Virus record (IMG/VR): IMGVR_UViG_3300003885_000021
Coordinates: 1-35,522 of that record
DNA length: 35,522 nucleotides
Source of the DNA: a virus
Reading direction: 5' to 3' (one strand)
Shown: piece after piece, positions 1 through 35,522 of the stretch
Layout of the letters: each line of letters starts with the position of its first letter
Numbering within the stretch: position 1 is the stretch's first letter
The notes under the pieces: generated by a model
What the model was told of the DNA's origin: nothing
What the model saw: only the letters and a program-made list of their open reading frames with translations
The model's database searches: none
Program-made: the position numbers and the translations under genes

Positions 1-8
1 AACCTAAA

Positions 9-1067
9 ATGGCAAAGCTATACCTTGTCAACGGACGCATCATTTATGATGATGTTAATAAATTAGCCCTTGTCAATGGCCGAATATTAAGGTTTACGGG
101 TGGCGCCGGCGGGCCAGCCACTCAAGCGCTTACCGTAACCGCCGGTATTGCCAGCACAAATGCTTTTGGAACGCCGCAGCTCAATTTAAACCTTGCTGCC
201 ACCGGTATTGCCAGTACGACCGCGCTGGGGTTGCCTACGCTTACTCTGGTCTCTGGCACTCAAGCGCTTACCGTAACTGCCGGTATTGCCGGCACAAACC
301 TGTTTGGAACGCCACAGCTCAATTTAAACCTTGCTGCCACCGGTATTGCCAGCACAAACCTGTTTGGAACGCCACAGCTCAATTTAAACCTTGCTGCCAC
401 CGGTATTGCCGGCACAAACCTGTTCGGAACGCCACAGCTCAATTTAAACCTTGCTGCGACCGGTATTGCCAGTACGACTGCGCTGGGGTTGCCTACGCTT
501 ACTCTGGTCTCTGGCACTCAAGCGCTTACCGTAACTGCCGGTATTGCCAGTACGACCGCGCTGGGGTTGCCTACGCTTACTCTGGTCTCTGGCACTCAAG
601 CGCTTACCGTAACTGCCGGTATTGCCAGCACAAACCTGTTTGGAACGCCACAGCTCAATTTAAACCTTGCTGCCACCGGTATTGCCGGCACAAACCTGTT
701 TGGAACGCCACAGCTCAATTTAAATCTTGCTGCGACCGGTATTGCCAGTACAACCCTGTTTGGAACGCCGCAGCTCAATTTAAACCTTGCTGCCACCGGT
801 ATTGCCAGTACAACCGCGCTGGGGCTGCCTACGCTTACCGTACTTGGCCCGCAGGCATTAACCGTAACGCTGGGGATTGCCAGCACAAATTTATTCGGTA
901 TACCCTCCATTCTTCAAACAGATATCGTTGGAGGTATTGCCTATTCTGCCGTTAATCTGTATCCAAGCTTGAAAATAACAGGTGTTGCGCTTATAACAGC
1001 CGTGGACACAACGGCTACCAACCTGTATCCTAGCGTGAAAGTTTCTAATATAGCGGTGGCGGGGTAA
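9..1067 (+). CDS. Repetitive tail-fibre-like structural protein
   Basis: This is a 352-residue protein of unknown exact role. A short N-terminal segment (residues 1-37) contains the motif LVNGRI twice. Residues 38 to about 300 are then almost wholly made of units starting GIAS or GIAG. One unit type is 20 residues (GIASTNLFGTPQLNLNLAAT) and the other is about 26 residues (GIASTTALGLPTLTLVSG followed by TQALTVTA). The last 50 residues are degenerate versions (NLYPSLKI, NLYPSVKV). Short glycine-delimited beta repeats of this sort are typical of fibrous phage tail or appendage proteins, so a surface fibre is inferred. The stop overlaps the next start (TAATG), suggesting translational coupling. 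Only 8 bases precede the ATG, so the ribosome site is outside or minimal here. Confidence 0.7.
   Translation: MAKLYLVNGRIIYDDVNKLALVNGRILRFTGGAGGPATQALTVTAGIASTNAFGTPQLNLNLAATGIASTTALGLPTLTLVSGTQALTVTAGIAGTNLFGTPQLNLNLAATGIASTNLFGTPQLNLNLAATGIAGTNLFGTPQLNLNLAATGIASTTALGLPTLTLVSGTQALTVTAGIASTTALGLPTLTLVSGTQALTVTAGIASTNLFGTPQLNLNLAATGIAGTNLFGTPQLNLNLAATGIASTTLFGTPQLNLNLAATGIASTTALGLPTLTVLGPQALTVTLGIASTNLFGIPSILQTDIVGGIAYSAVNLYPSLKITGVALITAVDTTATNLYPSVKVSNIAVAG
120..915 (+). repeat. Intragenic tandem repeats, 60-bp and 78-bp units
   Basis: About twelve tandem units lie in frame in the fibre-like gene. Seven are of the 60-bp type and four of the roughly 78-bp type, interleaved in the order 60, 78, 60, 60, 60, 78, 78, 60, 60, 60, 75, plus one diverged unit. 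Units differ by only a few mostly silent bases, which implies recent duplication or gene conversion. Both unit lengths are multiples of three apart from none, so copy-number change keeps the frame. Confidence 0.9.
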
Positions 1068-1699
1068 TGCCTGATATATTAATTGATTCTAACAACGTTG
1101 TAGAAGTGGCGGCGGTAGTTAATGGCCTATCGGGCGCCCCTATCACTACTGCTGCCGTTAAAGTTTCCTTTTTTGACAATGCCGACGATTCAGCTATTGT
1201 TGGAGAAGCGTGGCCAGTAACGCTTGCGCACGCGTCCGGGGGAACCTATCGATATACCCTTTCTAAATCTCTTACTCTGGTACCTTGCGTAACCTGTCGA
1301 GCTGAATTTAGTATTGATGATGGGGCGGGTTTCCATAAAGAGTGGGATGCCTTGTATCCGGCGGTGTACGGATCAATCAGCGCTAAAATCTTTATCGATA
1401 ACACTGATCACGTACTTACAGTAGATGGTCTTGACGATGCAATTTCACCCGGCTCGTATATAAACGGCGCCACGGTTCAAATAACTTTAACGGATCTCGC
1501 TGGAGTCAATATCAGTGGCGAAATCTTCCCTTTAGCCCTTACTTATGTAGCGGCGTCCAACGGAAAATATCAGAATACCTTGCGCGATACGCTTGACGTG
1601 GCCGCTGGAGATGTTGTAAAAGTCCTTATCACGGCTGATAACGGAGCAGGGTATCATCGTGAGTGGCGTTCAATTTTAACCATAGAAACAGGAGCCTAG
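1067..1699 (+). CDS. Two-domain beta-rich tail-associated protein
   Basis: This 210-residue protein was not recognised as a named family. It is an internal duplication. Residues about 3-100 and 105-208 each begin with ILID or IFID, contain a V-V-T/V-F beta pattern, and end in DDGAGFHKEW or DNGAGYHREW. Each half therefore looks like one immunoglobulin-like or other beta-sandwich domain. It starts inside the stop of the repeat-fibre gene (TAATG) and is followed at once by another small tail protein, so it probably belongs to the same appendage. The role is inferred from context only. Confidence 0.65.
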   Translation: MPDILIDSNNVVEVAAVVNGLSGAPITTAAVKVSFFDNADDSAIVGEAWPVTLAHASGGTYRYTLSKSLTLVPCVTCRAEFSIDDGAGFHKEWDALYPAVYGSISAKIFIDNTDHVLTVDGLDDAISPGSYINGATVQITLTDLAGVNISGEIFPLALTYVAASNGKYQNTLRDTLDVAAGDVVKVLITADNGAGYHREWRSILTIETGA

Positions 1700-1701
1700 T
1701 T

Positions 1702-2109
1702 ATGGCAAATAAACTATACCCGCTAACCAAGCAGCAGATGCTTCAAGCCGGCATAAACATGAATACTGGCGTTATCCGCGCCATATTAATCGATACTGGA
1801 GTCTATACTTACAGCGACGCACACGCTGATTATGTGGATCTTTCTGGAATTGTTGGAACTGAAAGCGACCCTATTCTCAGCAAAACCTTTACTAATGGCA
1901 TTTTTAACGGCGCCTCTGTAACGTTTACCGCTATACCCGGGCCAACGACTGTCGAGGCCATTGTTATCTTTCTGGATACAGGCGTTGCGGCAAATGATTT
2001 GCTTATCGCCTATCTGGATACGAGCGTGACAGGTTTGCCGGTGACGCCCAACGGTGGAGATATAACTTTGGCGTGGGATACGGGAGTGAATAAAATTTTT
2101 GCTTTATAA
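1702..2109 (+). CDS. Hypothetical phage structural protein
   Basis: This protein has 135 residues when started at the ATG at 1702, which follows the ribosome site AGGAG (1690-1694). A longer in-frame reading from 1663 would overlap the upstream gene and lacks such a site. The sequence is rich in short beta strands (VIRAILIDTGVYTYS, ATIVIFLDTG-like segments) and ends in ALxWDTGVNKIFAL style. It resembles small conserved proteins seen beside tail fibres in many podoviruses, but I cannot assign a function. Its position directly after the fibre genes suggests a virion accessory protein. Confidence 0.65.
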   Translation: MANKLYPLTKQQMLQAGINMNTGVIRAILIDTGVYTYSDAHADYVDLSGIVGTESDPILSKTFTNGIFNGASVTFTAIPGPTTVEAIVIFLDTGVAANDLLIAYLDTSVTGLPVTPNGGDITLAWDTGVNKIFAL

Positions 2110-2144
2110 GGCTTAGCTGTGGAGGTGTATATTTTCAATCGCTC

Positions 2145-2330
2145 ATGGATGACGAAGAGCTGGCAGAAGGGACAAAGGTTACGCAGGAGTACTTTGCGTC
2201 GCTTTATAAAATGTCTAAGTACCAACTTAGAGAAGAAATACATGATTTATACCTAAGGTGTTTTATGCTGTGTGGTTGTGTAGAGAGGCTTGAAAAGGAA
2301 ATTACAAAGCTACTGGATAAGGAAGATTAA
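2145..2330 (+). CDS. Small hypothetical protein
   Basis: A 61-residue acidic, helical protein with no recognised domain. A GGAGGTG site lies about 19 bases upstream of the ATG, which is further than usual, so the start is uncertain. No alternative start codon fits closer in this frame. The C-terminal half (YLRCFMLCGCVERLEKEITKLL begins near residue 38) reads as an amphipathic helix with three cysteines. It sits between the tail genes and the lysis-like cluster. Confidence 0.45.
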   Translation: MDDEELAEGTKVTQEYFASLYKMSKYQLREEIHDLYLRCFMLCGCVERLEKEITKLLDKED

Positions 2331-2347
2331 TATTTTGAGCTTAAGTT

Positions 2348-2722
2348 ATGACAGACAAAGAATTTCAAGACAGGTTAATTAGCCAGCTCAGTGATATGGG
2401 AATAGGACAGAGAAAGTGGCATACCGATAAGGGCATTCCGCTTGCGGTCTTGTTAATGTTTGCTGGACAATTAATGTGGGCGGCATGGTATTCAAGTTCG
2501 GTTGCCAGCGAAGTTAAAGTTAATGGCAAGGCTATAGTGGAGATAAAAGCAACCCACATAACTCAAGATAACGCGGCTGTATTTGAGCAGGCGATACAAA
2601 TAAATCAGGCCCTTATTTTAGAAGTGCGAAAAGAGGTCAGAAAAAATACAGAAACATCATACAGATTCGAGAGGAAATTGGATGTTTTCATTGAGTCACA
2701 GCGCGAGAATCACGCAGAATGA
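2348..2722 (+). CDS. Single-pass membrane protein, possible holin or spanin-like
   Basis: This 124-residue protein has one clear transmembrane segment, about residues 29-50 (IPLAVLLMFAGQLMWAAWYS). A charged cytoplasmic head of about 28 residues precedes it, and a helical tail of about 70 residues (VFEQAIQINQALILEVRKEV) follows. This topology fits an inner-membrane lysis protein or spanin. It overlaps the start of the M15 peptidase gene by four bases (ATGA), which supports a lysis cassette. No family was recognised, so the lysis role is inferred from topology and neighbour. Confidence 0.55.
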   Translation: MTDKEFQDRLISQLSDMGIGQRKWHTDKGIPLAVLLMFAGQLMWAAWYSSSVASEVKVNGKAIVEIKATHITQDNAAVFEQAIQINQALILEVRKEVRKNTETSYRFERKLDVFIESQRENHAE

Positions 2723-3069
2723 AAACCAAAGATAATTCAGTCAGTCTCGAAGGCATGAATCCTGCAATGTGGCCGATGGCTATGCGCGTAGATCATGTTT
2801 ATAAAGAGGAACTAGATTACGAAGCAGTAATAACCTCTGGCAGTGAGTCAAAGACAAAACATAAAAAGGGCAGCTTTCATTACCCAAAAAACACGCCAGA
2901 TAAAATGGGCAGGGCGATTGATTTCAGAACGTGGGCTACTAAATTCAGCAGTCTACAACTAACAGGGTATAACAGGGAACAGTTCCACGAGAAGGTACAA
3001 AAAGCCGCAGGGAAAAACTTTCAGGTTATCGACGAGGGCAATCATTTTAACATTGAATTAGATAGGTGA
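2719..3069 (+). CDS. Peptidase M15-type endolysin
   Basis: A 116-residue protein with the M15/DD-carboxypeptidase pattern. There is a histidine near residue 54 (KGSFHYPK), then GRAIDFR (residues about 64-70) carrying the zinc-binding aspartate, then DEGNHFNIELD near the C-terminus with the catalytic glutamate and zinc histidine in Glu-x-x-His spacing. M15 phage enzymes cut the peptide cross-links of peptidoglycan. The usual HxH pair near the end is HxN here, but the non-ligand histidine is the one replaced. There is no signal peptide, so export would need a holin. It overlaps the upstream membrane protein by four bases. Confidence 0.75.
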   Translation: MKTKDNSVSLEGMNPAMWPMAMRVDHVYKEELDYEAVITSGSESKTKHKKGSFHYPKNTPDKMGRAIDFRTWATKFSSLQLTGYNREQFHEKVQKAAGKNFQVIDEGNHFNIELDR

Positions 3070-3073
3070 CGTC

Positions 3074-3844
3074 ATGAAACATAGGGGTATGTTTATTGTA
3101 TTTATTATAGGGGCAGTTTTGGTACTCGCATCTTGCGCAGAAACTGTAAAACGTAAAACAACGCAAACGGTAACCACGTTAAATGCGGATAATAAGCCGG
3201 TAACAGTTGTTACTGTTACAGATGAGAAATTGCCAAAAGATATTGCATTTAAAGAAGCTATAACAGAAGAACGATCTACTTGTATTCCTGCAGCAGACAG
3301 TGGCGGCGCAGGGAAAGTGAATCTAAGTTTAATAAATCCGATGGAACTCAAAAGTGGCGCTGCACAGGACAGGTATATCCAAGAAGTTTCACGTGGGCAG
3401 TTGATGAATATAACACAAACTGCACTGGGCATTATTGAAGGTAACCCTGTTGTTGCGTGCCATGAATCTATTACAAAAGAAGCTATTGCATATTTTGAAA
3501 TGGAGGCGCAGCGGTCATCTAATAGATGGAGTTTCGGTAAGTTTCTCGCTGGGACTGCTGCTGTTGCTTATTCTATTAACTCTGTAGCGGGGGCAGTTGC
3601 TGCTACTGGGGCGGTCGGCGATAGCTATGTCGGCGAACTTAATATCTCAGGCTCAAGTTCAGGTGGAGCAGGTGGCGGCGAAGGTGTTGCCGGTCTTGGT
3701 GGAGCATTGGATCAAAATATCAACATTGGTAATGGCACCCAGAACCGTGCTGCTGGCAATCTGAACTTTGGTAGAAACCCAATTAACGGAAACGAAAATT
3801 CACCTCAGGACAATGACGGCGGGAATACTGCGAAGCTGTTTTAG
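3074..3844 (+). CDS. Putative lipoprotein
   Basis: A 256-residue protein with an N-terminal lipoprotein signal. A positively charged start (MKHRG) and hydrophobic core (MFIVFIIGAVLVL) are followed by the lipobox LASC, with cysteine at residue 21. The middle contains a second mildly hydrophobic stretch (FLAGTAAVAYSINSVAGAV, about residues 157-175). The C-terminal 80 residues are Gly/Ser/Asn rich. The function is not recognised. An outer-membrane lipoprotein next to a peptidoglycan peptidase could be a lysis partner or a superinfection factor; both ideas are inference. An AGGTG site precedes the ATG. Confidence 0.65.
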   Translation: MKHRGMFIVFIIGAVLVLASCAETVKRKTTQTVTTLNADNKPVTVVTVTDEKLPKDIAFKEAITEERSTCIPAADSGGAGKVNLSLINPMELKSGAAQDRYIQEVSRGQLMNITQTALGIIEGNPVVACHESITKEAIAYFEMEAQRSSNRWSFGKFLAGTAAVAYSINSVAGAVAATGAVGDSYVGELNISGSSSGGAGGGEGVAGLGGALDQNINIGNGTQNRAAGNLNFGRNPINGNENSPQDNDGGNTAKLF

Positions 3845-3850
3845 TGACGT

Positions 3851-4027
3851 ATGAACGCAAAGGAACGAGCAAGACGTGAGGTATGGGATTTAATAACGCG
3901 CATGGAGCAGTTACAGGAATCCTATCAGTTTGTCTCACGTGATTTACCTGCTGGATTTGGGGATTTCTATGAGGGTTGTATGACAGAAATCGAGTTTTAC
4001 GACAAGGAATTAATTAATTTACACTAA
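3851..4027 (+). CDS. Small hypothetical protein
   Basis: A 58-residue ORF beginning MNAKERARREVWDLI and ending KELINLH. It is predicted helical and charged, with no recognised family. It fills the space between the lipoprotein gene and the small membrane peptide gene, in the same direction, with only a few bases on either side. That tight packing is the main support for it being a real gene. Confidence 0.5.
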   Translation: MNAKERARREVWDLITRMEQLQESYQFVSRDLPAGFGDFYEGCMTEIEFYDKELINLH

Positions 4028-4038
4028 GGGGTATTACT

Positions 4039-4161
4039 ATGAAAAAGTTGATAGATACACTACAGAAATACTGGAAAACCGCTTTGGTTGCTGCGGTTGC
4101 TGTGGGTGCGGCGCTTAAACCGTTGTTTGATTTACTACAGGAAATGCTGGATTTGCTATAA
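4039..4161 (+). CDS. Forty-residue membrane peptide
   Basis: This ORF encodes 40 residues with one hydrophobic helix (TALVAAVAVGAALKPLF, residues about 14-30). A basic head (MKKLIDTLQKYWK) precedes it and an acidic amphipathic tail follows. The pattern suits a minimal holin-like or other membrane peptide, but no family was recognised. A purine-rich AAGGGG lies about 10 bases upstream. The stop directly abuts the GTG start of the next gene, so the two are probably translated together. Confidence 0.5.
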   Translation: MKKLIDTLQKYWKTALVAAVAVGAALKPLFDLLQEMLDLL

Positions 4162-4530
4162 GTGCCACTTCTCACCAAACCGAGACCGTTATTTCGACAG
4201 CTTTATGAAGATTGGTATCAACTATATGACCACTTAGAATACCAAGACATTGAAACAGGTGAGATTTATAAGGTAGAAGGCGGAACCAAGTGGGATATGG
4301 GAACGATCCTTAAAATCGTTCCTCGATTCTTTGTCCCTCACGCAGATCAGATGACCTATCCATCTGCTTTGCACGATAAGTTCTATGCCGACTTTTCTGT
4401 TACAAGGGCAGTAGCCGATAGAATACTTAGACAATTTCTCATCGAAGAGGGGCTTGCTAAGTGGAGAGCGTGGGGGGCATGGACGTTTGTACGCATGAAT
4501 TTAAAAGCAGAATATAGATGGGAAAAGTAA
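4162..4530 (+). CDS. DUF1353 family protein
   Basis: A 122-residue protein starting at GTG right after the preceding stop. It has the features I associate with DUF1353. These are a beta-rich start, a VP-x-F segment (IVPRFFVPHADQ, residues about 52-63), an LHDKFYADF motif (about 72-80), a V-x-R-x-x-ADRIL helix (about 82-93), and a terminal W-x-x-FVR helix. The molecular function of the family is unknown. It is frequent in phages near tail or lysis genes. It overlaps the next gene by 13 bases. Confidence 0.7.
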   Translation: MPLLTKPRPLFRQLYEDWYQLYDHLEYQDIETGEIYKVEGGTKWDMGTILKIVPRFFVPHADQMTYPSALHDKFYADFSVTRAVADRILRQFLIEEGLAKWRAWGAWTFVRMNLKAEYRWEK

Positions 4531-4919
4531 TCAACTTTCTTAGCGTTGTTGTGACCGCGCTGGTATTTATTTTTGTTGCGGGGCTTCAGAATGCACGGGC
4601 TTCAGAGCGAGACTATCAGCTTGAATGGTGTGATCGTTTCAACGGCGAGCATGAAGTGGTCTTGCCTGACAGAGCGCGTGTTGATTGTGTTCTCCCCGAA
4701 TACGCTATTGAATTTGATTTTGGTAAGAAATGGGCAGAATCAGTAGGACAGGCGGTTTTTTATGCTTCACAGCTGGATAAGCACGCAGGAATAGTTCTGA
4801 TAATGGAGTCAAGAAAAGACTGTAAATACCTCAGCAGACTGCGCGAGACCGTCGCCTATGGCGGATTGGGCATTACTGTATGGCAGGTTGGCGAATACGC
4901 TTATCAATGCTCGCCCTAA
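4518..4919 (+). CDS. Exported hypothetical protein
   Basis: A 133-residue protein with a signal peptide: MGKVINFLSVVVTALVFIFVAGLQ, then a likely cleavage after ARA or ASE near residues 27-29. The mature part contains the pattern RVDCVLPEYAIEFDFGKKW followed by SVGQAVFYA, and ends with a conserved-looking cysteine pair (DCKYL and YQCSP). The Asp-x(8-9)-Glu-x-Asp and Gln-x-x-x-Tyr order resembles a PD-(D/E)XK-like core, but this is only pattern similarity. It is the last gene of the lysis/accessory cluster, just before the scaffold promoter. A periplasmic role is the only firm statement. Confidence 0.6.
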   Translation: MGKVINFLSVVVTALVFIFVAGLQNARASERDYQLEWCDRFNGEHEVVLPDRARVDCVLPEYAIEFDFGKKWAESVGQAVFYASQLDKHAGIVLIMESRKDCKYLSRLRETVAYGGLGITVWQVGEYAYQCSP

Positions 4920-4939
4920 AATCAAGTAAAAATAAACGA

Positions 4940-4968
4940 TTGACAAAATCTATCACGTAACGTATACC
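4940..4968 (+). promoter_or_regulatory. Sigma70-like promoter for the head genes
   Basis: A perfect -35 box TTGACA (4940-4945) is followed after 17 bases by TATACC (4963-4968). It lies in the only sizeable gap upstream of the scaffold gene, with the ribosome site GGAAGG just before the ATG at 5004. It would drive the scaffold, capsid and downstream late genes using host RNA polymerase. Confidence 0.65.
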
Positions 4969-5003
4969 TATCGATATTAACTACTACCCGGAAGGATGTA
5001 AGC

Positions 5004-6212
5004 ATGCCAAAACTAACTGCCGCAAAAGCTGTAAACCCCCGCTATGATGCCATAAAAGCCATTGTTCAGAACCGCCTAAACGACAACGAAAGTGACGAAG
5101 GAACTTCTTTAAGAGACGTTATGGAGGCGCAAGGAGTAGAGATGGTGGATTTGGATACGCCTATCGAACCTGAGATAAAAGATTCCGATTCACACTTTAA
5201 CCAGAACAGAGAAGTTAGTGTGGATATAAAAGCTGACACTTTTACGCCGGACGAAAATGACGATATTAAAATTGAGGGTGCGCCTGAGCCGGAAGATATC
5301 TCTTTAGAAAAAGATGTTTCGGAAGTGCTTGAAGTTAAACCCGATGAAACACTCTCCGAGGAACCTCCTAAGAAAACAGAAGAAACTCCCGTTTACGAAA
5401 AAGATGGAAAATACTACACTAAAATTAAAGTTGACGGTGTGGAAGAGGAGATCGAATTTACCAAGCTCGTTGCTTCAGCGCAAAAAGATCGCGCATCGTT
5501 TGAGCGTTTTCAGGAAGCGGCCAGAAAAGAACAAGAGTTAGCTGTTCGAGAAGATAAGTTTAGTGCTGCTCAAACAGAAAAAATTGCACAGGATATTTTG
5601 CCTCAGCCAGTAATGTCTGAGACAGTCATAAACGATACCGTAAATGCTCTTTACGATTCGTTGGCGTATGAGAGCGAGGATACCGTCAAGGCTGAATTAG
5701 CCAAAATAGTATCCGGGCAAGCACAGCCCCAAAGTGCAAAAGGGCGAGAAGAAGTCTCTACCCAGAGCGAGCCAGTTGACATAGAGGCTCAAATAGAAGC
5801 TGCCTTAGAACGTAAAGCGGTACAAGAATGGGAAAGCGCAAGACAAGCTGCGGTTGCCCAGTGGGAAATTGATTACGAAGATATTAGCTCAGATCCTGAG
5901 TTAAGGGCTTTTGCGAACGAAAGATCTGTAAGCATCGCTCTTGCTAACCCTCAACAGCCTATACAGGAAACGTTGAAACAAGCAGGAGATAAAGCCCGAA
6001 AGTGGCGAGATTTTGAAGCGGGTAAAACCCCTACTTCGGATTTGGCTACAGACATCAATACCGACGAACGTATTGCGAAGAAACGAGCTGCGGCAGCACC
6101 CGTGCGGGCAAATAGCGCGGCTGCAACCCGAGAAGTAGAGAATGACAAACCTTTGAGTAGATCAGATGTTGTCGCTCAAATTCGAGAAGGTCGCGGCCAA
6201 TCAGCTGTTTAG
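5004..6212 (+). CDS. Scaffolding protein
   Basis: A 402-residue, strongly acidic and helical protein directly upstream of the major capsid gene. The N-terminal part (residues 30-130) is rich in Glu/Asp/Pro. A short folded segment follows (YEKDGKYYTKIKVDGVEEEI, about residues 130-150), then long helices with coiled-coil character (AQIEAALERKAVQEWESA, about 255-275). The C-terminus has basic patches (KKRAAAAPVRANSAAATR). Acidic coiled-coil proteins in this place act as internal scaffolds during procapsid assembly. Identification rests on position and composition, not on a diagnostic motif. Ribosome site GGAAGG fits the chosen ATG. Confidence 0.75.
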   Translation: MPKLTAAKAVNPRYDAIKAIVQNRLNDNESDEGTSLRDVMEAQGVEMVDLDTPIEPEIKDSDSHFNQNREVSVDIKADTFTPDENDDIKIEGAPEPEDISLEKDVSEVLEVKPDETLSEEPPKKTEETPVYEKDGKYYTKIKVDGVEEEIEFTKLVASAQKDRASFERFQEAARKEQELAVREDKFSAAQTEKIAQDILPQPVMSETVINDTVNALYDSLAYESEDTVKAELAKIVSGQAQPQSAKGREEVSTQSEPVDIEAQIEAALERKAVQEWESARQAAVAQWEIDYEDISSDPELRAFANERSVSIALANPQQPIQETLKQAGDKARKWRDFEAGKTPTSDLATDINTDERIAKKRAAAAPVRANSAAATREVENDKPLSRSDVVAQIREGRGQSAV

Positions 6213-6250
6213 CCCCTATTAATTGACTGTAACCTAATAGGAGAAACACT

Positions 6251-7983
6251 ATGGCTGGTCAAGTATGGGGAACAAATAATCTGGGTGGCTACATGTATTC
6301 AGACCAATTGTCCCATGAACTGAGAATGGCATTGCAGCCTGTACTCAAGTTCCGTATTTTTTGAGAAGCTGGCGGAACTAAAATTTTACTATATGCTGGA
6401 ACCTCTCGTGAGGGCATACAAACTACTAAGGTGAAATTGGTATGCATAGAGAAAATCAGCAGGAAATCAAGATAACTGAATTGGATATTGCTTGGTTAGC
6501 AGGGCTTTTTAATGGCGATGGTTGCTTCGCGATGAATGTTCGCAAGAAGTGCTGGAAAGGAAAACGCAGTATTGGGGTTGATCTCAGTATTACGCTTACC
6601 CAAACAGACGCTATTATCGTTGAGAAAGCTGTTCGCCTCGCAGAATTGATAACGGGCGTCACACCTTATGTTGTAGAACAGAAGCCTTCGGGCAGCGGGA
6701 CGCACAATAAGATGAATATGCGAATATCTCGCATGGCGCACATAAAGCCTTTCATAGAAACACTCCTTCCCTATATGGTTGGAGGGAAGGCTGCTAAAGC
6801 GAGGTTGATGCTTAAATACGTTACCAATCGATTATCCAAGATGGGCGACTCTGTAAAAGAGAAAAATCCACGTCTGTGTAAAGAAGACTGGGGGTTGGTT
6901 GTAGATTTTCACGGCCTTACCCACAAGAACACGCAGATGATGCCCGAAGTGCTTGAGATCCTCAGAGGCTAATACGTGAAACGTCCCAGAATACCGGGGT
7001 GATGATAGAGTCCAATCTACAGCGAGAGTTGTAGCGGCGTAAGGGAAACCGATAAGCCCGCCGTTTTGTGAAGGACGGTCAGTAATCCGGGCGCGGATGA
7101 AAGTAATAGAGAGCAGTTCGCTGACGTAAAAGATGCGACCCATCAGGGTCTCAACAAGGGTGATACTTTCACGTGGAACGTGTATAGCGACGTAGCAGCC
7201 GCTGGCGCGGCTTTGACTGAAAATACCGCTATTCCAATAACCAACTTCACCATCTCTCAGGCGTCTATGACGATCACTGAATATGGTAATTCCGTGCCTT
7301 ACAGCGGCAAGTTGGATAACCTCTCTTTACACCCAGTACGTGAGATTGTGCGTAAAGTGTTAAAGAACGATGCGAAGAAAGCGCTGGATTTGGCAGCAGC
7401 CAACCAGTTTGCTTTAACTCCGCTACGTGCTTCAGCGCTTAACGGTTCATCTATTACGTTCGATACGGATACAACGCCTACTAACATCAATGGTGTGGCT
7501 TTGGGTACTTATCACGTGAAGCAGATTATCGACTGGATGAAAGAGCGAAATATCCCCGCGTTTATGGGGGATGACTACTACGCACTGGCATGGCCGACCA
7601 CGTTTCGTTCTTTTAAGGACGAACTGGAGAGCATTCATCAGTATGTAGAAACGGGTTTCCAGTTCATTATGAATGGTGAAATCGGTCGCTATGAAGGCAC
7701 GCGTTTTGTTGAACAAACCAACATCGTCAAAGGTGGATCCGTTATTGGTACCCCCGCAGGCGTGTGGTCTGGCGGTTTGTCTGACTGGGCGCTGTTCTTC
7801 GGTGAAGATACAGTAGCAGAAGCTATCGCGGTACCAGAAGAGATTCGGGGTAAAATCCCGACGGACTTTGGCCGTGAGCGCGGAGTTGCGTGGTATTACT
7901 TGGGCGGATTTGGTATTGTGCACCCGAACGATGCGGGTACCAATATCAATGCTCGTGTGGTAATGTGGGATAGTGCTACTTAA
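6251..7983 (+). CDS. Major capsid protein, split by a group I intron (join 6251-6355, 7114-7983)
   Basis: The spliced product has 324 residues and looks like an HK97-fold major capsid protein of the N4 gp56-like type. Exon 1 gives MAGQVWGTNNLGGYMYSDQL and ends PVLKFR at codon 35. Read unspliced, the frame hits TGA three codons later. Exon 2 resumes in frame with QFADVKDATHQG and then GDTFTWNVYSD. Later segments typical of the family include MTITEYGNSVPYSGKL, MNGEIGRYEG, FVEQTNIV, EEIRGKIPTDFG and GFGIVHP, with the end RVVMWDSAT. Ribosome site GGAGAA precedes the ATG. It follows the scaffold and precedes the adaptor, as expected. The capsid role is firm by context and sequence feel; the exact family label is less so. 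Confidence 0.85.
6356..7113 (+). ncRNA. Group I self-splicing intron in the capsid gene
   Basis: A 758-nt intron. The 5' exon end AGTTCCGT (6348-6355) pairs over eight bases with the guide GCGGAACT (6372-6379), ending in the diagnostic U-G pair (U6355, G6372). The core elements appear in order: P (ATGCTGGAAC, 6393-6402), Q (AATCAGCAGG, 6454-6463), R (CTCAGAGGCTA, 6961-6971) and S (GATGATAGAGTCC, 7001-7013). A P9-like hairpin CTACAGCGAGAGTTGTAG follows at 7017-7034. The intron ends in G at 7113, and removing it restores the capsid frame exactly. The endonuclease ORF fills the Q-to-R (P6) loop, and both its ends overlap core elements. Subgroup was not determined. Confidence 0.9.
6442..6972 (+). 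CDS. LAGLIDADG homing endonuclease (intron-encoded)
   Basis: A 176-residue protein with one LAGLIDADG motif, WLAGLFNGDGCF (residues 18-29), including the acidic Asp26 expected to bind the metal. Single-motif members of about this length work as homodimers that cut the intronless allele and drive intron homing. The rest has the usual beta-alpha layout, for example SIGVDLSITLTQTD and a terminal KPFIETLLPYMVGGKAAKARL helix pair. The ORF starts at ATG 6442 after AAGGTG. It runs through the intron Q element in codons 5-8 and ends inside the R element, so protein and ribozyme sequences constrain each other. Confidence 0.9.
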   Translation: MHRENQQEIKITELDIAWLAGLFNGDGCFAMNVRKKCWKGKRSIGVDLSITLTQTDAIIVEKAVRLAELITGVTPYVVEQKPSGSGTHNKMNMRISRMAHIKPFIETLLPYMVGGKAAKARLMLKYVTNRLSKMGDSVKEKNPRLCKEDWGLVVDFHGLTHKNTQMMPEVLEILRG

Positions 7984-7987
7984 CAGC

Positions 7988-8011
7988 TTAGCGGGGAAAA
8001 TTCCCCGCTAA
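7988..8011 (+). terminator. Perfect hairpin after the capsid gene
   Basis: An 11-base arm (7988-7998, core TAGCGGGGAA) is repeated inverted at 8001-8011 with a two-base centre. It starts four bases after the capsid stop. No run of T follows, so it may be a weak or rho-assisted terminator, or an mRNA-stabilising hairpin that raises capsid expression over downstream genes. Confidence 0.55.
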
Positions 8012-8036
8012 CTCTTAAACTTCAGGAGAAAGTATT

Positions 8037-8210
8037 ATGAAGAAAGATGCGGCAAGTAACGGCGCTAGTGTTAAAACCGGACTAAGTGAAGTCTCTCCGA
8101 TTGAAGGTGTTGGAAAAGAGATGGACACTATGGGTAAAGGCCAGAAACCTAACGCTAACCCGAAAGGGCCAGTTAAAACGGAAGGACGTAAAGGCTTTAG
8201 CTGGAAATAA
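8037..8210 (+). CDS. Small basic hypothetical protein
   Basis: A 57-residue protein starting MKKDAASNGASV and ending GRKGFSWK, rich in Gly, Lys, Asn and Pro. It is probably disordered. AGGAG lies nine bases before the ATG. It is flanked by the capsid-downstream hairpin and by a rho-independent terminator, which makes it a discrete transcriptional unit at the 3' end of the capsid message. No family was recognised. Small proteins here are often capsid decoration or minor head proteins, but nothing in the sequence proves this. Confidence 0.6.
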   Translation: MKKDAASNGASVKTGLSEVSPIEGVGKEMDTMGKGQKPNANPKGPVKTEGRKGFSWK

Positions 8211-8218
8211 GGTAACCG

Positions 8219-8254
8219 AAAGAAGGGGGCATATTTGCCCCTTTCTTTTTATTT
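8219..8254 (+). terminator. Rho-independent terminator
   Basis: Stem AAAGAAGGGGGCA (8219-8231) pairs with TGCCCCTTTCTTT (8236-8248) with one G-U pair and a short loop. A T-rich tail follows (TTTTTATTT, 8246-8254). It lies directly after the 57-residue gene and should separate the head genes from the following tail-completion genes. Confidence 0.8.
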
Positions 8255-8269
8255 GCAGGAGAGATTTCA

Positions 8270-8500
8270 ATGAAAACATCAAGTCCGCCTCTTGAGAACA
8301 GAGGCAGCAATGCTTTAGACGGGCCTATGAAAAGTAACCCCGGCGTTAACACCGAGCCGGATATGGGCGAGTCTTTAGCTAAACCTAAACCAAGTTTGGT
8401 TAGTGGCTTTAGTAAAGGCAGTCTTATGGTTGACGACAGCGAAAACACCACTACGAAGAACCCATTTAAAGATTCGGGGTATTACGACGATGATTACTGA
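8270..8500 (+). CDS. Small hypothetical protein
   Basis: A 76-residue, low-complexity protein rich in Ser, Pro, Asn and Gly with an acidic tyrosine tail (DSGYYDDDY). AGGAGAG lies about eight bases before the ATG. Its last codons overlap the start of the next gene by 11 bases. Composition resembles that of the upstream 57-residue protein, so the two may be related minor head proteins. No family was recognised. Confidence 0.55.
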   Translation: MKTSSPPLENRGSNALDGPMKSNPGVNTEPDMGESLAKPKPSLVSGFSKGSLMVDDSENTTTKNPFKDSGYYDDDY

Positions 8501-8918
8501 GTTAGGTGTAGATTCTGCCGACATGGATCTCGACACCTCAAAACATTACGGTTTAGTGCGGGGGCTTCCCGGTGCGCATTTTGTGCAAAACGGTGAATAT
8601 TTCGGCGCCTTGGGTAATGCACTTACGCTTGATGAAGCTACGGGTGTATACGTCCCGGCAAAAAACGCAGAAGAAGTAGTTAGCGTCGATGAAAACCTTG
8701 TCGAATTTGACATGGATTCTATCGCCACAGTTGCCGATTTTGATTTATTCAGCGCAGCGCTGAAAAAGGCCGACAGTAAACACGCCAAAACAGCTATTAA
8801 AGTGTTTGCCACAGAGGTTGTTGGCATGGAAAAGCTCAGCACAAGAAAGGGACTAAGCAAGCTTATTGATGAGGTCAGGGCGGAATATAAGGCCGTGCTG
8901 GAGATGGACATTGAATAA
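8490..8918 (+). CDS. Hypothetical head-associated protein
   Basis: A 142-residue acidic protein starting MITELGVDSADMDL. I chose the ATG at 8490, which overlaps the previous stop (translational coupling), over an in-frame ATG at 8403 that would lie deep in the preceding gene. The N-terminal half is beta-rich with a GLPGAHFVQNGEYFG segment. The C-terminal half is helical (LFSAALKKADSKHAKTAIKV, GLSKLIDEVRAEYKAVLEM). It ends one base into the adaptor start. It may be a head-completion protein by position, without sequence proof. Confidence 0.6.
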   Translation: MITELGVDSADMDLDTSKHYGLVRGLPGAHFVQNGEYFGALGNALTLDEATGVYVPAKNAEEVVSVDENLVEFDMDSIATVADFDLFSAALKKADSKHAKTAIKVFATEVVGMEKLSTRKGLSKLIDEVRAEYKAVLEMDIE

Positions 8919-9610
8919 TGTCTACCTTTTTAGACCTTTGTAAGTCTTACAGATCTGAGGCCGGGATACCCGGGAGCGGCCCTGTCACGGTTATTAATCA
9001 GACGGGAGAGTTAGAGCGGGTTGTACTGGATATTCAGACTGCAGAGCAGGACATTAAACGCCAGTGGCAGAACTGGAAGTTTCTCTGGGCTACTCATTCG
9101 GCGAATACAATAGCCGGGGCTGCGTGGTTAACGGTTCTCAAACCTGCAGATCTCGGCACGTGGGATACTGAAAGTGTGTGGATCGACAAGGGAACGGATA
9201 ACGCTATCCAGTTAGACTATGTTGACTATGATGAGTGGCGCAATGATCAAGCCGTAGGAACCCCTGTTTCCGATACCCCGACGGAGTTTACTGTTTTGCC
9301 GAACGGTGAAATACGCGTGTATCCTATACCTACACAAGCGCAAGCTTTTACTGGAGAGTATTGGAGCAGTGCAGCTAACAACTTAGCACAAGATGCTGAT
9401 GTCTCCATTATCCCCGTGGAGTATCATCGCATAATTATAGTTCGGGCAAAGATTATATACGCTGAACGCGAAGATGCTCCCGAAATAATGGCGGGGGCTT
9501 CTGTAGAGTATTCAGATTTGCTTACGGGTCTTGAGGCGGCGTATCTTCCGGGGCAGGGTGATGGGAGGCAGTCGCGGGTAATTCGGCCAAGAGTAGTGAG
9601 AGTAGAGTGA
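8918..9610 (+). CDS. Head-to-tail adaptor protein (SU10/gp11-like)
   Basis: A 230-residue protein. Its N-terminus follows the adaptor pattern: LCKSYRSEAGIPGSGPVTV, then NQTGELERVVLDI, then a helix ending in QWQNWKFLW. Later parts alternate strands (FTVLPNGEIRVYP) with a final helix pair (IIIVRAKIIYAEREDAPEI). Proteins with this start form the ring between portal and tail nozzle in podoviruses and in SU10-type phages. It overlaps the next gene by four bases (GTGA). The assignment is from recalled family features plus position after the capsid genes. Confidence 0.75.
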   Translation: MSTFLDLCKSYRSEAGIPGSGPVTVINQTGELERVVLDIQTAEQDIKRQWQNWKFLWATHSANTIAGAAWLTVLKPADLGTWDTESVWIDKGTDNAIQLDYVDYDEWRNDQAVGTPVSDTPTEFTVLPNGEIRVYPIPTQAQAFTGEYWSSAANNLAQDADVSIIPVEYHRIIIVRAKIIYAEREDAPEIMAGASVEYSDLLTGLEAAYLPGQGDGRQSRVIRPRVVRVE

Positions 9611-12060
9611 CCCGCCGGGACAGCAGCCGTAGGCGCATTCCCGCCTCCAGTGTAAAATCTAAATATTTTCCCATGGAAGGCGGGTTAAACCTTACTGATC
9701 CAGTATTAAATCTCAGAGCGGGAGAATGCCTTGCAGGTATTAATCATGAGCCGGCAATACCTCGCGGTTATAGACGTGTAGAAGGATTTGAAAGGTTCGA
9801 CGGGCAACCCGCCCCTTCAGAAGCAATATATTGGTTAGTAAGTTTCAAAACCGGATCTGTAGAGATCCCCGTAGGCAGCACTATTACCAGCAAAACCGGA
9901 GCGGGAGTACCTTCTCAGATAACGGGTAGAACGCTTACACTCCCCGTCGTTACGTCCGGCACTTGGGCGGGGGGAAACGCTGCTGGGTATGTCATAGCCG
10001 TTGAGTTGTTGTACGCAGGAACAGATACCGCGTTTTCTATAGACGATATTTTCACCTATGCAGCAGGCATCGCGTGGGCGTTTGTTTCTGCTGCTGAGCT
10101 TATTTCAGGAGTTGATCTGGGAGTTGTAACCGGCACAGCGGTACCCGCAGACGGTAAGTATATTGCTTTAACTTTTAAGAACGGCGTAACTGAGCCAAAC
10201 ATTGACGATAAAATAAAAGGGCAGACTACATCCACTGAAGGAACGCTTATCGCGAAGGTTGTTACTTCGGGCACTTGGGCGGGAAACACTGCAGCGGGTT
10301 TCTATATTTTAGTTAATTTTGGAGGACAGTTTTACGACGTAGGCGAGTCTTTACTTATCAATTCAATCACTCAAAATGCAACAGCAGACAGTAAAGGTGA
10401 AATTTATACAGAGCTAAACTCTTGTATATATTTCCACTATTTGCACTTATCGCAAGAAGACCGGCGAGGAAGTATTGCTGCTGTTCCCGGACAGGGGCCA
10501 GTTCGTGGGGTGTGGCAGCACAAGGGCGTTAAGTATGCTTTTCGTGACAAAGCTGCCCCGAATACGGCGTATGCCGGGATGTACAAAGCTACCGGCACAG
10601 GCTGGGTAGAACAAACTTTCGGCTATCAGCTTGGGTTTGTAAATTCACAGGCGCTTATACTTGCGGACGGTATTGCTAAAGTAGCGGGGGCTACCAGCGG
10701 GGCGACAGGGATTCTTGAAAGAGTTATTAAAATGTCTGGAAGTTGGTCAGGTGCGGATCCTACTCAGGGGGAGTTTGTGCTCTCTAGTGTTACTGGTACT
10801 TTTCAGTGTGGAGAGGATCTTGTGATAGGCTCAGCTATTGTTGCGCAGGCTGGAGGCGCACAATATGCGCAGACAATCGCAGCCGGCGGGCACTTTGAGT
10901 TTGAAAACCACAACTTCTATGCCACTTCAGGCTATCAGCGGATGTATTGGGTTAATGGTACAGACAACGCTTGCGAATGGGATGGCGCAACACTTGCTAA
11001 AATTACCACCGGCATGAAAATAGATAAACCCATACACCTTAGAGCTTATAAATATCATCTGCTTTTGGCTTTTCTCGGGGGGTCGTTGCAACCTTCTTCA
11101 CTGGGGGAGCCACTTACTTTTGATGCATTATCGGGGGCGGTAGAGATAGGGGTTGGGGATGAAATAACAAGCCTTGTTGTAGAGGCAGATAACGTGCTTA
11201 CGGTTTTCGCTCGGAACAGCGTCAACATGCTATACGGCACTTCCTCTTTGAACTGGGATTTAAAGCCTTATCACGCGAAGATGGGGGCGATCGGGTGGTC
11301 TGTTCAGAAAATAGGGCAATCTTGGTTTCTCGATGATCGCGGGTTAACTACGCTAACAGCTACCCAGCAATACGGAGATTTCAGGCAAAACTCAGTCAGT
11401 GCAAAAATCGATCCTTTTTTGCAGGCTAGAATGTCAGGTGTAAGGTCTTCTCAAATTGTTCGAGCTAAAAATCAGTATCGAATATTTTTCAACGACGGAT
11501 TTTCTTTGTTTGGCACTTTTGAAGGGAGAAAAATTCTCGGATTTTTGCCCGTACAGTACGGGGTTCAGCCTTTTTGCACTGAGTCGGTTGAAGACGTAAA
11601 CGGATATGAGAACCTTTTTATGGGTTGCGATGACGGCTTTGTGTATCAGCAGGACATAGGAACATCTTTTGATGGGAAGGAAATTCGAGCCACGCTCATG
11701 CTTAACTATTACCACTACGAAACACCTACCTATAATAAGCGATTTCGCGGAGTTACCTTTGAATTAGACATCCCGGATAATACGGATATTAAGTTTATTC
11801 CTGACTTTTCGTATGGTACTAGCGAGATTCCTCGTGCGGTTGAACAGCAAAACTTTGTTGTAGGCGGCGGCGGTTTGTGGGATTATGCTTTATGGGACAA
11901 CTTTTTATGGTCTGGTCAGGTAATTAGTTCTGGTAGAAACAGGATAGACGGAGTTGGAGCAAATATGGGATTTATGTTTTCTTCAGAAAGTAAATACATG
12001 GAGTCTTACACCCTTCAAGGGGCTACAGTTGCATATTCAATCAGGAAGTTAGTTCGCTAA
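9607..12060 (+). CDS. Large tail (nozzle-like) protein
   Basis: An 817-residue protein starting with GTG that overlaps the adaptor stop. The start (KYFPMEGGLNLTDPVLNLRAGECL, then RGYRRVEGFERFDG) is typical of large beta-propeller-like tail proteins that sit next to the adaptor in podoviruses. Three inserted beta domains recur, marked by VTSGTWAGGNAAGYVI (about residue 118), VTSGTWAGNTAAGFYI (about 219) and KMSGSWSGADPTQGEF (about 377). The last 350 residues resemble a propeller core (DEITSLVVEADNVLTVFARNS). It probably forms the tail tube or nozzle. Exact function is inferred from position. Confidence 0.7.
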   Translation: MTRRDSSRRRIPASSVKSKYFPMEGGLNLTDPVLNLRAGECLAGINHEPAIPRGYRRVEGFERFDGQPAPSEAIYWLVSFKTGSVEIPVGSTITSKTGAGVPSQITGRTLTLPVVTSGTWAGGNAAGYVIAVELLYAGTDTAFSIDDIFTYAAGIAWAFVSAAELISGVDLGVVTGTAVPADGKYIALTFKNGVTEPNIDDKIKGQTTSTEGTLIAKVVTSGTWAGNTAAGFYILVNFGGQFYDVGESLLINSITQNATADSKGEIYTELNSCIYFHYLHLSQEDRRGSIAAVPGQGPVRGVWQHKGVKYAFRDKAAPNTAYAGMYKATGTGWVEQTFGYQLGFVNSQALILADGIAKVAGATSGATGILERVIKMSGSWSGADPTQGEFVLSSVTGTFQCGEDLVIGSAIVAQAGGAQYAQTIAAGGHFEFENHNFYATSGYQRMYWVNGTDNACEWDGATLAKITTGMKIDKPIHLRAYKYHLLLAFLGGSLQPSSLGEPLTFDALSGAVEIGVGDEITSLVVEADNVLTVFARNSVNMLYGTSSLNWDLKPYHAKMGAIGWSVQKIGQSWFLDDRGLTTLTATQQYGDFRQNSVSAKIDPFLQARMSGVRSSQIVRAKNQYRIFFNDGFSLFGTFEGRKILGFLPVQYGVQPFCTESVEDVNGYENLFMGCDDGFVYQQDIGTSFDGKEIRATLMLNYYHYETPTYNKRFRGVTFELDIPDNTDIKFIPDFSYGTSEIPRAVEQQNFVVGGGGLWDYALWDNFLWSGQVISSGRNRIDGVGANMGFMFSSESKYMESYTLQGATVAYSIRKLVR

Positions 12061-12860
12061 TGGCAAATTCTTACTATGCTCGAAGTTCTAATTTTACGGC
12101 CTCTACGACGGCTCGTGGTTCGGAGGTAAAAGCGGAGTACGATCTTGTAGTCGGAGGCTTTGACAGTGTAAAAAGTGACATTACAAAAGTTGAAGGTGAT
12201 ATTTCTAATCTTCAAGCGGGGAACCCTCCCGGCTGGGGAGCTTCGCTTGACACTCGATGGGTTGTAAATGATACCAGTAACAGCACCAACATTTATACCG
12301 CAACGCTTAGTCCGGCGCCCACGGGGCAAAATATAACGCAGGGCTATTCTATCGAGCTTCTTGTGAATAATAACAACATTGGTGGGGGTGTTACACTCAA
12401 TGTTGGTTCATTGGAAGGGGCTATTCCGATAGTTAAGGTTAATGGCCCGGCGTATCAGGCATTAGATCCTGATGATATGACAACGTTAGAGAGAGTAAAA
12501 CTTATTTTCCTCGGCACTAACTGGGTGATGCGACAAGCCGGCGTATCCGGGGTTGAGGTAGGCACTTTTACCCCTTTCGGGGGAACCGTAGTGCCCACTG
12601 GGTACCTTGAATGCTACGGGCAGGCAATTTCCAGAGTAACCTACGCTGAGCTATTTGCAGTAATCAGTACCACGTATGGCGTCGGAGATGGATCAACTAC
12701 TTTTAACTTACCAGACTTTAGAGGAAGACCTCTGATGGGGTGGGATAATATTGGTGGAACGGCGGCGAATGTTCTTTTGCCTTTGAAGTATGGTAAGTTG
12801 GCCGCAGGCGAACCTTCAGGTAAAGCCCCAGCTTACGGAACTTGGCTGGTTAAGACGTAA
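12060..12860 (+). CDS. Tail fibre or spike with phage collar domain
   Basis: A 266-residue protein. Residues about 180-240 match the phage tail collar domain: TFTPFGGTVVPTGYLECYGQ, YAELFAVISTTYGVGDG, and STTFNLPDFRGRPLMGWDN. The N-terminal half contains a short coiled segment (VVGGFDSVKSDITKVEGDISN) and a beta-rich part. The collar domain is found at the distal end of many fibres and in microcystin-like proteins. The ATG overlaps the preceding stop (TAATG). It is a likely receptor-contact or fibre-base protein. Confidence 0.8.
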   Translation: MANSYYARSSNFTASTTARGSEVKAEYDLVVGGFDSVKSDITKVEGDISNLQAGNPPGWGASLDTRWVVNDTSNSTNIYTATLSPAPTGQNITQGYSIELLVNNNNIGGGVTLNVGSLEGAIPIVKVNGPAYQALDPDDMTTLERVKLIFLGTNWVMRQAGVSGVEVGTFTPFGGTVVPTGYLECYGQAISRVTYAELFAVISTTYGVGDGSTTFNLPDFRGRPLMGWDNIGGTAANVLLPLKYGKLAAGEPSGKAPAYGTWLVKT

Positions 12861-12869
12861 AGGTGCAAA

Positions 12870-14144
12870 ATGGCACAATATGTAGGTAATTACCAAGAAT
12901 ATTTAAACGCCGGGGGGAAAGCGTCGTCTGCGGCATATTACAAAGCTAATCCAAGCGCCCCGGGGGCGGCTAAGCCTACGGGGAATACAAGACCCAATTC
13001 ACCCGCTGCAAGAACCAATTCACCTGCGGCAGGAAAAGTGTTTTTGGGCGCTCAAGCAGGGTATATAGACGCTAATACAACTTTTAGTAATGGGTCTGTT
13101 ACGATGACTGCGGCGCAGTTGGCGAACAGAAACCCGGAAGGCCGGAACGGCTTGACTTTTGACAAGGCGCCTAACGGGGAAGTTCAAGCTTACGACTCTT
13201 ACGGGGATGAATCTTGGAGTCTATATTCAGCAGCCCCTAGAAAAAGAGCTTCTCCGTCGAGAAGCGTTGCCGCACCCCAGCGGTCAAGCAGCGGCGGTGG
13301 CGGTGGTGGTGGTGGCGGTAGTAGCACACCAAGCAACTACGGGTTAGATGGTAAAGTCAGCCGCATCGACACCGAGGCGCTTAAACTCCCACCTTGGCAA
13401 AACGTAAACGTTCCTTGGGATCCTGCTTATCTTGCGACGTACAAGGAGTGGGCTAAATCGGGTTTTATAAACCGCGAGGTAAATCCTAACGATCTAGTTC
13501 AGCAGCGTCTTGATGAGTTATTGAACAAACAAGGGAAGTATATTTCTGCAGCTCGTCAGCGCGGCGTTGAACAAGCTGCTTCCAGAGGGCTGCTTAACTC
13601 TTCAATAGCTGCTGGATCAGCGGAGCGTGCAGCGATTGAAGCTGCTTTGCCGATCGCTAAGCAAGACGCCAGCACTTATTTTTCTCAGGGCATAAATAAT
13701 CAGAACCTTGCTAATCAATTTTCATTAGCACGTCAAAACGCAGGCATGACGGGTATGATGGAGATGGACAAGTTAAAAGAAACGCTTGAGGCTGAATTTG
13801 CTAGGTTCAACGGGGAAATGGACGTAAAAGTTGATTCCTTTAACGCAACTATGTCTTTTGAAGAGGCGATGGATGCGCGTGAAAAGGCCCAGCAGGAATT
13901 CCTTACTCGCGCTGAGGCATGGAGTGCGCTGGAGCGTGCGCGAATAAGCGCTAATACTTCTATTTCTGTTGCCGATATTCAGGCGGCGTCACAGGCAGAT
14001 TCAGTGTACAAAAAAGGACTGCTCGATATCTGGGGAAACCCGGATATAACTCCGCAGCAGTCCGGGGTTTTTACTGATCAATGGCGAATAACTAATAACT
14101 ATGCCACCAACTCTGCAGTTAGATGGGATCAGGCGTATAGATAA
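12870..14144 (+). CDS. Putative internal virion protein
   Basis: A 424-residue protein. The N-terminus is YVGNYQEYLNAGGKASSAAYY. A Pro/Ala/Asn-rich region and a run of ten consecutive glycines (residues about 146-155, encoded by GGT and GGC repeats) follow. The C-terminal 230 residues are long helices (QRGVEQAASRGLLNSSIAAGSA, KLKETLEAEFARFNGEM). This composition matches helical ejection proteins of podoviruses. It is first in the run of genes leading to the giant virion protein. No enzyme motif is seen. The stop overlaps the next start (TAATG). Confidence 0.6.
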   Translation: MAQYVGNYQEYLNAGGKASSAAYYKANPSAPGAAKPTGNTRPNSPAARTNSPAAGKVFLGAQAGYIDANTTFSNGSVTMTAAQLANRNPEGRNGLTFDKAPNGEVQAYDSYGDESWSLYSAAPRKRASPSRSVAAPQRSSSGGGGGGGGGSSTPSNYGLDGKVSRIDTEALKLPPWQNVNVPWDPAYLATYKEWAKSGFINREVNPNDLVQQRLDELLNKQGKYISAARQRGVEQAASRGLLNSSIAAGSAERAAIEAALPIAKQDASTYFSQGINNQNLANQFSLARQNAGMTGMMEMDKLKETLEAEFARFNGEMDVKVDSFNATMSFEEAMDAREKAQQEFLTRAEAWSALERARISANTSISVADIQAASQADSVYKKGLLDIWGNPDITPQQSGVFTDQWRITNNYATNSAVRWDQAYR

Positions 14145-14626
14145 TGGAAATTAAAGAAGCCACCGGTAAAGACCTGAAAAAAATTGTCAAGCTTCTTGAA
14201 GGGGCGCACGTGGAGTTTGGACACGCTTCGGTGCCTTTCGACTCTGACACTGTTCGTAACATGATTCAGCGGGTAATAACCCACCAGAACCACATCGCTT
14301 TTATTCTCGTAGACGGGAAGCAAATACGCGGAATACTTGCGGGGCTAAATAACCAACTGTGGTACAGCAGAAAAAGACAGGTTACAGATCTTATCTTTTA
14401 TGTGGAAACAGGAACACGGGGTTATGGTGCAAGATTATTGTCTGTTTTTCTTGGGTGGGCGCGTAAAGTGCCCAACATAGGAGAAATTTCTATGGGCATA
14501 ACAAGCGGGGCTAAGAATATTGATCGTATTGGTGCATTGTTTGAAGCCGTCGGAATGTCAAAAGTAGGGGGCACATACTCAATGTACCCGCGAGAAGAAA
14601 AAGAGGATGAGACATGGGTAGCATAG
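14144..14626 (+). CDS. GNAT-family N-acetyltransferase
   Basis: A 160-residue protein with GNAT layout. There is an N-terminal IKEATGKDLKKIVKLLEGAH helix start, a central strand VTDLIFYVETGTRGYGARLL in which TGTRGYGARLL plays the acetyl-CoA binding Q/RxxGxG/A loop, and a late IDRIGALFEAVGMSKVGGTYSM segment typical of the GNAT end. The substrate is unknown. GNAT genes embedded among podovirus internal-protein genes are recurrent. It may modify a virion protein or a host target. It overlaps genes at both ends (1 base upstream, 13 downstream). Confidence 0.8.
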   Translation: MEIKEATGKDLKKIVKLLEGAHVEFGHASVPFDSDTVRNMIQRVITHQNHIAFILVDGKQIRGILAGLNNQLWYSRKRQVTDLIFYVETGTRGYGARLLSVFLGWARKVPNIGEISMGITSGAKNIDRIGALFEAVGMSKVGGTYSMYPREEKEDETWVA

Positions 14627-15708
14627 TTAAAAGCATAGGCAAAGCTGTTAAAAGCGTTGTTAAAGGCGTCATTAAATTTGTAAAAAAATACTGGAAAGCT
14701 ATAGTTATTACCGCGCTTGTAGTCGCCGCTGTTGTGTTTACCCTTGGTGCTGGCGCCCCAGCTGCAGCCGCCGTTGCTGGCGGAGAAGCCGGGGCAGTTA
14801 CGGGTGCCGGAGCTGGAGCTGGGCTACTTGGCCCGTCTATAGGCGCCGAGGGGGCCACAGCGGCAGCAAGCGGGGCCATCGCGGGGGGTTCTACCGTTAG
14901 CGCCGTACAGGGAACGTTAGCGGCCCCTGAGTTAGCTGCAGTTGCACCTATTGCCACAGAAACGGCTGCCGCCCCCGTTGCCGGAGCTGCGACTGAAGCG
15001 GGCGCACCGATGTTTACACAGGCTGCTGCGAACGCAACCGCACCTTTGACAGGTAGCACTACCGCAGATGCGCTGGTATCCGCACAGGCCACTACAGAGA
15101 GTCTCGTGGGCACGACAAGTGCAACCTCTGTGCAGCAAACATCGACACAAGCACTTATAAGCAACGCGCAAGCACCTTTAAGTGACATAACAAAAGCAAA
15201 CTTTTATGCAAACGCTGACGGTTTAGAGCTAAAAAGCTTAAGCGAATACTTAGCTACGAACCCCGTCCCAAAAACCCCGGTGAATGTAATAGCCAATGCG
15301 GGACAAAAGGTAGTCGAGGGGGCAAAAACCGTAGGTAGAGGAGCAATGAATTTTGCTGATAAGCATCCTTTGTTAGCGGGAATAGGTTTGCAGGCCGTTG
15401 GCGGAATGTTAAAACGCCCTGAGGGTCAGCCAGAGCGGCAAGTTGCTCTTCAGGCAGGCATGGCGTCTCCTGAGGGTAGAGTTTGGAACGGCAGCGGGTT
15501 AATTGACTATAAAGACAGCGCCATTGCTTCGCAGGGTTTTAAACAGCGTGCGGGGGTTGCACCTATTAGCGTAACAGCTACCCCACAAGCCGAACTTCCT
15601 GCGCCTAGCGGGTTACTTAACCCTCCCACTCCGGCTAAGATTACCGTAGCTAATGAACAGCTGGTAAATCAGGGGCTGCTAAGCAACGTTCGGATAACAG
15701 GTACATAA
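14614..15708 (+). CDS. Putative internal virion/ejection protein with membrane segment
   Basis: A 364-residue protein. The first 27 residues are a basic amphipathic helix with repeated KSIGKAVKSVVKGVIKFVKK spacing. A strong hydrophobic segment follows (AIVITALVVAAVVFTLGAGA, residues about 29-48). Residues 50-200 are Ala/Gly/Thr low complexity. The C-terminal part has NFADKHPLLAGIGLQAVGGML and a Pro-rich tail. A membrane-active head with a low-complexity body fits a protein ejected into the host envelope. Function is inferred from composition and position. Confidence 0.6.
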   Translation: MGSIVKSIGKAVKSVVKGVIKFVKKYWKAIVITALVVAAVVFTLGAGAPAAAAVAGGEAGAVTGAGAGAGLLGPSIGAEGATAAASGAIAGGSTVSAVQGTLAAPELAAVAPIATETAAAPVAGAATEAGAPMFTQAAANATAPLTGSTTADALVSAQATTESLVGTTSATSVQQTSTQALISNAQAPLSDITKANFYANADGLELKSLSEYLATNPVPKTPVNVIANAGQKVVEGAKTVGRGAMNFADKHPLLAGIGLQAVGGMLKRPEGQPERQVALQAGMASPEGRVWNGSGLIDYKDSAIASQGFKQRAGVAPISVTATPQAELPAPSGLLNPPTPAKITVANEQLVNQGLLSNVRITGT

Positions 15709-15710
15709 TT

Positions 15711-16517
15711 ATGGGTAAATTTGTCAACGGGCTATTGACCGAATCAAGCGTTAATAAGATGGCTGAGGCAATGCAGGTTGCACCAAGGAAAGATCCTCGT
15801 GAGGTAGTTGATAAGCCTACCGGTGCAGCGGAAACAAGCAATCAACTCGCTCCGGGGGCGCCAGCTCCGACGCAAAACCCTCAAGCGGGTCAGCAGCAAA
15901 ATTTGCAGGCGGACGCTGAAACGAACATCGTGCGTAAGAACTTACCTCCGCCCGAACAAAAAGTTCTTTCAGATACCCCAGAAGACGCTCCGACAGATAC
16001 TGGGGAAAACACAGCCTTGCCTCAGCCCACCGCAGAAGAAGAAAAACAGGCACGTATTCTTATGGCTAATGTCGTTGATTTTCTCTACGGCGAAGGCCTG
16101 CAACAGACAACTAAAACGCTTAAGCAGAAAGATCAGCCAGTTCCTGAGGCTATTGGGCAAATTGCTTCTCAGCTCGTCACTACACAACTGGATGCGGCTG
16201 AAGTTGCTAACCAGACTGTTTCACCCAACATCTTGATGGCGGTAGGCGCCGAAGTTGTTTCTCAAATTTATGAATTGGCAGAGTCTCTTGGAGTGTGGCA
16301 ACCCGGAACGGAAGAGCGGGCAAGTAAGGATATGAATTTATCTCTCAACTATGCAACGAACTTGTTTGTTCAGACACAGCAAAGCACCGGGAGACAAGAT
16401 CGGATCGCAGGAATGCAGGACGTTGCAAAAGCAGCGCAAATCGGGGAGTATGAATCTCAGCCGGGTAGTCAATTCACCAACGATATGGCGCCTGTGCCCG
16501 AAGGAGGTTTGCTATAA
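15711..16517 (+). CDS. Putative virion protein, acidic
   Basis: A 268-residue acidic, Gln/Pro-rich protein. Residues about 30-115 look disordered (ATETNIVRKNLPPPEQKV-like stretches). Residues 120-235 are helical (LMANVVDFLYGEGLQQTTKT, LMAVGAEVVSQIYELAESLG). No family was recognised. It is tightly packed between two other putative ejection proteins and starts at MGKFVNGLL two bases after the upstream stop. No good Shine-Dalgarno is visible, so coupling to the upstream gene is likely. Confidence 0.6.
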   Translation: MGKFVNGLLTESSVNKMAEAMQVAPRKDPREVVDKPTGAAETSNQLAPGAPAPTQNPQAGQQQNLQADAETNIVRKNLPPPEQKVLSDTPEDAPTDTGENTALPQPTAEEEKQARILMANVVDFLYGEGLQQTTKTLKQKDQPVPEAIGQIASQLVTTQLDAAEVANQTVSPNILMAVGAEVVSQIYELAESLGVWQPGTEERASKDMNLSLNYATNLFVQTQQSTGRQDRIAGMQDVAKAAQIGEYESQPGSQFTNDMAPVPEGGLL

Positions 16518-17150
16518 ATGGGTGACAGAGTAGACGGTTTTGTGGAAGGGCTTAGTCAAGGGTTAATCGACACAGGCAAGTATCTTGTGCGAGATTCTTT
16601 TGAAGCGCGTGCCTACGGCCGCAAAAAAGAAGTTGAGCAGCGTTTCTGGGAAGAGCGTAACGCAATCACTTACCCTCAGCAGCAAGCTCTGAAAGAAACA
16701 GAGATTACGGCCAGAAAACAAACAGCTAAAACTGTAGCCGATGCCCGAATTAAAGCAGCGGATAAGAAAGCACAGGCCACAATCAAGGCAGCGGATAAAC
16801 TTGCTAACAGTAAGCTTACGCTGGAGGATAAAAAGGCAAAGAACAAAGCAGCCGTAGAAGATAAAAAAATACTGAACCCCGTCATGTTTGAATCTGCGCT
16901 TTCTGACACTGAAAGTACGCTTAAAGCTCTGAACAAACGATACAACGTAGTTCGACCGGGCGGCTTGGATCCGTATGAAGAAGACGCAACGCTATTGAAG
17001 AAGCAAATTGCGGCTGTTAAGATACGCCGTGACGCATTGATGAAGATAAAACGCTTAAAAGAAGCGGGTAAAACAGAAGAAGTAGATAAGTTTATTGGCG
17101 ATTTTCTCTATAAGTACGGGGGGAAACCCGAAGACGCAACACCTAAATAA
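16518..17150 (+). CDS. Coiled-coil virion-associated protein
   Basis: A 210-residue Lys/Ala/Glu-rich protein. It has a helical core with heptad-like KAADKKAQATIKAADKLANS (residues about 76-95) and EDKKAKNKAAVEDKK. The C-terminus (LKEAGKTEEVDKFIGDFLYK) is also helical. AGGAGG lies 10 bases before the ATG, the best ribosome site in this cluster. It directly precedes the giant protein gene and is probably co-packaged or co-assembled with it. No enzyme motif was seen. Confidence 0.6.
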   Translation: MGDRVDGFVEGLSQGLIDTGKYLVRDSFEARAYGRKKEVEQRFWEERNAITYPQQQALKETEITARKQTAKTVADARIKAADKKAQATIKAADKLANSKLTLEDKKAKNKAAVEDKKILNPVMFESALSDTESTLKALNKRYNVVRPGGLDPYEEDATLLKKQIAAVKIRRDALMKIKRLKEAGKTEEVDKFIGDFLYKYGGKPEDATPK

Positions 17151-17170
17151 AATTTAGGAGTTTTTACGCT

Positions 17171-20100
17171 ATGGCACATGATCAGGGTTTTCCTTCTCTT
17201 GAAGACATCATGGCTGTGGAATTTCCAGAAGATCCGGTTATTGCTTCTGAAGCTGAGCCTATCAGCCCGCCTGAACCTACCTCACCCCCAGCCGATACAA
17301 ATTTCCAAAGTGCCTTTCCTTCTCTTGAAGACATCATGGCCGTGGAGTTTCCAGAAGATTCTACAAGCCTTGACCCATCTTCACCGGACAAAGAAGCAGT
17401 TTATTTACAAGACACTTACCCTTCAAAGCCTTGGAGGGGAACACCCAGCACCGAACTCCCGATCGACACTACCCCGGATACTTTTCTGGGAGCTATCGCA
17501 AAAGGCGCGGAAAACTTATCTGCAGTATTTAAAAACCAAGCAGGTGGAGCGCTTCAGTATATAAGTGAGGCTAAACCCTCACTTGCAGGACTGCCCGGCT
17601 ATGATCTAACTGAAAATGCAGCAGCGCTTATAAACTCAATCGCTAAAAATTTCAAAGTAGAAGATCTCGGGGAAAAAGGAAAAAAGTTATCTGCTGAAGC
17701 TAAAGATGAGCTGAAGAAAAATGCTTTGATAGCTGAGCAGGGATCGCTTCCATATTACGGTTATAGTGGAGTCATCGCCGGAGGGTTAATGATCCCTACT
17801 TTAATCGCAACTTACCTCACTAAATCACCTGTCCCTTTAGTTTTTATGGGAGGACAAGTTGCCGCTGGCAGGTACGCTGAATCTATAGCAAAAGGACGAA
17901 CTCACGAAGAAGCTTCGTTAGATGGCATGGTCTATGGAACGTCAGAGTTTGTTGGTCAAATACTACCGTTTGGCGTTTTTTTGAAAGAGGGCGGTAAATT
18001 TGTATGGCGAGCTGTTAAAGGGGGCGTGTACGAAAGCGGCGAAGAGGTTGTCAATGAACTTATACAGCTGGCCTATGACTGGGGTGTGCTGAAAGAAGAC
18101 ATGACCGCCGCGCAAGTTAAACAGCGCCTAAAAGACGCTGCGATACTGGGTGGTGGTTTAGGCTTAGCGATTACCGGGGCTTTTACACCTTTAGCGAGAT
18201 CAAAAGAAAAACCACCTCCTCCTCCCGACGGGGAAGAAAATTTGTCTGGGCTTTTTAAAGGGTTTAACGCCGGGGCATATAACAGAAACAACAATAATGT
18301 TCCCCCTAATGCTCCTCCTCCCGCTGGCGGCGGTGAAAGCATTGGCGACCTGCAACAGCAGTTGACAGATCTCGAAGCTGAAGTTTCCGGGGAACCGGTT
18401 GCGCCTGCAGCGTCTTTTCAAGGTGATTTTTTCAACATACCAGATACTGTTCCACTGGACACGGGGTTAAAAAACCAGCCGAATGAAGTTATTCCGGGTA
18501 AAGAAGATATTGCTACTAACCAAAACCAAGGAGATTTGTTTGATGAGACAACCACAACTCCCGCCGAAGTTCCCCCTAAGGTTCCGGCCAAGCCAGATAT
18601 TCCCCCAGAAGCTCCGCCCGCAGGTTCAGCAGAAATCTCACCTGCACTACCCGCTGAAGTTCCCTCTACGGTTCCGGCCAAGCCAGAAGCTCCCACCGTT
18701 GAAGGGGAGATAAAAACAGCGGTAGAAACTATGTCCGGGGCTGAGTTGACTAAAGAGCTTAAAGCTCTTGGCGTAGAAAAAATACCACATCGCATAGCAA
18801 GCCGCAGAGAAGTTCTTCAGCTCGAAAGAGATAGAACGCCCGAGCTTACACCTGAAGCCGTTGAGTTAGCTGCCAATGAAGCGGCTACCAGCCCGGAAAA
18901 CAACTTACCTCTTCCTTCCGATGATCAGAAAGAAGCCGGCAACTATAAGAAAGGGCGGTTGTCTGTTAATGGCCTCGATATCGCTATTGAAAACCCAGCT
19001 GGATCTAAACGTCAACCCGAATGGCCCGCGCTTAAAGACCATTACGGCGATATTAAGCAAACGATAGGAACGGAAGGCAACGTTGGCGAAGGTGTTGACG
19101 TGTTTGTTAATTCAAACTCCAACGCTGACATAGAAGGTAACAACGTTTTTGTGGTAGACCAGTACGATAAAGACGGTACTTTTGATGAGCACAAGGTTGT
19201 GTTTGGTGCGGAAAACGCGAAACAAGCAAAAGCGATATACAACCGAAACTATGAAAAAGGCTGGGATCAGGGGAAAGCTGTAACTGAGTATACGTGGGAT
19301 GAGTTTAAAGCTTGGTTGCCCAAGAACAAAAATGTACCCGCAGCACCCCCAATTATGCCCACCGCAAAGGTTAAAAAAGCCCCGCCTATTGTTCCAGAAA
19401 AGGCTGAACTTACTGTGCCTCGCGCTAAAACAGTAACCGCCGAGCTAATCCCCTCAACGTCTGTTGATCAACTACCTTGGATACATCAAGCGCCTTTTAA
19501 GACCAAACAGAAATATAGCCGTGCAGCCGCTAAGATCATTCAAAACGAAAAAGGCGAAGATCTAATTTTACAGAAAATAGGCGCACCCGCAGATAAAGTT
19601 AAAGAATCCACGGGAACCTTTGAAGGCGCTGTTAATCCCAACGTACTTGTAGATATTCGCGACAAAGAAACAGCGGATTTATACTCTAATATCTTTGGGC
19701 TTATATACTCACAGGATGCAGTGCCGTGGCACGCTGCAAAAAGTGAAGCTAAAGGTAAAAACATAAGCAGAGGAAAAGCTATACGTTTCGATAAACCTCT
19801 TACGCAAAGTTTAATAGAAACGTTCTATAACCATCTCGACACCGCACTTCCCGGCGGAGAGTTTACCGTCGTGGGTGAAGAAATACGGGTAATAAACTTT
19901 CGGGATGAAAATGGTAAACCTCTCAGTGGGGTGGACACAACTTTCTTAAAAGCTGTCGATAAAGCCGTTGACACTTTCAAATATAAGGGTAAAATTAGCG
20001 TTGGTGAATTTGGTGCAGAAAGTAACTATTTAAGCAACAACTGGGGAGAACAAAAAAATGGCGAAGCGTATAGATCTAGGATTACTGCCGCCGGACGATC

Positions 20101-23100
20101 CGATTTATTCGACTGGATACGTTATCGGAGGACGAAAGTTGGGGCGCTCCAAAAACGATTCAGCAATGAAGAACGCCGTAAAACAGGTGGGCAAAGAAGC
20201 CGACCAAGCACTGTCCGGCAGCAAAGACCAGAAGTAGACTCTAAAGGTAAAATCTCTCTCACCCATTGGTCTGACGCCTCTGAGCTGATCACGCTTGACC
20301 CCAAGTACAGTGGCACCGGTATAAAAGGTGCTGAGTCCAAGCGTAAAGCAAATGACCCCAAGAATTTTATAGCCCGCACCTACTACGGGTTAAAAGGCTA
20401 CGCTAAAGAAACGGGTCTCGGCAGCAATACCTACGAAACAAGTATCGACCCCAAAGAACTCTACGATTTTGCGCAGGATCCTGACACTTTAGCAGTTCGC
20501 TACCCACTGGGGGGCGTCGATTTAACCCGGTATGAAAAAGCTATCGCTGATGCGGGGTATACCGGATATTTTGTTAATCAGGAGGACGTTCGAGTTGCTG
20601 CGATATTCAAGTCTTTAGACGTGGCGCCTGTCACGGTTAAAAAACAACGTACCCCCCTCTGGAAATCTGCACTTCTCGAACAGGTAACAGCTCTTGGGCA
20701 GTCCAGCGCCCCGGCGGCTCAGTGGAAAGCTTCAATTCAAAAACTACAGCAGAAAGGAGTAAAGCAGGAGGAAATTCAGTGGTCTGGCGTTATGGAGTGG
20801 TTAGATACCCAAAAAGGTAAAGTCACCGAAGAGGCAATGCTGAATTATCTTGCAGTTAATCAGGTTGAATTGAGTGAAAAAATATTAGCTGGCCCCGGTG
20901 GCCCCGGGTTTGAGGGTAGAACAGAACGTATGGACGCACTTATCACACGAGAAAACGCCGGAGATATTACAAAAGAAGAAACTATTGAATTAGATATTTT
21001 AGAACAAGAAGTGGCCCGGGGGGAAGAAGGCCACGATGAAACGCAATACTCTGAATATCAAATGCCCGGCGCAAAAGAAAACTACACTGAACTCGTTATT
21101 ACTGCCCCTTTGCAAGAAGGTGAGACCTATAGCTCTTCACACTGGGAAAATATTGATAATGCTGTTGTACATCTCCGTTTTAACGAGCGCACAATAGAAG
21201 GAAAGCGCACGCTGTTTATTGAAGAAATACAGAGTGATTTGCACCAATTGGGAAGAAAGTATGGCTATCAGTCTGGGCTGAAAAAACCTCAAGCGTTTTC
21301 TCCTAAAACTTGGCAGGATATGAAAAGCGCAGCACGTAAGGTTGCTCGTAAATACGATGGGTTTGGTTTTGATAGCTCATTGCACGCGCTTCATGCTTTT
21401 GTTACTGCAAATAGAGACAGTTCAAACAATATTGGATATCCGTGGTTTAAAACTTGGGACACCAGTGATTTATCGCAGGAAGAAATTGCAACTATTCAGC
21501 TTTATGTAGAGAACAAAGTTGAAACAGATGAGTATAACGAGCGTCGCCTTAACACCCTTCCTGATGCCCCTTTTAAAGAGTCCCGCGTCTGGGGAATGGT
21601 TGGGGTGAAACGCGCAATACGCTGGGCGATAGATAATAATATTGAGCAGATAGCTTGGACACCGGGCGAAGTTCAGTCGGACAGATATGATTTATCTAAG
21701 CACATTTCTGCAATACGCTATCTTCCTTATCGGCCCCCATATACAGACAAAACAGAATATGAAATAAGTGTAACTGATGTCGAAGGGCATGGACTAATCA
21801 GTTTTACGAGATCATACAACCTAAAACAGGTAGAAGATACGTTCGGAAAAGACATCGCTGAAAAGATCCAAAACGGTGAAGGGGTGATAGAAATAGAAGA
21901 AATATACCGCGCAAGAACGCTGAAAGGTGTCGATCTCAAAGTAGGCGGCGAAGGCATGAAAGGCTTTTATGACAAGATCTTACCTTCTGCGGTAAACAAG
22001 TTTATTAAAAAGTTTGGGGCCAAGGTTGGAGTGGCACAGATAGAGGCGAAAGATGTCTGGACTTTCCCAATAACTGAAAAGATGAAAGATACCGTCGGCA
22101 GCGGCGTTGCTATGTTTCAGCAAGCATCTAAAACGCTGACAAACGGCGTTACTCAAAAGTACATCGATGAGCTTCAAGCTGAAGTTGATCAGCTGAACTT
22201 TAAAATGCCTGTGAAGGTGATCGCCAGTAGAAAAGATCTTTCGTGGGGAGATATGCTTAGTGAAGATGGCGCCACAGATACTACAGCAGTATGGGCGGAA
22301 TTTGCCGACGGCTCTTCCAGAATATACGTTTTTGCTGATAAAACGAGAAACGCAGAAACAGCTATTGTGTCCGCAATACATGAAGCTGTAGGCCACGCAG
22401 GCTTACGCTCTTTATTTACAGGAGAAAAGGGTTTAGATCAAAAGGCTTTTGATGATTTTCTTGATGCTGTATACAAAGATCAGGCAAAACGTATTGCAAA
22501 AACAAACAGCTATCGAGAGCTTAGATATGACCTCAGTGATACTACTCAACGGCGTGAAGCTACAGAAGAATTTTTTGCTTATACTGCTCAAAACTTAGTA
22601 GGCAAAAAAGGCGTTCGCGTTCCTGACTGGTTAACCAAGCTGTTCATAAAGTTAAAACAAATATTGCGCAAATTGCACATACCCAATATAAACCTGTGGG
22701 GGAGAGCTGAACTGCTGGATTTAATATCTCGGGCTAATCACGCTGCGCGTAGAACCGAAACGGTACGAGACCGAACAGGCGAGCCTGTTACTGTCAGACA
22801 GAGCAATTTAAACCCGGATAACCCCACTGTACGACATCAGCGCCAACAGCGCGAGGATACCTTTTCAGCGGAAAACATTAGAGACAGAGTAAAAACTCGC
22901 GTCGATATTATTCGCCTCTATTTGCAGGATAAAAGTATAGAAATAAAACGAAAACAAAAGTCCTACGAGGTTGCTGTGCCTGAATCACAAGATGCTTATC
23001 AGGCCATTTCTATTTACGACAGTGTTGCCGGGGAAAGGTTAAACACTTTTGACGAAGAGCGTATTCAAGTTTTACTTGAACAGATTGCTGTTTCAAATCT

Positions 23101-25489
23101 TGACATAACAGACGTGGGTGAGTGGTTAGTAGCCCGACACGCTTCAGAAGCAAACGCGTATCTTTATGAAATAAACCCCGATATGGGTATCGACCCTGCC
23201 AGAGAAAAACTCTCAGGCATGAGCAACAAAGAAGCAAAAGCTATCCTCGATAAATACGCGGATAATCGCGCTTTGCAAATAGTGGGCGACACCGTAGACC
23301 TGATAAACAAAGAAAGCCTGCGACAAATGGTGCAGGATCAACTTTTAGCTCAGTTTATGGCGGATAACTGGGCAGGACGCTATCAACACTATGTCCCTCT
23401 CATGCGAGAAGAGGCTGAATCTTTCTCTGATTCTCTCCCCGGACGGGGTGAAGGTTTTAGCCTCAAAGGGCGCGAGAGTAAACAGCGTACAGGTTCAGCT
23501 TACTGGACACCAACTAACATAGTATCGAACGTACTTACGCAGGCGCAGTTGCGCATAACGCGGGGTGAAAAAAATAAAGTGAGTTTAGCGTTACTGGAAC
23601 AGGTAGAAGCCCATCCCGATCCGGCTTTCTGGAAAGTAGTGATAGACCCAACGCACCGAGGCGTCGTGCAGCGTAAAACAAAAGAAGGGATTGTACGCGA
23701 AGTAAAAGATATCCCAGATTTTCAGTTAAAACCAAACCAGTTAAGCGTAAAGCGTAAAGGTGAACAAGTAATTGTTGAATTTACCCGGGGCAATCCTCGC
23801 GCTGAACGCATGATTAAGGGTTTAAAAAACTTAGACGCCCCTGACTTTGGGCCAGTTATTCGCACAATGTCGAGCGCCACTCGTTTTTTAGCGCAGGTAT
23901 ACACCGCTTGGAACCCAGAATTTGCTGTTACTAACTTTATCCGTGACATACAAACCGCCGGGTACAACCTCACAAGCACCGAACTTAAAAACACAAAAAT
24001 CAAAGTGTTGACCTCTGTTCCTGCCGCAATGATGGGCATAATTCAGGGTATGCGAGGCAACATCACGGCTCCTTGGGCTAAAGTGTGGAATGAATTTCTT
24101 GAGGCAGGAGGTAAAACTGGCTGGATAGATTTGCATCAAGACGTAAAAGTGTATGAAAAAAACCTACAACGTATCGTAAACAGGCTCAAAGCGGGAAAAC
24201 CCCCAAAACAACTTATTCGTCGGTTTTTTGACGGTATTTCAAACGCCAATACCGTTGTGGAAAATGGAGTACGTCTTTCTGCATATAAAGCCGCGAGAGA
24301 CATAGGTATGTCTCCTGCAGCTTCTGCTGCATTGGCAAAAGATCTTACAGTAAATTTTAATCGCAAAGGTTTGTTCGGGCCTGCTATGAATGCGTGGTAT
24401 GTATTCTTTAATGCCAACGTTCAAGGCCAATTTCGTATGATCGAAACCATGGCGACTTCAAAAATGGGGCGCCGAGCAGCTTACGCTACGATATTGTTTG
24501 CTTTTATGCTGGATATGGCTAACCGACTTATGGCGGGCGAAGATGACGACGGACAAAATTTGTATGATGCTCTTCCTGATTACATAAAAGCCCGTAATGT
24601 TATTTTCTGGGGGTTCGGTGGAAGAAAAGAACCGCTTATAAAATTCGCAGCGCCTTGGGGCTATAACGTTTTTCATTTAATTGGACAGGCCATGGGGGCA
24701 GCAACTACCCGTCAAGATTTTAATATTCAAAACGAAATGGCTAAACTTTTCTTCGGAATTATTGAGGCTTTCAACCCCGTAGGCTCCGGGGATTTACTGC
24801 AGTTAATTTCCCCGACGGTATTAGATCCTGCGATACAAATTGGAACTAACAAGGACTGGGCTGGAAGACCTGTCAAGCCTGAAGTGTTCCCCTCCAATAC
24901 ACCTAAACCTTTTTCTCAGCAGTATTTTAGAACTGCAACTGAAACGAGTAAAGATATAGCCCGAAAGTTAAATGAAGTTGAAATACGCGCCTTGGGCATA
25001 GAAGGTGGAACGACAATCACTCCCGGCACCCTTGACTTTTCACCCGAATGGTTTGATTTACTGTTTGAGTTCTCTACTGGCGGAACAGGTAAACTTGTTA
25101 GTAATACTTTAAACGTTGCACGCTTGGCGCTTAAAGAGAAAAAAATCCCTGTTTCTACCATACCTTTTGTACGAAAAGTTACCGGGTATGATAGTCAGTA
25201 TGGCGTTAAATCCCGGTACTATGAATGGTCAAGAGAAATTGGCTATACAAAACTTGAACTTAATGCCCTTAAAGGAAAAGCGCGTAGCAAATTACGGGAT
25301 ACGCCCAAAGGCTCTGTGGTGAGTAAGTTTAGCAGTACCGAAAAGAGTTTGCGTAAACTGCGGAACCAACGCAAAAAAGCGGTTGGACGAGAAGATCAAA
25401 AACGCGTTGGAATTATTGACGAAAGAATCCGGCGCCTCATGGTCGGCTTTAATATCGAGTACCGTGAAAAAGTGCTTGGGTTTAAATAG
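17171..25489 (+). CDS. Giant polyvalent virion protein (2772 residues)
   Basis: A multidomain protein probably packaged and ejected into the host. Domain order by eye: duplicated FPSLEDIMAVEFPED motifs at residues 7 and 49; a hydrophobic region at about 195-285; Pro/Glu linkers; an inorganic pyrophosphatase-like polyvalent domain at about 593-718 (GEGVDVFVN, FDEHKVVFG); an ADP-ribosyltransferase-like domain at about 1026-1156 (ISLTHWS, AGYTGYFV); a large conserved domain at about 1295-1620 (FIEEIQSDLHQLGRKYGY, EGMKGFYDKILPS); a metallopeptidase with HEAVGH at 1737-1742 and a possible third ligand near Glu1796-1800; and an LPD38-like region at about 2230-2515. Such polyvalent proteins are proposed to neutralise host defences. 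AGGAG precedes the ATG. It is the last plus-strand gene. Confidence 0.85.
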   Translation: MAHDQGFPSLEDIMAVEFPEDPVIASEAEPISPPEPTSPPADTNFQSAFPSLEDIMAVEFPEDSTSLDPSSPDKEAVYLQDTYPSKPWRGTPSTELPIDTTPDTFLGAIAKGAENLSAVFKNQAGGALQYISEAKPSLAGLPGYDLTENAAALINSIAKNFKVEDLGEKGKKLSAEAKDELKKNALIAEQGSLPYYGYSGVIAGGLMIPTLIATYLTKSPVPLVFMGGQVAAGRYAESIAKGRTHEEASLDGMVYGTSEFVGQILPFGVFLKEGGKFVWRAVKGGVYESGEEVVNELIQLAYDWGVLKEDMTAAQVKQRLKDAAILGGGLGLAITGAFTPLARSKEKPPPPPDGEENLSGLFKGFNAGAYNRNNNNVPPNAPPPAGGGESIGDLQQQLTDLEAEVSGEPVAPAASFQGDFFNIPDTVPLDTGLKNQPNEVIPGKEDIATNQNQGDLFDETTTTPAEVPPKVPAKPDIPPEAPPAGSAEISPALPAEVPSTVPAKPEAPTVEGEIKTAVETMSGAELTKELKALGVEKIPHRIASRREVLQLERDRTPELTPEAVELAANEAATSPENNLPLPSDDQKEAGNYKKGRLSVNGLDIAIENPAGSKRQPEWPALKDHYGDIKQTIGTEGNVGEGVDVFVNSNSNADIEGNNVFVVDQYDKDGTFDEHKVVFGAENAKQAKAIYNRNYEKGWDQGKAVTEYTWDEFKAWLPKNKNVPAAPPIMPTAKVKKAPPIVPEKAELTVPRAKTVTAELIPSTSVDQLPWIHQAPFKTKQKYSRAAAKIIQNEKGEDLILQKIGAPADKVKESTGTFEGAVNPNVLVDIRDKETADLYSNIFGLIYSQDAVPWHAAKSEAKGKNISRGKAIRFDKPLTQSLIETFYNHLDTALPGGEFTVVGEEIRVINFRDENGKPLSGVDTTFLKAVDKAVDTFKYKGKISVGEFGAESNYLSNNWGEQKNGEAYRSRITAAGRSDLFDWIRYRRTKVGALQKRFSNEERRKTGGQRSRPSTVRQQRPEVDSKGKISLTHWSDASELITLDPKYSGTGIKGAESKRKANDPKNFIARTYYGLKGYAKETGLGSNTYETSIDPKELYDFAQDPDTLAVRYPLGGVDLTRYEKAIADAGYTGYFVNQEDVRVAAIFKSLDVAPVTVKKQRTPLWKSALLEQVTALGQSSAPAAQWKASIQKLQQKGVKQEEIQWSGVMEWLDTQKGKVTEEAMLNYLAVNQVELSEKILAGPGGPGFEGRTERMDALITRENAGDITKEETIELDILEQEVARGEEGHDETQYSEYQMPGAKENYTELVITAPLQEGETYSSSHWENIDNAVVHLRFNERTIEGKRTLFIEEIQSDLHQLGRKYGYQSGLKKPQAFSPKTWQDMKSAARKVARKYDGFGFDSSLHALHAFVTANRDSSNNIGYPWFKTWDTSDLSQEEIATIQLYVENKVETDEYNERRLNTLPDAPFKESRVWGMVGVKRAIRWAIDNNIEQIAWTPGEVQSDRYDLSKHISAIRYLPYRPPYTDKTEYEISVTDVEGHGLISFTRSYNLKQVEDTFGKDIAEKIQNGEGVIEIEEIYRARTLKGVDLKVGGEGMKGFYDKILPSAVNKFIKKFGAKVGVAQIEAKDVWTFPITEKMKDTVGSGVAMFQQASKTLTNGVTQKYIDELQAEVDQLNFKMPVKVIASRKDLSWGDMLSEDGATDTTAVWAEFADGSSRIYVFADKTRNAETAIVSAIHEAVGHAGLRSLFTGEKGLDQKAFDDFLDAVYKDQAKRIAKTNSYRELRYDLSDTTQRREATEEFFAYTAQNLVGKKGVRVPDWLTKLFIKLKQILRKLHIPNINLWGRAELLDLISRANHAARRTETVRDRTGEPVTVRQSNLNPDNPTVRHQRQQREDTFSAENIRDRVKTRVDIIRLYLQDKSIEIKRKQKSYEVAVPESQDAYQAISIYDSVAGERLNTFDEERIQVLLEQIAVSNLDITDVGEWLVARHASEANAYLYEINPDMGIDPAREKLSGMSNKEAKAILDKYADNRALQIVGDTVDLINKESLRQMVQDQLLAQFMADNWAGRYQHYVPLMREEAESFSDSLPGRGEGFSLKGRESKQRTGSAYWTPTNIVSNVLTQAQLRITRGEKNKVSLALLEQVEAHPDPAFWKVVIDPTHRGVVQRKTKEGIVREVKDIPDFQLKPNQLSVKRKGEQVIVEFTRGNPRAERMIKGLKNLDAPDFGPVIRTMSSATRFLAQVYTAWNPEFAVTNFIRDIQTAGYNLTSTELKNTKIKVLTSVPAAMMGIIQGMRGNITAPWAKVWNEFLEAGGKTGWIDLHQDVKVYEKNLQRIVNRLKAGKPPKQLIRRFFDGISNANTVVENGVRLSAYKAARDIGMSPAASAALAKDLTVNFNRKGLFGPAMNAWYVFFNANVQGQFRMIETMATSKMGRRAAYATILFAFMLDMANRLMAGEDDDGQNLYDALPDYIKARNVIFWGFGGRKEPLIKFAAPWGYNVFHLIGQAMGAATTRQDFNIQNEMAKLFFGIIEAFNPVGSGDLLQLISPTVLDPAIQIGTNKDWAGRPVKPEVFPSNTPKPFSQQYFRTATETSKDIARKLNEVEIRALGIEGGTTITPGTLDFSPEWFDLLFEFSTGGTGKLVSNTLNVARLALKEKKIPVSTIPFVRKVTGYDSQYGVKSRYYEWSREIGYTKLELNALKGKARSKLRDTPKGSVVSKFSSTEKSLRKLRNQRKKAVGREDQKRVGIIDERIRRLMVGFNIEYREKVLGFK
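20058..20237 (+). CDS. Possible overprinted ORF in the giant protein gene
   Basis: A 59-codon ORF in the +1 frame relative to the giant gene, starting MAKRIDLGLLPPDDPIYSTG and ending LSGSKDQK. GGGGAG lies nine bases upstream of its ATG. Its codons are of ordinary use, with many G-first codons. Over the same stretch the main frame becomes Arg-rich and uses AGA, AGG, CGA and CGG, unlike its neighbours. It could be a real internal gene, or the trace of two compensating frameshifts. The main frame continues without stop, so expression is unproven. Confidence 0.35.
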   Translation: MAKRIDLGLLPPDDPIYSTGYVIGGRKLGRSKNDSAMKNAVKQVGKEADQALSGSKDQK

Positions 25490-25518
25490 TCAATTTTTAC
25501 CAACAACGGTATTCTTGC

Positions 25519-27450
25519 TCATTTTTTTATATACCTCTTTGTAATAAACCCTTTAGCGTCCAAAGGCAGCCCTTTTATCCAGTCTGGAACTGTTGTCATA
25601 CAGCGGGTTAATTTTTTTAACTCGTGTTCGACTTTTGTTTTGGGTACAGAAGCTACTAGTTCATCGTGAACTCTCAATATAACTTTGCCCCCCTGTTGTC
25701 CGTATAGTTTTGCACCATAAAAGAAAATATCTCGTGCAATTGCCTGCGTAATATTTTCCACAATTTTTCCGCCAAAACTTTCAGTGCGAACCCACTTATG
25801 GGTATAGCTATCTAGCCCCATGTACGAAAAACCGCCGCTGTCATATTCCGGTTTGTAGTATGCGAGTCTGCGACCAGAGGGAAGAAGTATAAAAAGAAAA
25901 TCTTTCTCAACTGTGAAAGTGACATGATGAACGCGTTTTGCTTTACCGGGATCTTGAATAACCAATCTCACGGCTTTATCACACGCATACCAGTACCTGA
26001 CAATAGGTTTATTTTTTGCTCTCCAAGCCCTGACCAGAGGTAGACCTTCTGAATCGCTGAACTGTGCAGCCCCGTATTGGGTCGCCATGGTATTTAAAGC
26101 ACCGATCGCCCCTTGATACCCCATCGACAACTCTAATATTTTTCCCTTGAAGCGCTCTGCATCTGTTACCCGGTCATAGGGTATCCCTAAAACATCTTCT
26201 GCAGCGACTTTGTACATGTCCCTGCCTGCGGCAATTTGCTCTAGCTTCTTTTGAAAATCACACTGCCACGGCAATACTCGACCTTCAATGCCTGTTAGGT
26301 CTACGACGCTCAGTATTTCCCCTTTAGGCGCGGTAATCGCACACCGAATGATGCTGGATAGAACTTCCATAACATCACCGTAAACTAAATCTATCGCTTC
26401 TCTTCCGTAGTTTTTTAACAGATTTGCGGCTGAAACAGCATCTTCCAGCATCCCACGGGGCAAATTCCCCGGCTGAAACAGCCTGTGTGCGTCTCTGCCG
26501 GTACGTGCGGCTCCGAGGTACTGGTGAGTATACCGAATACGCCCATCGTGGCATACAGCGCGATCTAGGGTGTTCCATTTAGAAGTTGATGTCTTCGATA
26601 ACTGCTGATTGAGACGCAATATCTTTCGAGCGTCTTCGGATAGCTTAGTGTTCGTCAGCGCTAGTGCTACGGTGGCTTTTTGCATGTTGGCTAAGTGGAG
26701 ACCTTGAGTATCTCGTAACCAGACTTTTACCTGTGCTTTAGAGTTTGGGTTATCTAGCCCCGAAACCTCTTGCATACGCGATATAAGACACGCTTTTTCT
26801 TCTTCGACAGCGATAAGGGCTTTCTCTACCAGTGTCATGTCTATGGGTAAACCCCGGTGATTAATTTCCTGATCCATTGCCCATTCACTCCATTTAACGC
26901 TAGAAGAATACGCACTAATTTTTTCGTGAAGCGGTACCAATACCTCTGTATCGGTTAAGCCGTAGTGGATAAATTTAGCCCAGTCTTCCGGGGCGTTGTG
27001 TCTGTCCCAGTGTCTTATTATCCTGTTTTTTGGCTGGGGCATACAGAATTTGCGGATAAGGCGCGAACCCTCCCGTTCTTTTCGGTAAGGAATTTCAAAA
27101 CGCTCCAGCACTTGATCCAACGACCCTTGAAACCCTAAAGACAGGGCCATGACCATTAAACAGCGCCAGCGTTTCAAGGGTATGCGTATACCGAGATTTT
27201 CCAAGGCTGCGCGATCAAAAGACGCATTGAATGCAAAAAACAGTGTTTCAGAAGAACTTGCCGCTTTAGCTAAATCACTGGGAATTTTAGAGTTAAATGT
27301 TACATCCCAGACTTGAGTTTCAACTATAGAATTTAGTTGGTAAGTAACTATTATCGTTTGTGTAGAGCTGTGCTCAAAATATTTTGCTGCCCCTACAAGC
27401 TTGAGAGGCGCTTTTGATTTAACTTCGGTATCTATATAGCATTTTTGCAT
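25519..27450 (-). CDS. DNA polymerase, family A, with 3'-5' exonuclease
   Basis: A 643-residue phage replicative polymerase. The exonuclease domain has Exo I IDTE (Asp7, Glu9), Exo II FNASFD (about 74-79) and Exo III YGLTDTE (about 165-175). The polymerase domain has motif A VVDLTGIEGRVLPW with catalytic Asp near 385, motif B KILELSMGYQGAIG near 435, and motif C RVHDELV near 597. These are the expected residues for an active enzyme. The gene ends 30 bases from the convergent giant protein gene. The start ATG has no good ribosome site of its own; a 36-codon ORF stops three bases upstream, so coupled translation is possible. Confidence 0.95.
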   Translation of the reverse strand: MQKCYIDTEVKSKAPLKLVGAAKYFEHSSTQTIIVTYQLNSIVETQVWDVTFNSKIPSDLAKAASSSETLFFAFNASFDRAALENLGIRIPLKRWRCLMVMALSLGFQGSLDQVLERFEIPYRKEREGSRLIRKFCMPQPKNRIIRHWDRHNAPEDWAKFIHYGLTDTEVLVPLHEKISAYSSSVKWSEWAMDQEINHRGLPIDMTLVEKALIAVEEEKACLISRMQEVSGLDNPNSKAQVKVWLRDTQGLHLANMQKATVALALTNTKLSEDARKILRLNQQLSKTSTSKWNTLDRAVCHDGRIRYTHQYLGAARTGRDAHRLFQPGNLPRGMLEDAVSAANLLKNYGREAIDLVYGDVMEVLSSIIRCAITAPKGEILSVVDLTGIEGRVLPWQCDFQKKLEQIAAGRDMYKVAAEDVLGIPYDRVTDAERFKGKILELSMGYQGAIGALNTMATQYGAAQFSDSEGLPLVRAWRAKNKPIVRYWYACDKAVRLVIQDPGKAKRVHHVTFTVEKDFLFILLPSGRRLAYYKPEYDSGGFSYMGLDSYTHKWVRTESFGGKIVENITQAIARDIFFYGAKLYGQQGGKVILRVHDELVASVPKTKVEHELKKLTRCMTTVPDWIKGLPLDAKGFITKRYIKK

Positions 27451-27453
27451 TTT

Positions 27454-27564
27454 CTAATCCAAAAAGTGGCATACTTTTACGCACCTCGGTATGCCAGCGA
27501 GGCTTTGTGAACTAGCGCCGAAAAGGGAGGACAAAACAGCGCTATTTCGCGTTATTAGTAGCAT
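27454..27564 (-). CDS. Possible 36-codon leader ORF before the polymerase
   Basis: The ORF starts MLLITRNSALLSSLF and ends VKVCHFLD. GAGGTG lies nine bases before the ATG, inside the loop of a conserved hairpin whose 3' arm contains the ATG itself. The TAG stop is followed by three bases and then the polymerase ATG, a spacing suited to translational coupling. The ORF lies wholly within the duplicated structured element, so its peptide sequence may simply be a by-product of RNA structure. Confidence 0.35.
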   Translation of the reverse strand: MLLITRNSAVLSSLFGASSQSLAGIPRCVKVCHFLD

Positions 27565-27636
27565 ACTTTTACGCACCTCGGTATGCCAGCGAAGCTTTGG
27601 GAAACAGTACCGGGCCGGCACTGCTTCGCGTTATTA
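27468..27636 (-). ncRNA. Tandem structured RNA element, two copies
   Basis: Two copies lie between the DUF2815 and polymerase genes: unit 1 at 27561-27636, unit 2 at 27468-27557 (minus-strand order). Both begin TAATAACGCGAA and share a 32-base block (27469-27500 and 27561-27592, plus coordinates, period 92). Each has a first stem (unit 1 CAGTGCC with GGTACTG; unit 2 TAGCGCTG with CGGCGCTA) and a second stem, TGGCATAC with GTATGCCA or GTATGCTA, around the loop CGAGGTGCGTAAAA. Base changes between units keep both stems paired. Three wobble pairs are G-U on the minus strand but A-C on the plus strand. Unit 2 ends in CTTTTT and could also act as an attenuator. Confidence 0.6.
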
Positions 27637-28212
27637 CATCAAGCCGTCATCATCGCCTTCATCGGCAAAATCGTCTTCGTAAGGAACGTCCGCAAAATCG
27701 TCTTCAGCAGTAGTTCTGCCGTCAAAGGCGTCGTCGTCTTTAACCTTCATTACGTTACTCAAAGAAAAACTAACGCCGATTCCGCCTGTTGGGTGTTTCC
27801 ACGGATAAAGCGTAATACTGGCGCGGTAATGCGCTCCTGCATACAGTTCTTTCGCCTCCATGATAGCCTTTAACTGGGTATTGACTACCGCCGGTTGTTG
27901 GCTAGATCTGGCCTGCAAAATATAAGCATTTTCCCACTGCTCGATAACTTCATTATCTCCGTCTTTGATTGGGTTTGTCCACTTGTACTTTTTGATCTTT
28001 GGGTCGCCAAACTTTTCAACCAACAGCTTGTGTATCTCAGCCCTCATCTGTCGCACAAAAGCCATGTGCGCTTTATCGTCCTTCATCATGACAACAGTTA
28101 TAGAGTATTTCTCCTCTGGGTTTTCCCCGGGAAGCGAAGGTGGCGCGTGGGGTTCGTTTAAATACACAAAAGACCCACGAAAAACAGGTGTTACAAATTT
28201 TTCTTTTTCCAT
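27634..28212 (-). CDS. DUF2815 family, ssDNA-binding-like protein
   Basis: A 192-residue protein. The N-terminal half matches the DUF2815 style: VTPVFRGSFVYLNEPHAPP, EEKYSITVVMMKDD, and later LYAGAHYRASITLYPW, consistent with an OB-like fold. The last 30 residues are very acidic (DDFADVPYEDDFADEGDDDG), like the interaction tails of bacterial SSB and T7 gp2.5. It probably coats single-stranded DNA for the polymerase and primase-helicase. GAGGA lies nine bases before the ATG. Its stop codon TAA is the first triplet of structured element unit 1. Confidence 0.8.
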   Translation of the reverse strand: MEKEKFVTPVFRGSFVYLNEPHAPPSLPGENPEEKYSITVVMMKDDKAHMAFVRQMRAEIHKLLVEKFGDPKIKKYKWTNPIKDGDNEVIEQWENAYILQARSSQQPAVVNTQLKAIMEAKELYAGAHYRASITLYPWKHPTGGIGVSFSLSNVMKVKDDDAFDGRTTAEDDFADVPYEDDFADEGDDDGLM

Positions 28213-28235
28213 GATTAAATCCTCTTTCAGTTAAG

Positions 28236-28301
28236 TTAAGTTAAGTTAAATACGGCGGGGTTAAAACACAACAAGTCTACATAAAAATTTTCTTTGTTCA
28301 T
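28236..28301 (-). CDS. Possible 21-residue ORF between DUF2800 and DUF2815 genes
   Basis: The ORF is MNKENFYVDLLCFNPAVFNL plus one threonine. It has the strongest ribosome site in the early region (AGGAGGG, six bases before the ATG), which overlaps the TAG stop of the DUF2800 gene. It ends within a short tandem run of the pentamer TTAAG (28230-28248). It may be a small protein or a coupling ORF for the following gene. Confidence 0.45.
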   Translation of the reverse strand: MNKENFYVDLLCFNPAVFNLT

Positions 28302-28312
28302 ATTAAGCCCTC

Positions 28313-29482
28313 CTATACTACGCCTTTAAAATCCTCTGCCGCAGAATTGATAGTTGCTCTTTTATCATCAACTTTAGCGATAGTGTATCTCTCTGGTTTT
28401 ACCCACAGCGCGAGTATTTTGTCCTCGGCTTCGGTGGCTTCTTCTATGCTCATGCTTTCAGTGTCTTTTATTACCTTTTTCACCATCGTTTCCATTTTGG
28501 CAGGACTTAGAAGTTTACCCGGAGAATATATTTTATTTCCGTAAATTTCTAAAAGCACTTTTGCCGCAATATCCTCGCTTTTCCATTTACGGTTAGTTCT
28601 GCCCGCAACAAGTTTCCATCCGGTTGGAGAGAAGCCGGCTTTGGCTCTTTCAAAGGCGCTGGCGCGAATATCTTTAATCCACAACTCCAGTGCAGGTAAT
28701 CTATTTAAAATCTCGCCTAAAAGCTTGGCGGTAAGTTCTGTTGGGCGATTTCCTTCTATCCCTTCAAAATCCATAGCAGCAGTTTCTAAGTTATGCTTAC
28801 GCAGTTCGGGGCAAACATGCGAGGCTTTACAGTAAAGACAGTGGGTGCCCGCAACCAGTGGGGGCTTTTCTGATATTGCGAAATTCGCAGCCGGGATTAA
28901 AAAATCGTTCGTCCACTCCCAAAGCTCAGTAGTGGAAATAACCTCGCAATCAAAGTTATCGATGCGGGGCTGACCAACATGCAACACAACCTCGTCCTGT
29001 CCTTCAGGGAAGCGTTCTAAGCTTAAAGCACCATAAATCCGAAATTGAATATTCTCGTGCGCAGATACTTCACGTCTCCCGTATTTATGATCTAATACAT
29101 GCAAGCTTCCAAGCGCCTCGTTGGCGACAACATCCGCAGTACCACCAGATTCGGGAATCAGTTTAGTTTTTAACTTCAATTCAACGTGCAGCTCGTGGAT
29201 AGCGGGCTGATAAAAGCTGTAAAAATAGTCCAGTTCCTGCTGCACGAGATCCAGCCGCTCCTGCGTCATAAGAAATGTGCGTTCCCCCGCTTTTATGGTC
29301 TGCCCCAGAAAAGAATCAACTGAGCGTTTAGTGCGAATGCAAGACTCAGTGACAGTGTGTAGCGCAGTGCCTTCGTCCGCCGCCTCACTGGACGTATCCG
29401 GGAACTGCGCTTCGTATTGCGGCGCACCCGCACAAACTGTCCAGCGGTGGCCGGCAGAGGGGGAGAGAAGTTTATGGCCCAC
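28313..29482 (-). CDS. DUF2800 protein, Cas4/RecB-like PD-(D/E)XK nuclease
   Basis: A 389-residue protein starting at GTG. Nuclease features in order are: AADEGTALHTVTESCIR (about residues 34-50); GGTADVVAN (about 113-121) with the first metal aspartate; HVLDHKYGRREV (about 127-138) with the D-x-K; QFRIYGAL (about 146-153), the QxxxY motif; and THCLYCKASHVCPEL (about 212-226), a cysteine cluster as in Cas4-type iron-sulphur nucleases. DUF2800 genes travel with DUF2815 and polymerase A genes in phages and probably act in recombination or end processing. The start lies four bases after the upstream stop and has a weak ribosome site. Confidence 0.8.
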   Translation of the reverse strand: MGHKLLSPSAGHRWTVCAGAPQYEAQFPDTSSEAADEGTALHTVTESCIRTKRSVDSFLGQTIKAGERTFLMTQERLDLVQQELDYFYSFYQPAIHELHVELKLKTKLIPESGGTADVVANEALGSLHVLDHKYGRREVSAHENIQFRIYGALSLERFPEGQDEVVLHVGQPRIDNFDCEVISTTELWEWTNDFLIPAANFAISEKPPLVAGTHCLYCKASHVCPELRKHNLETAAMDFEGIEGNRPTELTAKLLGEILNRLPALELWIKDIRASAFERAKAGFSPTGWKLVAGRTNRKWKSEDIAAKVLLEIYGNKIYSPGKLLSPAKMETMVKKVIKDTESMSIEEATEAEDKILALWVKPERYTIAKVDDKRATINSAAEDFKGVV

Positions 29483-29486
29483 GGCG

Positions 29487-30077
29487 CTAAATCAAGTCTT
29501 GAGCGTTAAAACTTTCTTTAAGCCCGTTAATAATTTCTTTCAAAAGCTCAGCGTCGCCAACGGCTTCTGAACACTTAGTAACTCCGAAGCTTTTCAGCAC
29601 AGTGCGCGTTTCAACAACACCGAAATCTTCGATATGTTTTCGAGTAAGTTCTTGCGCCTTTGTCAGTAACTCCGTCACGTCTACGTCTTCGGCAGCGACG
29701 GCGGCTTTTTCCTTCTTCGCTTTGGCATTGGCCCGGCGTTTAGCGGCAGCGGCTTTTTTCTTTTCTGCAGCTTTCCTCTCGATATATTCGTCTTCGGTTA
29801 TATCGGGACTGTCATCCGCAAGTTCGGAGTCCGGTTCCTCTTCCAGCTTCCGGGCTGCAGCTGCTGCCTTTATCTCGGCGTTTTCATCTGATTCCAGCTT
29901 CCGGGCTGCAGTTGCTGCTGAGGAAATGGCCTCCAGTTCTTTTGACATGTGGGCGTTCGTCGGATGTGACAAGCTTTCTTCGTCAACAAGAGCGTTTGCA
30001 ATTTTCTCACAAATTGCGGATTGTACGGTATAACCGTCTGAAAGTTCAACGAATAATTCTGCTAAGTGTAAGCTCAT
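29487..30077 (-). CDS. Lys/Ala-rich hypothetical replication-module protein
   Basis: A 196-residue protein from the ATG at 30077, chosen because AGAGGA lies eight bases upstream. A start at 30107 would run into the promoter. The N-terminus is a small helical domain (MSLHLAELFVELSDGYTVQS). Residues 50-125 are a charged helical linker with a near repeat (ATAARKLE, AAAARKLEEE) and a Lys/Ala tract. The last 60 residues form a folded helical domain (AQELTRKHIEDFGVVETRTV) like those on phage ssDNA or recombination accessory proteins. No function is assigned. It is the first gene behind its own promoter. Confidence 0.65.
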   Translation of the reverse strand: MSLHLAELFVELSDGYTVQSAICEKIANALVDEESLSHPTNAHMSKELEAISSAATAARKLESDENAEIKAAAAARKLEEEPDSELADDSPDITEDEYIERKAAEKKKAAAAKRRANAKAKKEKAAVAAEDVDVTELLTKAQELTRKHIEDFGVVETRTVLKSFGVTKCSEAVGDAELLKEIINGLKESFNAQDLI

Positions 30078-30106
30078 GTTTAATTCCTCTAGGGGTGTAA
30101 ATGTCA

Positions 30107-30135
30107 ATAATAGGTTATTTGTAAGTTTTTTACAA
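30107..30135 (-). promoter_or_regulatory. Early leftward promoter with dyad at -35
   Basis: On the minus strand, TTGTAA (30130-30135) is followed after 17 bases by TATTAT (30107-30112), a good sigma70 match. It drives the 196-residue gene, nuclease, DUF2815 and polymerase genes. The -35 box lies in GTAA-N5-TTAC, the same dyad form as at the regulator promoter. Confidence 0.7.
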
Positions 30136-30139
30136 TACT

Positions 30140-31396
30140 TTACATAAATTCTTCTGCAGGATCTATCAGCCTATCGATAATCTCCTTCTTTTTAAGGGTT
30201 TGGTACAACATGTGCTCGTCAACAGACTTATGAATAGTCATATAATAATGAAAAGCCGATTGAGGTTTACCGTGAATAATATCTACTCGCGCTTCCGCTT
30301 GTGCTAAATCCCCGGGTACCCAGCTGGCCTCAGCAAAAACGGTTGTATCGGCGGCCCATAACGGGATACCCACAGCTGTTTTTATTTGCATCAATATGAT
30401 TTTACAATCAGAATCCTCCTGAAATTCTTTTACCCGGGTAGCTCTCATCTTATGAGAAGTTTTGCCATCATACCGTACCGGACTAAAATCAGATAGCCCT
30501 TTTTCTAATAAATCTGCAGTGTTGTGATACTGAAAAAAAACTACTACTTTGTGGGTTTTTGTCAACAGGTCTTTTATGAATAGCACCGTTTCTGCCGCCT
30601 TTTGTTCGCCGATAAAAATCATCAAATCGGTTAAGCCTTCAAAAGCAATGGCCTCTTCTGTTTTACTCAAATCCGAGGTATTGAACTCTTTTTCTCTTTT
30701 ATCCAACGGTAAATTAAGCGCAATAACCTGTCGCCCTACCGGGGGAAGATTGTTTATAACCATCTCTTTAGTGCGGTGGTGCATATATGGCTGCAGCGTT
30801 TTAGAAAGTTCCTCAATATTGCTTGCGCCGCTAACATCCATACCCCACTCGGTTGGATAGGCCGCGCAGAAATAGCGGGTGTACATATCGTAGTCGAGAT
30901 TGAGAGCGCCAACCATTCGTAAAATTGTATAAAGCTCTACCGGGCGGTTGGGTACAATGGTTCCTGACAACATCATCGTTAAGCTCACTAATTCAGTTAA
31001 TCTCCACAGTCGCTGGGTGCGTTTAGCCTCTAAATTTTTTAAATAGTGCGCTTCGTCGATAACCAAAAGACGAATCTTTGAAATTGGAATTTTTTTGGCT
31101 TTGGTTATGTACTCATAGCTAACGATGTGAAAATCTGCACCCCGTTTAAAGTTATCCGTGCCTTTTAACAACACCTGTGTTTTTAGCTTTGGCGCCCATT
31201 GTTTTATTTGTTCTGCCCACACCCAGCGCAAAGAGGCCGGGCAGACCACCATGGCCGGAAAAGCTCTCATTTTTATTGCGTATTCGATAGCAATCCGTGT
31301 TTTGCCCAAGCGCATACCGTGCGCAATAATAAACTTTTTTCGGGACATACCAAAAACAATAGCGTCCTCTTGATGAGGCATAAGCGGAGCGATCAT
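30140..31396 (-). CDS. SNF2-like superfamily 2 helicase
   Basis: A 418-residue helicase. Motifs in order are: a Q-motif-like PHQEDAIVFG (residues 7-16); motif I HGMRLGKTR (26-34); motif II VIDEAHYLKN (about 112-121); motif III MLSGTIVPN; motif V-like MQIKTAVGIPLWAADTTVF; and motif VI QAEARVDIIHG (about 362-372). The C-terminal QxxxR pattern fits the compact SNF2/DEAD helicases of phage replication modules. It probably remodels DNA at forks or during recombination. It overlaps the primase gene by four bases, so the two are likely one message. Confidence 0.85.
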   Translation of the reverse strand: MIAPLMPHQEDAIVFGMSRKKFIIAHGMRLGKTRIAIEYAIKMRAFPAMVVCPASLRWVWAEQIKQWAPKLKTQVLLKGTDNFKRGADFHIVSYEYITKAKKIPISKIRLLVIDEAHYLKNLEAKRTQRLWRLTELVSLTMMLSGTIVPNRPVELYTILRMVGALNLDYDMYTRYFCAAYPTEWGMDVSGASNIEELSKTLQPYMHHRTKEMVINNLPPVGRQVIALNLPLDKREKEFNTSDLSKTEEAIAFEGLTDLMIFIGEQKAAETVLFIKDLLTKTHKVVVFFQYHNTADLLEKGLSDFSPVRYDGKTSHKMRATRVKEFQEDSDCKIILMQIKTAVGIPLWAADTTVFAEASWVPGDLAQAEARVDIIHGKPQSAFHYYMTIHKSVDEHMLYQTLKKKEIIDRLIDPAEEFM

Positions 31397-33867
31397 AGCA
31401 AATTCCCATAAAATTCAGTGATGCCGGTAGCTTCTTTATACATCTCTCCATACGACATTTCGTTTCGTTTTACCATAACACCGTTTTCATCTCTTATAAC
31501 ATATTTATCGTGATCGCGAATTACCCAAAAGTTGTGCTTTCTCACCTTTCCGTCGTCATGCTTAACGCTTTTTCTACGCAGCTGAATCCCTCCCGCCGTT
31601 GCTATAGCGTGCTGCAATACGGGTAATGACGTTATGCGTTTTTCCGCACAGAAATCAAGCAAATCAGTGCCTAAAATTACGTCGTGATCGAACATCCCGA
31701 CTCGGCTTCCAATAAGTTCACTGACCATCATTTCTGTACTGGATTTACTGTCGTACTGCATGTCTCGGTGGTCACGCATAATGCCTTCGCTAGTAGGCCG
31801 CACATTCGGGTTAAAATGGCTAACGTCCCGGTGTAGTAGCTCATAGTGCATCAACTGACGACCACCTTCGTATTTTAACCAGTCCCATATTTCTGTAGCC
31901 ATTGTGGGTGTCATCCTCGCTTCTATGCAGTGTATGATAACTAACCGGCGGTCAACTGAAGCGACATAGATAGGGCGAGGGCTGTTGGAGGTCATGATCA
32001 GTCCGAATAAATTGGGCTGTTCAAACACAGGCTCAAATTTAACGTTAATTGTCAGCGTTTCAGGGGGTGCCGCCAGCAAAGGTTTAAGCATGTTAATGGC
32101 TTCTTTTCCGCCTTTGAAAGCCTCCACTTCGTTTATTATGATAAGTTTTTTATACTTCAGGGCCGCGTTAAAATCCCCCATCAGTTCTTTTAAAGTGCAC
32201 TCTGAGCTATTACTTTGCCCTATGGCAAAGCGTACGGGATCGATTAAAGTGTCTTTACCTACACCTTCCATCACGCTGAACATAAGCGGATGGTGATTAA
32301 GCTTTACTTCGGGGAATTGCACAAGGAAAGCACACCAGTCTAAAAAATAGTATGCTAATACTCGCGAGGGTATAACGTGGTGCAGTGCACGATGGTAACT
32401 AGCCGTTGAGGCTTTGGTATATTCGACAGCAGCACATCTGTGCGCTCGATACATGTTAAAACAGTTAAGCCCTTTTGCTTTAAATATCTGCTTTTTTCCG
32501 GGTGCCCACGTCACGGTATCTGCTTGCCGGCCAGAGGATATCAGGGCTTTATGCGCGAAAGGTCGTTCCCCTTTTTGCCCCGTGTGGGTGGTGCTGAACT
32601 TGTTATCAAAGCCTCGCAGTTCAAAATATTTACCTGACGTCGTGTGGATAACCTTGTTAGCGCTTGCTACGAACAAAAAGTTATCCCGTATGTCGTCTTC
32701 TGCTTCGTTTCCTGCTCGGTGCGTGAGCACGGGAGTAGTTTTTTTTGTCTCCTCTTCTAGTGGGATATTGGCAAAATCGCTCTGAGGAGATGTGTCGTAA
32801 CCCCTCGCCCAGCAGCGCATGTAGTAGCGTCTGCTGCGTTTTTCAGCATACTTGTACCCTGAGCCATGGGGATAGGTCATAATCAGCTGAAAAGCCTCCT
32901 GATAGCTGTACCCCTGTCGCTTTAATGCTCCGATCAGATTCATGTCAAAACTTGACCCGGAAGTGTCGCGCATATTGGGTAAGGGATTACCCGCGTATAA
33001 GCCGGCGATATCGGTGTTCATTTTCAAGTCTTTGTTAAAGCGCTCAATAAGTACATCATCTAAATCCAGCAATTCAGTAGTTGAAAAAACTGAATCCCAG
33101 TCCACGTATTTAAACTCTGCCGGATCCACACCTTCTCGGCTAGTGTCTGCGCCCATAGGTGGCTCCCCAAACGCGCTAAGAATCTGCTCTGGAGAATAGC
33201 TTATATCGTTTTCCCACATTATTCGGGCAAATAGCCCCGTTTTAGTGTTGATCGTACCGGGTAAACGCAACAATCGATCCACGTTTTGAACCGCATCTCC
33301 ACCCACGATGGCAATTACGGATCTGCTTAAGCCTTCCCACTCTTCTATCTTTTCAGGGGTAGCCTCGTAGGCTTTGTCAGCGTACCAAATAAGCTGTACG
33401 CCTCTACCAGAAAAAACCATTAGTGAAGGAGGCAAACCCCGCTTCCCTTCCATTACCGGGTGCACGGTTTCCTGCAGCAGCCCGGCAAGGCGCCGAACCA
33501 TCTTAGTGTCTTTGTGTTTTAGCGCCGTGGAAATATGGTATTTTTTGAAAAGCAGTTCGTTAGGGGTTCGTTCGAGATCTGGGTCAGGGTCTATGTCTGC
33601 AGCCCAGCCCCTGAGAAAGGTAATGTCGGTTTTGCGGGGCTTTGTTCCGGTGAATTCCGGGTTTATGGTATTCAGAGTGTAATATAAATTCGCTTTTGGA
33701 TGTTTTTTGGGCATTTCCGGGGTATAGGTTTTGCTGAATAGCATCCCCCGGGTATCGATAACGACTACAGACATGCCGCCATTTTGATAGTCTTCCAGAA
33801 ACGGGGCCGTTTGCGCGGAAGGCTTTAATTTTGCTAGTAATAATGGCGAGTGTTTGCTATCGTTCAT
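31393..33867 (-). CDS. Primase-helicase (AEP-like plus SF3, DUF5906 type)
   Basis: An 824-residue fusion. The N-terminal primase part shows GWAADIDPDPD (about residue 86-96) with the metal-binding D-x-D, GRGVQLIWY (about 155) and NVDRLLRLPGTINTKTG (about 197-213), a pattern of archaeo-eukaryotic primases. The C-terminal part is a superfamily 3 helicase: Walker A SVMEGVGKDT (about 530-540), Walker B LIIINEVEAF (about 574-583), and MTSNSPRPIYVASVDRR (about 625-641) with the sensor Asn and Arg finger. It would unwind and prime the phage DNA; no DnaB-like helicase was seen. No close ribosome site is visible; GAGGG lies about 17 bases upstream. Confidence 0.85.
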   Translation of the reverse strand: MNDSKHSPLLLAKLKPSAQTAPFLEDYQNGGMSVVVIDTRGMLFSKTYTPEMPKKHPKANLYYTLNTINPEFTGTKPRKTDITFLRGWAADIDPDPDLERTPNELLFKKYHISTALKHKDTKMVRRLAGLLQETVHPVMEGKRGLPPSLMVFSGRGVQLIWYADKAYEATPEKIEEWEGLSRSVIAIVGGDAVQNVDRLLRLPGTINTKTGLFARIMWENDISYSPEQILSAFGEPPMGADTSREGVDPAEFKYVDWDSVFSTTELLDLDDVLIERFNKDLKMNTDIAGLYAGNPLPNMRDTSGSSFDMNLIGALKRQGYSYQEAFQLIMTYPHGSGYKYAEKRSRRYYMRCWARGYDTSPQSDFANIPLEEETKKTTPVLTHRAGNEAEDDIRDNFLFVASANKVIHTTSGKYFELRGFDNKFSTTHTGQKGERPFAHKALISSGRQADTVTWAPGKKQIFKAKGLNCFNMYRAHRCAAVEYTKASTASYHRALHHVIPSRVLAYYFLDWCAFLVQFPEVKLNHHPLMFSVMEGVGKDTLIDPVRFAIGQSNSSECTLKELMGDFNAALKYKKLIIINEVEAFKGGKEAINMLKPLLAAPPETLTINVKFEPVFEQPNLFGLIMTSNSPRPIYVASVDRRLVIIHCIEARMTPTMATEIWDWLKYEGGRQLMHYELLHRDVSHFNPNVRPTSEGIMRDHRDMQYDSKSSTEMMVSELIGSRVGMFDHDVILGTDLLDFCAEKRITSLPVLQHAIATAGGIQLRRKSVKHDDGKVRKHNFWVIRDHDKYVIRDENGVMVKRNEMSYGEMYKEATGITEFYGNLL

Positions 33868-33927
33868 AACAAATGGCTTACTAGTCCCTCGATTGGTAGT
33901 TATTTGGTGTCTCTAGCCAGACGAATC

Positions 33928-33955
33928 GCCCAATACTTTGGTGTTGGGCTTTTTT
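33928..33955 (+). terminator. Plus-strand rho-independent terminator, antisense position
   Basis: Stem GCCCAATAC (33928-33936) and GTGTTGGGC (33941-33949), loop TTTG, then six T (33950-33955). The one wobble pair is T-G on the plus strand and A-C on the minus strand, and the T run occurs only on the plus strand, so it works rightward. No plus-strand gene precedes it; it faces the leader of the primase gene. Confidence 0.7.
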
Positions 33956-33959
33956 ATGT

Positions 33960-34418
33960 CTACATTAAATCTTCCGTCTCTAGGCTTACTTCTGAATCGG
34001 GCAATTTTACTTCTGAATCGGGCAATTTAAGTATGCCTTCTTCGTCCAGTATCTGCATAACAAGTTTGCGTACGGTAGGCTCTACAACTAAGAGCAGCGT
34101 AGAAGCCGTGCTCTTTTGTAGACTATCAATTAAAAGCATTTTATTCAATTTGTTTCGGATAACCTGTTCGTATTTGGACAGGTAAGTGTCCCAGTTTTTA
34201 ACTGCGGGAATAAGCGCGTCTTTGCTGAGTAGCCCGAGAATATCAAGAATCATTATGTACTCCATAGGCACCCCTCTTTTTTTCCATTGGCCTACTGAAG
34301 CGCGTTTATCCAAAGATAACTCACGAGCCATATCCATCGCAGAAGGAAAGATGCCCAGAACGGTGTCATAAGCGTCTATGCGCTGCTGTCTTATGCTGGT
34401 TTGGTTTGGGTTTGGCAT
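33960..34418 (-). CDS. HTH transcriptional regulator (Cro/YdaS-like)
   Basis: A 152-residue protein. Residues about 15-55 read as a helix-turn-helix: TVLGIFPSAMDMARELSL, then a turn, then VGQWKKRGVPMEYIMIL, where W-K-x-RG-V-P is typical of Cro and YdaS-like recognition regions. The middle is a helical, possibly dimerising part. The C-terminus carries KLPDSEV twice in a row. It stands alone between a terminator and its own promoter on one side and the primase gene on the other. It is the likely controller of the early leftward genes. Confidence 0.7.
   Translation of the reverse strand: MPNPNQTSIRQQRIDAYDTVLGIFPSAMDMARELSLDKRASVGQWKKRGVPMEYIMILDILGLLSKDALIPAVKNWDTYLSKYEQVIRNKLNKMLLIDSLQKSTASTLLLVVEPTVRKLVMQILDEEGILKLPDSEVKLPDSEVSLETEDLM
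33988..34028 (-). repeat. 21-bp tandem duplication in the regulator gene
   Basis: ACTTCTGAATCGGGCAATTT occurs twice in a row with a 21-base period (plus coordinates). It encodes KLPDSEV twice near the regulator C-terminus. The copies are identical apart from the edge base, so the duplication is recent. Confidence 0.9.
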
Positions 34419-34454
34419 ATTAAAAAGTCCGTTAAAAGGTAAAAAAGCTTGAAA

Positions 34455-34483
34455 AGTGTAACAAACCCGTAAAAGCTTTACAA
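34455..34483 (-). promoter_or_regulatory. Promoter and candidate operator of the regulator gene
   Basis: On the minus strand, TTGTAA (34478-34483) is followed after 17 bases by TACACT (34455-34460). The dyad GTAAAAGCTTTAC (34469-34481, plus strand) covers the -35 box and could bind the HTH protein for autoregulation. Confidence 0.6.
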
Positions 34484-34510
34484 CGAACCTCTTGTATTTT
34501 TATTTTTCTC

Positions 34511-34547
34511 AAAAAAAAGCCCTCAACGTCGGTAAAGACGCGAGGGC
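34511..34547 (-). terminator. Rho-independent terminator
   Basis: On the minus strand, GCCCTC (34542-34547) and GAGGGC (34519-34524) pair around an inner CGTC-GACG stem, followed by eight T (34511-34518). It ends transcription of the upstream minus-strand genes just before the regulator promoter. Confidence 0.9.
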
Positions 34548-34577
34548 AATATTGACCTGCAATGGAGGGAACAGGCC

Positions 34578-34670
34578 ATGACCACAAAAACAACATCAAC
34601 CGAAAAACAGTTTAAATCGTTTTTATCAACATGTCCAGTTTGTCTCGAAGCATTTTCAACGCCACCCTAA
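34578..34670 (+). CDS. Possible 30-residue plus-strand ORF
   Basis: The ORF runs MTTKTTSTEKQFKSFLSTCP and continues VCLEAFSTPP, with a CPVC pair as in zinc-binding knuckles. A strong GGAGGGA site (34564-34570) lies eight bases before the ATG, in the loop of a CCTG-CAGG hairpin. It overlaps the end of the minus-strand gene by 59 bases. No clear plus-strand promoter was found, so expression is uncertain. Confidence 0.3.
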   Translation: MTTKTTSTEKQFKSFLSTCPVCLEAFSTPP

Positions 34671-35139
34671 TAGTCTCCAGCTGAGCAATAGTAGGCTGTT
34701 GTGCTGCTGGGTTGCTTAGCGGGTTATTGGTTTTATGCAAAAGAGGCTTAAACTCTAGCGTGGGCGGCTTTTCAGTAGTTTCCACTTCTTTCTTTCGCAC
34801 AAAGAGCTTACCCGCTAAAGCATCTCGTCGTATTTTAATCTTCGCAATCCGATCGTCCAATATGTCAAGATCCAACTGAGTCAGTTTATACCCCGGGGCG
34901 GCAGGGTTCAAAATCTGAGTCTGTACCAAAAAGGCTGAACTAACTGTGTTGTGGTTGTCAGCTAAAACGCTTTTAGCAGCTTCACCCAGCGGGGCAAGCA
35001 TGAAATGCCCTTTATGGTAAGTGTCGGGCCAACGGACTTTCCACTCAAGCTCTTTACCTATAAAGCCTTTTTGTGTTTCGCTGAGCAGAACGCCCTCTAC
35101 CGGGCAAAACACAGCCATCATCGTGTCACCAATTTTCAT
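34612..35139 (-). CDS. Hypothetical early protein
   Basis: A 175-residue protein from the ATG at 35139, chosen because GAGGA lies eight bases upstream. A start at 35208 would overlap the preceding gene by 83 bases. The N-terminal part is beta-rich (MKIGDTMMAVFCPVEGVLLS, then WPDTYHKGHFMLAPLG). The middle has a helical LDLDILDDRIAKIKIRRDAL segment, and the end is a second helix pair after a Pro/Asn-rich linker. No family was recognised. It is the last gene before the terminator at 34511. Confidence 0.6.
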   Translation of the reverse strand: MKIGDTMMAVFCPVEGVLLSETQKGFIGKELEWKVRWPDTYHKGHFMLAPLGEAAKSVLADNHNTVSSAFLVQTQILNPAAPGYKLTQLDLDILDDRIAKIKIRRDALAGKLFVRKKEVETTEKPPTLEFKPLLHKTNNPLSNPAAQQPTIAQLETIRVALKMLRDKLDMLIKTI

Positions 35140-35425
35140 CTTTTGCGTCCTCAACGGCCTGTAGCATCCTTTTTTCAGACTGGCGTATCTTTTCGGCGTT
35201 GTACTCAATTAAATAATCTGAGCTAACATCGCCAGTTGGGGTTATGCCAATATTGGCGTCTACTGCCCCTGAATTCCAAGGATCGCTCCCTTCAAAGTAT
35301 GGACTAGGTGAAATTCCATCGTTTTCCCATGCGTCGGCGGGTCTCGCAAAAAACGCAAGGATACCAATACCTAGGATAAAAATGAAAACGTATAAAGCAT
35401 GTTTTATTCTCGAAAAATTCCACAT
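35126..35425 (-). CDS. Small exported hypothetical protein
   Basis: A 99-residue protein from the ATG at 35425, preceded by AGGAG at seven bases. It begins with a signal peptide: MWNFSRIKHALYVFIFILGI then LAFFARPADA, with likely cleavage before WENDG. The mature part is about 65 residues, with an aromatic/Pro-rich start (PSPYFEGSDPWNSGAVD) and a helical C-terminus (AEKIRQSEKRMLQAVEDAK). It would act in the periplasm or membrane early in infection, perhaps in superinfection exclusion; that role is a guess. It overlaps the next gene by 14 bases. Confidence 0.6.
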   Translation of the reverse strand: MWNFSRIKHALYVFIFILGIGILAFFARPADAWENDGISPSPYFEGSDPWNSGAVDANIGITPTGDVSSDYLIEYNAEKIRQSEKRMLQAVEDAKDENW

Positions 35426-35438
35426 AAGTGTTCTCCTG

Positions 35439-35522
35439 TTAGTGAGTGGCTGAGGGGTAATATCCAAAAGCAGCCTGCAGGTCTTTAACGCTCTGGATAG
35501 CTACCTTATCGGGATCAGGGTC
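35439..35522 (-). CDS. Partial CDS, C-terminal end only
   Basis: The minus-strand frame stays open from the window edge to a TAA at 35439-35441. It encodes the last 27 residues, including DPDPDKVAIQSVKDLQAAFG and the end YYPSATH. It lies just upstream of the exported protein in the same direction. Too little is present to identify it. Confidence 0.5.
   Translation of the reverse strand, partial: DPDPDKVAIQSVKDLQAAFGYYPSATH

Follow-up and report, generated by a model that had tools for sequence, protein, structure and literature searches.

Phage polyvalent proteins, as described by Iyer et al. (2017, PMC5512222), are giant multidomain proteins encoded next to virion genes, in which InPase, LPD38 and zincin peptidase domains occur; fusions of InPase domains to portal proteins were noted in that work, and packaging of these domains was proposed. 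The same authors described a class of zincins with an HExxxH motif and reported a relation between the zincin of phage N4 and those of the lethal-factor type. In gp50, the virion RNA polymerase (vRNAP) of N4 (Schitoviridae), an N-terminal domain is followed by the RNA polymerase, an HExxH zincin and a helical part (PMC12633501). DarB of phage P1 is a giant, injected antirestriction protein whose N-terminal residues direct packaging, the first 30 being sufficient to target the capsid (PMC9024508). A further giant protein, gp69 of the Burkholderia phage JC1, was detected in virions purified on CsCl, with 51 unique peptides and a score second to that of the major capsid protein (PMC9144972).

The DNA analysed here (the window) is a virus record of 35.5 kb, positions 1-35522, which carries a major head protein (phrog_1357) and tail and collar-fibre genes. 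Among the scanned proteins of the whole window (1-35522), neither a terminase nor a portal protein was recognised, and the record is therefore probably a partial genome. Its giant gene encodes the following parts:

17171..25489, + strand: polyvalent protein gene, 2772 residues, no internal stop.
17189..17233, + strand: N-terminal motif copy 1, FPSLEDIMAVEFPED, residues 7-21 (self-repeat score 81, reached by 0 of 200 shuffles).
17315..17359, + strand: N-terminal motif copy 2, FPSLEDIMAVEFPED, residues 49-63 (identical protein, two synonymous differences).
17651..18175, + strand: N2 segment, residues 161-335, a conserved N-terminal region (local profile, 23 loci; no Pfam match).
18923..19318, + strand: InPase domain, residues 585-716 (PF18823, E 1.8e-35; portal protein 9b41).
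19448..20200, + strand: X770 domain, residues 760-1010 (profile, 4 loci).
20252..20578, + strand: 'HWS' domain, residues 1028-1136, read earlier as ART-like (conserved in 6 loci).
20651..22123, + strand: H1165 and ExQSD domain, residues 1161-1651, predicted to be GNAT-like (profile, model, fold matches).
21224..21238, + strand: EIQSD motif, residues 1352-1356 (conserved across ExQSD loci).
22316..22642, + strand: zincin peptidase domain core, residues 1716-1824 (profile, motif conservation, hhalign, fold matches).
22379..22396, + strand: HEAVGH motif, residues 1737-1742, HExxxH type.
22883..25486, + strand: C-terminal chassis C1-C2-LPD38, residues 1905-2772 (profiles, confident model).
24557..25171, + strand: LPD38, residues 2463-2667 (PF18857, E 1.2e-32).

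An earlier reading of the window from its sequence alone had proposed a frame of 2772 residues filling nearly a quarter of it; the coordinates are exact, and the stop-free frame takes up 23% of the window. That reading also described a multidomain polyvalent protein, of which the class, the InPase and LPD38 domains and the peptidase motif stand, while the ART-like domain is not supported. The protein joins several unrelated domains of disparate predicted activity (InPase, zincin, ExQSD) and is encoded among late and virion genes, as are the polyvalent proteins of Iyer et al. (2017). It differs from these in having the ExQSD domain (not in Pfam), a duplicated N-terminal motif and no demonstrable ART domain. 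The kind of protein is already known; what is notable is the duplicated motif, the zincin at the junction of two protein parts and the ExQSD domain.

The nearest relative with virion evidence is JC1 gp69, a DarB-like protein of the Bcep22 type (Burkholderia Lessievirus), which shares the C-terminal half and the place in the genome. Residues 1729-2689 of the window protein align with it (E 2.6e-53), and zincin, C1, C2 and LPD38 follow one another in both. The two proteins differ in front of this region: gp69 is 4515 residues long and carries other cargo, its CSP3 homologue being annotated as transglycosylase/helicase/methylase (PMC9144972), and neither InPase nor ExQSD was detected in gp69 with local profiles, whereas the window protein has both. 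In the window the giant gene is the last of the structural block and follows small virion proteins, as it does in JC1 and in the Vibrio phages D171 and 1.205.O. The genes upstream of it are:

12870..14144, + strand: 424-residue protein from the conserved block upstream (in 4 loci, homologues precede chassis giants by 2.6-3.7 kb).
14144..14626, + strand: free-standing acetyltransferase gene of the upstream block (phrog_1249, E 4.6e-20; JC1 gp63 is the counterpart by position).
14614..15708, + strand: Ala/Gly-rich protein of the upstream block, 364 residues (position only).
15711..16517, + strand: small polar protein, 268 residues, a probable virion or ejection partner (homologues upstream of chassis giants).
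16518..17150, + strand: small protein directly upstream of the giant gene, 210 residues (position only).

The order acetyltransferase, virion proteins, giant gene is common to the window and JC1. In metagenomic loci, homologues of the genes at 12870, 14144 and 15711 precede chassis giants at distances in line with expectation; for the 15711 gene these are 637-868 bp (6 loci), compared with 653 bp in the window. The earlier claim that the giant is a virion protein draws its support from homologues (JC1 gp69) and from this gene order.

The reading that we favour, with a rough probability of 0.6, is that the giant sits inside the virion of a short-tailed phage (podovirus), is ejected with the DNA and is built of a tag, swappable cargo, a junction zincin and a chassis. 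The N-terminal leader with its duplicated motif would act as a docking or packaging tag. The cargo (InPase, X770, HWS and the GNAT-like ExQSD) would act inside the host, and the zincin would part cargo from chassis, either in the head or after entry. The constant, helical, LPD38-ended chassis may anchor the protein in the virion or the ejection apparatus. The chassis is also found in a contig labelled as a siphovirus, which counts against this reading.

A single-sequence search of IMG/VR found no close relatives of the whole protein, so alignments of subregions were needed. The chassis, which is formed by the last ~860 residues, recurs in at least 273 viral loci, and in these proteins a median of 7 residues follows LPD38. 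The model of the chassis has a pLDDT of 83 (pTM 0.74 for the whole model), and the stretch after the zincin is modelled as mostly helical. Foldseek gave no match of the chassis in the PDB (E >= 1.7), which does not imply a novel fold; VIA returned common helical arrangements only, and the matches in a viral structure library are other polyvalent phage proteins. A candidate homology with C2 of N4 did not hold up as significant, P rising from 2e-4 with 7 sequences to 0.013 with 59.

While the chassis is constant, the cargo varies. LPD38 was present in all 16 of the diverse chassis proteins in which cargo was sampled, InPase, ART-PolyVal and LPD1 in six each and LPD5 in five, and eleven further cargo families occurred in one or two proteins each. 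The suggestion that the exact domain combination may be new is weakened by two viral contigs, L143 and L135, which have nearly the same set: N2, InPase, X770, H1165, ExQSD, zincin and chassis. L143 additionally contains a bona fide ART-PolyVal domain.

The pyrophosphatase-like and LPD38-like domains of the sequence-only reading are both borne out by Pfam, far above chance: the InPase match (PF18823) scores 122.2 bits with a gathering score of 26.8, and that of LPD38 (PF18857) 114 bits with a gathering score of 27. An InPase domain is also present at the C-terminus of a phage portal protein of solved structure (9b41). At the InPase site of the window protein the FDEHK and VDQ motifs are retained, while GEGVDVF and HYGDI stand where relatives have GDxVDVY and YGYI. 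These deviations, together with the constant chassis and the location in the structural block, would suit a packaged but purely structural protein, resembling T7 gp16 as a component of the ejection channel, with cargo that is inactive or serves the virion. We regard this as very unlikely: the metal ligands of the zincin are strictly conserved, as is the ExQSD motif set, and the swapping of cargo between relatives is easier to reconcile with a role inside the host than with a structural one.

The region from about residue 1028 to 1136, which had been called ART-like, gave no Pfam match even at E <= 10, no PHROG match and no match in a PDB sequence search; profile-profile comparison with ART-PolyVal (PF18760) gave an insignificant P of 0.019 across 22 columns. 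The region, named HWS here, is consequently left unassigned. It is shared by a handful of phage giants through the motifs HWS/HFS, GTG, KGAE and PE-x-GxG; one His is conserved, and most of the region is modelled at pLDDT below 50. The core of X770 is modelled at pLDDT of about 75-85, and its VIA matches (Z 6-8) suggest a ferredoxin-like fold. A membrane role considered for N2 finds no support, since no 19-residue window exceeds 1.6 on the Kyte-Doolittle scale.

The metallopeptidase proposed from the sequence is right in kind: the motif is intact, and both hhalign comparison with N4 and fold matches identify an HExxxH zincin. The HEAVGH motif differs from canonical HExxH by its additional residue; an acidic helix (EATEEFFAY) lies downstream, and HExx(x)H is kept in each of ~60 related sequences. 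The zincin region matches the zincin of N4 vRNAP, which forms the first part of the vRNAP C-terminal region, with an hhalign P of 4.4e-7, while ten shuffled and one reversed control gave P 0.1-0.9. The predicted structure resembles lethal-factor-type zincins (VIA Z 6-7, about 160-174 residues).

The position of this domain was compared across 30 non-redundant chassis proteins having a zincin, the window protein among them. The zincin lies no more than 350 residues upstream of the chassis in 27 of these, where uniform placement would give 7.5, and downstream of it in none (0/30); of 18 scored cargo domains, 17 precede the zincin in the chain. No earlier description of this junction rule was found in the literature. 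The architecture of N4 gp50 is alike, with an N-terminal part, enzyme cargo and a zincin that is immediately followed by a large, helical C-terminal part, and the two zincins are related by profile. It is unlike the window protein in its RNA polymerase cargo, its HExxH in place of HExxxH and its lack of a duplicated N-terminal motif; no polymerase match was found in the window protein with Pfam or PHROGs. The boundary position, with the same order in gp50, suggests that the zincin marks a release point between cargo and chassis.

The N4 vRNAP, however, is packaged unprocessed in spite of its related zincin (PMC5512222), and because of this, cleavage at the junction is something that we infer rather than observe. 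The N4 case also lends weight to an alternative in which the same ejected protein uses its zincin to attack host proteins after entry, its chassis-side position being inherited and not functional; zincins do serve as effectors in other conflict systems (PMC5512222). A free effector domain, however, would hardly need to stand at the boundary in 27 of 30 proteins whose cargo differs so widely, and we consider this alternative rather unlikely. Under the favoured reading, in which the zincin would separate cargo from chassis, it would be a release switch.

At the other end of the protein is a feature that the sequence-only reading had missed, a 15-residue motif duplicated at the very start. Other phages' chassis proteins begin with duplicated motifs of their own, among them RDLFAEV, LKEFTGxLD, LLSDxEVFG, LRPLDFDPFE, KPWERxW and SDDxFLxxAN. 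A significant N-terminal repeat (shuffle p<0.05) was found in 24 of 53 non-redundant chassis proteins and in 20 of 192 control ORFs, these being other ORFs of at least 300 residues from the same loci (Fisher 7.5e-8); these numbers are approximate and not wholly independent, since common ancestry explains a shared motif in some of the 53 and the start codons are predictions. Over half of the chassis proteins have no significant N-terminal duplication. Among ExQSD proteins without a recognised chassis, 14 of 51 carry such a repeat (shuffle p<0.05). Four ExQSD loci with shorter ORFs of 716-920 residues (L021, L037, L054 and L077) have duplicated N-terminal motifs too, such as DWGGVPISD and KLPPGAELV; these ORFs are possibly split parts of polyvalent proteins.

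The two copies in the window are 96% identical in DNA, and the duplication may therefore be recent, while copies in other phages differ by 20-40% in DNA with the protein motif kept. Between the copies of 16 pairs, ~80 codons differ synonymously and 35 non-synonymously; since the pairs were chosen for protein similarity, these counts are not a measure of selection strength. The comparison of copies argues, for the most part, that many of the duplications are old and have been kept.

A duplicated N-terminal tag in chassis proteins was not found described in the literature. Whether the motif is a packaging tag is evenly balanced against two other roles, a docking peptide with two sites that binds a host factor or a further ejection protein, and a functionless, expanding disordered leader. 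A search for a motif-carrying partner in the same loci gave nothing significant (TSLRDVMEAQ in the scaffold, p 0.3). The N-termini of P1 DarB and N4 gp50 show no duplicated motif, and DarB, compared here by architecture only, also differs in its methylase/helicase cargo. The missing partner, the lack of a duplication in DarB and the possibly recent duplication in the window fit the other roles, while the divergent DNA behind a constant protein motif in other phages and the enrichment of repeats at chassis N-termini speak for a tag. If the leader is a packaging tag and the zincin a release switch, both rules would cover hundreds of phage proteins with varied cargo, and they offer testable handles on how phages package giant multi-enzyme proteins and then release parts of them in the host.

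The ExQSD domain had likewise been overlooked. It is large and conserved, and is present in at least 521 viral loci in a motif-based scan of IMG/VR and in 120 loci in a motif-based scan of GTDB genome contigs; the labels of the latter span many bacterial and a few archaeal groups, mostly metagenome bins. Three of these loci (L264, L295 and L337) are in archaeal bins (Nitrosotalea, Nitrosopumilus and Thermoplasmata) and could be viruses of archaea or phage contigs that were binned wrongly. Of 93 aligned rows, not one matched a plausible Pfam family, and no description of the domain was found in the literature consulted; ExQSD may be one of the LPDs aligned in the Iyer 2017 supplement.

All or nearly all copies share H1324, R1336, E1352, Q1354, S1355, D1356, W1474, G1499 and Y1600. 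For the ExQSD and HxR motifs this invariance is partly selected, as both belonged to the search patterns; H1324, W1474, G1499, Y1600 and D1601 were outside the patterns. Where loci were retrieved by way of other regions of the protein, every copy that covers this part of the domain retains the ExQSD motif. The helical segment before the domain is also present in 96 of 99 viral copies, and no ExQSD domain was found in a complete ORF shorter than ~630 residues. In the Pelagibacter phage HTVC028P, the gene with the ExQSD domain has an annotated internal protein encoded on one side and an internal virion protein on the other.

AlphaFold models the ExQSD stretch with pLDDT above 90 over much of its length, and the fold matches are mostly to GNAT-fold proteins: the best by Foldseek is NatD (E 0.018, probability 0.96), and VIA gives Z 6-9, of which values of 7-8 may be background by the tool's own warning. 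Helices and strands follow one another in an order compatible with GNAT, strand 4 being followed by a long insertion. The Q/RxxGxG/A acetyl-CoA loop that follows strand 4 in GNAT proteins is absent; its position is taken by EIQSDLHQLGRKYG, with EIQSDxHQxG instead, and Q1359, G1361 and G1365 are conserved there. This is moderate evidence for a GNAT-like fold. Widespread in phages and missing from Pfam, ExQSD is of interest for its chemistry.

A broader proposal would make LPD38-chassis giants a general delivery format, in which a phage-specific duplicated N-terminal tag would direct the protein to its own virion and a zincin at a fixed junction would free whichever cargo is present, a frequent one, ExQSD, being a new family of GNAT-like enzymes with altered cofactor chemistry. 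We put this forward tentatively, as somewhat doubtful in its entirety.

Other features of the window were observed. On the opposite strand, 25519-33867 is a replication block encoding a family A DNA polymerase-like protein, a DUF2800/PD-(D/E)XK exonuclease, an SNF2 helicase and a DUF5906 primase-like protein. At 6252-7983, the gene of the major head protein appears to be interrupted by a group I intron (Rfam RF00028, 29.5 bits, E 3.4e-5, under the gathering score of 50). Exon 1 starts at 6252 and runs into a stop codon in frame at 6362, the ORF further downstream at 7180-7983 matches positions 73-337 of phrog_1357, and a homing-endonuclease-like ORF (6442-6972) lies inside the putative intron. 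The protein encoded at 9-1067 is built of repeat units (ATGIASTNLFGTPQLNLNLA and variants) and matches a minor-tail-protein PHROG.
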